Shown one piece after another: positions 1 through 64,000 of a stretch of DNA of 64,000 bases; the stretch's first letter is position 1, and each line of letters begins with the position of its first letter. The translations under genes and the position numbers were made by a program. The stretch is from assembly GCF_025149915.1 (NCBI RefSeq), contig NZ_CP102278.1, positions 790,001 to 854,000 on the forward strand, in the 5' to 3' direction. The notes beneath the pieces are model-generated. The model saw only the letters and a list, made by a program, of their open reading frames with translations, had not been told where the DNA came from and did not search any database. Origin of the DNA: Coprococcus eutactus. GTDB taxonomy: Bacteria > Bacillota > Clostridia > Lachnospirales > Lachnospiraceae.

Positions 1-1942
<1,942 letters not shown>

Positions 1943-2122
1943 TAGAGGTTTCTAAGAGATAAGCTTTGGAGATACGCAAGTGTGTAAGATATCTGCAAGG
2001 TGCAGAATCTAAGGCATACACAGTAAAGAATAAAGTTTACTTTGAAACAGTCGTTGGTTATTAGATGGGGTTAGGTTACTAGCTTTCTGTGTGAAATTCT
2101 GAAGGTACAAGTAAAAAAGTAC
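1943..2122 (+). other. 23S-tRNA spacer without a 5S gene
   Basis: This stretch contains a bulged hairpin around 1979-2023 with no downstream T-run, more like a processing stem than a terminator. None of the conserved 5S blocks (for example CCGAACAC or GAAGTTAAGC) is present. Confidence 0.6.
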
Positions 2123-2151
2123 TTGCATTTTCAAGTCAAATGTGTTATTAT
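2123..2151 (+). promoter_or_regulatory. Promoter of the tRNA cluster
   Basis: A -35 box TTGCAT at 2123-2128 and a -10 box TATTAT at 2146-2151 are separated by exactly 17 bases. The expected start is about 2158, some 26 bases before the tRNA-Asn gene. The six tRNA genes can therefore be transcribed independently of the rRNA operon. Confidence 0.65.
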
Positions 2152-2183
2152 TGACTAAGACGCCGTGGTTTACCAGGTGATAT

Positions 2184-2255
2184 TCCTCGATAGCTCAATG
2201 GTAGAGCACTCGGCTGTTAACCGAGGGGTTGTAGGTTCGAGCCCTACTCGGGGAG
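2184..2255 (+). tRNA. tRNA-Asn (GTT)
   Basis: A cloverleaf with a 7-bp acceptor stem (TCCTCGA with TCGGGGA), anticodon loop CTGTTAA (anticodon GTT) and a TTCGAGC T-loop. CCA is not encoded. It is the first of six closely spaced tRNA genes. Confidence 0.95.
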
Positions 2256-2271
2256 CTGCTTTTAAAAACCT

Positions 2272-2343
2272 GGCCCCATGGTCAAGCGGTTAAGACATCG
2301 CCCTTTCACGGCGGTAACACGGGTTCAAATCCCGTTGGGGTCA
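2272..2343 (+). tRNA. tRNA-Glu (TTC)
   Basis: The acceptor stem GGCCCCA pairs with TGGGGTC. The anticodon loop CTTTCAC gives anticodon TTC. The T-arm has the TTCAAAT loop. CCA is not encoded. Confidence 0.95.
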
Positions 2344-2359
2344 TTTGACAATTTAATAT

Positions 2360-2432
2360 GCCGATGTGGCTCAATTGGCAGAGCAGCTGATTTGTAATCA
2401 GCAGGTTATCGGTTCGAGTCCGATCATCGGCT
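2360..2432 (+). tRNA. tRNA-Thr (TGT)
   Basis: The acceptor stem GCCGATG pairs with CATCGGC. The anticodon loop TTTGTAA gives anticodon TGT. A second tRNA-Thr with anticodon CGT lies at 62422-62494. Confidence 0.95.
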
Positions 2433-2469
2433 TTTTGCTTAAAGCAAGAAGTTGCCAAAAGCAATAAAT

Positions 2470-2551
2470 GGGTGGATTCCCGAGTGGCCAAAGGGGACAG
2501 ACTGTAAATCTGCTGCGTAATGCTTCGATGGTTCGAATCCATCTCCGCCCA
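2470..2551 (+). tRNA. tRNA-Tyr (GTA)
   Basis: The acceptor stem GGGTGGA pairs with TCCGCCC. The anticodon loop CTGTAAA gives anticodon GTA. The long variable arm at about 2511-2530 is the class II feature expected for bacterial tRNA-Tyr. Confidence 0.95.
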
Positions 2552-2565
2552 TTTTATTTTTTTGC

Positions 2566-2639
2566 CGCGGGGTGGAGCAGTCTGGAAGCTCGTCGGGCTC
2601 ATAACCCGAAGGTCATAGGTTCAAATCCTGTCCCCGCTA
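2566..2639 (+). tRNA. Initiator tRNA-fMet (CAT)
   Basis: The gene begins CGCGGGG and has anticodon CAT. The anticodon stem carries the three consecutive G-C pairs typical of initiator tRNA. The first acceptor position is unpaired, as initiators require, but here it is C1 against U72 rather than the common C1-A72. The 3' side reads CCCCGCT followed by discriminator A. Confidence 0.93.
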
Positions 2640-2650
2640 CTTTTATGTAA

Positions 2651-2723
<73 letters not shown>

Positions 2724-2746
2724 CTAAACAAAGAGATTAAGATGAA

Positions 2747-2782
2747 AGCTGAAACTGTTAAAGGTTTCAGCTTTTTATTTTA
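2747..2782 (+). terminator. Rho-independent terminator of the tRNA cluster
   Basis: A 9-bp stem (AGCTGAAAC with GTTTCAGCT) with an 8-base loop is followed by a T-rich tail. It lies 24 bases after tRNA-Phe. Confidence 0.85.
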
Positions 2783-2833
2783 TAAAAGTGTATTGTAAAT
2801 TATATTGGAATAACAGAGGAGGATATTGTTTAT

Positions 2834-3016
2834 ATGGTATTCAATGTAGGTCAGGTTATAAAGATGAAAAAAGCTCATCCATGTGGAACTAACGCTTGGG
2901 AGATACTCCGGGTTGGAATGGACTTCAGACTTAGATGTACTGGATGTGATCACCAGGTGATGGTGTCCAGAAAACTGGTTGAAAAGAATTTTAAAGGTTT
3001 TATAGAAGAGAAGTAA
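2834..3016 (+). CDS. DUF951 family protein
   Basis: A 60-residue basic protein with a CxxC motif (CTGC) near residues 35-38, inside the segment RLRCTGCDHQVMVSR. Its length and overall pattern (a GQVIKMKKAHPCG start, then a treble-clef-like CxGC) match the small DUF951 family of Firmicutes. That family has no established function; a nucleic-acid or ribosome-related role is only a guess. The start is fixed by a strong ribosome binding site (GAGGAGGA) 11 bases upstream. It stands alone between the tRNA cluster and a long non-coding region. Confidence 0.85.
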   Translation: MVFNVGQVIKMKKAHPCGTNAWEILRVGMDFRLRCTGCDHQVMVSRKLVEKNFKGFIEEK

Positions 3017-3094
3017 AGTAAAATTTGTAAAAACGTATAAAATATTGGAGTAATAATAAAAAATACCTTCAAAAATAATGTTGATCAAGACAAG

Positions 3095-3301
3095 AAAAAA
3101 ATGTAATAAAAGAAACAGGATTATGACTAGGCGATCATAATCCTGTTTCTTTTATATAAGTTTTTTTGTGAGCTGGTATGGGAGAATATGTCTCATAAAC
3201 TAGCAATTACCCTCTGTTCATGCAATCCATAGGGAGGAGCGCAGCCGTTTGGCGACTGCGCCAATTAAGGGATTGGGGGTGTAGTCATTGCTGACTACAA
3301 A
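3095..3301 (-). ncRNA. Candidate small RNA, sibling copy 1
   Basis: The expected transcript is about 207 bases on the minus strand. It starts just after a promoter and ends in a 21-bp perfect hairpin (3106-3126 with 3135-3155) followed by a run of seven T. Between these, read on the minus strand, come a 7-bp tetraloop hairpin (GTAGTCA with TGACTAC), a 9-bp GC-rich hairpin with one mismatch (3239-3262), a C-rich unpaired stretch containing CTCCTCCC, and a hairpin around 3173-3204. A second copy at 3685-3904 keeps the order of these parts. Its terminator and GC-rich stems carry paired base changes that preserve pairing. C-rich loops are typical of Firmicutes antisense RNAs that target ribosome binding sites; that role is inferred. 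I do not recognise the family. Confidence 0.6.
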
Positions 3302-3307
3302 AGGGAG

Positions 3308-3335
3308 TAAATAACAAAAAATAGTAAATTGTCAA
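3308..3335 (-). promoter_or_regulatory. Promoter of small RNA copy 1
   Basis: On the minus strand, -35 TTGACA (3330-3335) and -10 TATTTA (3308-3313) are spaced 16 bases apart. The whole block from 3301 to about 3349 is essentially identical in the second copy. Farther upstream, an inverted repeat (GTAAGCAA at 3354-3361 and TTGCTTAC at 3392-3399) is also kept in both copies and may be an operator. Confidence 0.55.
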
Positions 3336-3684
3336 TGTTATAAAATTGTAGTTGTAAGCAACTGCTGTAATCTGTATTACTCATTCATCTCTTGCTTACA
3401 AACTGATAATATGACAAATGGAATAATATTGCAATAGCTTTGCAAGCTTTCAAGCCATAATACCATATAAGTTGGCGATTGTGACTGTTTTTGATCATAT
3501 ATTACTCAAATACACGCGAATAAATGATTATAAACTAATGCATATGCTCAAACAATCTAAAAAAATCAAATGGTAAGACAACAAGCGTGAGTTGCGCACA
3601 TTTTGGTTGCGCGCACATAGACAAAACAAGAAAGAAATAAATGAACAATATAAGAATAAGGGAAATAGCAAAAGAAATAATAAA

Positions 3685-3904
3685 AGAGAAAATAAAAGAA
3701 GCAGAATCGTTTTTAGGCTATCATGATTCTGCTTCTTTTATATATAAGTTTTTTGTGAGCTGATATGGGAAAGTATGTCTCATAAACTAGCTTTTACCCG
3801 CTTTTAATTCCCTGAACCATTATCGAAATCCTAAGGGAGGGGTACAGCCGCTCGGCGGCTGTACCAATTAAGGGATTGGGGTGTAGTCATTGCTGACTAC
3901 AAAA
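3685..3904 (-). ncRNA. Candidate small RNA, sibling copy 2
   Basis: This is the second copy of the element at 3095-3301, same strand and same layout. It has the GTAGTCA hairpin, a perfect 10-bp GC-rich stem (GGTACAGCCG with CGGCTGTACC, 3841-3865), the C-rich CCCCTCCC stretch, the shared TATGGGA/TCTCATA hairpin, and a 17-bp terminator stem (3692-3708 with 3725-3741) followed by a T-rich tail. The segment between the C-rich stretch and the TATGGGA hairpin differs most from copy 1, so the two RNAs could have different targets. Confidence 0.6.
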
Positions 3905-3910
3905 AGGGAG

Positions 3911-3938
3911 TAAATAACAAAAAATAGTAAATTGTCAA
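3911..3938 (-). promoter_or_regulatory. Promoter of small RNA copy 2
   Basis: Minus-strand -35 TTGACA (3933-3938) and -10 TATTTA (3911-3916) have the same 16-base spacing as copy 1. The upstream inverted repeat recurs at 3957-3964 and 3995-4002. Confidence 0.55.
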
Positions 3939-4083
3939 TGTTATAAAATTGTGGTCGTAAGCAATTGTCATAGTCTGTATGACTCGTTCATCTCTTGCTT
4001 ACAAGCTGATAATATGACAAAAATGTTTTTAGTGCAATAGCATTTGACTGTTTTCCACCATATTTACATATTTATAATAAATT

Positions 4084-4245
4084 TTGACTGTTTTTGATTG
4101 AAAATGCATATTGTAAGGTGATTGCATGAATATAAAAAATAAAATAAAAAGGTTATTAATACTGTTCAAACAACCGGTTTATATGATATAACTTTAATTA
4201 TGTGACGTGATAATACATTATCTTACAATGAATTATCACATACAA
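4084..4245 (+). promoter_or_regulatory. Possible promoter and leader hairpin of the NhaC-type gene
   Basis: TTGACT at 4084-4089 is followed after 17 bases by CATATT at 4107-4112, a modest promoter match. The motif GACTGTTTTTGAT also occurs near 3483. The leader contains an inverted repeat (TGATAAT at 4208-4214, ATTATCA at 4232-4238) with flanking pairing. No riboswitch class is recognised. Confidence 0.35.
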
Positions 4246-4282
4246 ATACTATACAAAAAGAAAAAGATCAGGGAGGATCAAG

Positions 4283-5953
4283 ATGAAGAGCAGCAAGAAA
4301 AATCTAATTGCTATCGCCGTGGTGATTTTGATTATCGCGGTTCTTGGAATTGTGTCCATATATGTGGATAAGATTCCATCACCATCGACCTATGCAACGT
4401 TCTGGGCGCTTGTACCATCGGTTGTGGCCATCACACTTGCTCTTATAACAAAAGAAGTTTACAGTTCACTTTTTATAGGAATTGTAATAGGCGGTGTGTT
4501 TGCATCAGGTTTTAGTTTTACAGGTAGTATATCAAACGTATTGCAGGATGGACTTATAGCTCAGCTTTCAGATTCCTACAATGTGGGTATACTTATATTC
4601 CTTGTCATCCTGGGAACGATAGTTGCCCTTATGAACAAGGCTGGAGGTTCAAAGGCATTTGGAGACTGGGCAGCGACTCATATCAAGACCAGACAGGGCG
4701 CGCAGCTCTGTACAGTACTGTTAGGTGTACTTATATTTATTGATGATTATTTCAATTGTCTCACGGTTGGTAGTGTCATGAAGCCAGTGACTGACAAACA
4801 CAGGATATCGAGAGCGAAGTTTGCGTATGTTATAGATGCCACAGCAGCACCTATATGTATTATTGCACCGGTGTCATCCTGGGCTGCGGCTGTCAGTGGA
4901 TTTGTAAAAGGTGAGGATGGATTTGGCCTGTTTATAAAGGCTATACCATATAACTATTACTCATTCCTAACTTTGGCTATGATGATTGCCATGATAGTTA
5001 TGAAGGTAGAGTTTGGCCCTATGGAAAAGCACGAACTGAATGCGCTGAAGGGTGATCTTCTCTCACTTGGAGATGGGAAGAAAACTGTCACAGCTGAGGA
5101 GACAGACGTTGTCAACAGTAATGGAAAGGTTATAGATCTTATAATACCGATCATCTGTCTTGTTGTATGCTGTGTTATAGGAATGATCTACACAGGTGGA
5201 TTTTTCAGTGGAACAGGATTTGTCGAGGCATTTTCGAACAGTGATGCTTCAGTTGGACTAGCAATAGGAAGTTTGTTTGGTCTGCTGATCACTATCTTAT
5301 TATATGTGATAAGAGGTGTACTTGACTTTAGTAAATGTATGGAGGCGATACCTGAGGGCTTCAAGGCTATGGTTCCTGCAATATTGATTCTGACATTTGC
5401 ATGGACTCTTAAGGGAACCACAGATATGATGGGCGCAAAGGATTTCGTGCAGAATGCTATGGAATCAGCGTCAGGAAGTCTGTTCAGCCTTTTGCCGGCG
5501 GTTATATTCATTGTAGGTTGCCTTATGGCATTCGCTACAGGAACATCATGGGGAACATTTGGAATACTCATTCCTATCGTGTGTGCTGTATTTGAGGGAA
5601 AAAACAACGAGCTTATGATAGTAGCTATCTCAGCATGTATGGCGGGAGCTGTATGCGGAGATCACTGCTCACCTATATCAGATACCACGATAATGGCATC
5701 AGCCGGAGCACAGTGCAACCATGTAAACCATGTATCAACACAGCTTCCATATGCCATAACGGCTGCAGCGCTGTCATTTATATCATACGCTATAGTCGGA
5801 CCGCTCACATACAGACTGCATGTTAAGTGGTTTGTGATGCTGCCAATATTTATAGCACTTATGGTTCTGTTTGTATTTATACTTAAGGTTATCAAACAGA
5901 AAAATCCGGAAAGTTATGCAAGTGCCGACACAAAGGTGGCTGACGCAGAATAA
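4283..5953 (+). CDS. Na+/H+ antiporter, NhaC family
   Basis: A 556-residue integral membrane protein with about a dozen hydrophobic segments, the first at residues 8-29. The interior contains NhaC-like signatures: FIDDYFNCLTVG near residues 152-163, and FATGTSWGTFGILIPI followed by GDHCSPISDTT in the second half. NhaC-type carriers exchange sodium for protons at the cytoplasmic membrane; some relatives carry organic acids or amino acids, so the substrate is not proven. A ribosome binding site (GGGAGG) sits 6 bases before the ATG. It appears monocistronic, with a candidate small RNA and a terminator downstream. Confidence 0.85.
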   Translation: MKSSKKNLIAIAVVILIIAVLGIVSIYVDKIPSPSTYATFWALVPSVVAITLALITKEVYSSLFIGIVIGGVFASGFSFTGSISNVLQDGLIAQLSDSYNVGILIFLVILGTIVALMNKAGGSKAFGDWAATHIKTRQGAQLCTVLLGVLIFIDDYFNCLTVGSVMKPVTDKHRISRAKFAYVIDATAAPICIIAPVSSWAAAVSGFVKGEDGFGLFIKAIPYNYYSFLTLAMMIAMIVMKVEFGPMEKHELNALKGDLLSLGDGKKTVTAEETDVVNSNGKVIDLIIPIICLVVCCVIGMIYTGGFFSGTGFVEAFSNSDASVGLAIGSLFGLLITILLYVIRGVLDFSKCMEAIPEGFKAMVPAILILTFAWTLKGTTDMMGAKDFVQNAMESASGSLFSLLPAVIFIVGCLMAFATGTSWGTFGILIPIVCAVFEGKNNELMIVAISACMAGAVCGDHCSPISDTTIMASAGAQCNHVNHVSTQLPYAITAAALSFISYAIVGPLTYRLHVKWFVMLPIFIALMVLFVFILKVIKQKNPESYASADTKVADAE

Positions 5954-5985
5954 TAAAGTATTTAAGTAATAAAATGAAAAAAGTG

Positions 5986-6014
5986 TTGACTTATAAGTGA
6001 GTATAAGTTAATAT
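5986..6014 (+). promoter_or_regulatory. Strong promoter with direct-repeat operator
   Basis: TTGACT (5986-5991) and TAATAT (6009-6014) are spaced exactly 17 bases apart. The spacer holds two TATAAGT copies separated by GAG (5992-5998 and 6002-6008). This spacing puts the copies on one helical face and suggests a regulator site. Confidence 0.6.
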
Positions 6015-6019
6015 GTGAG

Positions 6020-6092
6020 AGTAGAGTTTTCATTTATTTGAATCCTCTCTCCCCTCATTATGGTGACCAGGTAATCCCTGGTCACTTTTTTT
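6020..6092 (+). ncRNA. Candidate 70-base small RNA
   Basis: A transcript from the promoter at 5986-6014 would begin near 6021. It would end at a textbook terminator with a 9-bp stem (6063-6071 with 6077-6085) and seven T. The body has an unpaired C-rich run (TCTCTCCCC near 6046-6054), again resembling an antisense match to ribosome binding sites. No convincing small reading frame with a ribosome binding site is present. The same hairpin also terminates read-through from the antiporter gene. Confidence 0.5.
6063..6092 (+). terminator. Rho-independent terminator
   Basis: The stem GTGACCAGG pairs with CCTGGTCAC around a 5-base loop, followed by seven T. It ends both the antiporter transcript and the candidate small RNA. 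Confidence 0.88.
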
Positions 6093-6256
6093 GCTTATAA
6101 TTATATAATATAGGGAATTCTATGAGAAAATTAATATGAAATAGCTTTATATTTGTTAATTTGAGTTGATATGTGATATGGTATATTCTGTAAAAGGCAG
6201 TTAATGTTACATATGCTGAAAGCAGTGGTATAAAGGTAAAAGGAAAGTGAGTAAAA

Positions 6257-7258
6257 ATGCAGGAAAACACAGAATTAAACAGGGAGATATCAAACGAGGA
6301 GATACAGAAAGCCGTAGGGATAATAAACAGGCTTTTCAGTTATTATAACAGCAAAGTTGTTGGACAGCCAGGACTGGGATATTCACTTTTGGTCGCAATG
6401 ATGACAAATGGACATGTTCTGCTGGAGTCAGTCCCGGGACTTGCTAAGACGACTGCAGCCCGCGTTATGACTGAGGCGGTGAATGGTTCTTTTTCAAGGA
6501 TACAGTGCACACCGGATCTTATACCAAGTGATATCATAGGAACTCAGATGTACAATATGGCGACAAATACATTTGAGGATAAGATCGGTCCAGTATATTC
6601 CAATTTTGTACTTCTCGATGAGATCAATAGATCAAGTGCAAAGACTCAGAGCGCTATGCTTGAGGCGATGCAGGAAAGGGAGGTAAGTATAGGGGGCAAG
6701 ACCTACAAGCTCCCGGAGGTGTTCGTTGTAATAGCGACACAGAATCCGATAGAATCCGAGGGTACATACGTGCTGTCTGAGGCTCAGCTTGATAGATTCC
6801 TTCTGAAGGAGACACTCACATATCCAAATCCGGCAGATGAGATTGAGATATTAAACAGAGTGGAGTCAGATGTATTTACAAATATCAGCGCGGTGGCATC
6901 CATGGAGGATGTGCTGTATCTTCAGAAGCTGTGCAGGAGAGTATATATAGATCCGGCTATAAAGAAATACATAGTCGATATTGTTCAGGCGTCGAGAAAT
7001 ACTGATAAATTTATGGATCCAAAGCTTGCCCAGTATGTTGCCATGGGAGCAAGTACAAGAGCGGCAATAGCATTTATGGAGACTGCAAAGGCGGTTGCAC
7101 TCATAAATGGCAGAAGATACTGCGTGCCTGACGATGTAAAGGCACTTAGATATTCGGTTCTCAGACACAGGATCATGCTGACATTTGCCGCTGTGGCAGA
7201 TGACATAAAGGTAGAACAGATAATAGATGCGATCGTAGGTGCTGTAAAGACTCCATAG
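6257..7258 (+). CDS. MoxR family AAA+ ATPase
   Basis: A 333-residue protein of the MoxR group of AAA+ chaperone-like ATPases. It shows a Walker A variant (SVPGLAKTT near residues 57-65), Walker B (LLDEINR near 122-128), the MoxR-typical QSAMLEAMQE, a sensor 1 ATQNP, and the ALRYSVLRHRI-type C-terminal lid. It opens a compact operon with a DUF58 protein, a small membrane protein, two von Willebrand A proteins and a TPR protein. In such operons MoxR is thought to help metal-dependent assembly or activation of the vWA partners at the membrane. A ribosome binding site (AAAGGAAAG) precedes the ATG. Confidence 0.92.
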   Translation: MQENTELNREISNEEIQKAVGIINRLFSYYNSKVVGQPGLGYSLLVAMMTNGHVLLESVPGLAKTTAARVMTEAVNGSFSRIQCTPDLIPSDIIGTQMYNMATNTFEDKIGPVYSNFVLLDEINRSSAKTQSAMLEAMQEREVSIGGKTYKLPEVFVVIATQNPIESEGTYVLSEAQLDRFLLKETLTYPNPADEIEILNRVESDVFTNISAVASMEDVLYLQKLCRRVYIDPAIKKYIVDIVQASRNTDKFMDPKLAQYVAMGASTRAAIAFMETAKAVALINGRRYCVPDDVKALRYSVLRHRIMLTFAAVADDIKVEQIIDAIVGAVKTP

Positions 7259-7318
7259 CCTACGGTGCTGACCGCAGATGGAAAATGGAACTTCTTCAGA
7301 GAGAGCAGGTAAAAATAT

Positions 7319-8215
7319 ATGAAGATGACATATGTCCCTCTCATACAGGGCAATATGAAAGGCATGAAGACGATCTACACGACAAGGGCGACATCAAGGA
7401 TAATTGACGGTTCATACAATTCCATATATAAGGGAAGAAGCATGAACTTTGACGAACTCAGAGAGTATGTTGCCGGGGACGATATAAAGGATGTGGATTG
7501 GAATGCGACTGCGCGCAGCCAGAAGGTCCTTGTTAGACAGTATATAGCGGAGAAAAAACATAATATTATGCTGGTACTCGACACTAACAGGAGAATGCTT
7601 GCAAACGCGAACGAGACGCAGGAAAAGAAAAACGTGGCGCTCATGGCGGCGGGAACTTTGGCATGTATGGTGAGTGCAAATGGAGATTATATAAGCGCAA
7701 CGTATTCAGACAAATCATCCATTCGGCATTTCCCATTTAAGACAGGGCTTTTCAATGTGGAAAATATTATGGCAGCATATGACAGAGATACATCCATGGA
7801 CAATGATTCAGATTTAAGTGCGGCACTCGAGTTCATATCAAAGAATATCAGAAGGAAGATGATCATGTTGATAGTTACAGATATGGATGGCATGAACAGA
7901 CTTTCTGGCAGGCTTTTAAAACAGCTGAAGGCAACGAATGACATACTTCTGATATGTGTGGATGATGTCGATATAAAGGGAAAACGTGTCTATGACATGG
8001 CGGCAAGACATTATCTGCCGGATTTTATTTCGGAGGATAAAAAGATTGCCCGCAATGAAAAAATACGCAGACAGAAGGTTGCAGAGGAATGCGCGGAGAA
8101 GATGAAGTCCGTTGGAATGACATATCAGATCATTGATTCGACAGAGGACATGGATGAAAAGATAGCTGAACTGTTAGGCAGGCACAGGCAGGAGAGCTCA
8201 GCTGTCTACAGATAA
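7319..8215 (+). CDS. DUF58 domain protein
   Basis: A 298-residue soluble protein with the DUF58 signature GDDIKDVDWNATAR near residues 52-65. This is followed by a vWA-like fold segment beginning HNIMLVLDTNRRM. Here the MIDAS-type DxSxS motif reads DTNRR, so metal binding may be lost. DUF58 proteins almost always sit beside MoxR ATPases and are presumed clients or adaptors. The gene is separated from moxR by 60 bases and followed within 24 bases by a small membrane protein gene, consistent with one transcript. Confidence 0.88.
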   Translation: MKMTYVPLIQGNMKGMKTIYTTRATSRIIDGSYNSIYKGRSMNFDELREYVAGDDIKDVDWNATARSQKVLVRQYIAEKKHNIMLVLDTNRRMLANANETQEKKNVALMAAGTLACMVSANGDYISATYSDKSSIRHFPFKTGLFNVENIMAAYDRDTSMDNDSDLSAALEFISKNIRRKMIMLIVTDMDGMNRLSGRLLKQLKATNDILLICVDDVDIKGKRVYDMAARHYLPDFISEDKKIARNEKIRRQKVAEECAEKMKSVGMTYQIIDSTEDMDEKIAELLGRHRQESSAVYR

Positions 8216-8239
8216 TCAGATGGATAAAGGAGAGTAAAT

Positions 8240-8713
8240 ATGGAGAGTTCAGTAAGCCTTCAGGAACCATTTTCATACGCGATATGGCCGATTGTGGCTG
8301 CTGGAGCAGTAGTGCTTGCAGTTCTGATATATTGGATCATCGTGTTTATCCGGAAAAGGTTTTCCAACAGGCCTAAAAAGCCTGTTGTGAGAGAATTGAG
8401 ACCGGAGGACAAGGACAGGATAAGAAGGAAGTATATAGCTGAGCTTGATGTCATAGGCATGGATTTTGAAAATGGCAGACTGGATATTCGTCATGCCTAC
8501 CAGAAGATGAGCATGTGTATAAGGAAGTTTGTGCATGAGATGACGGACATAAAGGTTCAGAACTATACACTCCGGGATATAGGAACTTTGGGTATTCCTG
8601 ATCTGTATTCTCTGGTGGCAGAATATTATGCGCCGGAATTTGCACGCAGATCAGAAGGTGATGTCAGGAACTCGTTGGCCAGAACAAGGAGTGCGATAGA
8701 GAGATGGATATAA
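8240..8713 (+). CDS. Small single-pass membrane protein of the MoxR/Bat operon
   Basis: A 157-residue protein with one membrane segment at residues 14-37, a basic stop-transfer stretch (RKRFSNRPKK), and a soluble helical domain. It resembles the short DUF4381-like proteins found between DUF58 and BatA genes, but I do not recognise a conserved motif with certainty. The start follows a good ribosome binding site (AAAGGAGAG). Its last 10 bases overlap the next gene, so translation is probably coupled. Confidence 0.7.
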   Translation: MESSVSLQEPFSYAIWPIVAAGAVVLAVLIYWIIVFIRKRFSNRPKKPVVRELRPEDKDRIRRKYIAELDVIGMDFENGRLDIRHAYQKMSMCIRKFVHEMTDIKVQNYTLRDIGTLGIPDLYSLVAEYYAPEFARRSEGDVRNSLARTRSAIERWI

Positions 8714-9750
8714 AATACATGTGGGTGATCTGGCTCGGAGCTGTGGTGGCACTGGGCATGGTCATCAGCCTGTTTATACGGAACAAGAAAAAAGGAAATA
8801 CATATGAGGGCGGCAAGAAGATTGCAGGACCTTTATACAGCAGAGATGAAGATTATTTCAAGAGAAAGATGACGGTGTACAGATCCTGCATGGCGGCTTT
8901 GCTGATATTGAGTATTGTTGCTGTCGTGTCCGCATTTGTGATGATGGCCAGACCGTACAGCAAAGAGCGTGTTCAGGATGAGCGTTATTGCAGAGATATC
9001 ATGTTGTGCATAGATATATCGACCTCAGTTGATTATCTGAATGAAAATCTTCTGGAGGAACTCAAGAAAACCGTGGATGAATTGCATGGAGAAAGATTTG
9101 GAATAGTCATATTTAACACAAGTCCGGTGTTATTGTCACCGCTCACGGATGACTATGAGTTCATAAAAGAACAGCTCGATATGATCGATAAAAGCTTGAA
9201 GGTCAGGAATTCAGAGGACGATTCGGATCTGTACAGCACAGATCTGAGTAGTATGTATGACTGGCTGTATTACGAAGGTTATATAACTTCGGGAACACTG
9301 GTTGGAAATGAGCAGAGGGGAAGTTCACTTATAGGTGACGGACTTGCGGCAGCAGCATGTGACTTTTCCGATAAGGATAAAACCAGAACAAAAATAATGA
9401 TATTTTCAACTGATAACGATATTCAGGGAAATCCGGTGGCTACGCTGGATGATGCAGCTTCGATATGCAAGAACAATGGTGTGACTGTATATGGAGTCGG
9501 AACTAAGGAGATGACAGACGAGAACAGGGAATCCATGAAAAAAGCAGTGGAGAGTACAGGTGGTCAGTTTTTCATGGAAGAGGAGTCGGGAACGTTTGAC
9601 CAGATAGTTACAGCCATAGAAAAAAGCAGTAAAAACCAGGTCGATGCAAAGATGATCGTACAGGAGAAGTCGAAGGTTGAATGGCCATTTGTGGCATTGC
9701 TGATAATATTTGTAATGATGACATGTATCGGCAGAGTCATAAAGCTGTGA
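8704..9750 (+). CDS. von Willebrand factor A membrane protein (BatA-like)
   Basis: A 348-residue protein with transmembrane segments near residues 5-22 and 57-83 and another at the extreme C-terminus (about 327-345). Between them lies a vWA domain. Its MIDAS motif is intact: DISTS at residues 104-108 and further metal-site residues downstream. This matches BatA-type proteins, which expose a vWA domain outside the membrane and interact with MoxR and TPR partners. The gene overlaps the upstream one by 10 bases. The function in Gram-positive anaerobes is unknown; aerotolerance is the historical Bat phenotype in Bacteroides. Confidence 0.82.
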   Translation: MDIKYMWVIWLGAVVALGMVISLFIRNKKKGNTYEGGKKIAGPLYSRDEDYFKRKMTVYRSCMAALLILSIVAVVSAFVMMARPYSKERVQDERYCRDIMLCIDISTSVDYLNENLLEELKKTVDELHGERFGIVIFNTSPVLLSPLTDDYEFIKEQLDMIDKSLKVRNSEDDSDLYSTDLSSMYDWLYYEGYITSGTLVGNEQRGSSLIGDGLAAAACDFSDKDKTRTKIMIFSTDNDIQGNPVATLDDAASICKNNGVTVYGVGTKEMTDENRESMKKAVESTGGQFFMEEESGTFDQIVTAIEKSSKNQVDAKMIVQEKSKVEWPFVALLIIFVMMTCIGRVIKL

Positions 9751-9794
9751 TATCACAGATGAGAACATAAATCAGATAAAAGCGGGTGGCAATT

Positions 9795-10769
9795 ATGAAA
9801 ATTGATCCAATAATACCGATCTGGCTGATGGGCATATTGTGTGTTGGAATGATCTTCCTAAAGAAGAGAAGCCGAATTGCGTATGTCAGACAGATAATAG
9901 CGATAGTCCTAGTATTTCTCATAAATCTCAGGATTATGGTTCCAAGTGATAATGTCAGCTCAAATACGCAGACGTTGGATACATATGTGCTGTTTGTGGT
10001 GGATGACACGATAAGCATGCTTGCACGTGATTATGACGGAGATACGGAGAGACTTACTGCGGTCAAGAAGGACTGCGGTCATATAATAGAAGAACTTGAC
10101 GGAGCAAAGTTTGCGGTGATCAGTTTTAACAACAATGCGAATCTGGTGGCGCCATTTACAAACAATTCACAGTATGCAGAGGATGTGATAGATTCATTGT
10201 ATCCACTTGAGCAGTTGTATGCAGAAGGCACATCCATGAATGTCAGCATTGATGTGATGACAGATACGCTCAAGAGGGCCAGGGAAAAGGCCGATGGAAG
10301 TGTTGTTGTGTTCTTCATAAGCGACGGTGAGATCACAAATGAAGAGAATTTGAAATCGTTCAAGTCGGCTGCCAAATATGTTGATGGCGGCGCCGTGCTA
10401 GGATACGGCACAACAGAGGGCGGCAATATGTATATGAAGTCAAGCTATACAGGTCAGGATGAGCTCATTGAAGATACCTCATCCTATCCGAGAAAGCCTG
10501 CTGTGTCAGTGATCGATGAAGACAATCTGAAAAGCATTGCAGATGATATGGACGTTAAATATATCAATATGAACGACGCTTCAAACATTGACACTACGAT
10601 CAATAAGATCAAGAGGGAGTCTGCATCGGAGAGCAAAGACGGAAAGGTTTCAGGATATGCTGATATATATTATATATTTGCGGCTATGCTGGTACTGGTC
10701 ATGATATGGGAGTTTATCGATATCAGAAGAAAGTCCGGAGAACTTGCCTGGCGAAAGGAACAGATATGA
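9795..10769 (+). CDS. von Willebrand factor A membrane protein (BatB-like)
   Basis: A 324-residue protein with N-terminal membrane segments (residues 7-19 and 29-45), a vWA domain, and a C-terminal membrane segment followed by a short basic tail. The MIDAS-like motif is DDTIS at residues 70-74 (D-x-T-x-S, with Thr replacing the first Ser). The start at 9795 is preferred because GGGTGG lies 5 bases upstream; a GTG at 9786 is an alternative. The stop overlaps the start of the TPR gene (ATGA), indicating translational coupling. Confidence 0.8.
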   Translation: MKIDPIIPIWLMGILCVGMIFLKKRSRIAYVRQIIAIVLVFLINLRIMVPSDNVSSNTQTLDTYVLFVVDDTISMLARDYDGDTERLTAVKKDCGHIIEELDGAKFAVISFNNNANLVAPFTNNSQYAEDVIDSLYPLEQLYAEGTSMNVSIDVMTDTLKRAREKADGSVVVFFISDGEITNEENLKSFKSAAKYVDGGAVLGYGTTEGGNMYMKSSYTGQDELIEDTSSYPRKPAVSVIDEDNLKSIADDMDVKYINMNDASNIDTTINKIKRESASESKDGKVSGYADIYYIFAAMLVLVMIWEFIDIRRKSGELAWRKEQI

Positions 10770-11491
10770 TAAAAAAGATCGTTACGGGACTAGGTATAGC
10801 GGGACTGCTGTGTCTGGTACCATTGTCAGTCAATTATATATGCAATATGCGGTTTATCAGAAATTATGACAAGGGGATATATAAAAGCAGCGAGGTAAAT
10901 CAGGTTCTGGGTTTTTTTCAGCCGTATATATATCATTATAATAATGGAAATGTTTATTACAATGAGGAAGATTACCAGGGAGCTGAGGAGGAGTACAGGA
11001 CCGCACTTGGATACAAGCCGCGTGGGGAAAGAGACTGTATGACAAGGATAAATCTTGCATTAGCTATAGTGAAACAGATAGATCCTGAGTCAGTAAACGC
11101 AGAGAATCTTGATGAGACGATTGAGCTTCTTGATGATGCCAGAAATATACTGGTGGAAAATGGCTGTGCGCACAGGAATGACGAGGATGGTCACAACAAG
11201 GATGCACAGACACTCAAGGATGAGATAGATGCTTTTGAGGAACAGCTGAAGCAGTCAGTTCAGGATCAGGAATCATCTGGAGGTTCGGATGATAAGGATC
11301 AGCAAAATGATAATGATACCCCGGATGACAGTGATGGAGAAAAGGGATCGAGCTCTGCATCGGAGGAGGAAAAGATAAAGGAAAAACTTCAGGAGATACA
11401 GGGGGACAGTTTAAAACAGCGAAACAGCGAGATGGATACCTATGAGACATACAAAGACGGCTACAATTACTATAATGGACGGACATGGTAA
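10766..11491 (+). CDS. TPR-containing membrane-anchored protein (BatC-like)
   Basis: A 241-residue protein with an N-terminal membrane anchor (residues 5-20) and a TPR-like stretch (GNVYYNEEDYQGAEEEYRTAL). A low-complexity acidic segment rich in Asp, Glu, Ser and Gln follows, then a Lys/Glu-rich C-terminus. The ATG overlaps the previous stop codon and is preceded by GAAAGGAA. An anchored TPR protein after two vWA genes is the usual end of a Bat-type operon, where it may scaffold the complex on the outer face of the membrane. The acidic tail is not assigned. Confidence 0.75.
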   Translation: MIKKIVTGLGIAGLLCLVPLSVNYICNMRFIRNYDKGIYKSSEVNQVLGFFQPYIYHYNNGNVYYNEEDYQGAEEEYRTALGYKPRGERDCMTRINLALAIVKQIDPESVNAENLDETIELLDDARNILVENGCAHRNDEDGHNKDAQTLKDEIDAFEEQLKQSVQDQESSGGSDDKDQQNDNDTPDDSDGEKGSSSASEEEKIKEKLQEIQGDSLKQRNSEMDTYETYKDGYNYYNGRTW

Positions 11492-11546
11492 GGGTATGAC
11501 TTGGGCAGTGCGTATGCTTAACAGTCATTAAATTACAATATAAAAC

Positions 11547-11575
11547 TTGCGAATTGGTATTCATCGGGTTATAAT
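11547..11575 (+). promoter_or_regulatory. Promoter upstream of the unknown membrane-protein pair
   Basis: TTGCGA (11547-11552) and TATAAT (11570-11575) are spaced 17 bases apart. The predicted start near 11582 argues against translation from the upstream ATG at 11596 and for the ATG at 11632. Confidence 0.7.
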
Positions 11576-11631
11576 ACTGCTAGTTATGGGCATTTATGGC
11601 TTATGGACAATATAAGGAGAAAGAAAAAGCG

Positions 11632-12063
11632 ATGATTAATGAGGAAAAAGTCATATTGATGACGAAGATCGCCATGTATAAGGAATCCCTCGGAAAGGAA
11701 GATCTTGAAAAGGGAAAGTATTTTCAGAGCGATTATGTAAAACTTAATTGTCTGAAGACTATTGTTTCTTCAACCGTTTTGTTTGTGGTAGTTGCGGTTG
11801 CATACATTTATTACAATATAGGTTCTATCGTTGAACAGTTGACGGAACTTGATTACCTAAGTGTTGCGGGTGAGATTATAGGAAGCTATGCTATAGTTTG
11901 CCTGGGATTTGCATTGTTTGCCTGGGTATTATATACATATAGATATATGAAGGCAAAGCCAAAACTCATCAAGTATAATCAGAACCTCAAGAAGCTGATT
12001 GAATTTTATGAGAAAGAAGAGCGGACAAAGGGTTCTGAAAAAAGAAAGAGGAGGGCTAAGTAA
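11632..12063 (+). CDS. Unknown two-segment membrane protein
   Basis: A 143-residue protein with a soluble Lys/Glu-rich N-terminus, two hydrophobic segments (about residues 33-52 and 74-98), and a strongly basic tail ending KRKRRAK. I do not recognise the family. The start was chosen because AAGGAG lies upstream and the promoter's start site is too close to the alternative ATG at 11596. It is followed after 2 bases by another membrane-protein gene, so the two likely act together. It lies two genes before cdaA. Confidence 0.65.
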   Translation: MINEEKVILMTKIAMYKESLGKEDLEKGKYFQSDYVKLNCLKTIVSSTVLFVVVAVAYIYYNIGSIVEQLTELDYLSVAGEIIGSYAIVCLGFALFAWVLYTYRYMKAKPKLIKYNQNLKKLIEFYEKEERTKGSEKRKRRAK

Positions 12064-12065
12064 TT

Positions 12066-13082
12066 ATGACAGCACTTTTGTCATTCCGAGATGGAGTAAA
12101 GGATTTCTGTAGTAAATATGATAAGTTCGTATCGCCTCTGTGCAAGTTTATATTGGCGATAGTGATGTTCTGGTCGATAGCACATCTTACAGGATATAAC
12201 AGCATGATGAGCAGTATGGTAGTTGTTCTTGCAGCTTCGTTTGTATGTGCGTTTCTTTCAGATTCACTCACACTTGCTATCGGCGGTGTGTATGCATGTG
12301 CTCAGGTTGCGAGTGCGAGCATTGAGCTAGGAATCACTTTTGTGATAATATTTGTGATCATGTATTGTGTATACATAAGATTTTTTCCAAAGGCGTCATG
12401 GGTCATCATGTTTATGCCATTTTTGTACATCATCAAGTTCGCATATTTTATGCCGCTCCTTGCGGGAATGCTTATCGGATTTGCTGGAATGATACCGGCT
12501 GCATTTGGATGTATATTCTATTTCTTTATGAAGTATACCGCAGATTATATGCAGCTTGCATCAACAACACCTGCGGATAGTATAGTAGAGGGTTACAAGT
12601 ACATATTTGAACATCTTGTACAGGATAAGACACTGCTTCTCACAATAATAGTATTTGCAGTCGTTATAGTGCTGACATATATCATCTACAGAATGTCATT
12701 TGCATACTCATGGTATGTGGCAATAATAACAGGTGGTATAGTGGAGATTGTTTTATTCCTGGTTGGAACACTTTCTATGGAGACTGAGATATCATTAAGC
12801 GGAGCACTGCTTGGATGTATCCTTGCGATACTGGTGGCGATCATAGTACAGTTCTTCAAGACGGTTGTTGACTACTCAAGTGTTGAGAATACGCAGTTTG
12901 AGGATGATGAGTATTACTACTATGTAAAAGCTGTTCCTAAGATTATGAGTGACAGACAGAAGGGCTCTAAGAGTGCGGCGGGAAGACCTGAGACGCCTCG
13001 TAAGCAGGCACCATCAAGTGCTCAAAGACGAAGTAGCACACCAGCCCATAGAGGTGAGTCTACCACAGGAGCTACAAGATAG
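12066..13082 (+). CDS. Unknown polytopic membrane protein
   Basis: A 338-residue protein with about seven hydrophobic segments over residues 25-270. The cytoplasmic tail contains an acidic-tyrosine patch (DDEYYYY) and a Ser/Arg/Pro-rich end. I cannot assign a family with confidence. Its GAGGAGGG ribosome binding site lies inside the end of the previous gene, so the two are translationally coupled. Position just upstream of cdaA-cdaR hints at an envelope role, but nothing in the sequence proves it. Confidence 0.68.
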   Translation: MTALLSFRDGVKDFCSKYDKFVSPLCKFILAIVMFWSIAHLTGYNSMMSSMVVVLAASFVCAFLSDSLTLAIGGVYACAQVASASIELGITFVIIFVIMYCVYIRFFPKASWVIMFMPFLYIIKFAYFMPLLAGMLIGFAGMIPAAFGCIFYFFMKYTADYMQLASTTPADSIVEGYKYIFEHLVQDKTLLLTIIVFAVVIVLTYIIYRMSFAYSWYVAIITGGIVEIVLFLVGTLSMETEISLSGALLGCILAILVAIIVQFFKTVVDYSSVENTQFEDDEYYYYVKAVPKIMSDRQKGSKSAAGRPETPRKQAPSSAQRRSSTPAHRGESTTGATR

Positions 13083-13107
13083 AGAATATAGACGCTGGAC
13101 AACATGT

Positions 13108-13132
13108 GACCTGACTTATGTCAGGTCATATT
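13108..13132 (+). terminator. Hairpin between the unknown membrane gene and cdaA
   Basis: A perfect 9-bp stem (TGACCTGAC with GTCAGGTCA) with a TTAT loop is followed by AT-rich sequence but no clean T-run. It is either a weak terminator or an mRNA-stability hairpin. Confidence 0.4.
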
Positions 13133-13190
13133 GATTATATAAGAATTTTATTGATTTTATTTTTTGAAGATTTCAGGAAAGGAGGATGAA

Positions 13191-14117
13191 ATGGAAAAGA
13201 TATCTACATTTATTTCAACATATTTTGACTGGTTTTATATAACAGTTCCGGGAACAGTGGATATAATAGAGATTCTCATTTTGTCGTTCTTTATATACAG
13301 GATCATGCTCTGGTTCAAGACCAGCAGGGCATGGACTCTCCTCAAAGGAATAGTCATGATATTCCTGTTCACAGCGATTGCGGCTGTATTTCAGTTCAAC
13401 ACGATATTATACCTTCTGAAGAATGCGTTCAGCGTAGGTATCATTGCGGTTGTTATTCTGTTTCAGCCTGAGTTTAGACGAGGTCTTGAACAGCTCGGAA
13501 GGAAAAAGATCATCAACTATATAATAAGAGATGGTGAGGATGATGGGATACTATCTGAAAAGACTATATATGAGCTTGTGAAGACAGTACAGGTTCTTTC
13601 GGCAAACAGGACAGGAGCCCTCATAGTAATCGAGAATGAGGTTGCCCTTGGTGAGTATATAGATACAGGAATTCCGATAGATGCGGTCGTAACAAACCAG
13701 CTTCTCCTCAATATATTTGAGCACAATACACCGCTGCACGATGGTGCTGTGATCATCAGAAAGAACAGGGTGGTATCAGCGACATGTTATCTTCCTCTCT
13801 CAGCAAATGATTCCATAAACAAGGAGCTTGGAACAAGACACAGAGCCGGAATCGGAATCAGTGAGGTGTCTGACAGTATGACGCTCATAGTATCGGAGGA
13901 GACGGGATCTATATCGATAGCTCAGGGCGGTGAATTGTTCAGAAATCTTGACAGCGAGGGTGTCCGCAGACATCTTCAGACTCTGTGCAAGGAGTACAGT
14001 GAAAAGAGATATCACAGATCATCGGGAGCACGCCCTATAAAGAAGAGAAGAAAAAGGGTAGTTATAGAGAACAAGAATAAGGCTTCCGGAAAGGAGGCTG
14101 ATGACGATGAGAAATAA
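13191..14117 (+). CDS. cdaA: Diadenylate cyclase CdaA
   Basis: A 308-residue membrane-bound enzyme that joins two ATP molecules into cyclic di-AMP, the second messenger for potassium and wall homeostasis. It has three N-terminal membrane segments (about residues 17-97) and then a DAC domain with the catalytic DGA motif at 184-186 and the RHR motif at 216-218. A Lys/Arg-rich tail follows. The ATG at 13191 is preceded by AAAGGAGG at the correct distance; an upstream in-frame TTG has no such signal. The 3' end overlaps the cdaR start, the classical cdaA-cdaR arrangement. A glmM gene, frequent in this operon, is not adjacent. Confidence 0.94.
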   Translation: MEKISTFISTYFDWFYITVPGTVDIIEILILSFFIYRIMLWFKTSRAWTLLKGIVMIFLFTAIAAVFQFNTILYLLKNAFSVGIIAVVILFQPEFRRGLEQLGRKKIINYIIRDGEDDGILSEKTIYELVKTVQVLSANRTGALIVIENEVALGEYIDTGIPIDAVVTNQLLLNIFEHNTPLHDGAVIIRKNRVVSATCYLPLSANDSINKELGTRHRAGIGISEVSDSMTLIVSEETGSISIAQGGELFRNLDSEGVRRHLQTLCKEYSEKRYHRSSGARPIKKRRKRVVIENKNKASGKEADDDEK

Positions 14118-15375
14118 TACAGAGAACAATGGAGATATCAGGAAGAATAAGCCGAAGATATATTCCAATCTGGGCTTGAAGCTATTGTCGGTGGTGTTGG
14201 GATTCCTTGTATGGCTGCTGGTACTCAATATAGACGATTCGGCGGTGACAAAGACCATAAGCAACATTCCTGTAACGCTTGTCAATACCGATGCCATCAC
14301 AAGCCAGAATCAGTTATTTACCATAACATCAGGTGATACGGTGGATGTGGTGATAAAGGGAAGAAAGTCTGTTATAAGCAATCTGGATGCTTCTGACTTT
14401 AAGGCAACCGCAGATATGTCCAAGATATCCATAACAAATGCGGTGCCGATAGCGGTAACGGCGAACAGCAACAGTATAGCAAAGAAGATCAGCATAACTG
14501 TTGTGGATAATGTGCTGTCTGTGGAGCTTGAGGCGGAGAAGTCGGTGTCAGTTCCGGTGAAAGTCGTCACAACAGGGGAGGTTGCCAGTGGATACACGGC
14601 CGGCAATAGTGTCGCAGCTCCAAACCTCATAACTGTTAAGGGCCCATCAAGTGTGGTTTCCAGTATAGACAGAGCTGAGGTGACGGTCGATATAAAGGAT
14701 GCAAAGGATGATATAACGACCAATTGCACACCGTCATTTGTGACATCAGATGGTGAGAAGGTATCAGATGAGACACTGACATATGATGAGGTATCGATCG
14801 CGGTAACTGTACCGGTTTACAAGACGAAGAATATACCTATCAAGATCGCGGTTATAGGCGAGCCGGCAGATGGATATGCAGTATCACAGATAACATTTGT
14901 ACCGGAGACTATAGATATAGGTGGCGATGCGGCGGTAATTAAGGATATACAGCAGTTGGAGATCAATGATGTGGATGTCAGTGGATGTACAGAGGACGTT
15001 GAGACAACACTTGATGTATCAAAGTATCTTCCGGATGGCGTGGTGGTTACAAAGGAAAGTGCTTATGTGAATGTTAAGGTTGCCATAGAAAAGATGGTCA
15101 CGAGGAATATCGCTATAAAGACATCCGATATCAAGCTCAATAACAAACAGAGCGATTATAGATATGAGCTGGTGATAAAAGAGAACAGCGTTGCGATAAA
15201 GGGAATGTCCAGTGCAGTTTCCAAGATCACAGCTAAGAGCTTCCATCTTGCAATTGATGCGTCCGAATTGTCATATGGTGAAAATACCATAACGCTGGAT
15301 ATACCAGATGGAAGCAGCTATACAGTGCAAGGCTCCTGCACAGTCACAGTTAAGGTGACATCGACAGGACAGTAG
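14107..15375 (+). CDS. cdaR: CdaR, YbbR-domain regulator of CdaA
   Basis: A 422-residue protein with one N-terminal membrane anchor (NLGLKLLSVVLGFLVWLLVL), then an extracytoplasmic part built of about four YbbR repeats. Repeat cores such as PVKVVTTGEVASGY and PIKIAVIGEPADGY are visible. CdaR modulates CdaA across the membrane. The start at 14107 is preferred because GGAGG lies 9 bases upstream; ATG 14101 is only 3 bases from it. The coding sequence overlaps cdaA by 11 bases. Confidence 0.9.
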   Translation: MRNNTENNGDIRKNKPKIYSNLGLKLLSVVLGFLVWLLVLNIDDSAVTKTISNIPVTLVNTDAITSQNQLFTITSGDTVDVVIKGRKSVISNLDASDFKATADMSKISITNAVPIAVTANSNSIAKKISITVVDNVLSVELEAEKSVSVPVKVVTTGEVASGYTAGNSVAAPNLITVKGPSSVVSSIDRAEVTVDIKDAKDDITTNCTPSFVTSDGEKVSDETLTYDEVSIAVTVPVYKTKNIPIKIAVIGEPADGYAVSQITFVPETIDIGGDAAVIKDIQQLEINDVDVSGCTEDVETTLDVSKYLPDGVVVTKESAYVNVKVAIEKMVTRNIAIKTSDIKLNNKQSDYRYELVIKENSVAIKGMSSAVSKITAKSFHLAIDASELSYGENTITLDIPDGSSYTVQGSCTVTVKVTSTGQ

Positions 15376-15409
15376 ATCAGTTAAAGGTAACACAGAGGAG
15401 GCGGTTATC

Positions 15410-16150
15410 ATGAGTGACAATGCAGATATGAAGTCAGAGAAGATAAATGAACTCAGAAAGATAGTTGAGAAATCTGATAATATTGTATTCTTCGGAGGCG
15501 CCGGGGTGTCTACAGAGAGTGGTATTCCAGATTTTAGAAGTGTGGATGGATTGTATAATCAGAAGTACAAATATCCACCAGAGACAATAATCAGCCACAG
15601 CTTTTATCTGAGAAATCCAGAGGAGTTCTACAGGTTTTATAAGGACAAAATGATATTTGCAGATGCAAAGCCGAACAAAGCCCATCTGAAACTGGCAGAG
15701 CTTGAGAGAGAGGGAAAACTCAAGGCTGTCATAACACAGAATATCGATGGACTCCACCAGATGGCGGGCAGTAAGAATGTCATAGAGCTGCATGGATCAG
15801 TTCACAGAAATTATTGTGAAAGATGTCATGCATTTTACAATCTGGACTACATAGTGAATTCAGATGGTGTCCCTAAGTGTGAGAAGTGCGGCGGCACAGT
15901 AAAACCTGATGTTGTGCTGTACGAGGAGGCTCTGAATGACGAGAATATGTCAGATGCTCTCAGGTATATATCGGAGGCGGATACGCTGATAATTGGCGGA
16001 ACCTCACTTGTGGTATACCCGGCAGCAGGGCTTGTCAGATACTTTAGGGGCAGGAAGCTTGTAGTCATCAATATGTCTCCGACACAGTCGGATGCAAATG
16101 CTGATCTTCTTATTGCGGATAAGATCGGTGATGTGCTTGGCAGTCTGTAA
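15410..16150 (+). CDS. cobB: Sir2-family NAD-dependent protein deacylase
   Basis: A 246-residue sirtuin. Visible motifs are the NAD-binding GAGVSTESGIPDFRS, the catalytic QNIDGLH and HGS, and a four-cysteine zinc site (CERC and CEKC). The length is typical for bacterial sirtuins. These enzymes remove acyl groups from lysines using NAD, often on metabolic enzymes. A strong AGAGGAGG lies before the ATG, and the gene starts 34 bases after cdaR with no terminator between, so some co-transcription is possible. Acyl-group preference cannot be read with confidence. Confidence 0.92.
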   Translation: MSDNADMKSEKINELRKIVEKSDNIVFFGGAGVSTESGIPDFRSVDGLYNQKYKYPPETIISHSFYLRNPEEFYRFYKDKMIFADAKPNKAHLKLAELEREGKLKAVITQNIDGLHQMAGSKNVIELHGSVHRNYCERCHAFYNLDYIVNSDGVPKCEKCGGTVKPDVVLYEEALNDENMSDALRYISEADTLIIGGTSLVVYPAAGLVRYFRGRKLVVINMSPTQSDANADLLIADKIGDVLGSL

Positions 16151-16157
16151 GAATGAT

Positions 16158-16190
16158 GAGAAGGCATGGAGAAGGCATGGAGAAGGCATG
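16158..16190 (+). repeat. 11-bp tandem repeat, three copies
   Basis: GAGAAGGCATG is repeated three times head to tail in the short spacer between the sirtuin and GH1 genes. It is probably slipped-strand expansion; a regulatory role is not indicated. Confidence 0.85.
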
Positions 16191-16218
16191 TCTGATATAA
16201 ATACAATATGGAGGGTGA

Positions 16219-17670
<1,452 letters not shown>

Positions 17671-17694
17671 TAATAGAATAATATCAGAACAGGG

Positions 17695-17725
17695 AGAACC
17701 GGCACATAAGTGCTGGTTCTTTTTC
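17695..17725 (+). terminator. Rho-independent terminator of the GH1 gene
   Basis: An 11-bp stem (AGAACCGGCAC with GTGCTGGTTCT, allowing one G-T pair) has loop ATAA and is followed by T-rich sequence. Confidence 0.85.
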
Positions 17726-17759
17726 GTACTAAAGTTATTCATTTAGCATTTAATTTTTA

Positions 17760-17806
17760 AAACTAGCCGTTTGGCTAGTTTACTAAAAAACCCAGTGTAT
17801 TATAAT
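17760..17806 (+). promoter_or_regulatory. Promoter with palindromic operator for the surface protein gene
   Basis: A perfect 9-bp inverted repeat (AAACTAGCC at 17760-17768, GGCTAGTTT at 17773-17781) runs into a weak -35 TTTACT (17779-17784). The -10 TATAAT follows at 17801-17806. The leader carries a small CTGGCAG/CTGCCAG hairpin at 17831-17847. Confidence 0.45.
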
Positions 17807-17876
17807 TATTTGTTATGTTGATGGCAATATCTGGCAGTAACTGCCAGGGATTAAAGACAGGAGGAAAGGGATAATT

Positions 17877-19385
17877 ATGAAATCAAAGAAATTGATAACT
17901 GGGTTGATTATGGCATGTATATTGGCTGTAGTGATTATTGCGGGAAAGAACTCTGTGAAGGTGCAGGCCGCGGATGGGGATGTGGCAATTGTGACGGATG
18001 GCAATGGCGATGAGATCGGATCATATGCTACACTGGCTGATGCATTTGCAGCCGCACAGAATGGCTATACAATATGTATAATTAGTGATATATATGATCC
18101 TTCGGCTTCTATAGGATACAATGATGGTGAACATAATAAGCATATCATTATAGATCTCAACAGTAAAAGTGTCACTTTGCAGATGATGAATTTTGATTAT
18201 TCGTTATACGTGAAAAATGGAACATTAAATTGCGGTATCACAAATGGAAGTGTTGGATTTACTAATGCTATGCTGACTTTGTCAAATGTCAAATTCATTA
18301 CGGATAGTATCAACTGGATGACAAAAGATGGAATCTGTCTGAATAATGGCTCAAATGTGACGCTCAACGGTTCACAGTGTTGGTTTGAAAAACTTGAGAT
18401 GGATACAGACTGTGTATTTACGGTACAGAACAGTGACGGACTTAGCAACTTTGGGCATATTGCAGATGGATTTGACGGTGTGAAGGAGTTTGTACCAGAG
18501 GGACTTTCTGTAGAAGGAACGACAATCATTGATGATGAGACAGGAGCCAAGGCTAAGGATTTTATTCTCCGTTACCGCAGCTTGTCGGATGATGCAGATG
18601 TCGCTGTCAGCATTGCTCCAAAATCGTATGTGTACGATGGAAAAGAAAAGAAACCTGCGGTTACGGTTTCTTATGGCGGAAAGACTCTGACAGAGGGAAA
18701 AAGTTACTCATGTGTATATGCGGATAATATTGATGCGGGAACAGCTACAGTTACTATCAAGGGTGAGAATACCATGCATGGACAGATCGTGGAAGAGTTC
18801 ACAATAGATAAGGCAAAACAGAAGGCACCTACAGGTTTGGTCGCAACGGCAGAGACTGTGGATGGGAAAAATGATGGTCAGATATCTAATCTGAAGACGT
18901 CAATGGAATATAGTGTTGACAAGAGAAACTGGCTGGATTGCGAAAGCACGGTACTTAAGAAACTTGCAGATGGAAAGTATTATGTGAGATATAAGGAGAC
19001 CAAAAATTATTATGCGTCTCCTGCTGCAAAGGTAGTGGTAAAGAAGGGAAATGTACCAGCAACAAATGAACCGACTACAAATGAACCTTCAACTGAAAAA
19101 CCAACGTCAAGTGAGCAGACGACAGAGAAGGTCACGACAGAAAGACAGACAACGGAAAATCCTACAACAGAGGAGATCACAACAGAGAAGCAGACAACGG
19201 AAGTGCAGTCGCCCAACGAGAAAACTGATGTGGCTTCAACAGAGGGAACAACGGCAGTAGTATCAAAGACGGAGTCAGGTGTTCCAAATACCGGGGATGA
19301 CGGAAATGTGGCATTGATGCTCATAGTCATGATGACATGCTTATTAGGGGCTGCCGGGGTGGTAGTTTATCGTAGAGAGAAATAA
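17877..19385 (+). CDS. Sortase-anchored surface protein with YDG/MBG-like domain
   Basis: A 502-residue secreted protein. Residues 1-31 form a signal peptide ending VQA. Residues about 35-215 look like a beta-helix (repeated short strands with Asn/Ser-rich turns). Residues about 235-320 form one Ig-like YDG/MBG domain (YVYDGKEKKPAVTV and a YADNIDAGTATVTI core), close to the repeat of the giant protein at 28915. A Thr/Glu/Pro-rich linker follows, then the wall-sorting signal VPNTG, a hydrophobic segment and the tail YRREK. It is presumably linked to peptidoglycan by a sortase; a class B sortase is encoded at 26918. Ligand unknown. Confidence 0.82.
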   Translation: MKSKKLITGLIMACILAVVIIAGKNSVKVQAADGDVAIVTDGNGDEIGSYATLADAFAAAQNGYTICIISDIYDPSASIGYNDGEHNKHIIIDLNSKSVTLQMMNFDYSLYVKNGTLNCGITNGSVGFTNAMLTLSNVKFITDSINWMTKDGICLNNGSNVTLNGSQCWFEKLEMDTDCVFTVQNSDGLSNFGHIADGFDGVKEFVPEGLSVEGTTIIDDETGAKAKDFILRYRSLSDDADVAVSIAPKSYVYDGKEKKPAVTVSYGGKTLTEGKSYSCVYADNIDAGTATVTIKGENTMHGQIVEEFTIDKAKQKAPTGLVATAETVDGKNDGQISNLKTSMEYSVDKRNWLDCESTVLKKLADGKYYVRYKETKNYYASPAAKVVVKKGNVPATNEPTTNEPSTEKPTSSEQTTEKVTTERQTTENPTTEEITTEKQTTEVQSPNEKTDVASTEGTTAVVSKTESGVPNTGDDGNVALMLIVMMTCLLGAAGVVVYRREK

Positions 19386-19405
19386 TTTAAAATAATAAAA
19401 AAATA

Positions 19406-19432
19406 TTAGCACTCGGTGTTGACGAGTGCTAA
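19406..19432 (+). promoter_or_regulatory. CIRCE operator (HrcA binding site)
   Basis: A perfect TTAGCACTC-N9-GAGTGCTAA inverted repeat. It overlaps the -35 region of the clpB promoter, so HrcA would block RNA polymerase when bound. Confidence 0.95.
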
Positions 19433-19447
19433 CAGGTGTGTTATATT
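19419..19447 (+). promoter_or_regulatory. clpB promoter
   Basis: TTGACG (19419-19424) and TATATT (19442-19447) are spaced 17 bases apart. The -35 box lies within the CIRCE element. Confidence 0.8.
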
Positions 19448-19515
19448 ATCATCAGACAGGGAAGTGATATTAAGGTATCAGTTCCCTGAAAGTTTAGTTT
19501 AGGAGGTAAACAGCT

Positions 19516-22092
19516 ATGGAGATGGATAAATACACACGTAAATCGTTGGAAGTTGTAGAGAAAGCAAAAGAAAAAGCTCTGGAGTACGACAATCAGGAAC
19601 TTACGCAGATGCACCTTTTGGCTGGCTTGCTTGAGATAGATGACAGTTTGATAGCCAAGATATTTGAGAAGATGGGCGTGAATGTTACTGGTGCCGTGAA
19701 TGCGGTGGAGGATAAGCTGGCAAGGTTGCCGAAGGTCAGCGGTGGCAATATGTATGCCGGAAATAACTTCTCAAAGGCTCTCATCCAGGCAGAGAAGGAA
19801 GCAAAGCAGATGGGCGACACATATGTGTCTGTTGAGCATTTGTTCCTCGGCATGGTGGATAAGGCTGATTCGGATATCAAGGAGCTTCTTAAAGGCTGGG
19901 GAGTTAGCAGGAATGCATTCCTCAAGGAGCTGGCAGAGATTAGAGGTAACCACAAGGTGGACAGCGATGATCCGGAGAGCTCATATGAGGCTATGGAGAA
20001 GTTCGGATATGATCTGGTCGAGAGGGCAAGACAGCAGAAGCTTGATCCGGTAATAGGACGTGACGCTGAGATACGAAATGTGATCAGGATCCTGTCAAGG
20101 AAGACAAAGAACAATCCGGTGCTCATTGGTGAGCCTGGTGTAGGTAAGACTGCGGTTGTAGAGGGACTTGCACAGAGGATACTCAGAGGTGATGTACCAG
20201 AGGGACTTAAGAACAAGAAGATATTTGCACTTGATATGGGAGCTCTTGTGGCCGGTGCCAAGTACAGAGGTGAATTCGAAGAGAGACTTAAGAATGTCCT
20301 TGATGAGGTGAAGAAGTCTGAGGGTGAAGTGATTATGTTCATCGATGAGCTGCACACCATTGTAGGAGCAGGTAAGACTGACGGTGCAATGGATGCGGGC
20401 AACATGCTTAAGCCTATGCTTGCCAGAGGTGAGCTGCATTGTATAGGTGCCACAACACTTAATGAGTACAGACAGTATATAGAGAAGGATGCGGCTCTTG
20501 AGAGACGTTTCCAGCCGGTTATGGTGGATGAACCAACAGTTGAAGATACAATATCTATCCTTCGAGGAATCAAGGAGAGATACGAGGTGTTCCATGGAGT
20601 TAAGATATCAGATGGTGCCCTTGTAAGCGCAGCGGTTCTTTCCAACAGATATATAACAGACAGATTCCTGCCAGATAAGGCCATAGATCTTGTTGATGAG
20701 GCGTGTGCCATGATCAAGACAGAGCTTGATTCAATGCCTGTTGAAGTGGATGAGATCACACGTAAGATAATGCAGCTGGAGATTGAGGAGACAGCCCTTA
20801 AGAAGGAGGAGGATAATCTGTCAAAGCAGAGACTGGCAGACCTTCAGGCTGAACTGGCAGAACTCAAGGATCAGGCAAATTCCCTGAAAGCAAAGTGGGA
20901 GAACGAAAAGGCTGCAGTTGAGAAGATAAGGATCCTCAAGGAAGAGATGGAGCAGGTCAAGGCTGATATTCAGGATGCACAGAGAAATTATGATCTGAAC
21001 AAGGCAGCAGAGCTTCAGTATGGTAAGCTTCCAGCGATCCAGAAAGAGCTTGCAGAGGCTGAGTCCACAGCTTCAGATAAGGAGAGGGAGCTTGTCCATG
21101 AGGTAGTTTCAGAAGATGAGATATCGAAGATCGTATCCAAGTGGACAGGAATTCCTGTTGCAAAGCTTACTGAGAGCGAGAAGAGCAAGACCCTCAATCT
21201 TGCCAGCGAACTTAAGAAGAGAGTTGTAGGTCAGGATGAAGCCGTTGACTATGTCAGCGATGCGATCATCAGATCAAAGGCGGGAATAAAGGATCCTAGC
21301 AAACCGATAGGTTCATTTATCTTCCTTGGACCAACCGGTGTTGGTAAGACAGAGCTTGCAAAAAGTCTTGCAGCGGCATTGTTTGACAATGAGCAGAACA
21401 TGGTTCGTATTGATATGAGTGAATACATGGAAAAGCACAGTGTGTCAAGACTTATAGGAGCGCCTCCGGGATATGTAGGTTATGATGAAGGCGGTCAGCT
21501 GACAGAGGCTGTTCGTAGAAAGCCATATTCGGTTGTCCTCTTTGATGAGATAGAGAAGGCACATCCGGATGTGTTCAATGTACTCCTTCAGGTGCTTGAT
21601 GATGGACGTATCACGGATTCTCAGGGCAGAACTGTCGACTTCAAGAATACGATCATCATCATGACATCCAATATCGGCGGTGCGGATATCGCAGCTGCCG
21701 GCGGAGAGATCACAGATGAACTGAAGAATGACGTAATGGCTCAGCTTAAGAGCAGATTCAGACCTGAGTTCCTGAACCGTATCGATGAGATAATCACATT
21801 CAGGGCACTGTCAAAGGACAACATCAGTGGTATAGTTGATCTTCTCATGGCAGATCTAAACAGCAGACTGGCGGACAGAGAGATCACGATCAAGCTTACG
21901 GAGAGCGCAAAGCAGCACATCATCGATCAGGGATATGATCAGGTGTATGGCGCAAGACCGCTCAAGAGATATCTGCAGAAGAATGTGGAGACACTGGTTG
22001 CAAAGATGATACTTGCAGGCAGCGTAAGCACACAGTCGGCTATAGTGATAGATTATGACGGCACTGAGCTGAGGGCAGAGAATGAAAAATAA
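19516..22092 (+). CDS. clpB: ClpB protein disaggregase
   Basis: An 858-residue Hsp100 chaperone, full length for ClpB. The N domain spans about residues 1-150. NBD1 has Walker A GEPGVGKT at 205-212 and the [13 protein letters not shown] Walker B region. The coiled-coil middle domain (about 405-530) marks ClpB rather than ClpC. NBD2 has Walker A GPTGVGKT at 605-612. ClpB threads aggregated proteins and refolds them with DnaK. An AGGAGG lies ahead of the start. The perfect CIRCE upstream shows class I heat-shock control by HrcA. Confidence 0.97.
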
Positions 22093-22227
22093 AATATTCA
22101 CAACAGAGAGCATGTGCGCTATTATGAAAAGGAATAATATTACATTTTTGACATTATTTGTAAGAAAATATTAGTAGTTTATTACCTGGTTTCATTTAAT
22201 AATATACGTGTTTACTGGATGTAATAA

Positions 22228-22282
22228 TTGACACGGGTCTGAACCAAGGATATATTATATGGTTTGGATCCGTGTATTTTTA
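22228..22282 (+). promoter_or_regulatory. Consensus promoter inside a 16-bp inverted repeat
   Basis: TTGACA (22228-22233) and TATATT (22251-22256) are spaced 17 bases apart. The two sit inside an inverted repeat (22231-22246 with 22260-22275) that pairs along 16 positions, counting G-T pairs, and is followed by a short T-rich tail. It may terminate clpB read-through, act as an operator for the next gene, or both. The rest of the 22093-22383 spacer holds no evident gene. Confidence 0.5.
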
Positions 22283-22383
22283 TGTATATTTAATAAGGGA
22301 TAAATGTGTGGATTGTTTAGATAAGCTGTATTATGTTATACTTATTGGTGCAGCTACATTCGCAGTGTAATGAGGAGAAAAGA

Positions 22384-23406
22384 GTGAGTACACAGATTGT
22401 TAAAATGAAAATAATGGAACTGGATAATTACTATTTTATCGCGAGGCCATGTGTGGATATAGCAGATCAGAAGGTGCAGGATCTGGTGGAGAAAGCTGAT
22501 GAGCATGATTTGGACTTTGTTGGTATAGTATATGAGAATGTCGGACTGCCAGAGGGAGTGACATACGATAAGGAATTATTCCTTGGGAAGGATCCGGCAT
22601 ATGTTATGCTCGTGAGGAACATAGGCGCTGGATTATATAGTAAGGGGTTTATAGAAAAAAAACATCTGGAGATTGGCGGCTCTGATGAGCTGTTTCCGGA
22701 TATTTATCTGTTGTGGCAGGTGTTCACGAGCGCAGGCAGGGCGATGTGTGTAAGTGCAGCCATATGTGAAAAAGTTTATCGGGATACGGTATGGATAGAT
22801 GACAGTCAGATAGCATTTACTGTAAACAGAGCATATGACAGGATAAAGGATATGCTCATGACTGACTGGGAAGTGTGGCAGAAGTGGAAGGGATATTATT
22901 CATCTCAGAGATGGGCATGCTATTATGAATTGCTGCACTGGATGACGGAAGATGTTGGCTGGGAATTTGCAGAGAGAATGGCTGTGGAGTTCCACAGAAG
23001 CTATGAAAACGATGAAATAGATGAGAAACTGTTCTCTCTGGAGGAGCGGTCAAACCTTTATATTCTTGCCAAAGATCCGGGATATGTAAAAAGATTTTAC
23101 CTTGGAAAAGTTATCCTGGATAAGAGAGTATATGACTGTAAGAACAAGGTAAATGATCTTGAAAAGGTTGTAGCTGAAAAAGACAGGATGATGCAGGCAC
23201 AGAGGGAATCGTATGAACAGCGACTGGCAAAGAAGCAGGCGGAGCACGAGGAAATGTGCAGCGGACTGGAGCAGCAGAGACTGCTGGAGCTTGAACAGCA
23301 GAAACAGAAATATGAATCATCAGTCACATTCAAGGCTGGCCGGGTGATAATGTTTATTCCTTCGGGCATTAAGAGGTTAGTGTTCAGAATGATGAAAAAA
23401 GAGTAA
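22384..23406 (+). CDS. Unknown protein paired with a glycosyltransferase
   Basis: A 340-residue soluble protein of unrecognised family. The GTG start at 22384 is chosen because GAGGAGA lies just upstream. The body is rich in Trp, Tyr and acidic residues (about 45-235). Residues about 255-315 form a heptad-like coiled coil rich in Gln, Glu and Lys. The C-terminus is basic and mildly amphipathic (VIMFIPSGIKRLVFRMMKK) and may touch the membrane. The C-terminal arrangement resembles the non-catalytic tail of some polysaccharide glycosyltransferases. A GT2 enzyme follows 47 bases downstream, so a joint role in surface glycan synthesis is plausible. Confidence 0.6.
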   Translation: MSTQIVKMKIMELDNYYFIARPCVDIADQKVQDLVEKADEHDLDFVGIVYENVGLPEGVTYDKELFLGKDPAYVMLVRNIGAGLYSKGFIEKKHLEIGGSDELFPDIYLLWQVFTSAGRAMCVSAAICEKVYRDTVWIDDSQIAFTVNRAYDRIKDMLMTDWEVWQKWKGYYSSQRWACYYELLHWMTEDVGWEFAERMAVEFHRSYENDEIDEKLFSLEERSNLYILAKDPGYVKRFYLGKVILDKRVYDCKNKVNDLEKVVAEKDRMMQAQRESYEQRLAKKQAEHEEMCSGLEQQRLLELEQQKQKYESSVTFKAGRVIMFIPSGIKRLVFRMMKKE

Positions 23407-23453
23407 TCAGTAATATGTTATGGGAAATAGCGTGACATATGAGGAGAGAATGC

Positions 23454-24416
23454 ATGGCAGTAGATGTATCTATAGTTGTAGCTATATATAATGCGGAAGA
23501 ATATATTGACAATTGTCTCGATATGCTGACGAGACAGACACTGAAGAATATAGAGATAATATGTGTTGATGACGGGTCTGTGGATGGATCCCTAGAAAGG
23601 CTTCAGGCCTACAGCAGCAGGGATGAGCGTATAAGAGTGTTCACCGAGGAGAATAAGGGCGCTGGAGCAGCAAGAAACCGCGGACTTACAGAGGCGACTG
23701 GCAAGTACATGTTATTCCTGGATTGTGATGACTTCTTTGAACCGGATATGGTGCAGCTGGCATATGAGAAGGCTGAGGAGCAGGGAGCAGAAATCGTTAT
23801 ATACAAATCAGATCAGTACAATATGGACTCTGGCGAATTTGTATATGAGAACTGGGCTATGATAGAATGGGCACTTCCACCATATGAACCGTTCGGTTAC
23901 AGACAGATATCGACCAATATATTTAAGGCATTTGTCGGATGGGCGTGGGATAAGCTTTATCTAAGAGAGTTTGTAGCTAAGAATGATCTGAAATTTCAGG
24001 AACAGCGTACCACCAATGATGCACTCTTTGTATTCAGCGCTCTGGTGCTTGCAGAGAAAATATCAACGGTTAGAAAGATACTTATCCATAGAAGAGTAGA
24101 CACTGCGGATTCTCTTTCGAAGACCAGAGAAAAATCTTGGGATAACTTCTACAGGATGCTGCTTGCCCTCAGACAGTTCCTTAAGGACAGAGAAAAGTGG
24201 AATGAACTTGAGAAGGATTTTGTCAATTATGCATTACATTTTTCACTCTGGAATTACAATACACTGGCTGAGCCTACAAAAACAAAACTCAGAAATAAAC
24301 TGGTGTCAGAGTGGTTTGAAGAGCTGGGTATAAGGCAGAGACATAAGGAATATTTCTACGATGAATATGAATATTCACAGTATGAAGCAATGTTAAAGCT
24401 GCAGGATACACCGTGA
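23454..24416 (+). CDS. GT2 family glycosyltransferase
   Basis: A 320-residue GT-A fold enzyme. It opens with VSIVVAIYNAEEYIDNCLD, then the nucleotide-binding VDDGSVDGS near residues 37-45 and the metal-binding DCDD near 85-88. These are family 2 hallmarks. The second half is less conserved and probably sets acceptor specificity. No membrane segment is evident, so the enzyme is likely cytoplasmic or peripheral. The start at 23454 places GGAG 7 bases upstream; an earlier ATG at 23439 overlaps that site. Sugar and acceptor cannot be deduced. Confidence 0.87.
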   Translation: MAVDVSIVVAIYNAEEYIDNCLDMLTRQTLKNIEIICVDDGSVDGSLERLQAYSSRDERIRVFTEENKGAGAARNRGLTEATGKYMLFLDCDDFFEPDMVQLAYEKAEEQGAEIVIYKSDQYNMDSGEFVYENWAMIEWALPPYEPFGYRQISTNIFKAFVGWAWDKLYLREFVAKNDLKFQEQRTTNDALFVFSALVLAEKISTVRKILIHRRVDTADSLSKTREKSWDNFYRMLLALRQFLKDREKWNELEKDFVNYALHFSLWNYNTLAEPTKTKLRNKLVSEWFEELGIRQRHKEYFYDEYEYSQYEAMLKLQDTP

Positions 24417-24473
24417 AATAAATAAAGTGGCACAGTATAATAGCTTAAAAATATGCAAAAAGGCTGTTTGGTG

Positions 24474-24503
24474 TTGAAAAAGATCAGACATAGAGGATAT
24501 AAT
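24474..24503 (+). promoter_or_regulatory. glyA promoter
   Basis: TTGAAA (24474-24479) and TATAAT (24498-24503) are spaced 18 bases apart. The leader to the start codon is only about 27 bases, leaving no room for a riboswitch. Confidence 0.7.
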
Positions 24504-24536
24504 ATAAAATATTAAATTATGACGGAGGTAATATAG

Positions 24537-25772
24537 ATGTTCAGTTTTGACGAGATTACAAAAGTAGATCCTGAGATAGCAGCCGCTATGACAGATGAGC
24601 TTAACAGACAGAATAACAACCTGGAGCTTATCGCATCTGAGAATATTGTATCAAAGGCAGTTATGGCAGCCATGGGCAGCCACCTTACAAACAAGTATGC
24701 AGAGGGTTATCCTGGAAAGAGATATTACGGCGGATGCCAGTATGTAGATGTTGTAGAGGATCTTGCAAGAGAGAGAGCAAAAGAGCTGTTTGGATGCGAG
24801 TACGTTAATGTACAGCCACATTCGGGTGCACAGGCTAACATGGCAGTGTTCTTCGCTATCCTTAATCCTGGCGATACATTCATGGGTATGAATCTTGATC
24901 ACGGCGGACATCTCACACACGGTTCACCGGTCAACATGTCTGGAAAGTATTTCCACTGTGTTCCTTACGGTGTAAACGATGATGGATTTATAGATTATGA
25001 TAAGGTGCTTGAGATCGCAAAGGAGTGCAAGCCAAAGCTCATCGTGGCAGGTGCTTCAGCATACGCCAGAGCGATAGATTTCAAGAGATTCAGAGAGATA
25101 GCAGATGAGGTCGGAGCATACCTCATGGTGGATATGGCACATATCGCAGGTCTTGTGGCAGCAGGTCTTCACATGAGTCCTATCCCATATGCACACGTAA
25201 CAACTACCACAACTCACAAGACACTCCGCGGACCTCGTGGCGGAATGATCATGTGCAGCAATGAGATCAATGAGAAGTTTAACTTCAACAAGGCAGTATT
25301 CCCTGGAATCCAGGGTGGCCCTCTTATGCATGTCATAGCCGGTAAGGCAGTATGTTTTAAGGAGGCACTCACACCTGAGTTCAAGGCATATCAGGAGCAG
25401 GTCGTAAAGAATGCAGCAGCCCTTGCTAAGGCTCTTATGGCAAGAGGATTTGACATAGTATCAGGCGGTACAGACAATCACCTCATGCTTATGGATCTCA
25501 AGAGACTTGGCCTTACAGGTAAGGAAGTTGAGAAGCTCCTCGATGAGGTTCATATCACAGCCAACAAGAACACAGTTCCAAATGATCCTAAGTCACCATT
25601 TGTCACAAGCGGTATAAGACTTGGAACTCCTGCAGTTACAACAAGAGGTGCAGATGAGGCTGATATGGATACCATTGCCGAGGCAATCAAGGCAGCAGTT
25701 CTCGATCATGACAAGGAGAGAGCAGAGGCGCTTGTAAAGAGTATTGTTGAGAAGTATCCATTATATGAATAA
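24537..25772 (+). CDS. glyA: Serine hydroxymethyltransferase
   Basis: A 411-residue PLP enzyme that interconverts serine and glycine while charging tetrahydrofolate with a one-carbon unit. The PLP-lysine motif [14 protein letters not shown] is near residues 221-234. Other family blocks are LIASENI near the N-terminus, [10 protein letters not shown], and VMDIAH-like [11 protein letters not shown]. The length matches bacterial GlyA. The ribosome binding site is GGAGG 9 bases before the ATG. The gene is bounded by its own promoter and a strong terminator. Confidence 0.97.
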
Positions 25773-25851
25773 TTAGTCCAGTATGGATAATTAGTTCGTA
25801 ATAGTCGCAATAAGATACTGCAGTATACGAATAGAGTACGTGATTATATCG

Positions 25852-25879
25852 GCGGCACGGATTTCCGTGCCGCTTTTTT
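25852..25879 (+). terminator. Rho-independent terminator of glyA
   Basis: A perfect 9-bp GC-rich stem (GCGGCACGG with CCGTGCCGC) has an ATTT loop and six T. It lies only about 25 bases before the next start codon, so the next gene depends on read-through or an overlapping promoter. Confidence 0.92.
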
Positions 25880-25904
25880 GAAACGGGGATTCACTGGAGA
25901 AGAT

Positions 25905-26912
25905 ATGAAAAAAAAGAAAGTGATTGCGTCGATTGTCGCTGTGTGCTTCAGCTTAGCCTTGTTGTCAACCTGGGTGATGATATTCGGTTGTATGAAGAGG
26001 GGAGAACAGGAGTTACACGCAAATACATCAGTGGAAATACCAGATATGTCATCTATACCCGGATGCGTTCAGAATGGTGGTCAGTTGATGTACAGGGGTA
26101 ACATTTATAAGTATGATCCGGCAAATATAAATATACTTTTTATGGGCATTGATGCCAGAGGCGAGGATGAGAGCATCGGACAGGCGGACATGCTTGCGCT
26201 GGTGGTTATCAATACAGAAAAAGATACGGTGAAATGCATATGTATAAATAGAGATAGCATAGGACCGGTTGCGATATACGATATTTCCGGTAAAGCTGCA
26301 ACAACGAAGAATGTCCAAATAGCTTTGGCATATTCCTACGGGAAAAGTCAGTCTGAAGGACGCGGACTTGAGATGAATACGGTGTCAAAATTGTTACATG
26401 GCATTCCGATACATGGAAGTGTTTCCGTAGATATTGATGGCATAGGCGGCATAAATGAACTTGCCGGGGGAATTACCCTGACTGCGTTGGAAGATGTGCC
26501 GAAAGCCGGAATTGTGAAGGGCGAAGAAGTCACTCTTAACGATGAACAGGCCATGTATTATGTCACTGAAAGAGACAGCGCCTCTACGGATATAGGAACA
26601 AATGAGAATAGAATGTCAAGACAGAAACAGTATATATCAGCGTGGTGTGATGCAGTACAGCAGCAGATAAAAAAGAATCCTTTTAAGATATTCAAAATGT
26701 ACGATAGTGTACAGGGATATGTGGATACTGATATTTCTCGAAATAGTATGCTTTACCTTGCAAAAGTGCTTAAAAGAGTGCAATTTGGTGAGGGGGATAT
26801 ATATACGGTGTCAGGCGATTACGAGAGAGAAAATTATTATGATAAATATCTTATAGATGAAGATAAACTTACAGAGATGATGATTGAAACTTTTTACAGA
26901 AAAACGGAGTAG
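25905..26912 (+). CDS. LytR-CpsA-Psr (LCP) family protein
   Basis: A 335-residue membrane-anchored protein with a signal anchor at residues 6-27 and an extracytoplasmic LCP domain. Visible LCP elements are NILFMGIDARG, ADMLALVVINTEKDTV, an Arg/Asp pair in CINRDS, and YVTERDSASTD...NRMSRQKQYI. The usual DTRSD-like segments are recognisable but divergent. LCP enzymes transfer lipid-linked glycopolymers to peptidoglycan. The ATG at 25905 is preceded by GGAG; an upstream in-frame TTG lacks one. It precedes the sortase gene by 5 bases, so the two form an operon linked to surface assembly. Confidence 0.83.
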   Translation: MKKKKVIASIVAVCFSLALLSTWVMIFGCMKRGEQELHANTSVEIPDMSSIPGCVQNGGQLMYRGNIYKYDPANINILFMGIDARGEDESIGQADMLALVVINTEKDTVKCICINRDSIGPVAIYDISGKAATTKNVQIALAYSYGKSQSEGRGLEMNTVSKLLHGIPIHGSVSVDIDGIGGINELAGGITLTALEDVPKAGIVKGEEVTLNDEQAMYYVTERDSASTDIGTNENRMSRQKQYISAWCDAVQQQIKKNPFKIFKMYDSVQGYVDTDISRNSMLYLAKVLKRVQFGEGDIYTVSGDYERENYYDKYLIDEDKLTEMMIETFYRKTE

Positions 26913-26917
26913 ATGAT

Positions 26918-27922
26918 ATGTCAGATCTACAAGAACAAAGAGAGTTGGAAAGACGCCTTTCGGAGGCTATTGCTCTTGCTCAGTCTATAGTTGAGGAAAA
27001 TAGCAGAGAAAATATCAGCACAAATAGCAATAATGAAAGCAGTGCTGCTCCAGCGGATGATGATACAGTGGACAGCAAACGTGAGATTGGTCCACATCGC
27101 AGAGTAAATAAAACGTCATGCAACCTAGTATGGAAGATCGTGTTTGCAATCTCGGTATTTGCAGTACTAGTCTGTGTATGTCTTGCTGTGCGGTATGTGA
27201 GAGGACACAATAGAAGTCTCAGAGCAGAGAACAGACTTAGGACATACGTGGATAGAGGTACAGATACATCAGACGGCCCGGAAAGTGCAGAAGGAAATGC
27301 CGGATCAGGGCAGACAACAAATGGGAACTATCCGGAGTTGGATGTTAATTTTGCTGGCCTGAAAACTCAGAATGGTGATATATGTGCATGGATATATATA
27401 CCGGGGACAGACGTTGACTATCCTGTTTTGCAGGGAAGCGATAATGCGTATTATCTCAACCATGATGCATATGGTGAATACAGTCCTGACGGTTCTATAT
27501 TTGTTGATGCAGGGAACAATTTGGATTTTGAAGATTTTGATACAATAATATATGGTCACAATATGTCTACCGGTACAATGTTTAAGACTCTTCATAATTA
27601 TGAGGATGACTCTTTCTGGGAAAGCAACAGGAATGTATATATATATCTTCCAGACCGGGTTATGAGATACGAAGTTTTTGCCGCCTATAGAACAAATGAC
27701 AGGCATATACTCACGTATAATGATTTCTCGGACAAAGAGGTCAGAAAAGAATATCTTCTAAATATAAAATCTGAAAGGTTTGATGAGGGTATTGTCAAAA
27801 ATGACCAAAATATAGATATAGACAGCAGACTTTTGACACTTTCAACATGTTGTGGAATGGATGGAAAAAGATGGCTGGTTCAAGCTGTCAAGATTGATGA
27901 AATACCGGTTGAAAATCGATGA
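26918..27922 (+). CDS. srtB: Class B sortase
   Basis: A 334-residue transpeptidase with a cytoplasmic Glu/Ser-rich N-terminus, one membrane segment (about residues 69-91), and a C-terminal sortase B domain. The catalytic His214 lies in YGHNM, Cys311 in TLSTC, and Arg318 in KRW. Class B sortases cleave an NPQTN- or PxTG-like signal and join the protein to the wall or to pili. The gene immediately follows the LCP gene. A protein carrying APQTG is encoded next (28036) and another carrying VPNTG at 17877; both are candidate substrates. Confidence 0.92.
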   Translation: MSDLQEQRELERRLSEAIALAQSIVEENSRENISTNSNNESSAAPADDDTVDSKREIGPHRRVNKTSCNLVWKIVFAISVFAVLVCVCLAVRYVRGHNRSLRAENRLRTYVDRGTDTSDGPESAEGNAGSGQTTNGNYPELDVNFAGLKTQNGDICAWIYIPGTDVDYPVLQGSDNAYYLNHDAYGEYSPDGSIFVDAGNNLDFEDFDTIIYGHNMSTGTMFKTLHNYEDDSFWESNRNVYIYLPDRVMRYEVFAAYRTNDRHILTYNDFSDKEVRKEYLLNIKSERFDEGIVKNDQNIDIDSRLLTLSTCCGMDGKRWLVQAVKIDEIPVENR

Positions 27923-27950
27923 ATAACCATTAAAATGTTAATTTGCACAA

Positions 27951-27979
27951 TTGACGGTATTTTTTTTAGATGGTATTAT
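27951..27979 (+). promoter_or_regulatory. Promoter of the small sortase substrate
   Basis: TTGACG (27951-27956) and TATTAT (27974-27979) are spaced 17 bases apart, just after the sortase gene. Confidence 0.7.
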
Positions 27980-28035
27980 GTGAGAAGATTAAGGCATCAG
28001 GGAGCTGCCTTAGGAGGAGAAGGAGTGAAAAGGTT

Positions 28036-28701
28036 ATGAAAAAGGTTATGACACATATGATTAGAAGGATATTTTCAAGAAAAAGACTTGCTGTATATGC
28101 AATGACCATGGTTATGCTGTTAGGATTTGGAATTACGGCTATGGCTAATGAGAGTCCGGATCGTGATTTTGGAACAGATTCGTCGCATATACTGCTTTCG
28201 GAGCCAGACACATCCATAGAGGATATAGATGATCTGGTGATGGGATATGATCCTGCAGGTGTTCTCGGAGATAGTACCCTTAAGGGTTTCTCAACCCTTG
28301 CGGTATTCTCTGTAACGGCCGTTGATGATTATGATTTTTCGAATTTGGAGATAACAAAGATAAGAGGTGCAGTCATAACCTCGGATATGACAGTTCAGGT
28401 GAGATTTCTTCCAACAGATGGAGCGTGGGAGAAACTTAGTTTTGAGGTCGTTGACGGTGCGGTCAATGTGAAACTGCCATCAGAGGGGCAGCTTGCAATA
28501 TTTGTCAAAGACGAAGTAGATATCAAAGACGACGATGGGGATGGCAATTCGATGACGAAGCCGACAACAGAATCTGGTACGGATGGTAATGTTGATCCGG
28601 GAAAGGCCCCACAGACAGGTGACAGACTTCCGTTTTATATAGTCATTGGAGTGATGGCCATTATCTCAGCTGTTGTTTCATTTAAGAAGATAAGAAAATA
28701 G
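28036..28701 (+). CDS. Small secreted protein with PQTG sorting signal
   Basis: A 221-residue precursor with a signal peptide (hydrophobic core about residues 20-38, likely cut after AMA). A compact beta-rich domain follows at about 70-165. The end has an Asp/Thr/Gly linker, the motif APQTG, a hydrophobic segment and the basic tail KKIRK, a complete wall-sorting signal. The start at 28036 follows GGAG by about 10 bases. I do not recognise the globular domain. Its position right after srtB suggests it is the dedicated substrate, perhaps anchoring the adjacent giant protein, though nothing proves contact. Confidence 0.78.
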   Translation: MKKVMTHMIRRIFSRKRLAVYAMTMVMLLGFGITAMANESPDRDFGTDSSHILLSEPDTSIEDIDDLVMGYDPAGVLGDSTLKGFSTLAVFSVTAVDDYDFSNLEITKIRGAVITSDMTVQVRFLPTDGAWEKLSFEVVDGAVNVKLPSEGQLAIFVKDEVDIKDDDGDGNSMTKPTTESGTDGNVDPGKAPQTGDRLPFYIVIGVMAIISAVVSFKKIRK

Positions 28702-28718
28702 AACAATGTATTACATAG

Positions 28719-28790
28719 GGCTTTCAGTTATGGTCTGCAATAGACATCATCAAGATGCATTTTGTAGATTATGACTGAAAGCCTTTTGTT
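28719..28790 (+). terminator. Rho-independent terminator of the small surface protein gene
   Basis: A 13-bp stem (GGCTTTCAGTTAT with ATGACTGAAAGCC, one G-T pair) encloses a long loop and is followed by TTTTG. Confidence 0.75.
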
Positions 28791-28798
28791 TGTTTGGT

Positions 28799-28866
28799 GT
28801 TAAGTCAAATAGTTAAGTCAAAAATTCATAAAAACAATTGAATATGATATTGATTTTTGGTAGAAT
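28799..28866 (+). promoter_or_regulatory. Promoter and direct repeats upstream of the giant gene
   Basis: TTGAAT (28838-28843) and TAGAAT (28861-28866) are spaced 17 bases apart. Upstream, GTTAAGTCAAA occurs twice (28799-28809 and 28812-28822) with a 13-base period. The arrangement resembles an activator binding site just upstream of the -35 box. Confidence 0.5.
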
Positions 28867-28914
28867 TTTCTATAAGTAGGGCTGTTATACGACCAAGAAA
28901 GGCGGGAGTGAATT

Positions 28915-31900
28915 ATGAGAAAAGGAACTGGTAAACGAGTGATCGCATTCTTCATGGCGTTTATTATGGCATTGTCCGTAATATTCCAAAGTGATATGGC
29001 GATTGGAGGATTTGCAAAGGTGCTTGCTGCAGACACGGGAGGTATAGCCACTCCAACGGATGCGGACAGCGAAGCACAGCTTGCAGATACGGGGGCGATA
29101 GACCTCAATGCGGATGGATATTACGCATATCTTAAGAATTTGCCTAATGGTAAGATATATACGGGAAATGCGATTAAGATAGACAGTAATATCGGTGTAA
29201 AGAAAGTGGGAGATACATCGGGAACAACCACATTGTCATCGACACTTTATACGATAAGTTATGAGAACAATGTCAATGCGGGCACCGCGACAGCGATCAT
29301 AACGGGTAAGCCGGATATGAACTGTACAGGTACTCTTACAGTTACGTTTACGATCAGGCCTAAGACAATATCGACTGCGGGCTGGTTCTATGTCGGTGGA
29401 ACTAATACGGCAAATAAATATAGTACCAGCAAATCAAAGTATTACACATATCGGGCACAGGGTGTGGACCCAAAGATATATGTAAGATCATCTGCGAACG
29501 GTCCCTTCCTCACCGAAGGCGTGGATTATGAAGTTGAATATTGGAATGTGGATCAGGCAGCAGATATAGAGAAGGAACACATGGGTAATGGTCCATGTGC
29601 GGTTGTCACATCAACAAAGAACAGCAATTATGCTATAGGTGGCAGCAATGGATATTTTGATATCTTTTATGGAATAAATGCTGCGGATCTTGAAACACAG
29701 ACTACTATAAGTCTTGAAGGCGAGAGCTTTGTGTATACTGGCAAGCCGATAACACCTAAAGTTGAGGTTATAGATAATACCAATAACAAGAAACTCTATA
29801 GCTTAGAAGAGACCAACAAAGATGATTATGAATATAAAGTTGAATATTCAAACAATACAAATCCAGGTACAGCAACTGTTACAATAACGGGTCATCCAAA
29901 AAGATTTCAGGGATCAGTGACTAAGACATTCACGATCCTCAGCTCTGGAAGTAATGTTAAAAATATTGCAGATGCAGACGCTGTTGTAACGGATGAATTT
30001 ACATATGATGGCAAGGGCAAGACGCCGGAGCCGGTGGTTACATACAAGGGAACTACGCTCGTAAAAGATAGGGATTACAAGATTGCATATTATTCAGATA
30101 ATATAAATGCAACTACAGCTAAGAAGAAGGCAAGCGTTACTATTTCAGGTTTGAATTCATTTACAGGTTCAAAGACGATCCAGTTTGATATTGCACCGAA
30201 GTCGATAGACTCTCTTAACATAAGTATATCTGATGCTGTATACAATACTGCAAATAATATAGCTATGGCGGTTGTGCCAACAGTGAAGATCACGGATCCT
30301 GTTCTTGGAAAAACTCTGTCAACTGGTGATGGAGATTACTTCTTGGATTTTTCCGAATATAGAACAGAGAAGAATTACAATGTCGGTGAACACAGCTTTA
30401 AATTGACTGTGTATAACAACTACACAGGTTCAAAGACATGCACATTTAATACGGTGGCAACAAGCATTGCTCCTGCAGTGATCAAAGTGGAGCCGGTGGA
30501 GTATACTGGGGCAGAGGTTAAGCCTGTGCCATCTAAGGTAACGTTCAGCAATACAGCACTTGAGAATGGTGTCGATTACGAGATCACGGGTTATAAGAAT
30601 AATGTTGAGCTGGGCAGTTCAGCCATAATCACCATAACAGGTAAAGGCAATTTCAAGGGCACGGCTACAGGTACATTTACAATCAAGACAAGCAAGATCG
30701 GAATGACAGACGTTACAATTCCGGATATAGGAAATAAGGCATATACTGGTTCTCAGATAAAACCGGATATAACGCCTACATATGATGGCAGGAATTTGGT
30801 TGAGGGAACCGATTACACGGTCACATATGGTGACAACCTCTCACCAAGGGATACTGGTTCCGTAACATTTGTCGGAAAAGGCGACTATGCGGGAACTGTG
30901 ACCAAGACTTTCAAGATCGTTGCAAAGGATATAAGTGCGAATGATGTCATATTAACTAGAAATAAAGTCAATTATGAATATACAGGTTCACCGATTGATC
31001 CTGATATAACGGTTACATATAACGGAATCGTTCTGGAAAAGGGTGTAGATTACAAGGTGATGAATCTGTACACTGAACCAGGAACATATAATATGGTCAT
31101 CAGCGGAGCGGCAGGATCAACTCCGTATTTTACGGGTATGAGAATTTTCCAGATAACCATCACCGCACCAGCGGGAGAGATGGCTGATCTGGAGTACACC
31201 CCAATTCCTGATCAGTACTATGCCGGTAAAGAGATAACTCCAACACTTACAATCAAGAAAGGGGATTACACTCTTCAGCTTGATAAGGATTATGTTATAA
31301 AATCAATAACAGGAAATACAGAAGTAGGTGTTGCAACTGTTGAGATAGAAGGAACAGGATCTTACAGCGGTACAAAGAGTCTCGAGTTTAACATTGTTCC
31401 AAAGCCTATTGAGGACTGTACAATAACAGGAATAGAGGATACACAGTATGAGATGGGGGCAGCGATAGAACCTGCGGTTACAGTGAAGAATGGAACGGTA
31501 GAGCTTGTTCAGGGACGAGATTATACGTTAGCATTTAACAATAATATAGATGCCTCAGATAGCGCCGAGGTGGTAATCACGGCAAAGAGTTCAAACTACA
31601 CAGGTGATGCGACTAAGATTTTCAAGATTACACCAGTGTCAATTACAGCATCTGGAAATGGTGTCAGCATAACAAAGGCAGATGCTACACAGGAGTATAC
31701 AGGAACTGATATTGAACCAGAGATCGTGATAACAAGATATTACAATAGGAAGAATTACACTCTGGAACGGGGCAAGGATTATACTGTAGTTTATGAAAAT
31801 AACAGAGAGGTTACAGGATCTGGAGACAGAGCCTCGATCACAGTAACCGGTACAGGCAACTTCAGCGGACAGACAGTTATAAGATTTGAGATTTCAAAGA

Positions 31901-34900
31901 GAAACATAAGTTCATGTGCAGTGGAGTCGGTTCCGGATCAGCAGTGGACAGGCTCTGAGATAAAGCCGAATGTCGCAGTCTATAATGGCATAATAAAGTT
32001 GGAAAATGGCGGAGATTATGATGTAATCTACAGTGATAATATAGATGAAGGTGAAGCTTCATATACAGTTATCGGTAAGGGCGATCATTACACTGGAAGT
32101 GTTACAAAGTATTTCCGGATAACAAAGGAATTTATCAATATAGAAGACAATGACAAGATAGCCGTATCAAAGATTGAAAATCAGACATATAGGTTCGGAG
32201 CTGCGATAACCCCGAATTTTACAGTAACTTATGACGGAGAAAAACTGACTGATAAAGAGGACTATACATATAATTTTATAAATAATAAGAATGTGGGTAC
32301 AGCGACACTTACAGTAACAGGTGTTGGAAGATTCAAAGGAACGCTTACATATACGTTCAATATACTTCCATACGATATATCAGGGGATACACTTGTTATT
32401 GATCAGAATGTGTTTGAGTACACAGGTACTCCTGCAGAGCCACGGCCGGTGTCCATAAAGTCAGGAAATAATGTATTGGTAACAGATTTCACGGGCTTTA
32501 CTGTATCGTACAATGACAATACAGAGGCAGGTGCTGGAAGCGTTACAGTTACAGCAGGAACAACCGGGAACTTTATAGGCAGTCTCACACAGAGATTTAC
32601 TATAGAGCAGCAATCAATAAATTCAGCCAAAATAACTGTGAATGATGTGACATACACAGGCGAAGCACAGACACCCGATGTCACAGTTACGCTGGCAGAT
32701 GGAAAAGTTCTTTCGGCAGACGATTATACAGTCAAGTATAAGAATAACAAGGATATAGGAACGGCAACGGTAATTGTCACCGCTGTTGAAGGTGGAAATT
32801 ACAAAGGCTCAGTCGAGGGATCATTTAAGATTCAGGCAATAGATATTGCTGATGCCGTCATAACGGCTATAGAAGATCAGACCTACACAGGTTCTGCCAT
32901 ATGTCCTGATATTGAGGTTAAGTATGGAGACAATATCCTTGCTGAGGGTGAGGACTATGTTGTGGATTCTTATACCGACAATGAGAATGTGTCAACAGTT
33001 TCAAAGAAAGCCTGCGTCACTATAAAAGGCAAGGGACTTTATGTGGGAACATGCAGTGCCAAGTTCAGCATTGTGCCTGCATCAATAGAAAATGCAGTGG
33101 TATCCGGATATTCAAAGAATGTGGAATACACCGGTTCTGCAATAACATTTACATCTCTGACAGTTAAGGTTGGAGAAAAGGTCCTCACAAGTTCTGATTA
33201 CAAGGTGACATACAGCAACAATACTGATGTGACGACAGAGAAGACCCCGGCAAAGATTACAATAACAGCTGCGGGAAATTACACAGGTTCAATAGTTGTT
33301 CAATTTGCTATAACTGCCAGAAACCTGGAGAATTGTAATATAAGTGACATCGAGGGCCAGATATACACAGGGAAACAGGTTAAACCGGATGTTGAAGTCC
33401 GCGATGGAGCAAAGACTCTTGTAAAGGGTACAGATTATGATATAGAGTATTCAAACAATACTGAGGTGACGACAGAGGCTGGCGGTCTCGCTGTTGCAAA
33501 GATCATAGGTAAGGGCAACTATACAGGAGAAGTAAAGAAGACATTCTCAATTGCAAAAGAGATAATCGATATAAGCTCAGCAGTTGTGACGATCGCTGAC
33601 GGTGGTTCATTTATCTATAACTTTGGAGATGAGATAGAGCCAAAGGTGACTGTGAAGCTTGGTGACAAGGTACTTGATGCCGGTGCTTATACAGTCAGAT
33701 ACACAGATAATGTAAATGCTGGAAAGGCAACAATAACAGTCTCAGGAACCGGTGATTACAAGGGGCAGACAGGAACAACGTTTGTTATTGAGCAGTACGA
33801 CATAACATCAGCAGGCCTTGTACTTGAAAGTGACAGTTATACGTACAGCGGAAGTGAGATAAAGCCAGCGGTTAAGAGCATAACAGCAGGTAATAGGAAG
33901 ATCACTCCTGGTTCAGACTTTGATGTAACATACAGCAACAACATAAAGAAGGGAACAGGAACTGTATCCCTTACAGCCAGAGCAAATACAAACTACAAAG
34001 GAACCGCAAGTGCGAAATTCACAATTGGCGCTGCAGATATAACATCAGCCCGCGTGACGGTTCCGGATGCAGAGTATACAGGACTTCCGGTGAAGCCGGA
34101 TGTAACGGTGGTACTTGGAACAAAGAAACTTACAGAAGGTACAGATTATACAGTAGAGTTTGCAGACAACACGAGTGCTGGAACTGCGACAGTGACAGTT
34201 GCGGGTACCGGAAATTATGCGGGAACAGTCAATGCACAGTTCAAGATCACAGCAAAGTCTCTCAGCCTTGCAGTGGTGACAGCAAAGGATCAGACATACA
34301 CAGGAAAGGCTCTTAAGCCTGTAGTTGCAGTGACACTTGATGGCAAGACGATCGCAGATACAGAGTATGATGTGACCTATTCATCAAACATCAACAAGGG
34401 CACCGCTACAGTCACAGTCACAGGAAAGAACAACTATACAGGCAGCAAGGCCGGAACATTTAAGATACTTGCAAAGGATATCGAAGAGTGTGATGTTTCA
34501 GACGTTGCGGATGTTGTTTATAACGGTAAGGCACAGACCCCTGAGATAACAGTAAAGAATGGGGATGTGGAGTTAAAGAGCGGAGTTGATTATGAGGCTG
34601 TATATAGCAACAATATAGACGTATCAACAACCGCCCAAAAGGCCGAAATAACTATCACGGGTCATGGCAATTACACAGGGCAGAAGATAGTTAGCTTTAA
34701 TATAACCAAGGCTGCATTTGACGATGCGGTCATAACAGGAATACCTGAGAGCGAGGCATATACAGGAGACAGTATAATTCTGACAGGATATGAGGTTACT
34801 GTATCAGATGTTAAGCTCACAGAGAACAAGGATTACACAGTTTCATACAAGAACAATAAGGAAGTTGGAACTGCTACAGTCATATTTACTGGTGCAGGTA

Positions 34901-37900
34901 ATTATGAAGGCAGCAGAGAGATGACATTTGATATCGTACAGAGAAATGTTGCAGATTGTCAGATTTCGGCAATACCTGGACAGAAGTGGACAGGCAAGCC
35001 GGTTGCCCCAGCGGTAACAGTCAAAAATGGCAGTGTATCACTGGTAAACGGTACGGATTACACGGTTGAGTATGTGAACAACACAGATGTGACAGACAAG
35101 GCTGAGGCGATCATCACAGGACAGGGCAACTACACAGGTAGTATCACAGTGTACTTCTCAATCTCAAGAAGTATAGTGAGCATAAGCACTGCGACAATAT
35201 CAGCGATCCCGGCACAGACATATGCGATGGGTGCTGAGATAAAGCCGTCAGTGAACGTTGTATATGACGGAATGGAGCTTACTGAGGACAAGGATTACAC
35301 GGTTTCATATGCGAACAACATAGATGCCGGAACCGCTGAGGTTACAGTAACCGGAATTGGATATTATTCAGGATCAAAGACCGTAAGCTTTGTGATAGAT
35401 CCTCTCGATGTGAGCAAAGGAAGTGTAAAACTTGAGTCTGATTCATTTGTATACAATGGAAAGGCTCAGATACCGGTGGTGACCGGTATAGAGATCGGTT
35501 CAGATGTGCAGATAACAGACATGAGTTCATTTGATGTGGCATATGCGGACAATATCAATGTTGGAACAGCAAAGATTACACTCACAGCGAAGAACAATAC
35601 AAACTTTAAGGGTAGTGTGACAGCAAACTACAGAATAACAGAGGCTGACATTTCTACGGCTATTGCAGTGGCAGAGACTGCGGTATATCAGGGAACAGCA
35701 CTGAAACCTGCAGTTAAGGTTACACTTGGCGGTGTTAATCTGGTGGATGGAAAAGACTACGAGGTGGCATACAGCAGCAATGTAAATGTCGGAAAGGGCA
35801 AGGCAGTTATAACTGGTGCCGGCAATTACAAGGGTCAGCTCACAGTTTCATTCGACATTACAGCGAGATCACTGAAAGGTGCAGATGTGCAGATAGCTGA
35901 TCAGGTCTACACAGGAAAGGCACTCACGCCAAAGCCAGTTGTTACATTGGCAGATAAGACACTGGTTCAGGATGTTGACTATACAGTCACATATGAGAAG
36001 AATGTAAATGCCGGAACAGCAAATGTGATAATCGCAGGTACAGGCAATTACAAGGACAGTGTTAAGGAATCATTCAAGATAGCAGCGGCCGATATAGGAA
36101 AAGCTGAGGCATCAGCTATCGCTGATCAGGTGTATACAGGAAGCGAGATCACACCGGATGTTCAGGTAACCACTGCATCAGGAGAGGTGCTCGCAGTCGG
36201 AGTAGATTACGAGATTACTTATACGGGTAATGCTAATGTGACTACTGAGGACGCACCAGCCCAGGCGGTTATCGCAGGAAAGGGTAATTATACAGGAACA
36301 CTCAAGGTTGCATTTGCGATCGTTCCAAAGAACATTGCAGGTGTCTCAGTGAGCGGATACAGCGAGTCAGTTACATACACAGGCTCGGATGTGGAGTTTG
36401 GCAATATCATAGTGGCTGATGACAAGGAAGTGCTCACAGCTGGCGTTGACTACACCATAAGCTACACAGGCAACAAGTTAGTGACAACTGATGAGAAAAC
36501 ATATTTCACAGTGACTGGTAAGGGCAACTATACTGGTACAAAGGATGTTCACTTCACCATCACAAGAAAGAATATTAAGGATTGTGATGTACAGGCGATA
36601 GAGAGCCAGATATGGACAGGCAAGGAGATCAAGCCGGAAGTGACCATAAGAAATGGTTCGGCGCTCCTTGTAAGCGGAACAGATTATGATGTAGAGTACA
36701 GCAACAATATTAATGAAACAACGGATACGTCCAAGGCATTGGCAGTGATAACAGGTAATGGCAATTACACAGGATCGATAACAAGAGAATTCACGATATC
36801 AAGAATACTCTCAGATATATCGAAGGCAGAGGTATCAGCTATTCCGGCACAGACATATGACTTTGGAAGAGAGATAACACCAGATGTCACAGTTAAGTAT
36901 GATGGCAAGGTGCTCACGAAAAATGTTGACTATAAGCTTGATTACACAGACAACATAAATGTAGGAACAGCAACGGTCAGCATCGTTGGAATTGGTGGAT
37001 ATAATAAGTCAGTTTCAAAGACATTTGCTATAAAAGCTGCAGATATATCAAAGGGTGAGCTTATATTAAAGGGTACATCGTTTGTATATACAGGCGAAGC
37101 GATCAATCCATCAGTTACAAGGCTCATGCTTACAGTGGCAGAGGGTGCAGAGATCATAACAGATCTGGCTTCATTTGATGTGAAGTATACAGACAATGTA
37201 AATGCTGGAAAGGCAACAGTTTCACTCACCGCAAAGAGCGGAACGAACTTCACCGGAACAGCGACAGCGACGTTCCAGATAGAGAGAACATCACTTGCCG
37301 ATGCGGTTGTTGAGGCTTCATCACCAGAGTACACCGGAGATGCCGTCACACCGCACATCACAGTGAGGATCGGTGAGAAGGTTCTTGAGAACGGAACTGA
37401 CTATGAAATCACATATACAGATAACGTGAATGCGGGGGATAAGGCCGGATTTACCATTACAGGTAAGGGCAACTACGAAGGAGTCATAAACAGAACATTT
37501 GAGATCCAGCCAAAGAGCGTTGCAAATGGTAAATGTGAGATACCTTCACAGGTATATACAGGATCGGACGTTACACCGGGCGTAACAGTCAGCGTGGATG
37601 GAAAAGTCCTTGTCGCAGGCAGGGATTACATGGTGGTTTATTCAGATAACAGAGACGTGACGACGGCAGACCACAAGGCCAGTGCAGTCATAACAGCTAT
37701 GGGCAATTACACAGGAAAGCTTATAGTTCAGTTCGAGATCACGGCAAAGACCATACTTCCTGCGGATGTGTCTGATATTGAGGCACAGGAGTACACAGGA
37801 AGTGCCATAGAGCCAAAAGTTACAGTAAAGAACGGAACAACGATCCTTGTCGCTGGCCGCGATTATGATGTGGCATACAGTGACAATGTGGACAAGACAA

Positions 37901-40900
37901 AGTCAGCAAAGGCAGTCATCACAGGTAAGGGCAACTACAGAGGCGTTGTAGCAAAGACATTCGAGATATGCGCAACAAGTATAGCTTCAGCTGTAGTTAC
38001 AGGAATACCTGAGAACGCAGTTTACACAGGTGAGAGCATTACATTTGACGACATAAAGGTTCAGCTCGGCGGAAAGACCATGGTGTATGGTTCTGACTAC
38101 AGCATAAGCTATGAGCGAAATGTAAATGCGACAACAGATGAGTCAAAGGCATATGTGATCATCAAGGGTATGGACAATTATGGTGGACAGATAAGAGTTG
38201 CATTTGACATAACTCCTAAGAGTATCAGCAGTTGTAAAGTCGATGCCATAAATGGACAGATATATACAGGCAGTGAGGTGACTCCTGAGGTAACAGTCAG
38301 GGATGGCTCAGTTGTCCTTGAAAAGGATGTGGATTACACAGTTACATATGATGACAATATCGAGATAACGAAGTCAGCTAAGGCGGTCATCACAGGTAAA
38401 GGCAACTATGAAGGTGTAATCAGGACAGAGTTCTCCATATCAAAGGAGGTACTTGACATCTCAGCGGCCAAGATAGCAGGTATAGCTGACCAGTATTACA
38501 ACTTTGACGCAGAACTTACACCGGATGTGAAGGTAACTCTGAACGGAAAGACACTCGTTAAGGGCATTGATTACGACCTGACATATGCAAACAATGTAAA
38601 GCCTGGAAAGGCAACTGTGACAGTGAAGGGTATAGATCAGAACAAGGGCGAGGTAAGCGGTACGTTCAACATACTTCCGATAGATATCACCACTGCTGAT
38701 ATAACACTTGTTAAGAACTCATACGCATACACTGGAAATGCAGTAAATGCAGAGATAAGCAAGGTCACAGTTAAGAGAAATGGAGTTGCAAAGACTCTGA
38801 CGGATCTCACAGGATTCACATATTCATGCAGTGATAACGTGAATGTGGGCAAGGCAGTTCTGACACTCTCAGCTGAGGATGGTATGGGATTTGCAGGTAG
38901 TGCGACAGTTAATTATACGATCACAGCCGCATCAATAGAGCAGGCAGTGATAAGCATTGACAGTGCAGTATACACAGGTGAGGCGATCATCCCAGTATGC
39001 AGAGTCACACTGGCAGGCAAGACTCTTATTCCTGGAACAGATTACACAATTGCAGCATCAAACAATATAAATGTGACAGATGAGGCAGTAGTAACAATAA
39101 CAGGAAAGGGCAATTATTCAGGAAAAGCTGATACATATTTCAGCATAACACCAAAGAGAATATCGAGTGCAGAACTCACAGTGGCAGATGCGGAGTATAC
39201 AGGAGCTCCACTTGAGCCGGCAGTTACAGTGATCCTCGATGGAAAGACGCTCAAGGCCGGAACAGATTACACTGCTGATTACAGTGACAATGTAAATGTC
39301 ACGACCGGAAGCGCTAAGGCTTTAGTGACAGTTACAGGTAATGGCAACTATACAGGAACTGTGGATGCCGAGTTTGCCATAACACCTATGGATATATCGA
39401 AGCTGAGTATCGAAGACATACCGGCTCAGGTATATGCAGGACGGGCGGTAAGACCTGAGGTCACGATCAGAAATGGAGACGTGGTACTCACGGCGGGAGC
39501 TGATTACTCAGTTGAGTATCAGGACAATGAGGCAGTCACAAAGACAGCCAAGGCTGTTATTACAGGAAAAGGTAATTACAAGGGTTCTGTAACAAAGACA
39601 TTTATCATCACTGCGCTCAGCGTTGAGGATGCAGAGATATCAGGAATCGCAGATACTGTTGTATACAGCGGAGAGGACATAGAGTTCTCAGGAATAAAGG
39701 TAACTGTGAATGGAATACAGCTTGCAAATGGCACAGATTACACAGTTGCATACAAGAACAATCACGATGTGACCACCGATGAGCTCGCGAGTGTTATCAT
39801 CACAGGTAAGGGCAATTACGGCGGTGAGGTAAGCAGAACATTTACAATCACAGCTAAAAACATCGTGAGATGCAGCATCGATCCTATCGGAGGTCAGACA
39901 TACACAGGCTCACCTGTTACACCTGAGATCGTTGTGAGAGATGGTGCGATAGTTCTTGAGAAAGACAAGGATTACACGGTAGAGTACAGCAACAATACAG
40001 ATGTCACGGAAAATGCTAGCGTAACAGTTACAGGTAAGGACAATTATAAGGGAACAATAAGCACAGTATTCACGATCGCGAGGGAGATCATAGATATCTC
40101 AAAGGCTCAGATAAGCAAGCCGGACGATGACTACTATGATTTTGGAAATCCTATAAAGCCTGATGTCACACTTACATATAAGGGCAAGCAGCTTACAAAG
40201 GATGTAGATTATGAACTTGTGTACATAGGCAATACAAAAGAGGGTACGGCAACTATCCAGGCAAATGGAATCAATACCAACACAGGATCAGTAAGCACTA
40301 CATTTGAGATTCTTCCTATAGATATATCAGATGCAGTTGTGACACTTGAGAATGAGGAGTATGAGTACACTGGCGGGGAGATAAAGCCTGAGGTCAGAAT
40401 GGTCATGGTAAACAGATCAGGAAAGTCCGAGGCGGTCACATCCCTCGAAGGCTTTGAAGTGACATATGACAGCAACATCAATGTTGGAACTGCAAATGTC
40501 ACAGTGGCTGCAGTAAATGGAAGTGGTTTCACAGGAAAAACAGTCAGAACATTTGAGATAACAAAGGTGGATATGGCGGACGCTGTTGTTGAGATAGATG
40601 GCAGCTACGAATATACAGGCAGTGCGATAGCGCCAAAGTACACAGTTATTCTTGATGGAAAGACGCTTAAAGAGGGAACGGATTACACCGCGGTATGCAG
40701 CAACAATGTAAATGTCGGAAAACGTGCAATGGTTACAGTGACAGGCACAGGTAACTATACAGGAACGACTATCGGATACTTTGAGATCACAGCGAAGAAT
40801 ATAAGCGGAGCTGATGTCGCAGCGGCTGATGCTGAGTTCACCGGAATGCCGGTAACACCAGCGATAACAGTTACAGTTGACGGAGAGATACTCAATGCGG

Positions 40901-43900
40901 ATATCGACTACACGATATCTTATAACAACAATATCAACGCAACCACAGACAAGACAAAGGCTGCGGTTGTCATAAAGGGAACAGGTAATTATACAGGAAC
41001 TGTTACATGTACATTTGACATAGCTCCAAAGGATATATCAGGTGCTGTCATAAGTGATATAGAGGTTCAGAACTATACAGGAAAAGAGGTTACACCTGAG
41101 TTTTCTGTAAATCTTGACGGTAAGGTGCTTGCAGCAGGAACAGATTACGCTGTCTCATACGAGAACAACATAGCCGCTTCTGATGATGCGGTGGCTATCG
41201 TAACAGGAAGAGGTAACTACACAGGAAGTATTTCAAAGAAGTTTGCTATACAGAATGTGGACATTACAGACGCAGCTGTGACTGGAATAGAGGAAAGTGT
41301 TGTCTACACAGGAAAGGAGATAACATTTGGCGATATCATGGTTACAGTATCCGGAAGAACACTTTCGGAGGACGAGGATTACATAGTAAGCTATGAGAAC
41401 AACAAGAATGTAACAACATCTGCTAAGGTAGTCATAACCGGTACAGGAAACTACAGCGGCGTAATAACAAAGGCATTTGCTATCACACCTAAGAATATTG
41501 CTAAGTGCAGTGTCGATGCGGTCAGTGGTCAGATATACACAGCAAAGGCTATCACGCCGGAGGTGACAGTGAGAGATGGTTCATCAGTACTTGCGCTGAG
41601 CCAGGATTATACAGTCTCCTACAGCAATAATGTGGAGGTTACCACAGCAGACAGTATGGCGGTCATAACAGTCACTGGAAAGGGCAACTACACAGGAAAG
41701 ACAACAGTGACATTTGCCATATCAAAGAAGCTTACAGATATATCCAAGGCAGTTATATCAAAGATAGCTGATCAGCATTACAACTTTGGTCAGCCGCTCA
41801 CACCGGATGCCACAGTAACACTGAACGGTAAAGAACTTGTAAATGGCACAGATTACGCCCTTGTATATGTGGACAATACGGACGAGGGTACAGCGACAGT
41901 CACGGCAAAGGGAATCAATTCAAATACCGGTTCTGTGACCGCTAAGTTTAATATCAAACCTATAGACATAAGCGACGGAGTCATAGCACTCGATGCCGCT
42001 ACATACCTCTACACAGGTACAGCAGTCAAGCCGGAGATCATCTCATTTACAGTGAAGAGACTTGGCAAGACAGTGACGGTTACTGATTTCGATAACCTGG
42101 ATATAACATATTCATCCAACTCTGATGTTGGAACAGGAAAGATAACTATCACAGCACTTGAAGGAGAGGGCTTCACAGGAAGCGTGAGCAAGACATTTGC
42201 GATAGTCGGAGCTTCAGTGGAGAATGCAGTGGTCAGAGTTGAAAATGGAGTTTATACTGGAGAAGAGGTGGAGCCATCATATGTTGTCACACTTGGTGGA
42301 AGAACACTCGTAAGTGGAAAGGACTTCAGGGCAGACTTCAGCAACAATGTAAATGCAACTGACAGTGCGGTCTTGACTATAACAGGAATCAACAACTATA
42401 GCGGAACAAAGTCAGTCAGATTTACGATCAGTCCAAGAAGGATCACAGATGCCGACATAACGGTGGCTGCAGCAAGATACACAGGACAGAGTCTGACACC
42501 GGCTCTCACAGTTACAATCGGTGGAATGACACTTGTTCAGGATGTTGATTTCACGGCAGAGTATATTGACAATGTAAATGTGACAGATGATGAGACAAAA
42601 GCATCTGTAAAGGTAACAGGAATCGGTAACTACACAGGAAATGCAAGTGAGGAATTTGAGATATCACCTAGAGATATTTCTCTTGCAAGCGTTGCGGATA
42701 TAGACAGTCAGGCATATACAGGCAATCCGGTTATGCCGGAACCAGTTGTAACAGACGGTACAACAGTTCTGAAAGCTGGCAGAGATTATGTGGTAAGTTA
42801 CAGGAACAACACAAATGTGACAGCTGAGGCTGGGGTGATCATTACAGGTAAGGGCAATTACACCGGATCTGTTGTAAAGATATTTTCTATTGCCGGAGCA
42901 GACATAAAGGATGCAGTGGTCACAGGAGTCAAGAGCAGTGTGACGTATACTGGAAGAGAGATAACATTTACAGGTCTTAAGGTGACATACGGAGATGAAG
43001 TGCTTGTAGTAGGCCAAGATTATACTGTTACATACAGCAATAACAGAAATGTCACGGATAAGGCGGAGGTCAGAATCGCAGGTAATGGCAACTATACCGG
43101 AACCGTGATAAAGACATTTGCAATAAAACAGAAGAATATAGCAGATAATGACTGCCATGTAAGTGAAATCGGTGGACAGATATATACAGGCAAGGAGATA
43201 GAGCCAGAGGTAGTAGTTACACATGGAGATATCACCCTTGTTGAGGATGTTGACTATGAGATAACATACAGCAACAATATAGAAGCGTCTGCTAAGAATT
43301 CTCCTGCGAAGGCGGTTATAACAGGAAAGGGAAGCTATACCGGAACTGTTTCAAGAGAATTTACAATAACAAAGGAACCTGTAAACATAAGCGGTGCGAA
43401 GATCAACGCGATAGCCGATCAGGAGTTTGCAAAGACATTCATCACACCGGCTGTTGATGTGACATATGCCGGCAAAGCGCTTGTTGAGGGAACGGATTAC
43501 AAGGTATCGTATTCAAACAACTACAACGTTGGAACAGCAACCGTATACATTACAGGATATGGAAATTATGTAGGTTCAAAGAAGATAACATTTAACATTA
43601 CAAAGAGAGACATTACAGGTTATACAGCGGTTCTGGCACAGACAGATATGACATACACAGGCAAGACAATAACGCCGGATGTTGTATCGATCAGCAGTGC
43701 GGATGGTTCATTTATCATCAACGACGAGGAGCTTGATACATTTGTTGTAAAATATGCCGGAAATGTAAATGCAGGAACTGCAAAGGTAACTGCAACAGCT
43801 GGAAGCAATTCAAATTATACGGGAAGTGTAACTGCCCAGTTCAAGATCGCTCCAGCTCAGTTAAATGGTGCAGTTGCCACAGCGGAGACAACGGAATACA

Positions 43901-46098
43901 CAGGAAGTGCCGTCACACCGGCAGTTGCTGTCACAAAGAACGGAGTTGTTCTGTCAGCTGATGATTATTCTGTAGAGTACAGAAGCAATACGGATGTCGG
44001 AACAGCAGAGATTATCGTAACAGGAAAGGGCAATTACACTGGAACGGTACATGGAAGCTTTGAGATAACGGCGGGAAGCATAAAGAACTGCACTATAACA
44101 GTGACAGCATCGACTGAGTACACAGGTGGACAGATAGTTCCAGTTGTAACAGTTAAGAATGGCACGAAGCTTCTTGCGAATGGCGTCGATTACATACTGA
44201 GTTATGATCAGAATTCAGATGTCACAAGCAAGGCTAAGGTCGTTATAACAGGTAAGGGCAATTACAAGGATTCAGTTACAAGATATTTCGCGATAACAGG
44301 AAGAAGTATTACGAAGGCTGTTGTGTGCGGAGTTATCGATAAGGAATTCACCGGAAATGCAATTACTCAGAATATCGAGGTCAAGTTGGATGGTGAGACA
44401 CTTGTCCAGGGAACTGACTACACAGTGAAGTACATCAACAATGTTCATGTTGGAACTGCAACTGTGGTGATCACAGGTACAGGGAACTATACAGAGTCAG
44501 TAAAGAAGAACTTTGTTATCAACAGAGTGGATGTAAGCAACACAGCAGTCATAACGGGAATCGAGCCTGAGGCTACATACACAGGAACGGCGTTTAAGTT
44601 TAAGAATGTGAAGATCACATGGAGCGGAATAGTTCTCAGGGAGGGCAGAGATTACACTATCTCCTACAAGAACAACAGTGGAATAACAATGACACGTACA
44701 AGCAAAGCTTCATGTACAGTGACATTTAATGGAGATTACAAGGGTAAGGTCACAAAGCAGTTCAGGATCAAGGCATTTGATATTTCAAAGGCTACGGTAT
44801 CTGTGATAAAAGATGTTACATACAACGGTAAGGCAAAGACTCCGACAGTAGTGGCCAAGATAGGAAGCACCACGATAGATCCTGCGGAGTACGAGGTCAA
44901 GTACAGCAACAATGTAAAACCTGGAGTTGCAACGGTTACAATAACAGGGCTTAACAACTTCTATGGAACAAAGAAGGTTACATTCAACATTCTTCCGGAG
45001 AGGGTTGCAGGACTTCAGTTTGTAACGTCTACAACGTCAGCAGTAAGGGTTAAGTGGAATAAGGTCAAATATGCGGCCGGTTATGTTGTATATTACAGTA
45101 AAGATGGCAAGAGTTATAAGAAGTTTGGAACTACAAAGGATACGACAATGGTTCTGTCAAAGCTTGCAAGTGGACAGACATATAAAGTAGCTGTGTATGC
45201 ATATGTAACTTCAAACGGCAAGAATCTTATATCGACCAAGTCAGAGGTAGTAACCGGAACAAAACCAGGCAAGGTTACAGGAATAACATATTCGAGCAGA
45301 ACGGATACTGTTATTAGTGTAAAGTGGAACAAGGTTTCAGGTGCAACGGGCTACAAGGTATACAGGACCGATGACAGCGGTAAGAAGGTCATGGCTGTTG
45401 GAACTGTAAAGACGAATGCAGTATCGATCAAGAAGCTTAAGGCGAGCACTGTATACAAGATAAAGGTAGTTGCATACAAGAGCGTTGGCGGAAAGGTTCT
45501 CCTCGGTACAGCAAATGTAGCAGCGATCATGACTACACCATCTGCAGTCAAGGGACTAAAGACATCTAGAAACTGGGTTTCAAGCATAGCACTTAGCTGG
45601 AACAAGGTAGCTAGTGCGGACGGATACATAGTTTACAGGCTCAGCGGAAAGAACTGGATCAAGATCAAGCAGATCAGTAAGAATACGACTGTCAGTTTCA
45701 TAAGTTCTAAGCTCAGAGCCGGAACAGAGTGGAAGTACAAGGTAGTAGCTTATAAGAAGCACGGCAACAGTGTAGTTAAAAATGTCGGAAGCCAGATTAG
45801 TTCGGTAACGCTTCCTACAGCGCCAGTGGTTGTAATCAGGGCAGGTAAGGGCAGTGTGACTTTGGGCTGGAATGGAGTGACTGGAGCCGATGGATATGAA
45901 GTATACATGAGAACCACAAAGAAAGGCAAGTCAACTAAGATAGCCACATTAAAGAAAGCATCTAAGGTAAAATATACAAAGAAGGGACTTGCAAAGAATA
46001 AGACATATTACGTAAATGTCAGAGCATTCAAGAAGGATGCAAAGGGCAGAAAGTATTACAGCTCATATTCAACGGTCAAGGCTGTTAAAGCAAAATAA
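28915..46098 (+). CDS. Giant repeat-rich secreted surface protein (5,727 residues)
   Basis: One uninterrupted frame. Residues 1 to about 40 are a signal peptide ending in LAA. I count about 67 consecutive domains of 73-88 residues. Each has a core of the form YTG-x-PxVTV, then DYxVxYxNN, then GTATVTITGxGNYTG and a final strand; they resemble YDG/MBG-type bacterial Ig-like domains. Repeats 1-12 are irregular. From about 33583 the domains follow a fixed seven-domain order. The last 365 residues are four fibronectin III domains with conserved W and Y positions (VKWNKV, YVVYY). There is no sorting motif or C-terminal membrane segment, so attachment must be non-covalent or through a partner. A GGCGGGAG ribosome binding site precedes the ATG. 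Likely an adhesin or fibre. Confidence 0.85.
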   Translation: MRKGTGKRVIAFFMAFIMALSVIFQSDMAIGGFAKVLAADTGGIATPTDADSEAQLADTGAIDLNADGYYAYLKNLPNGKIYTGNAIKIDSNIGVKKVGDTSGTTTLSSTLYTISYENNVNAGTATAIITGKPDMNCTGTLTVTFTIRPKTISTAGWFYVGGTNTANKYSTSKSKYYTYRAQGVDPKIYVRSSANGPFLTEGVDYEVEYWNVDQAADIEKEHMGNGPCAVVTSTKNSNYAIGGSNGYFDIFYGINAADLETQTTISLEGESFVYTGKPITPKVEVIDNTNNKKLYSLEETNKDDYEYKVEYSNNTNPGTATVTITGHPKRFQGSVTKTFTILSSGSNVKNIADADAVVTDEFTYDGKGKTPEPVVTYKGTTLVKDRDYKIAYYSDNINATTAKKKASVTISGLNSFTGSKTIQFDIAPKSIDSLNISISDAVYNTANNIAMAVVPTVKITDPVLGKTLSTGDGDYFLDFSEYRTEKNYNVGEHSFKLTVYNNYTGSKTCTFNTVATSIAPAVIKVEPVEYTGAEVKPVPSKVTFSNTALENGVDYEITGYKNNVELGSSAIITITGKGNFKGTATGTFTIKTSKIGMTDVTIPDIGNKAYTGSQIKPDITPTYDGRNLVEGTDYTVTYGDNLSPRDTGSVTFVGKGDYAGTVTKTFKIVAKDISANDVILTRNKVNYEYTGSPIDPDITVTYNGIVLEKGVDYKVMNLYTEPGTYNMVISGAAGSTPYFTGMRIFQITITAPAGEMADLEYTPIPDQYYAGKEITPTLTIKKGDYTLQLDKDYVIKSITGNTEVGVATVEIEGTGSYSGTKSLEFNIVPKPIEDCTITGIEDTQYEMGAAIEPAVTVKNGTVELVQGRDYTLAFNNNIDASDSAEVVITAKSSNYTGDATKIFKITPVSITASGNGVSITKADATQEYTGTDIEPEIVITRYYNRKNYTLERGKDYTVVYENNREVTGSGDRASITVTGTGNFSGQTVIRFEISKRNISSCAVESVPDQQWTGSEIKPNVAVYNGIIKLENGGDYDVIYSDNIDEGEASYTVIGKGDHYTGSVTKYFRITKEFINIEDNDKIAVSKIENQTYRFGAAITPNFTVTYDGEKLTDKEDYTYNFINNKNVGTATLTVTGVGRFKGTLTYTFNILPYDISGDTLVIDQNVFEYTGTPAEPRPVSIKSGNNVLVTDFTGFTVSYNDNTEAGAGSVTVTAGTTGNFIGSLTQRFTIEQQSINSAKITVNDVTYTGEAQTPDVTVTLADGKVLSADDYTVKYKNNKDIGTATVIVTAVEGGNYKGSVEGSFKIQAIDIADAVITAIEDQTYTGSAICPDIEVKYGDNILAEGEDYVVDSYTDNENVSTVSKKACVTIKGKGLYVGTCSAKFSIVPASIENAVVSGYSKNVEYTGSAITFTSLTVKVGEKVLTSSDYKVTYSNNTDVTTEKTPAKITITAAGNYTGSIVVQFAITARNLENCNISDIEGQIYTGKQVKPDVEVRDGAKTLVKGTDYDIEYSNNTEVTTEAGGLAVAKIIGKGNYTGEVKKTFSIAKEIIDISSAVVTIADGGSFIYNFGDEIEPKVTVKLGDKVLDAGAYTVRYTDNVNAGKATITVSGTGDYKGQTGTTFVIEQYDITSAGLVLESDSYTYSGSEIKPAVKSITAGNRKITPGSDFDVTYSNNIKKGTGTVSLTARANTNYKGTASAKFTIGAADITSARVTVPDAEYTGLPVKPDVTVVLGTKKLTEGTDYTVEFADNTSAGTATVTVAGTGNYAGTVNAQFKITAKSLSLAVVTAKDQTYTGKALKPVVAVTLDGKTIADTEYDVTYSSNINKGTATVTVTGKNNYTGSKAGTFKILAKDIEECDVSDVADVVYNGKAQTPEITVKNGDVELKSGVDYEAVYSNNIDVSTTAQKAEITITGHGNYTGQKIVSFNITKAAFDDAVITGIPESEAYTGDSIILTGYEVTVSDVKLTENKDYTVSYKNNKEVGTATVIFTGAGNYEGSREMTFDIVQRNVADCQISAIPGQKWTGKPVAPAVTVKNGSVSLVNGTDYTVEYVNNTDVTDKAEAIITGQGNYTGSITVYFSISRSIVSISTATISAIPAQTYAMGAEIKPSVNVVYDGMELTEDKDYTVSYANNIDAGTAEVTVTGIGYYSGSKTVSFVIDPLDVSKGSVKLESDSFVYNGKAQIPVVTGIEIGSDVQITDMSSFDVAYADNINVGTAKITLTAKNNTNFKGSVTANYRITEADISTAIAVAETAVYQGTALKPAVKVTLGGVNLVDGKDYEVAYSSNVNVGKGKAVITGAGNYKGQLTVSFDITARSLKGADVQIADQVYTGKALTPKPVVTLADKTLVQDVDYTVTYEKNVNAGTANVIIAGTGNYKDSVKESFKIAAADIGKAEASAIADQVYTGSEITPDVQVTTASGEVLAVGVDYEITYTGNANVTTEDAPAQAVIAGKGNYTGTLKVAFAIVPKNIAGVSVSGYSESVTYTGSDVEFGNIIVADDKEVLTAGVDYTISYTGNKLVTTDEKTYFTVTGKGNYTGTKDVHFTITRKNIKDCDVQAIESQIWTGKEIKPEVTIRNGSALLVSGTDYDVEYSNNINETTDTSKALAVITGNGNYTGSITREFTISRILSDISKAEVSAIPAQTYDFGREITPDVTVKYDGKVLTKNVDYKLDYTDNINVGTATVSIVGIGGYNKSVSKTFAIKAADISKGELILKGTSFVYTGEAINPSVTRLMLTVAEGAEIITDLASFDVKYTDNVNAGKATVSLTAKSGTNFTGTATATFQIERTSLADAVVEASSPEYTGDAVTPHITVRIGEKVLENGTDYEITYTDNVNAGDKAGFTITGKGNYEGVINRTFEIQPKSVANGKCEIPSQVYTGSDVTPGVTVSVDGKVLVAGRDYMVVYSDNRDVTTADHKASAVITAMGNYTGKLIVQFEITAKTILPADVSDIEAQEYTGSAIEPKVTVKNGTTILVAGRDYDVAYSDNVDKTKSAKAVITGKGNYRGVVAKTFEICATSIASAVVTGIPENAVYTGESITFDDIKVQLGGKTMVYGSDYSISYERNVNATTDESKAYVIIKGMDNYGGQIRVAFDITPKSISSCKVDAINGQIYTGSEVTPEVTVRDGSVVLEKDVDYTVTYDDNIEITKSAKAVITGKGNYEGVIRTEFSISKEVLDISAAKIAGIADQYYNFDAELTPDVKVTLNGKTLVKGIDYDLTYANNVKPGKATVTVKGIDQNKGEVSGTFNILPIDITTADITLVKNSYAYTGNAVNAEISKVTVKRNGVAKTLTDLTGFTYSCSDNVNVGKAVLTLSAEDGMGFAGSATVNYTITAASIEQAVISIDSAVYTGEAIIPVCRVTLAGKTLIPGTDYTIAASNNINVTDEAVVTITGKGNYSGKADTYFSITPKRISSAELTVADAEYTGAPLEPAVTVILDGKTLKAGTDYTADYSDNVNVTTGSAKALVTVTGNGNYTGTVDAEFAITPMDISKLSIEDIPAQVYAGRAVRPEVTIRNGDVVLTAGADYSVEYQDNEAVTKTAKAVITGKGNYKGSVTKTFIITALSVEDAEISGIADTVVYSGEDIEFSGIKVTVNGIQLANGTDYTVAYKNNHDVTTDELASVIITGKGNYGGEVSRTFTITAKNIVRCSIDPIGGQTYTGSPVTPEIVVRDGAIVLEKDKDYTVEYSNNTDVTENASVTVTGKDNYKGTISTVFTIAREIIDISKAQISKPDDDYYDFGNPIKPDVTLTYKGKQLTKDVDYELVYIGNTKEGTATIQANGINTNTGSVSTTFEILPIDISDAVVTLENEEYEYTGGEIKPEVRMVMVNRSGKSEAVTSLEGFEVTYDSNINVGTANVTVAAVNGSGFTGKTVRTFEITKVDMADAVVEIDGSYEYTGSAIAPKYTVILDGKTLKEGTDYTAVCSNNVNVGKRAMVTVTGTGNYTGTTIGYFEITAKNISGADVAAADAEFTGMPVTPAITVTVDGEILNADIDYTISYNNNINATTDKTKAAVVIKGTGNYTGTVTCTFDIAPKDISGAVISDIEVQNYTGKEVTPEFSVNLDGKVLAAGTDYAVSYENNIAASDDAVAIVTGRGNYTGSISKKFAIQNVDITDAAVTGIEESVVYTGKEITFGDIMVTVSGRTLSEDEDYIVSYENNKNVTTSAKVVITGTGNYSGVITKAFAITPKNIAKCSVDAVSGQIYTAKAITPEVTVRDGSSVLALSQDYTVSYSNNVEVTTADSMAVITVTGKGNYTGKTTVTFAISKKLTDISKAVISKIADQHYNFGQPLTPDATVTLNGKELVNGTDYALVYVDNTDEGTATVTAKGINSNTGSVTAKFNIKPIDISDGVIALDAATYLYTGTAVKPEIISFTVKRLGKTVTVTDFDNLDITYSSNSDVGTGKITITALEGEGFTGSVSKTFAIVGASVENAVVRVENGVYTGEEVEPSYVVTLGGRTLVSGKDFRADFSNNVNATDSAVLTITGINNYSGTKSVRFTISPRRITDADITVAAARYTGQSLTPALTVTIGGMTLVQDVDFTAEYIDNVNVTDDETKASVKVTGIGNYTGNASEEFEISPRDISLASVADIDSQAYTGNPVMPEPVVTDGTTVLKAGRDYVVSYRNNTNVTAEAGVIITGKGNYTGSVVKIFSIAGADIKDAVVTGVKSSVTYTGREITFTGLKVTYGDEVLVVGQDYTVTYSNNRNVTDKAEVRIAGNGNYTGTVIKTFAIKQKNIADNDCHVSEIGGQIYTGKEIEPEVVVTHGDITLVEDVDYEITYSNNIEASAKNSPAKAVITGKGSYTGTVSREFTITKEPVNISGAKINAIADQEFAKTFITPAVDVTYAGKALVEGTDYKVSYSNNYNVGTATVYITGYGNYVGSKKITFNITKRDITGYTAVLAQTDMTYTGKTITPDVVSISSADGSFIINDEELDTFVVKYAGNVNAGTAKVTATAGSNSNYTGSVTAQFKIAPAQLNGAVATAETTEYTGSAVTPAVAVTKNGVVLSADDYSVEYRSNTDVGTAEIIVTGKGNYTGTVHGSFEITAGSIKNCTITVTASTEYTGGQIVPVVTVKNGTKLLANGVDYILSYDQNSDVTSKAKVVITGKGNYKDSVTRYFAITGRSITKAVVCGVIDKEFTGNAITQNIEVKLDGETLVQGTDYTVKYINNVHVGTATVVITGTGNYTESVKKNFVINRVDVSNTAVITGIEPEATYTGTAFKFKNVKITWSGIVLREGRDYTISYKNNSGITMTRTSKASCTVTFNGDYKGKVTKQFRIKAFDISKATVSVIKDVTYNGKAKTPTVVAKIGSTTIDPAEYEVKYSNNVKPGVATVTITGLNNFYGTKKVTFNILPERVAGLQFVTSTTSAVRVKWNKVKYAAGYVVYYSKDGKSYKKFGTTKDTTMVLSKLASGQTYKVAVYAYVTSNGKNLISTKSEVVTGTKPGKVTGITYSSRTDTVISVKWNKVSGATGYKVYRTDDSGKKVMAVGTVKTNAVSIKKLKASTVYKIKVVAYKSVGGKVLLGTANVAAIMTTPSAVKGLKTSRNWVSSIALSWNKVASADGYIVYRLSGKNWIKIKQISKNTTVSFISSKLRAGTEWKYKVVAYKKHGNSVVKNVGSQISSVTLPTAPVVVIRAGKGSVTLGWNGVTGADGYEVYMRTTKKGKSTKIATLKKASKVKYTKKGLAKNKTYYVNVRAFKKDAKGRKYYSSYSTVKAVKAK
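33583..45000 (+). repeat. Seven-domain super-repeat array in the giant gene
   Basis: Units begin near 33583, 35194, 36829, 38470, 40108, 41752 and 43399, giving periods of 1,611, 1,635, 1,641, 1,638, 1,644 and 1,647 bases. Each unit opens with a domain in which YTG is replaced by an NFG- or MG-like motif (for example HYNFGQPL). A longer domain with a VTDL/ITDM insert follows. The sixth domain has ITFxxIKV in place of the proline strand, and the seventh ends in a (I/L)xDIS(K/A)A linker. A shorter, six-domain version precedes at about 32150-33582. Confidence 0.8.
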
Positions 46099-46120
46099 CA
46101 CTAAAATAAAAGCAAGATAC

Positions 46121-46168
46121 AAAAAAGGGCGTCCAGCCGGTTGTGAAAACAGCCGGCGGGGCGCTTTT
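46121..46168. terminator. Bidirectional terminator
   Basis: A 15-bp GC-rich stem with one mismatch (46129-46144 with 46149-46164) has a GAAA loop. Six A precede it and four T follow. It can end both the giant gene and the convergent minus-strand gene. Confidence 0.9.
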
Positions 46169-46196
46169 GTGTTATATGCAGTATGTATTGAGCTTT

Positions 46197-46931
46197 TTAA
46201 TACAGGTAAAGAAATCTATCGGCACAGCTTACAGTGAACTCTTTCAGATCATCATATGGGAAGACGTTTGTAGTCGCCTTCTGTACGGGTGGCTCAGCAC
46301 TGACAAAGAGTGACAGATCACGGCGGAGCATCTCAGGAGAGAAAGCGTTGCATTCTGATATGGTCAGACTGACTGGAGCTATGTTGGGGATGGCTGGTGC
46401 AAAATCTATCTGGAATAAAGGATTTGTGATGTTGTAGTCACCGTAGAAATACCGGTCGGAAAAAAAGTCTCTTATTGGTATTATAGTTCCGTCGCTCTGT
46501 CTGCTGATTGCTGTCATTTTAACATGGTCTATATTATTTGATACACACGTAGGCTTGCCTGAGGAGTCCTCAAATTGAAAATACCTGGGCCAAAATTCTT
46601 CTACATAGATACTGTCCATATATAGGTGCGCAAGAATTCCAAGATCAGCTGCAGTAAGATGATCCGGGTTATGCCGCTCGGTCAGGTAGTGCATGTTGGG
46701 GTATTTGGTGATCAGATTGTCCTGCCATGGTGGACGGAAGTGTGTAAGGGATTTGTCCGACACCGCATCGGGAAGGACTGTGCCGAGAAGAAATTCATTT
46801 GTTGAATCAGGGGAATTGAAAACTGATATCAGAGCCCTTGAAATCACTGTGTCCACATCGCCTTTGTCAGAATTCAGTATGATATTTTCTATATATGCAG
46901 CCTCACACAGGTGCATCATGTATCCAGGCAT
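46197..46931 (-). CDS. Putative zinc-dependent phospholipase C-like protein
   Basis: A 244-residue soluble protein. A start MPGYMMHLCEAAYI, LGTVLPDAVSDKSLTHFRP near residues 49-67, and LGILAHLYMDSIYVEEFW near 97-114 give His and Asp residues in the spacing seen in the zinc-dependent phospholipase C-like family (PF00882 type). No signal peptide is present, so it is more likely an intracellular metal-dependent hydrolase than a secreted toxin. The assignment is by pattern only. GGGAGGA lies just upstream on the minus strand. The gene is convergent with the giant gene and divergent from ftsH. Confidence 0.6.
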   Translation of the reverse strand: MPGYMMHLCEAAYIENIILNSDKGDVDTVISRALISVFNSPDSTNEFLLGTVLPDAVSDKSLTHFRPPWQDNLITKYPNMHYLTERHNPDHLTAADLGILAHLYMDSIYVEEFWPRYFQFEDSSGKPTCVSNNIDHVKMTAISRQSDGTIIPIRDFFSDRYFYGDYNITNPLFQIDFAPAIPNIAPVSLTISECNAFSPEMLRRDLSLFVSAEPPVQKATTNVFPYDDLKEFTVSCADRFLYLY

Positions 46932-47253
46932 ATGTACATCCTCCCGAAATATATAAATTCAATGCGTAAAAATATGTATGTGACAGAATGAGTGTACTCC
47001 TGATAAAATGTTGATGTCAAGGCTGCGTCAGGTGTCTTACTGAAAAATATAAATTACAGTTAACTTGACTTATAAATAAAATAGAATTAAAGTCATAATT
47101 ATAATGTTTATTAAAAATTATAATTGGAGGGAAATATTTGAGGGGAATAATGTAGATGAAGCAAAAAAACGAGAGAGAAGCTGGAATGTAAATGCGAAAT
47201 GTGAATGCGAAATATTCAGATCTAAAACAGTGAAAATAAAAGGAGAAAATGAC
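46932..47253. other. Divergent intergenic region upstream of ftsH
   Basis: An AT-rich spacer between two divergent genes. TTGACT at 47065 has only poor -10 partners at normal spacing. A TATAAT at 47100-47105 overlaps an ATG at 47104, which argues against that ATG being the ftsH start. No structured RNA is evident. Confidence 0.4.
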
Positions 47254-49128
47254 TTGGATAGAAACGTGCAGAATGATAACGATAACAAGAATAAAGACAA
47301 TGGAGATGGAGGAAAGGGAAAAAACAGAAATGTCATAATTCTGCTTGCTCTGTCTATCGTACTCACTTTGCTGTGTTGGCGTGCGTATGACAAGATAACT
47401 AACGGAACTAAGAAGGAAATACCTTACAGTGGTTTTATAGAGATGCTGGATGGTGGACAGGTCGAAAATGCCGAAATATACTCAAAGAAGATCAAGTTTA
47501 CCACTAGAGATGATGATGGCAAAGTTGACAAGAACACATATATTACTGTCAGAATAAACGATGACAGCCTGGCTGACAAGCTGAGCAGAGCCCATGAAAA
47601 ATATGCCACCACATACAATGGCAAGGATGAGAGCGGATCGGCGATGATAGGTACGATATTGTCATACGTTGTCATGATCGGAGCATTTTATCTGTTCCTG
47701 TCGCTCATAACGAAGCGTGGTGGTATGATGGGGGGATTTGGCAAATCAAATGCAAAGGTGTATATGGAGAAGAAGACTGGTGTGACATTTGCGGATGTGG
47801 CAGGTGAGGATGAGGCAAAGGAATCCCTGACTGAGATGGTGGATTTTCTGCACAATCCTAAACGGTATTTGGAGATAGGAGCAAAGCTTCCCAAGGGGGC
47901 GCTGCTTGTCGGACCTCCGGGAACAGGAAAGACACTTCTGGCAAAGGCTGTTGCAGGGGAGGCAAATGTGCCATTTTTCTCTATGTCAGGCTCAAGCTTT
48001 GTGGAAATGTATGTAGGCGTGGGCGCGTCGAGGGTGCGTGACCTGTTTAAACAGGCAGCAGATATGGCACCGTGCATCATATTTATAGATGAGATAGATG
48101 CTATCGGACAAAGCAGAGACAGTGTGAGAGGTGGAGACTCCGAGAGGGAGCAGACACTCAACCAGCTTCTTGCAGAGATGGATGGATTTGACACATCGAA
48201 GGGAATAGTGATACTTGCGGCGACGAACAGACCTGAGACGCTGGACAAAGCTCTACTCAGACCGGGCAGATTTGACAGAAGGGTTATAGTAGAAAAGCCG
48301 GATCTTCAGGGAAGGATAGATACGCTCAAGGTTCATTCGAGAAATGTGAAGATGGATGAGAGTGTTGACCTCAGAGAACTGGCACTTGCAACTGCGGGTG
48401 CTGTTGGCGCAGATCTGGCGAATATAATAAATGAGGCGGCACTCACCGCGGTGCGTGCCGGAAGGACTATGGTTTCACAGGCTGACCTCATAGGCGCTGT
48501 GGAATTGGTATTTGCGGGAAAAGAGAAGAAGGGCAAGCTCCTAGGCGAGGAGGAGAAGAAGGTGGTGGCATACCATGAGGTGGGACATGCACTTCTCGTT
48601 GCTCTCCAGAAGCATACGGAGCCTGTCCAGAGGATTACCATAGTTCCTAGAACGATGGGATCTTTGGGTTATGTATGGCAGGTGCCGGAGGAAGAAAAAT
48701 ATATGGAGACGAAGGCTGAGCTTGAGGCGGATATCGTCACTACACTCGGCGGACGTGCTGCTGAGGAGCTGAAGTTTGAGTCTGTTACAACGGGAGCTGC
48801 AAATGATATAGAGCAGGCGACAAAGACTGTGAGGGCCATGATAACGATGTACGGTATGTCGGATACATTCGGACTTATGCAGCTTGAGTCGGTACAGGGA
48901 AAATACCTCGACAGAAATGCGGTGCTCCAGTGCTCCGATGAGACGGCAGCCAAGGTCGATGAGGAGATTAGAAAGGTGCTCAGCGATTCATATGATAAGG
49001 CGAAGAAATTGTTGGCAGATCACATGGATACACTTGATGAGATCGCAAAATTCCTTATCGAGAAAGAGTCGATAACCGGAAAGGAATTTATGGATATATT
49101 TCACCGTGTTGAGAACGCTTGCGAGTGA
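47254..49128 (+). CDS. ftsH: ATP-dependent zinc metalloprotease FtsH
   Basis: A membrane-bound AAA+ protease that extracts and degrades membrane and regulatory proteins. From the preferred TTG start it has 624 residues. It has an Asn/Asp/Lys-rich N-terminus, a membrane segment near residue 30-46, an extracytoplasmic domain, and a second membrane segment near 132-153. Walker A GPPGTGKT is at 220-227. Walker B IFIDEID and the arginine-finger region (RPGRFDRR) follow. The zinc motif HEVGH is at 441-445, with the third ligand Asp in ELEADIVTTLGGRAAEE. AAAGGAG sits 8 bases before TTG 47254. An in-frame ATG at 47104 would add 50 atypical residues and has no ribosome binding site. Confidence 0.95.
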   Translation: MDRNVQNDNDNKNKDNGDGGKGKNRNVIILLALSIVLTLLCWRAYDKITNGTKKEIPYSGFIEMLDGGQVENAEIYSKKIKFTTRDDDGKVDKNTYITVRINDDSLADKLSRAHEKYATTYNGKDESGSAMIGTILSYVVMIGAFYLFLSLITKRGGMMGGFGKSNAKVYMEKKTGVTFADVAGEDEAKESLTEMVDFLHNPKRYLEIGAKLPKGALLVGPPGTGKTLLAKAVAGEANVPFFSMSGSSFVEMYVGVGASRVRDLFKQAADMAPCIIFIDEIDAIGQSRDSVRGGDSEREQTLNQLLAEMDGFDTSKGIVILAATNRPETLDKALLRPGRFDRRVIVEKPDLQGRIDTLKVHSRNVKMDESVDLRELALATAGAVGADLANIINEAALTAVRAGRTMVSQADLIGAVELVFAGKEKKGKLLGEEEKKVVAYHEVGHALLVALQKHTEPVQRITIVPRTMGSLGYVWQVPEEEKYMETKAELEADIVTTLGGRAAEELKFESVTTGAANDIEQATKTVRAMITMYGMSDTFGLMQLESVQGKYLDRNAVLQCSDETAAKVDEEIRKVLSDSYDKAKKLLADHMDTLDEIAKFLIEKESITGKEFMDIFHRVENACE

Positions 49129-49161
49129 AAAATTATTTTATCCTTAATCGACTAGTTTGGG

Positions 49162-49187
49162 GAGAAAAGGAAACATTTTTCTCTTTT
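49162..49187 (+). terminator. Possible ftsH terminator
   Basis: A weak AT-rich 7-bp stem (GAGAAAA with TTTTCTC) is followed by TTTT. Confidence 0.45.
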
Positions 49188-49259
49188 CGTGTGATAATCA
49201 GAAAAAAAACGTAGCTAACAGAGGCAATTTTTGAAGAAAATAGAAAAACAAGTTGTTAC

Positions 49260-49323
49260 AAAAGGCTCTTTGAGGTGGAAAATGGGAAATAAAAATCCGA
49301 GTTTCTGTCTCGAAGAGCCTTTT
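49260..49323. terminator. Bidirectional terminator between ftsH and yfbR
   Basis: A 15-bp stem (49260-49274 with 49309-49323, one G-T pair) whose arms begin AAAAGGCTC and end GAGCCTTTT can stop both convergent transcripts. The loop is unusually long at about 34 bases. Confidence 0.7.
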
Positions 49324-49398
49324 AAATTTGCATGGGGAACATGCTTTGACTCGTTTCTCGTGATTTTCTCAGGGCAGCGGGCTAAGGACCTTGCCTGA

Positions 49399-50004
49399 TC
49401 ACTTGTCTGATTGCAGCTCGTCAAGGGTTTTGCCGTAGGCTGGCAGAAACTCACAGACAAAATCGTTTACCTCCGGGTATTTCCCAGCCATCGATGATAC
49501 AGATGCAAGTATGGTGCTCATGGCACTTGAGAATTCGGTGTTGCCAGACCCGGTCTCCTCCATACATTTTATGAGGGCTGAGAGTTTATCCGCAGCTTTA
49601 ACGAGCTTCCATATATATACATCGTTCTCGTCCTGATCATCCTTGAAAAAGATAGGGGTGTATGCATTCTTCAGGTCGTCAGGAAGTTTGTCAAGAAGAG
49701 TGTGGCAGGCGATATCTTCAATGTCCTTAAAAGCGGTTTTGATGTCGTTATTGTAGTATTTTACGGGCGTTGGCATGTCTCCTGTGATTATCTCGGAGGC
49801 GTCATGGTAGAGGCCTATAAGGGAGGCTCTCTCGGCGTTGAGTGACTTGCCGTAGCGCACATTGCCGATGGTGGCAAGTGCGTGTGCGATCATGCTGACT
49901 TCAAGGCAGTGCTCACACAGATTTTCCTCTCTGCTGTTTCTCATCAGCGACCATCTGTCGATGTATTTCATTCTTGATATAAGTGCAAAAAAATTATATT
50001 CCAT
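49399..50004 (-). CDS. yfbR: 5'-deoxynucleotidase, YfbR-like HD protein
   Basis: A 201-residue HD-domain phosphohydrolase. The metal ligands are visible in EHCLEVSMIAHAL and LYHDASEIITGDMPTPVKYY, the YfbR pattern. Such enzymes dephosphorylate deoxynucleoside 5'-monophosphates in nucleotide salvage. The start at 50004 is chosen because the sequence MEYNFFALISRMKYIDRW is the family's usual beginning and GAGG lies 11-12 bases upstream; 32 more in-frame residues upstream overlap uvrC and look non-coding. It lies 52 bases after uvrC on the same strand and is probably co-transcribed. Confidence 0.88.
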   Translation of the reverse strand: MEYNFFALISRMKYIDRWSLMRNSREENLCEHCLEVSMIAHALATIGNVRYGKSLNAERASLIGLYHDASEIITGDMPTPVKYYNNDIKTAFKDIEDIACHTLLDKLPDDLKNAYTPIFFKDDQDENDVYIWKLVKAADKLSALIKCMEETGSGNTEFSSAMSTILASVSSMAGKYPEVNDFVCEFLPAYGKTLDELQSDK

Positions 50005-50056
50005 AAAAGTAAATACCTCACATATGAATAAATATATACAAACTGTAGGCCAGTTT

Positions 50057-51904
50057 TTATTGTCCGTTGTCCTTCTTTTTGAATGCAGTGCTGTCTGCAT
50101 GGAAAAAATTGTAGACGGCTTCGGCGGAAGCTCTGGTCATTCCTGCAGGAATCTCAAGGTCTGCGATGGCAGCCTTTTTTATATTGTCGATGTCCTTGAA
50201 ATATGCCAAAAGTGCTTTCCTTCTTGCAGGACCTATTCCATCGATATCGTCCAGAACAGAGTGAATCTGTGCTTTGCTCCTCAGACTTCTGTGGTACTCT
50301 ATCGCAAAGCGGTGAGCCTCGTCCTGAAGTCTGGTGATCATATTGAAAGCCTGGGTTCCGGCAGGAAATTCAATCTCCTTGTTATTGTAGTAAAGTCCCC
50401 TTGTTCTGTGGTGGTCATCCTTTACCATGCCGCACACAGGAATGTTCAGACCGAGATCTCCGAGAACCTCAAGAGCGATGTTAACCTGTCCTCGGCCTCC
50501 GTCCATCATGAGGATATCTGGGTAGATGTTGAACTTTTCATCAGTGAATCTTCTGGTGAGAACTTCCCGCATGCTGGCGTAGTCATCTGGTCCATCTATG
50601 GTGCGAAGCTTGAATTTTCTGTAGTCATTTTTCTTAGCACGGCCATTTTCAAATACTACCATGGAAGCGACTGAATGGTAGCCGCTTATGTGCGAGATAT
50701 CAAATGCCTCAAGCCTCTTGGCGGATGGAACCCCGATGAGCTGGGCGAGTTCCTTTGCCGCTCCCTCAGTCCGTTCCTTCTCACGCTTGAGCTTGTCTGC
50801 ATCCTGATTCATCACCAGAAAGGCATTGTCCTTTGCAAGCTTCAGAAGCTTCTGCTTGTCGCCCTTTTGCGGTATGACAATGTGTACCTGGCTGCCGCAA
50901 CGGGCGCTCAGATATTCCTCTATGAGTGCGTAGTCATCTATTTGCTGCTCGATTATTATCTCCTTTGGCAGATAAGGCGTTGAAGCGTAGTACTGCTTCA
51001 GGAAAGACTCCATGATCGTGCTGTATTTTTCAGCATTTACACCGCTCATATGGTAGTGCTCACGTCCTATCATCTTTCCTGAACGCACAAAGAATATGGA
51101 TATGACGCACTCGTTGCCAAGATCCGTTGCCATGGCGATGACGTCCCTGTCGTCAGAGCTTGTGTCACCGACGCGCTGGGTAGTTTCGATATGTTGTATG
51201 CTCTTTATGAGATCACGGATCTCACTGGCCTGCTCAAACTCCATCTCATCTGCAAGCTCTCTCATCCTTTTCTCAAGATCCTTAACTACATGACCGTGAT
51301 TGCCATTCAGGAAACTTATGGCCTGCTGTATGTTATTGTTGTAGTCCTCTTTTGAGATATATCCCTGACATGGAGCATCGCACTGCTTTATCTGGTGATA
51401 CAGACATGGACGTTCAAGGCCTATATCCTTTGGTAGGTTTCTGCTGCAGCTTCTTATGTGATAAAGCTTTTTCAAAAGTTCAATGATATCCTTTACCGCT
51501 CTGGAATTGGTGTAGGGACCGAAGTATTTGGAATGGTCACGCTTCATCTGATGGCTGTAAAGGATCCTTGGGAAATCTTCCTCCACGGTAATCCTGATAT
51601 AAGGATATCCCTTATCATCGGTCAGCATGGTGTTGTAGTGCGGCCTGTGCTCTTTGATGAGATTGCATTCCAGAACCAGAGCCTCCAGCTCGGAGCCGCA
51701 TACGATATATTCAAACCATGCAATATGAGAGACCATTTTCTGGATCTTTGGGGATTTCTTGTATCCTGCCTGAAAATATTGGTGAACTCTGTTGTACAGA
51801 TCGATGGCCTTGCCTACATATATTATGTGATCCCCTGAGTCATGCATCAGATAGACGCCAGGTACATGGGGAAGTTTTTTCAATTCTTCTTCAAAATCAA
51901 ACAT
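50057..51904 (-). CDS. uvrC: Excinuclease ABC subunit C
   Basis: A 615-residue nucleotide-excision-repair nuclease that cuts on both sides of a lesion in the UvrBC complex. In order: GIY-YIG domain (VPGVYLMH then IIYVGKA, residues about 12-40), a UVR motif near 200-235, the RNase H-like C-terminal nuclease (FDISHISGYHSVASMVVFENG), and a tandem helix-hairpin-helix end (DIDGIGPARRKALL). GAGGTG lies 8 bases before the ATG on the minus strand. An in-frame upstream extension lacks domain content. Confidence 0.96.
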   Translation of the reverse strand: MFDFEEELKKLPHVPGVYLMHDSGDHIIYVGKAIDLYNRVHQYFQAGYKKSPKIQKMVSHIAWFEYIVCGSELEALVLECNLIKEHRPHYNTMLTDDKGYPYIRITVEEDFPRILYSHQMKRDHSKYFGPYTNSRAVKDIIELLKKLYHIRSCSRNLPKDIGLERPCLYHQIKQCDAPCQGYISKEDYNNNIQQAISFLNGNHGHVVKDLEKRMRELADEMEFEQASEIRDLIKSIQHIETTQRVGDTSSDDRDVIAMATDLGNECVISIFFVRSGKMIGREHYHMSGVNAEKYSTIMESFLKQYYASTPYLPKEIIIEQQIDDYALIEEYLSARCGSQVHIVIPQKGDKQKLLKLAKDNAFLVMNQDADKLKREKERTEGAAKELAQLIGVPSAKRLEAFDISHISGYHSVASMVVFENGRAKKNDYRKFKLRTIDGPDDYASMREVLTRRFTDEKFNIYPDILMMDGGRGQVNIALEVLGDLGLNIPVCGMVKDDHHRTRGLYYNNKEIEFPAGTQAFNMITRLQDEAHRFAIEYHRSLRSKAQIHSVLDDIDGIGPARRKALLAYFKDIDNIKKAAIADLEIPAGMTRASAEAVYNFFHADSTAFKKKDNGQ

Positions 51905-51930
51905 AGCTTTCACCTCAAAAAATATAGATA

Positions 51931-51960
51931 AGTATATCACCGTGAGCACACATATGTCAT
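51931..51960 (-). promoter_or_regulatory. uvrC promoter
   Basis: On the minus strand, ATGACA (51955-51960) and TATACT (51931-51936) are spaced 18 bases apart. It is divergent from the hprK promoter. No LexA-type box was noticed. Confidence 0.5.
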
Positions 51961-51993
51961 CTGTAAAATGCATGCCAAAATAGCCCTGAATTC

Positions 51994-52023
51994 TTGACAA
52001 TAGTGTTTGTAGATAAGTATAAT
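51994..52023 (+). promoter_or_regulatory. hprK promoter
   Basis: Both boxes match the consensus, TTGACA (51994-51999) and TATAAT (52018-52023), with an 18-base spacer. The leader is about 95 bases. Confidence 0.82.
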
Positions 52024-52123
52024 TAATAAAGTTAAGACTAGAAAATAAATGAAAAAACAAAATCTTTAACGATATTAAAATGAAAGGAAAAGATGTCAGA
52101 TATGGACATCGGTTGAGGTGTAT

Positions 52124-53071
52124 ATGGTATACAGTGTTACAGTCACGCAGCTGATAGAAAAGATGGATCTGAAGAATCATACGCCGGAGATAGACACCGA
52201 CAAGATACTTATCCAGGATCCAGGTATGAATAGACCAGCGGTTCAGTTTGGAGGGTTCTTTGAGCATTTTGATGCTGGAAGAATACAGATATGTGGAAAT
52301 GTAGAGCATGCATATGTTGCGGCTATGCACACGGAGGAGGAGAACAAGAAGATCATGGATGAGTTCTTCTCATATAAGCCGCCTTGTCTCATATTCTGTC
52401 GTGGACTTGAGCCGTATCCATTTATAATAGAGATGGCAAAGAAGCACGGGGTACCAGTACTCACATCTGATGCGGTCACATCTGCATTTGTCCATGAGGT
52501 CGACAGATGGCTCCATGTTGAGCTTGCGCCTAGGATTTCAGTGCATGCGGTACTTGTCGATGTATACGGAGAGGGAGTCCTGATCATGGGCGAGAGTGGA
52601 ATAGGAAAATCTGAGGCTGCGCTTGAGCTTTTGAAGAGAGGTCACCGACTTGTAGCAGACGATGTGGTTGAGATCAAGAAGGTAAGTGATGCAACTCTAG
52701 TTGGACGTGCGCCTGATATAACAAGACATTTTATCGAGCTTCGAGGCATAGGTATCATAGATGTCAAGTCACTGTTCGGTGTAGAATGTGTTAAGATAGA
52801 TCAGAATATAGACCTTGTTATCAATCTTGAGGAGTGGAGCAAGGATACGGAATATGACAGACTGGGACTAGAGGACAATTATATGGAGTTCCTTGGTAAC
52901 AAGGTCGTGTCACACAACATACCTATCAGACCGGGACGTAATATAGCGATCATAGTTGAGTCCGCTGCGGTCAATCACAGACAGAAGAAGATGGGTTACA
53001 ATGCTGCCCAGGAACTTTACAACAGAGTTACACAGAACATCATGAAGGGAAACGGTGGCTCAGACAAGTAG
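52124..53071 (+). CDS. hprK: HPr kinase/phosphorylase
   Basis: A 315-residue bifunctional enzyme that phosphorylates and dephosphorylates Ser46 of HPr (and Crh) in response to glycolytic state. The N-terminal domain covers about residues 1-130. The catalytic domain has Walker A GESGIGKS at 156-163, followed by the HprK signature around HRLVADDVVEI and IELRGIGIIDV. The ATG at 52124 follows GAGGTG. It is upstream of glk and within 5.1 kb of the HPr-like gene at 57178, so the window groups parts of the carbon-catabolite signalling pathway. Confidence 0.96.
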   Translation: MVYSVTVTQLIEKMDLKNHTPEIDTDKILIQDPGMNRPAVQFGGFFEHFDAGRIQICGNVEHAYVAAMHTEEENKKIMDEFFSYKPPCLIFCRGLEPYPFIIEMAKKHGVPVLTSDAVTSAFVHEVDRWLHVELAPRISVHAVLVDVYGEGVLIMGESGIGKSEAALELLKRGHRLVADDVVEIKKVSDATLVGRAPDITRHFIELRGIGIIDVKSLFGVECVKIDQNIDLVINLEEWSKDTEYDRLGLEDNYMEFLGNKVVSHNIPIRPGRNIAIIVESAAVNHRQKKMGYNAAQELYNRVTQNIMKGNGGSDK

Positions 53072-53117
53072 ACGCCGGTTAACATAATAAGAAACAGAAG
53101 TGGAAGGAGAAAAAGAA

Positions 53118-54056
53118 ATGTCAAAGTATGTATTTGGAGTTGATGTCGGAGGAACCACAGTAAAGATGGGACTTTTTACAGTTGAGGGAGAAGTCCTCGA
53201 CAAATGGGAGATCAAAACCCGCACGGAGGATGGGGGTAAGAATGTCCTTCCTGATATCGCAGATTCCATAAAGAGCAAGTTAGCTGACAAGAACCTTGCA
53301 GATGAAGATATAGAAGGTGTTGGAATTGGAGTTCCTGGACCTGTGAAGGAGGATGGTACAGTTCTTAAGTGCGTAAACCTTGGATGGGGGATACTGAACG
53401 TTCAGGATGAACTCAGAGCGCTTACAGGATTTGAGGTAAAGGCAGGAAATGATGCCAACGTGGCGGCCCTTGGAGAGATGTGGCAGGGTGGCGGAAAAGG
53501 CTACAGCAATGTTGTTATGGTCACACTCGGCACAGGAGTTGGCGGAGGAATAATACTCAATGGAAAGATGCTTTTCGGTGTAAATGGCGCAGGTGGAGAG
53601 ATAGGACATATCTGTGTGGATGAGAATGAGACAGAGATATGCGGATGCGGTAATACTGGCTGCCTTGAGCAGTATACATCAGCGACTGGCGTTGTTCGAC
53701 TTGCAACAAGAGCCATGGCTTCATCAGATAAGAAGTCAGCGCTCAGAGATCTTGAGACTGTTACAGCAAAGGATGTATTCGATCTTGCAAAGATCGGTGA
53801 TGAGCTTGCAAAGACAGTTGTTGATGAACAGGCACATATCCTTGGAAGAACTCTTGCACAGATAGCATGTGTCGTTGATCCTGAGATATTCGTAATTGGT
53901 GGCGGTGTTTCAAAGGCTGGCTCTATCCTCACTGATGCTGTTAAGGAGTATTTTGTGAAATATGCATTCCACGCATGCCGCGGTACAAAATTTGCCCTTG
54001 CTGAGCTTGGAAATGATGCTGGAATCTACGGAGCAGCTCGAAGCATATTAAAATAA
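53118..54056 (+). CDS. glk: ROK-family glucokinase
   Basis: A 312-residue cytoplasmic sugar kinase. The ATP-binding GVDVGGTTVKMGLF opens the protein, NDANVAALGE contains the catalytic Asp, GTGVGGGI follows, and the ROK zinc site is CGCGNTGCLE. It phosphorylates free glucose with ATP, feeding glycolysis and hence HprK signalling. GGAAGGAG lies before ATG 53118; an earlier in-frame GTG overlaps that site. It follows hprK by 46 bases and is likely co-transcribed. Confidence 0.93.
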   Translation: MSKYVFGVDVGGTTVKMGLFTVEGEVLDKWEIKTRTEDGGKNVLPDIADSIKSKLADKNLADEDIEGVGIGVPGPVKEDGTVLKCVNLGWGILNVQDELRALTGFEVKAGNDANVAALGEMWQGGGKGYSNVVMVTLGTGVGGGIILNGKMLFGVNGAGGEIGHICVDENETEICGCGNTGCLEQYTSATGVVRLATRAMASSDKKSALRDLETVTAKDVFDLAKIGDELAKTVVDEQAHILGRTLAQIACVVDPEIFVIGGGVSKAGSILTDAVKEYFVKYAFHACRGTKFALAELGNDAGIYGAARSILK

Positions 54057-54154
54057 ACATCTAAAATATAATTTTAGGTAATTTTTAACAGTTGTTTTTG
54101 TGAAATTATCCAAAGCAAAATCAAAAGATAGCAAATTTCTATTTATTTTTGATA

Positions 54155-54291
54155 TTGAATTATAAAAGTCTTTAATGTATGATGAATTTATTGGTGTTGG
54201 ATAAGTATGCCAATAATATAGTACATTAGAGACTTTTGTTTTAGACAGGGCTACCTGCATAGCATGATATAAGCGTGTTTTGTAGGTTTTT
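54155..54291 (+). ncRNA. Promoter-terminator pair: possible leader or small RNA
   Basis: TTGAAT (54155-54160) and TATGAT (54178-54183) are spaced 17 bases apart. They overlap a 15-bp inverted repeat (54164-54178 with 54223-54237). A second hairpin (ACCTGCA with TGTAGGT) followed by TTTTTG ends at 54291. RNA from this promoter would be about 100 bases if it stops there, or would serve as the murB leader if it reads on. The inverted repeat may also terminate glk. Confidence 0.35.
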
Positions 54292-54332
54292 GTTTTATTT
54301 ATAAAGTCATGTAAAATTATTAAGAGGTATGT

Positions 54333-55256
54333 ATGTCAGAAAAGAATACATGTAACATATATGATAAAGTAGTGGATATCGTAGGCGAAGAAAATGTACA
54401 CACCGATGAACCTATGAGCAGACATACGACATTCAGAATTGGTGGAAATGCCGATTATTTTGTCAAACCGGGTAACGCGGATGAGGTTGCAGCGGTGATA
54501 GTGGTCTGCAGAGAGTACAATATTCCGTATTTTATCCTTGGAAATGGAAGCAATCTTTTGGTGTCAGACGATGGATACAGGGGCATGATAATCAATATTA
54601 TGGATAATATGGATTCAGTGACCGTCGACGGTAGGATTATCACAGCCCAGGCGGGAGCGATGCTCGTCAGAGTGAGTGTGATGGCAAGGGATAATGCCCT
54701 CACCGGACTTGAGTTTGCATCGGGTATACCGGGAACCATTGGTGGTGCTGTTTATATGAATGCTGGTGCGTATGGCGGCGAGATGAAGAACGTTGTGAAG
54801 ACAGTCAGAGCTATTGATGAGTATGGACGAATATATGAGTTAGACTCTGAGAAGATGGACTTTTCATACAGACATAGCATAGTTGAGGAGAGAAAACTCA
54901 TAGTGCTTGAGGTCACATTGGAACTTGAACATGGCAGTAGAGAAGCAATCGATGACAGGATGAAAGAGTTAGCTGAGGCAAGACGCTCCAAGCAGCCTCT
55001 GGAGTACCCATCAGCAGGATCAACATTCAAGAGACCTGAGGGATATTTCGCTGGTAAGCTCATCATGGATGCCGGACTTCGTGGATATTCTGTCGGGGGC
55101 GCGCAGGTGGCGGAAAAACACTGTGGATTTGTCATAAATAAAGGCGGGGCTACGGCTTCGGACGTTGTGGAGCTTATAAGAGATGTTCAGCACGATGTGG
55201 ATGATAAGTTTGGCGTAACACTGGAACCCGAGGTGAAGATGCTGGGAGAGTTTTAG
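54333..55256 (+). CDS. murB: UDP-N-acetylenolpyruvoylglucosamine reductase
   Basis: A 307-residue FAD enzyme of peptidoglycan precursor synthesis, reducing the enolpyruvyl group to form UDP-MurNAc. The FAD-binding segment LGNGSNLLVSDDGYRG, the family motif MNAGAYGGEM, and the catalytic Ser in PSAGSTFKRP are present. The C-terminal AEKHCGFVINKGGATA block is typical of the short (type II) MurB. AGAGG precedes the ATG. It heads the murB-rapZ-whiA-HPr gene string, a gene order common in Firmicutes. Confidence 0.96.
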   Translation: MSEKNTCNIYDKVVDIVGEENVHTDEPMSRHTTFRIGGNADYFVKPGNADEVAAVIVVCREYNIPYFILGNGSNLLVSDDGYRGMIINIMDNMDSVTVDGRIITAQAGAMLVRVSVMARDNALTGLEFASGIPGTIGGAVYMNAGAYGGEMKNVVKTVRAIDEYGRIYELDSEKMDFSYRHSIVEERKLIVLEVTLELEHGSREAIDDRMKELAEARRSKQPLEYPSAGSTFKRPEGYFAGKLIMDAGLRGYSVGGAQVAEKHCGFVINKGGATASDVVELIRDVQHDVDDKFGVTLEPEVKMLGEF

Positions 55257-55281
55257 AAATGATGATTAGGAGGGGCAGAAA

Positions 55282-56160
55282 GTGAGATTTGTAATTGTTA
55301 CAGGAATGAGCGGGGCTGGAAAAGCAACAGCTCTGAAAACACTTGAAGATGCAGGCTTTTTCTGTGTAGATAACCTTCCGATTCAGTTGATAAAAAGATT
55401 TGCCGAAATAGCATATGATGCTGAGATCCAGGTCGATGATGTGGCGATAAGCGTTGATATAAGAAGTGGCAGGGCTCTGTCGCAGCTCAATTCATGTCTG
55501 GCGGATATCAGACATGAGGGGATGCAGTACCAGATATTGTTTGTAGAGTGTTCTGATGCAACTCTCGTGAAGAGATACAAGGAGACCAGAAGAAATCACC
55601 CTCTCTCCGTAAGGGGGGGCAGAATAATAGATGGAATAAAAAAAGAGAGAGAGCTTATAGGATTCCTGAAGGATGAGGCAGATTACATCATAGATACTAC
55701 CAATTTGCTTGTCAGGGAGTTCAAGGCAGAGCTTGATAAGATATTTGTTCAGAATCAGGAGTATTCAAACTTTATCATCACGGTGATGTCGTTTGGATTT
55801 AAGTATGGAATACCGAGGGATTCAGATATGGTTCAGGATGTGCGGTTCCTGCCAAACCCGTATTATGATCTTGAATTGCGTGACAAGACGGGGAATGACA
55901 AAGAGGTACAGGATTACGTCATGAACTGCAAGGAAGGGCCGGAATTCCTGGATAAGTTCATGGATCTTGTGGGGTTTCTTGTCCCGAACTATATAAAAGA
56001 AGGTAAGAACCAGCTTGTCATATCCGTTGGATGTACAGGTGGCAAACACAGATCTGTAACGATTGCAAACGCTGTGTATGAGAGACTTCAGAAGTCTAAA
56101 TATACAGTCAGAATAGTTCACAGAGACATAGCGAAGGACTCGATAGTCAAGAAAATGTGA
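55282..56160 (+). CDS. rapZ: RNase adapter / nucleotide-binding protein RapZ (YvcJ)
   Basis: A 292-residue P-loop protein. It starts at GTG with GGAGGGG upstream. The Walker A region is GMSGAGKAT at residues 8-16; the position after the Lys, normally Ser, is Ala. VDNLP follows, as in the family, and the C-terminal domain keeps VGCTGGKHRSV. In Gram-negatives RapZ controls GlmS through small RNAs; in Bacillus YvcJ binds nucleotides and affects competence, so the local role is uncertain. It sits between murB and whiA. The gluconeogenesis factor YvcK, usually between rapZ and whiA, is absent here. Confidence 0.93.
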   Translation: MRFVIVTGMSGAGKATALKTLEDAGFFCVDNLPIQLIKRFAEIAYDAEIQVDDVAISVDIRSGRALSQLNSCLADIRHEGMQYQILFVECSDATLVKRYKETRRNHPLSVRGGRIIDGIKKERELIGFLKDEADYIIDTTNLLVREFKAELDKIFVQNQEYSNFIITVMSFGFKYGIPRDSDMVQDVRFLPNPYYDLELRDKTGNDKEVQDYVMNCKEGPEFLDKFMDLVGFLVPNYIKEGKNQLVISVGCTGGKHRSVTIANAVYERLQKSKYTVRIVHRDIAKDSIVKKM

Positions 56161-56209
56161 CGACCGGTCCGGTCGCTCTAATTTTAGAATTGAGATTGCG
56201 GGTGAAAGT

Positions 56210-57160
56210 ATGTCATTTTCCTCTGATGTAAAAGCTGAGATTTCAGGCAGTGTTTCGAATGCCAGACATTGTCAGATAGCGGAGCTTGCGGCCATGATAT
56301 CCATGGTGGCACATGTCAGATACTGGAAAGACCGGCCGGTTGCGCTGGTGATCGTAACTGAAAGAAGTGTAATTGCAAGAGAAATCGCATCGCTTATAAA
56401 GCGTTTGTTCAGATATATACCGGTTTCCAGCGTGAAGAGAACCGGAGTGAACAGCAGGATATACAGTATGGAGATAGCCGAACCGGATATGGTACAGAAT
56501 ATCATGGCTACGCTTAAGATAGATAATGACCATATCTGCGCAGGATCAAATGACTGCCAGAAGATGAAAGTCAGCAGACTTGTGGTCAGCCAGGAGTGCT
56601 GCCGCAGAGCATACATAAAAGGTGTGTTTATGACATCTGGCTCCATTAGCGACCCTAATAAGGGGTATCATATGGAGATAGTCAGTGATAACAAAGGCAG
56701 AGCAGAGTTTATCCAGGACATCATAAATGGATTTGGAATATCATCCAGGATCATACAGAGAAAAAAGTACAGTGTGGTCTATCTGAAGGATGGAGAGATG
56801 ATAGTGGAGATGCTCGGACTTATGGGCGCCCATATATCACTAATGGACATGGAGAATATCCGTATAAAGAAGGATATCAGAAATACGATAAACCGCAGAG
56901 TTAACTGTGAAGCTGCAAATCTCAATAAGACCGTGAGTGCGGCGGTAAAACAGGTGAATGATATCAATTATATAATTTCCACAAAAGGAATCGAATTCCT
57001 TCCTGAAAATCTTCAGGAGCTGGCGTTGGCCAGACTTGAGAGTGACGATGCCACACTCAAAGAATTAGGAGAGATGATGACTCCGCCGATAGGAAAATCG
57101 GGGGTTAATCATAGATTAAGAAAAATAAGTGAAATCGCAGAAGAGCTGCGGGGCTGTTAA
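56210..57160 (+). CDS. whiA: DNA-binding protein WhiA
   Basis: A 316-residue protein with an N-terminal LAGLIDADG-like fold (start SFSSDVKAEIS) and a C-terminal helix-turn-helix. The ELALARLESDDATLKELGEMMTPPIGKSGVNHRLRKI stretch, about residues 265-305, is diagnostic when seen as EL..AR..., TLKELG and KSGVNHR. WhiA influences cell division and chromosome segregation in Firmicutes and sporulation in actinobacteria. It is followed 17 bases later by the HPr-like gene, matching the whiA-crh order of Bacillus. Confidence 0.95.
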   Translation: MSFSSDVKAEISGSVSNARHCQIAELAAMISMVAHVRYWKDRPVALVIVTERSVIAREIASLIKRLFRYIPVSSVKRTGVNSRIYSMEIAEPDMVQNIMATLKIDNDHICAGSNDCQKMKVSRLVVSQECCRRAYIKGVFMTSGSISDPNKGYHMEIVSDNKGRAEFIQDIINGFGISSRIIQRKKYSVVYLKDGEMIVEMLGLMGAHISLMDMENIRIKKDIRNTINRRVNCEAANLNKTVSAAVKQVNDINYIISTKGIEFLPENLQELALARLESDDATLKELGEMMTPPIGKSGVNHRLRKISEIAEELRGC

Positions 57161-57177
57161 TGCCCAAGGAGGATGTA

Positions 57178-57438
57178 ATGATCGAAAAGACAGTTGTAGT
57201 ATCAATGATGGGAGAAGCAGAGGAAAGACCAGTTGCAGTACTTGTTCAGGTTGCAAGTCAGTATGAGAGTAGAGTCCATCTTGTGACAGGGGACAAGAAG
57301 ATAAATGCAAAGAGTATTATGGGAATGATGAGCATGAACTTTGCAAATGGCAGTGAGATCACAATCGTTGCAGATGGTTCTGATGAGAAAGAGGCAGTGG
57401 ATGCCATTGAAGCATATCTCGGCAAGGACAATCAATAA
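57178..57438 (+). CDS. HPr paralogue lacking the catalytic histidine (Crh-like)
   Basis: An 86-residue HPr-fold protein that aligns without gaps to HPr. Position 15, the PEP-dependent phosphorylation site, is Glu instead of His, in GEAEERP where HPr has TGLHARP. Arg17 and Pro18 are kept. The regulatory region is intact, with Ser46 in NAKSIMGMMSM. It should be a substrate of HprK but unable to carry phosphate for the PTS. Bacillus Crh has the same logic with Gln15 and sits in the same position after whiA. AAGGAGG lies 6 bases before the ATG. Likely role: CcpA co-effector. Confidence 0.88.
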   Translation: MIEKTVVVSMMGEAEERPVAVLVQVASQYESRVHLVTGDKKINAKSIMGMMSMNFANGSEITIVADGSDEKEAVDAIEAYLGKDNQ

Positions 57439-57575
57439 TCTCTGATCAAGAATACTGATATAGTATACAGAGAGTTAGTTGGACATATTCAACATACGAT
57501 AAAAATTTTGAAAAAATATTTGAAAAAATATTGATGAGTATAACGATAAAGTTCCAAAACATACGACATGTTTTA

Positions 57576-57604
57576 TTGCACCACTGGTAGTGTTGTGGTA
57601 AAAT
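57576..57604 (+). promoter_or_regulatory. Promoter of the Sel1-repeat gene
   Basis: TTGCAC (57576-57581) and TAAAAT (57599-57604) are spaced 17 bases apart. Confidence 0.65.
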
Positions 57605-57640
57605 AAATTCATCAATGGACATTTGTCGGAGGAACAGGAT

Positions 57641-60361
57641 ATGGGATTTTTTGACGGGTTATTAAAGAGGATACCGTTTGTATCCAGGTTTTCCAGAAAA
57701 AAGGAACCGGTTAACAATGTAGAACTCCAGTTTAACAAGGCTATGAACCTTATGGATAATGGTGATGCGGAAGAGTCAGTGTCTATATTGGAGCAGGTTG
57801 CAGACATAGGGATAATGGATGCACAGTATAAGTCATATGGGGATGACGCACTGCTTGCACTTGCGGAGTTCTTTGAAAAAGGAAAATATCGTAATGCTGT
57901 GATAGATGTGGATCTCAACAAGGCCACAAAGTACTACGAGAAATATGTCAATCAGAATCATGATGGCGATACGATATTCAAGCTCGCCAAGATGCTTCTT
58001 GAAGTTCAGAACTTCTCAAAGGCCATAAAGTATTATGAGCTGGCAGCGAATGACTATGGAATCAAGGCAGCGTATATGAGCCTTGGGTCAATATATGAGA
58101 GTGGTCTGAACAGGGTTGATGAGTATGGCAACAAGAGCGATTATGTTGTGCCGATTGATTTGGACAAGGCTATGATGTGGTACAAGAAGCTTGCCGATAC
58201 AGGTGACGCCAAGGCTAAGGCGTCATACGAGAGGGTTGAGTACATGAGTACCCACGGTGACAGCCTGGAGTTTGAGGCGAAGGATAAACTGTACACTGAT
58301 ATTGCAGAGGCGAGAAAAGCCAAGGGTAAGGAGCCTCGTTACAAGGTGATAGAGGCATCACGACTTCAGTATCAGTATACATATGTGCATGATCAGGTTG
58401 AGGGCTTTATACATAAACTTCCTAAGGGTTGGGTCAAGACGATCAATGAGTCCACCGGAGAAGAGTATTATGCGCCTAGTCTGACATACAAAGATTTTGC
58501 GATGTATGTTTACTATGACAGTGTACCAAAGGATACGAAGATGACCCTTGAGAATTATCTCAGGTATTGCAACGATGCGTTTGACGAGGATCTTCAGATG
58601 AAGGCCTACGTTACAGAGTACGCTGATGGCATATGTACAACGTACTACCACAAGGATATGGAGAAGGGAATCGTTTCCTTCGCATTCTATCATGGAAGAC
58701 GACTTGCATGTATGAGATTTGTATGTGCAACTATGGAAATCATAGAGCAGTATGAGGAGATCATATTTGAGACAGCTAACTCATTTGCATTTGTAGATCC
58801 TACACTTGCCAGTGAGCACAGTGCAAACCGTAAGGATATGCAGTATTACAATGAGGCTATCTACTGCTATTACCTTGAGGATTATGAAGGAGCCATGAGA
58901 GCCGCAAAACAGGCTCTTAAGCTGGGAAGTATAAAGGCAAGTTATCTGCTCATAGAGCTTTACTATGATGAGGACAGTCCGTACCGCGATGTGGAGAAGA
59001 CTATCAGCTACGCAAAGCAGTTGTTTGAGGCTACAAAGGATCCTGAGTTGGCATTCCTTCTTGGATTAGTGTATGACCAGCAGCTCAAGGATTATGTGAA
59101 AGCGGTCAATTGGTATGAGAATGCAGAGAGACTCGGGCACAAGAGAGTTGCCTTCTATCTTGGAAGAATATATTATTATGGTCTGCTCAGAACAAAGCGT
59201 GACGGCGGAAAGGCGCTGGCATACTTCAAGAAGGCAAGAGAGAACGGCATCCAGGAGGCAGAGGGATACATAAAGGATCTCGAGGATCTTAAGGGTGAGG
59301 ATCTTCAGACAGCTATAGACAAGTGGGAACGCGCCGTTCAGGCAGGAAGCGAGTCCGCAGCGATCAAGATTGCCATGATGAAACAGAGGCAGATATTCTA
59401 TATTGCAACACCTTATGAGATTGAGAAGGCCTATCTCGAGGCGCTGGGACTTGGAAGTGCACAGGCTGGATATGAACTGGGAAGAATATATCAGGTTCAG
59501 GAGAAGCAGGATAACTATAAGGGCGAGATCAAGAGTATTAAGTATTTTGAGAAAGCATTCAATGCAAACTTTGATGACTGGGATAAGGAAAACCTGTTTA
59601 AGGTTATCAATTATAAAGTTGAGAAGGGACTCTCAAATGATGAGGCTATCAAGCTTTATATTGAGAATGCCAGCATGGGATATGTGCCAGCTATTGAAAA
59701 GCTTATCGCACTTGTGCCTACTACCACACAGCAGATATGGAGTCTGTATGATGCACTCATAGAGCTAGCAGAGACAGGTGATGAGTCAGCTATAGTAGCT
59801 ATGAACAAGCTTGAGATGAACTATGTGGATCTCATTCTCAGAGAGCCTGCAAAGGGACAGAAGGTTGTGGAGAACAAGTTCTTCAGATTGTGCGTTCCAA
59901 AGGAGTGTAACGCTGTTATCAACGATGAAGGCGGTACTATTAAGATGGCTGATTCGGTTGTAGAGTTTGCTGTTGCAGAGATGCCTGTCAACGCAAGTGC
60001 AGAGCAGGATTATCTCAAGATATATAAGCTTATCGTGTCTGAGTATCTGCCTGACGAGAATGCAGAGGTAATAATTGCAAACTCAAGAATGATAGGTTCT
60101 GCGATCAGGGCTTCAAAAGATAACGTACATACATTCAGCATACTGCTCATAAGTTCAAAGAACCAGTATATATTCAAGCTGAGTTCAAAGGATAGAAGAC
60201 AGATGATGCAGTTTAAGGATGTGCTTATAGCAATATCAAAATCACTTGTTGAGACAGGCGAGATTTATAAGGCTACAGAGGAGGGCAAGAAGAATATAGG
60301 TCTTGCGTTCCTGCTCAAGACAAATGAAAGTGGATTCCTTTCAATTGGCAAGGGCGAGTAA
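57641..60361 (+). CDS. Large Sel1/TPR-like repeat protein
   Basis: A 906-residue protein with no signal peptide or clear membrane segment. It has many Sel1-like helical repeats (for example KAIKYYELAANDYGIKAA, KAVNWYENAERLGHKRVA, KALAYFKKARENGIQEA), mainly at residues about 30-200 and 400-690. A central segment (about 230-385) resembles a small alpha/beta domain. The last 150 residues (about 750-890, beginning KFFRLCVPKECNAVIN) form another globular domain of similar style. GGAGGA precedes ATG 57641. Sel1 arrays usually scaffold protein complexes; the partner is unknown. Confidence 0.75.
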   Translation: MGFFDGLLKRIPFVSRFSRKKEPVNNVELQFNKAMNLMDNGDAEESVSILEQVADIGIMDAQYKSYGDDALLALAEFFEKGKYRNAVIDVDLNKATKYYEKYVNQNHDGDTIFKLAKMLLEVQNFSKAIKYYELAANDYGIKAAYMSLGSIYESGLNRVDEYGNKSDYVVPIDLDKAMMWYKKLADTGDAKAKASYERVEYMSTHGDSLEFEAKDKLYTDIAEARKAKGKEPRYKVIEASRLQYQYTYVHDQVEGFIHKLPKGWVKTINESTGEEYYAPSLTYKDFAMYVYYDSVPKDTKMTLENYLRYCNDAFDEDLQMKAYVTEYADGICTTYYHKDMEKGIVSFAFYHGRRLACMRFVCATMEIIEQYEEIIFETANSFAFVDPTLASEHSANRKDMQYYNEAIYCYYLEDYEGAMRAAKQALKLGSIKASYLLIELYYDEDSPYRDVEKTISYAKQLFEATKDPELAFLLGLVYDQQLKDYVKAVNWYENAERLGHKRVAFYLGRIYYYGLLRTKRDGGKALAYFKKARENGIQEAEGYIKDLEDLKGEDLQTAIDKWERAVQAGSESAAIKIAMMKQRQIFYIATPYEIEKAYLEALGLGSAQAGYELGRIYQVQEKQDNYKGEIKSIKYFEKAFNANFDDWDKENLFKVINYKVEKGLSNDEAIKLYIENASMGYVPAIEKLIALVPTTTQQIWSLYDALIELAETGDESAIVAMNKLEMNYVDLILREPAKGQKVVENKFFRLCVPKECNAVINDEGGTIKMADSVVEFAVAEMPVNASAEQDYLKIYKLIVSEYLPDENAEVIIANSRMIGSAIRASKDNVHTFSILLISSKNQYIFKLSSKDRRQMMQFKDVLIAISKSLVETGEIYKATEEGKKNIGLAFLLKTNESGFLSIGKGE

Positions 60362-60409
60362 TCAGTCTGACCTGGGTATCGGGTCTGACGGAGGATAAAT
60401 GATCAATTT

Positions 60410-60445
60410 ACCCGGAGGATATATCAGATCTCCTCCGGGTTTTTA
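60410..60445 (+). terminator. Rho-independent terminator of the Sel1-repeat gene
   Basis: A perfect 10-bp stem (ACCCGGAGGA with TCCTCCGGGT) is followed by TTTTT. Confidence 0.9.
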
Positions 60446-60474
60446 TCTCGGTATTTGAGAAAGGAAGCATAATT

Positions 60475-60969
60475 ATGCCAGGACTTAACAGGAAAGAGAT
60501 GACAAACAAGCCGCTCAGAGTGGATTCAAGAATGGCACGCGACATAGAGAGACTTTCTGATCAGACAGGGTATTCCCAAAATGAGATAATACTTATGGCT
60601 ATCAAGAGATATCTGTATGAGAACCGAAAGTATTTCCTGAGAGATATGGTGGAGGACTGGTGCATATCACGCATAGAGAGGGAAGTGTGCATAATGCACA
60701 GTGAGACACATCTAAAATACGGAGGCATGACCGTGGATGTTGTGAAGCCGGAGATGGATGATGCGTTTGGACAGAATGTATATAGTTCCACCATCAGACT
60801 CAGAAATAGTCTGGGAGAGATTTTCTATGAGGATCAGCAGAATGTTGATATGAATGGAGAAGACTGGGAGGAATACAAGGAATTTTTATATGAGGTAGTA
60901 ATGAAGTTCGTAGATATAGATGAACCGGCACTCAAGACATATTTCAGAGAAAAATTCTTGTATGAATAG
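60475..60969 (+). CDS. Ribbon-helix-helix-like protein of unknown role
   Basis: A 164-residue protein whose first 55 residues fit a ribbon-helix-helix DNA-binding fold. A basic strand (KPLRVDSRMARDIERLS) is followed by a turn and the helix YSQNEIILMAIKRYL. The remaining 110 residues form an acidic alpha/beta domain I do not recognise. GAAAGGAAG lies before the ATG. The protein could be a transcription factor with a ligand or partner domain. It lies between a terminator and an ATPase gene, with no toxin partner apparent. Confidence 0.6.
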   Translation: MPGLNRKEMTNKPLRVDSRMARDIERLSDQTGYSQNEIILMAIKRYLYENRKYFLRDMVEDWCISRIEREVCIMHSETHLKYGGMTVDVVKPEMDDAFGQNVYSSTIRLRNSLGEIFYEDQQNVDMNGEDWEEYKEFLYEVVMKFVDIDEPALKTYFREKFLYE

Positions 60970-61112
60970 AAAATAGAAATTTGTAACAAAAAAGTAATAG
61001 TGAGAATGCAATAGTACATATGGATGAGCTGGTTATTTACATGTGTTATTATTAGTGGTATGCTATAAATTGTAAAAGGTTAGAAAAAAGTGACCGAATC
61101 GAGGTGAGATGC

Positions 61113-62393
61113 TTGTTTAGGAATATAATGAACGACCTTGCAACATGGTACGAGACAGGAAATAATAAGATAGCTGTCGTGAGAGGTGGCAAGTTCGTGG
61201 GAAAGACTTGGGCTGTCACAGATTTTGCCATGGGTTTTTTTGAGGATCACATAATTGTAGACATGAATAAGCAGACAGATTTTGCAGCATATGCAAGTAA
61301 GGAGAGGAGACCTGAAAAGCTTCATGCCAAGCTTACCACTTCTCTGGATAAGTATGATTTTAAAGACAAGCTGCTCATATTTGACAACGCAGAAAACTGC
61401 AGTGGTCTGTTGCAGAATCTTGTTCAATATGCAAAGTATAACACGGAGTGTAAGATATGTGTTGTGGCTACAGTGTGTGGACCTATGCTTGGTGAGGAAG
61501 AGTGCGCAGACGATATATGCGTGTATGAGCTGATGCCTATGTGCTTTGACGAGTTTCTGAAGGCGGGAAAAGGCAGAAAGCTTTGTGCATTTATAGAGAA
61601 TCAGAAATTGACAGCGATGCCGGATGAGGTGAGGGAAAGTGTCCAGACGATGTTGGAGGCGTTCTTCGTCACGGGAGGTATGCCAGAGGCTGTTGATGAG
61701 TATTATAAGACAGGCGATTTTAGAAGAGTAGACGTAATATTGAAGTCTATACTTGACAGGATGACCGATTATCTGATAAACTCCACTCCGAAGAGGTATC
61801 TTTCGAAGGTTATGGCGATATGGAAGAGTATTCCAACGCAGCTCACGAAAGAGAACAAGAAGTTCATGTATGGATATGTAGATCCAAAAGCACGAGCCAG
61901 AGAGTACGAGGCATCTGTTGACCAGATAGTTCGAATGGGAGTTGTGAGACAGGTGTTCAGAGTAAGAAATGGAGTACTTCCACTGACGGATCAGAGGGAT
62001 GATAAGTCATTTGAGCTGTATCATTTGGATCACGGACTACTCAGAATGATGGCGGGGATCTTGGTTCAGGATATAGATACTGACAATGTTCTGGATATGA
62101 TGGATGGAGTTATTGCAGAACAGTATGCGATGGCTGAACTCTATATGAACAAGAGTGTTGGAGATTTGTACTTCTGGATATCATCAGCCACTGCAAAAGT
62201 GGATTTTGTATATGAAGGTGATGGAGAGGTCATTCCGGTGGACGTACAGACAAGTCCGCATACGAAAGCTCAGAGTTCCAGAGTATTCCGACAGAGATAT
62301 AACAATAAGACTTCTGTGAGAATATCTACAGATGACATGTTCGTTGATAAAGGATTGGTAAATATACCGCTGTATGGCATATGGTGTTTCTGA
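61113..62393 (+). CDS. P-loop ATPase with DUF4143-like C-terminus
   Basis: A 426-residue protein. Walker A is GGKFVGKT near residue 22, and a Walker B-like LLIFDNAE lies near 89-96. A helical middle with FFVTGGMPEAVDEY is typical of the ATPase/DUF4143 family. The C-terminal region (about 305-426: YHLDHGLLRMM, then EQYAMAELYMN, KVDFVYEGDGEVIPVDVQ) looks like a PD-(D/E)XK-type nuclease fold. The TTG start at 61113 has GAGGTGAG upstream; ATG 61128 is an alternative. Such proteins are widespread in gut bacteria and have no settled function. No phage or defence genes flank it. Confidence 0.72.
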   Translation: MFRNIMNDLATWYETGNNKIAVVRGGKFVGKTWAVTDFAMGFFEDHIIVDMNKQTDFAAYASKERRPEKLHAKLTTSLDKYDFKDKLLIFDNAENCSGLLQNLVQYAKYNTECKICVVATVCGPMLGEEECADDICVYELMPMCFDEFLKAGKGRKLCAFIENQKLTAMPDEVRESVQTMLEAFFVTGGMPEAVDEYYKTGDFRRVDVILKSILDRMTDYLINSTPKRYLSKVMAIWKSIPTQLTKENKKFMYGYVDPKARAREYEASVDQIVRMGVVRQVFRVRNGVLPLTDQRDDKSFELYHLDHGLLRMMAGILVQDIDTDNVLDMMDGVIAEQYAMAELYMNKSVGDLYFWISSATAKVDFVYEGDGEVIPVDVQTSPHTKAQSSRVFRQRYNNKTSVRISTDDMFVDKGLVNIPLYGIWCF

Positions 62394-62421
62394 CACCGCC
62401 ATTGGCAGTATTTTTATAGAT

Positions 62422-62494
<73 letters not shown>

Positions 62495-62506
62495 TGATAA
62501 TATGGG

Positions 62507-62556
62507 AAGGCTGCCTGCAATGAACCCCATCAGGGTGCATTTGCTGGCAGCCTTTC
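62507..62556 (+). terminator. Terminator after tRNA-Thr
   Basis: A long hairpin (AAGGCTGCC with GGCAGCCTT plus an inner helix) is followed by a short T-run. Confidence 0.8.
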
Positions 62557-62595
62557 GTTGCTATATTGGTGGAACTTCCCGAAGGAGGCGTGGAT

Positions 62596-63144
62596 ATGGA
62601 GGCACCTAAGTGGTACAGACATTTAAAGACGATAAACAGACATAAATGGATGGTGATGAAGAACTGTTTCAGATGTGGCTTATACAAGCAGGGACTTCTT
62701 CACGATCTGTCCAAGTATTCATGGACGGAGTTTTCTGTGGGAGCAAGATACTTCCAGGGGACTAGGAGCCCTAACGACGCTGAGAGAGAAGAAAAGGGGT
62801 ATTCTGGCGCGTGGCTGCATCACAAAGGCAGGAATAAGCATCATCTGGAATATTGGATAGATTACAGCGCCGACAAGAGCAACAGACAGCTCATGGGAAT
62901 GAAGATGCCAGTCAAATATGTTGTGGAGATGTTCTGTGATAGGGTTGCGGCAAGTAAGAATTATAACAGGGATGAATATACGGATGCATATCCACTGAAT
63001 TATTATCTCAGGGGCAGATCGAGGGATCTGTTGCATCCGGAGTCTGCAAAGCTTCTGGAATCAATGCTGGCAATGTTGGCAGAGAAGGGTGAAGATTTTA
63101 CTTTCGATTATATAAGACGTGAGATCCTGCATAACAGGAAGTGA
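62596..63144 (+). CDS. DUF5662 family protein
   Basis: A 182-residue soluble protein with the conserved LLHDLSKYSWTEF segment (residues about 42-54) and a His-rich GAWLHHKGRNKHHLEYW stretch near 72-89. These look like metal ligands of an HD-like hydrolase and match the DUF5662 pattern. Substrate unknown. GAAGGAGG lies 7 bases before ATG 62596. It lies 40 bases before dnaE and may be co-transcribed with it. Confidence 0.78.
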   Translation: MEAPKWYRHLKTINRHKWMVMKNCFRCGLYKQGLLHDLSKYSWTEFSVGARYFQGTRSPNDAEREEKGYSGAWLHHKGRNKHHLEYWIDYSADKSNRQLMGMKMPVKYVVEMFCDRVAASKNYNRDEYTDAYPLNYYLRGRSRDLLHPESAKLLESMLAMLAEKGEDFTFDYIRREILHNRK

Positions 63145-63184
63145 TGCGGGGTACAGAGTTGACAGATGACAGGGAGGAAAATGT

Positions 63185-64000
63185 ATGGAATTTACACATT
63201 TGCATGTGCATACAGGTTACAGTCTGCTAGATGGAGCTGCCAAGATAAAGGAGCTTGTACACCGGGCTAAGGAGCTTGGGTATGACTCGCTGGCGATAAC
63301 CGATCATGGTGTCATGTATGGAGTTATAGAATTCTACGAGGCGTGCATGGCTGAGGGTATAAAGCCGATACTTGGCTGTGAGGTCTATGTAAGTCCGGGA
63401 TCAAGATTTGACAGAGAGGTGGGAAAAGGAGATGATAGATACTATCATTTGGTCCTTCTGGCTGAGACAGATCAGGGATACCACAATCTCTCAAAGATAG
63501 TTACCCGTGGATTTACTGAGGGATTTTATTACAAACCGAGAGTTGATATGGAGGTGTTGGAAAAGTATCACGAGGGCATAATAGCATTGAGTGCGTGTCT
63601 TGCTGGTGAGGTTGCAACCCATTTAAGGAAGAACGACTATGAAGGCGCCAGGAAAGCCGCAGTGAAATACAGGAATATATTTGGTGAGAATAACTATTTC
63701 CTTGAGATGCAGGATCACGGTATTCCTGATCAGGCTACTGTGAATGCAGGTGTCATGAGACTTTCAAAGGAACTTGGCATACCAATGGTAGTTACCAACG
63801 ATTCTCATTATATTTATGCCGAGGACTGGGAGGCGCATGACGTGCTGCTCTGCATCCAGACAAACAGGAAGGTCCAGGATGAGAACAGGATGCGTTATGA
63901 TGGAGGACAGTATTACCTCAAGTCCAAAGAGGAGATGGCGGAACTGTTTCCATATGCACTGGAAGCTCTTGAAAATACCCATAAGATAGCGGAGAGGTGC
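63185..64000 (+). CDS. dnaE: DNA polymerase III subunit alpha, 5' part (runs off window)
   Basis: The first 272 residues of the replicative polymerase, open to the window edge. The start MEFTHLHVHTGYSLLDGA is the DnaE PHP domain with metal-binding His residues. ITDHGVMYG, LGCEVYV and NDSHY follow in the expected order. GGGAGG lies about 10 bases before ATG 63185. A shifted ATG at 63181 is out of frame with the family sequence. Whether it is DnaE1 or DnaE3 type cannot be told from this part. Confidence 0.93.
   Translation, partial: MEFTHLHVHTGYSLLDGAAKIKELVHRAKELGYDSLAITDHGVMYGVIEFYEACMAEGIKPILGCEVYVSPGSRFDREVGKGDDRYYHLVLLAETDQGYHNLSKIVTRGFTEGFYYKPRVDMEVLEKYHEGIIALSACLAGEVATHLRKNDYEGARKAAVKYRNIFGENNYFLEMQDHGIPDQATVNAGVMRLSKELGIPMVVTNDSHYIYAEDWEAHDVLLCIQTNRKVQDENRMRYDGGQYYLKSKEEMAELFPYALEALENTHKIAERC

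Follow-up and report, generated by a model that had tools for sequence, protein, structure and literature searches.

A tandem minus-strand duplication in Coprococcus eutactus that most likely encodes orphan sibling small RNAs

As far as one account goes (PMC4211561), sibling small RNAs (sRNAs) are redundant or non-redundant, some of them lie in tandem, and tandem siblings have been described chiefly from model bacteria and pathogens. The window analyzed here, a stretch of 64,000 nt from a one-contig genome (G000:C1:790001-854000), carries a minus-strand unit twice between the DUF951 gene side and a Na+/H+ antiporter-family gene. Are these two units sRNA genes, and if so, do they belong to a known family? 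We conclude that the pair is a real duplication and most likely represents orphan sibling sRNA genes, a kind that is known with a member that is apparently new, which could nevertheless already be in print as an unnamed candidate. A diverged pair with compensated stems would offer a convenient case for how duplicated sRNAs split roles.

Two copies of one minus-strand unit

The pair is flanked on its left by the end of a 23S rRNA, six tRNAs and the DUF951 gene, and on its right by the antiporter-family gene. In their long forms, copy A would span 3100..3399 and copy B 3687..4002 (both minus strand, as are all features of the pair given below), with starts and ends placed by prediction; putative short forms start at about 3301-3298 and 3904-3901. 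A preliminary description of this region had reported two minus-strand copies with common hairpins, C-rich stretches and a terminal hairpin, and all of this was recovered at the positions it gave. The two copies align by blastn with 78.5% identity over 410 positions and are offset by 586-603 bp, depending on the part compared. A search of the genome itself at E 0.001 returned exactly these two copies and no third. Sibling sRNAs are recognized by at least two highly similar genes in one genome, which is what copies A and B represent at this similarity and copy number. A mobile repeat was rejected, as this search returned two copies only.

Synteny with related genomes breaks at 2834-4283. In this genome DUF951 is followed by the RNA pair and the antiporter gene; in the three of four other same-genus genomes that have DUF951, rpsF, ssb and rpsR (named by eye) come next without these RNAs, and the fourth yielded no DUF951 match.

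Hairpins, compensated pairs and coding capacity

Minimum-energy folds of both copies have two hairpins, H1 and H2, and a terminator hairpin in common. H1 (3280..3299 in A, 3882..3901 in B) consists of 8 bp closed by a GCAA loop and is identical between the copies in 20 of 20 bases and 8 of 8 pairs. The GC-rich H2 (3238..3262 and 3841..3865) comprises 10 bp. A third hairpin, short and weak (z = -2.2 and -1.0), lies at 3172..3204 and 3759..3791; in copy A it includes ATGAGACAT along with a TCTCCC segment. The terminator hairpin of copy A (3107..3154) was listed by a terminator scan in both directions, while that of copy B (3693..3740) was found by folding and is absent from the scan, as its loop is too long for the scan rules. 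Without the terminator, the body of either copy is more stable than all of 300 shuffles (z = -4.4 for A and -4.5 for B), and none of 300 shuffles matched either terminator hairpin. The long forms including the terminator reach z = -7.4 (A, 300 nt) and -7.3 (B, 316 nt). The ATAAAAGAAAC..(G)TTTCTTTTAT terminators (3095-3166; L004:1487-1551), which look like a common bidirectional style, recur elsewhere, in one genome of the same genus and in at least two more from the family (L067 and L078).

The preliminary description had based its case for selection on RNA structure on exchanges such as GCGC against GTAC in the GC-rich stem and AAACAGGATT against AAGCAGAATC in the terminator. These compensations are real. 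Copies A and B keep all 10 pairs of H2, of which 2 differ on both sides and 2 on one side. Among the 20 pairs of the terminator, 3 are changed on both sides and 3 near the tip are lost in copy B; in the third hairpin, 2 of 8 pairs are changed on one side to G-U. H2 and terminator together (30 pairs) thus hold 5 double-changed and 2 single-changed pairs that still pair, against 3 lost in B. When the same 15 substitutions were placed at random over these 30 pairs, a mean of 1.27 double-compensated pairs resulted and at least five arose with P ~0.001, a value that, like all pairing tests here, is flattered by the helices having been picked on the same sequences. The terminator alone gave P = 0.006 by double changes, 0.218 by broken pairs and 0.006 jointly; its lower 16 pairs, a subset chosen without the lost pairs, gave P = 0.0007. 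For H2 alone, double changes gave P = 0.084, broken pairs 0.100 and the two jointly (double changes and no broken pair) 0.032. A plain count of standard pairs returned P = 0.05 for both helices together, 0.10 for H2 and 0.22 for the whole terminator. The covariation signal lies mostly in the terminator, a part that would be expected to pair in any intrinsic terminator, and H2 alone is marginal. The compensated pairs support selection on RNA structure between the two copies, an argument drawn from two sequences of one genome because no homologue was found.

The same pairs bear on the strand. Read as minus-strand RNA, the two copies (38 pairs each, 76 in all) have 73 standard pairs, compared with 70 when read as plus; four G-U pairs favor minus, and one A-C at the tip of the copy B terminator would be G-U on plus. 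Body z values point the same way (-4.4/-4.5 on minus, -2.3/-3.9 on plus). The preference for the minus strand is only modest, and it makes a plus-strand RNA the less likely choice.

No minus-strand frame of at least 40 residues lies inside either RNA or between RNA and terminator, and the longest frame wholly inside has 29 residues. A rival reading takes the units for small-protein or type I toxin-like mRNAs, which would begin at the upstream start, encode peptides of 29 aa (A) and 24 aa (B) with hydrophobic ends across a 47-nt run that both copies share, and include a second short frame beginning with ATGAGACAT. Short frames do exist at 3384-3295 and 3971-3897, but the two peptides read the identical 47-nt run in different frames, so that no peptide is conserved, and by eye neither frame has a good ribosome-binding site. 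The ATGAGACAT frame fares no better: it has 20 residues in B and 14 in A, and 2 of the 3 changes in its shared part alter the residue before the frame shifts. We consider mRNAs of this sort extremely unlikely, and a type I toxin-antitoxin mRNA with a conserved hydrophobic peptide was rejected on account of the different frames. A riboswitch or leader was likewise rejected, as no same-strand gene precedes the terminator.

Candidate start sites and upstream elements

The shared 47-nt run (3303..3349 in A, 3906..3952 in B) holds TTGACA (3335-3330 in copy A) and TATTTA (3313-3308), which the preliminary description took for the promoter, with starts near 3301 and 3904. Both copies carry the block in identical form, but its -10 element is weak: TATTTA shares 3 of 6 bases with TATAAT and, ending in A, lies outside the rules of our promoter scan. 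We therefore revised the starts. Further upstream, copy A has a promoter-like site, P1 (3406..3434), which was listed by the scan and consists of TTGCAA (3434-3429), a 17-nt spacer and TATTAT (3411-3406). Its counterpart in copy B (4009..4037), read in the alignment, consists of TTGCAC (4037-4032), 17 nt and TATTAT (4014-4009) and is absent from the scan list, as its -35 matches at only 3 of 6 positions. Since the scan returned 11 promoter-like sites against 9.6 ± 3.1 in shuffles, a single listed site means little. The case for P1 is instead built, within this one sequence pair, on conserved hexamers (-35, 5 of 6; TATTAT, 6 of 6) with a partly diverged spacer (10 of 17); from -10 to +1, 12 of 13 positions agree.

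P1 would place the first base at G3399 and G4002, which in each copy is the first base of an inverted repeat, GTAAGCAA..TTGCTTAC (3354..3399 and 3957..4002). Its arms are identical in both copies, and a genome-wide search for the exact pattern returned these two places only. If P1 is real, the repeat belongs to the RNA and forms its 5' hairpin, giving a length of about 300-316 nt rather than about 200; as RNA, the region is only moderately above shuffles (z = -1.8 and -2.1). We lean towards the P1 start being the one in use. An alternative that is compatible with the other readings of the locus takes the 47-nt run as the promoter (P2) and the repeat as an operator-like DNA dyad, yielding RNAs of about 200 nt from ~3301 and ~3904. 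A perfect TTGACA, a TATTTA preceded by TG at a distance of 16 nt, and an inverted repeat confined genome-wide to these two places, as expected of a dedicated operator or hairpin, all speak for it. It is weakened by the 3 of 6 matches of TATTTA, by repeat arms that lie 30 bases apart, which is long for one operator, and by a spacer identical at 16 of 16 positions, whereas P1 shows conserved hexamers around a diverged spacer (a contrast that comes from a single sequence pair). Initiation from P2 thus appears possible but doubtful to us, and each copy may possibly have two promoters.

Beyond P1, the copies are identical in only 45 of 81 columns. AAAACAGTCA is present once upstream of copy A (3482..3491) and twice upstream of copy B (4045..4094, 40 bp start to start). 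Three of the four exact occurrences in the window lie just upstream of the RNA copies, and the genome has a single close pair of AACAGTCA. Tolerating one mismatch brings the number in the window to 9, which is no higher than chance allows (mean 5.9, with 9 reached in 13 of 100 shuffles), and AAAACAGTCA as a possible regulator site is no more than a lead.

C-rich segments, relatives and known families

C-rich runs are kept in both copies. Copy A carries CCCCCAATCCC at 3269..3279 and TCCTCCC at 3232..3238; the first base of the latter closes H2 and its CCC is predicted to be unpaired with a probability of 0.98. G is mostly paired in the predicted folds (mean unpaired 0.20 in A and 0.23 in B), compared with 0.49 and 0.48 for C. 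Exposure is uneven: UCCC-type motifs are present in both copies, and the mean unpaired probabilities of 11 C-runs range from 0.12 to 0.98 (A: 0.19, 0.74, 0.38, 0.98 and 0.67; B: 0.27, 0.96, 0.83, 0.49, 0.12 and 0.42). The lowest value belongs to the CTCCC segment of copy B, against 0.98 in A. In B, this segment is paired in a predicted stem in which a 16-nt stretch that only this copy has (3811..3826) takes part.

Complementarity of these segments to gene start regions is suggestive at best. At a threshold of at least 7 paired bases, two C-rich segments matched 3 of 35 and 2 of 35 start regions, with 0 of 35 controls each, and the other two showed no excess (1 vs 1 and 0 vs 0). Used as control sequences, H1 scored 1 vs 0 and an AU-rich run 0 vs 0. 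The test was small, with gene starts taken mechanically as the first start codon and 35 of 38 open frames used; the three left out comprise two with starts before 4000 and one at 50057. Genome-wide, the complement of one C-rich segment occurs at 12 further places with 2-3 mismatches in 16 (14 including both copies), against 5 for a reversed control pattern.

To our searches, the pair stands alone. BLAST with copy A against five genomes of the genus, its own included, matched one other, in the terminator only. With 3168-3420 as the query against 397 family genomes including its own, and with only two candidates per genome scored, BLAST returned 15 places in 14 others, at no more than 42.8 bits and covering 20-43 of the 253 query bases each; no second RNA element was seen at the six places inspected. 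An exact 18-mer was present at five loci in the genome_contigs and two in the viral_contigs collection, with no neighboring element at the five of these seven that were inspected. In viral_contigs, a 19-mer of H1 matched once, where a contig begins, and the rest of the RNA does not follow; a 29-base promoter run had no match there. The phage and plasmid collections gave no match.

A full covariance model (R1) matched 23 other genomes among the 397 at E up to 0.05. None of the 15 inspected joins H1, C-rich stretch and H2, and in the match table the remaining 8 begin at model position 120 or later, mostly in the terminator. A terminator-free model (R2) recovered only the genome's own two copies among the 397. 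Its single other match, among 392 genomes of the order, was discarded as chance, as it coincides in part with the start of a 275-residue frame resembling, by eye, an ABC permease. The two genome sets share members, sample only part of larger groups and were searched with stricter filters, so that weak homologues may be lost; close relatives of this genome may also be excluded from some collection searches. Among 60 genomes, 24 others carry relatives of the antiporter gene, at 26 places in total, and none of these loci has an RNA copy within ~1.5 kb on each side (BLAST, E 0.01). The relatives compared are distant, with 93.8% identity of the 23S to that of G001 over 1613 aligned bases, and a fast-evolving RNA could therefore be missed.

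The preliminary description knew of no named family that fits, and this holds for Rfam 15, whose 8 matches at curated scores over the whole window are all rRNA or tRNA, with none in the region of the RNA pair. Its proposed covariance-model check thus confirmed that no Rfam family applies, but with no homologue in the genomes searched the cross-genome covariation test stayed empty. A relaxed search of 3000-4200 at E up to 5 listed 22 matches, 12 of them to microRNA families, and none reaches 55% of its curated score. Rfam includes an LhrC family; at curated scores, no covariance model of LhrC, csRNA or other Rfam 15 families matched the region.

Known systems provide analogies. The C-rich segments are similar to UCCC motifs of low-GC bacteria described, within the scope of one source (PMC4132741), for LhrC, RNAIII, RsaE, SprD and FsrA. 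That source portrays LhrC1-5 of Listeria monocytogenes as likewise paralogous, with UCCC-type segments in loops and single strands; LhrC, a multicopy sRNA with CU-rich motifs, has five copies, compared with two here, and the present pair lacks an Rfam match. The CiaR-controlled csRNAs of Streptococcus are also siblings, some in tandem and one carrying an insertion longer than 50 nt according to PMC4211561, but they belong to a different organism group and, again, the present pair matches no Rfam model. Our best reading by analogy is that the pair may work like LhrC or the csRNAs without being a member of either.

On this model, each sRNA would be transcribed leftward from its own promoter and ended by its own intrinsic terminator, and would fold into H1 and H2 with C-rich stretches between them. 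Its UCCC-type segments could then pair in trans with G-rich ribosome-binding sites of mRNAs. The extra 16 nt of copy B would hide a C-rich segment that is exposed in copy A, and the siblings may hence not be fully redundant. Compensated stems, stable folds, the lack of a long frame, terminator-like hairpins and C-rich runs kept in both copies underlie the sRNA reading; in its complete form, namely tandem paralogous, free-standing, leftward genes with their own promoter and terminator that probably act in trans by pairing C-rich segments with ribosome-binding sites, we hold it with about even confidence.

Three other explanations were considered. The longest identical stretches, the 47-nt run (47 of 47) and H1 (20 of 20), would suit structured siblings that bind a protein for titration or as a scaffold instead of pairing with ribosome-binding sites, the U-rich run and the GCAA-capped hairpin being the binding sites; the sequence points to no partner, however, and identity over 47 nt could be equally explained by a promoter or by conversion between the copies, which leaves this option unlikely. 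A bolder version, which we rate as quite unlikely, sees a new class of ~300-nt paired RNAs of one lineage that start with a 5' hairpin, carry the invariant U-rich run and act through a protein partner or a C-rich switch between closed (CCC:GGG) and open states, with the siblings tuned differently. Finally, the locus might encode no functional RNA and be duplicated intergenic DNA in decay that carries bidirectional terminators. The failure to find a homologue elsewhere, similar terminators in other family genomes and a non-terminator stem that is marginal alone speak for decay. Against it stand the compensated pairs, together with an identical H1 and 47-nt run beside the diverged flank, and we regard decay as very improbable. 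Sibling sRNA genes thus remain our preferred interpretation.

6S RNA (RF00013), also structured with ~187 model positions, has two copies in some bacteria, as PMC4211561 states for the cases it covers. Its identity with the pair was rejected, since no RF00013 match lies in the region. The shape differs as well: 6S RNA forms one long rod, unlike the hairpins and single strands of the present pair. Outside the window, the sole 6S-like match in the genome is a candidate at L123:1501-1684 (G000:C1:944430-944613), with 45.1 bits against a cut-off of 46.4 (1.3 under).

Elsewhere in the window, a single open frame of 5727 residues occupies 28915-46098 on the plus strand. Pfam gave no match at E 0.001 over the first 2000 residues, and the frame seems repetitive, since one same-genus stretch matches many places in it. 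Genes for a MoxR-type AAA protein, a DUF58 protein and a VWA protein lie in a row at 6257-9750 (plus strand), with one further frame between the last two.
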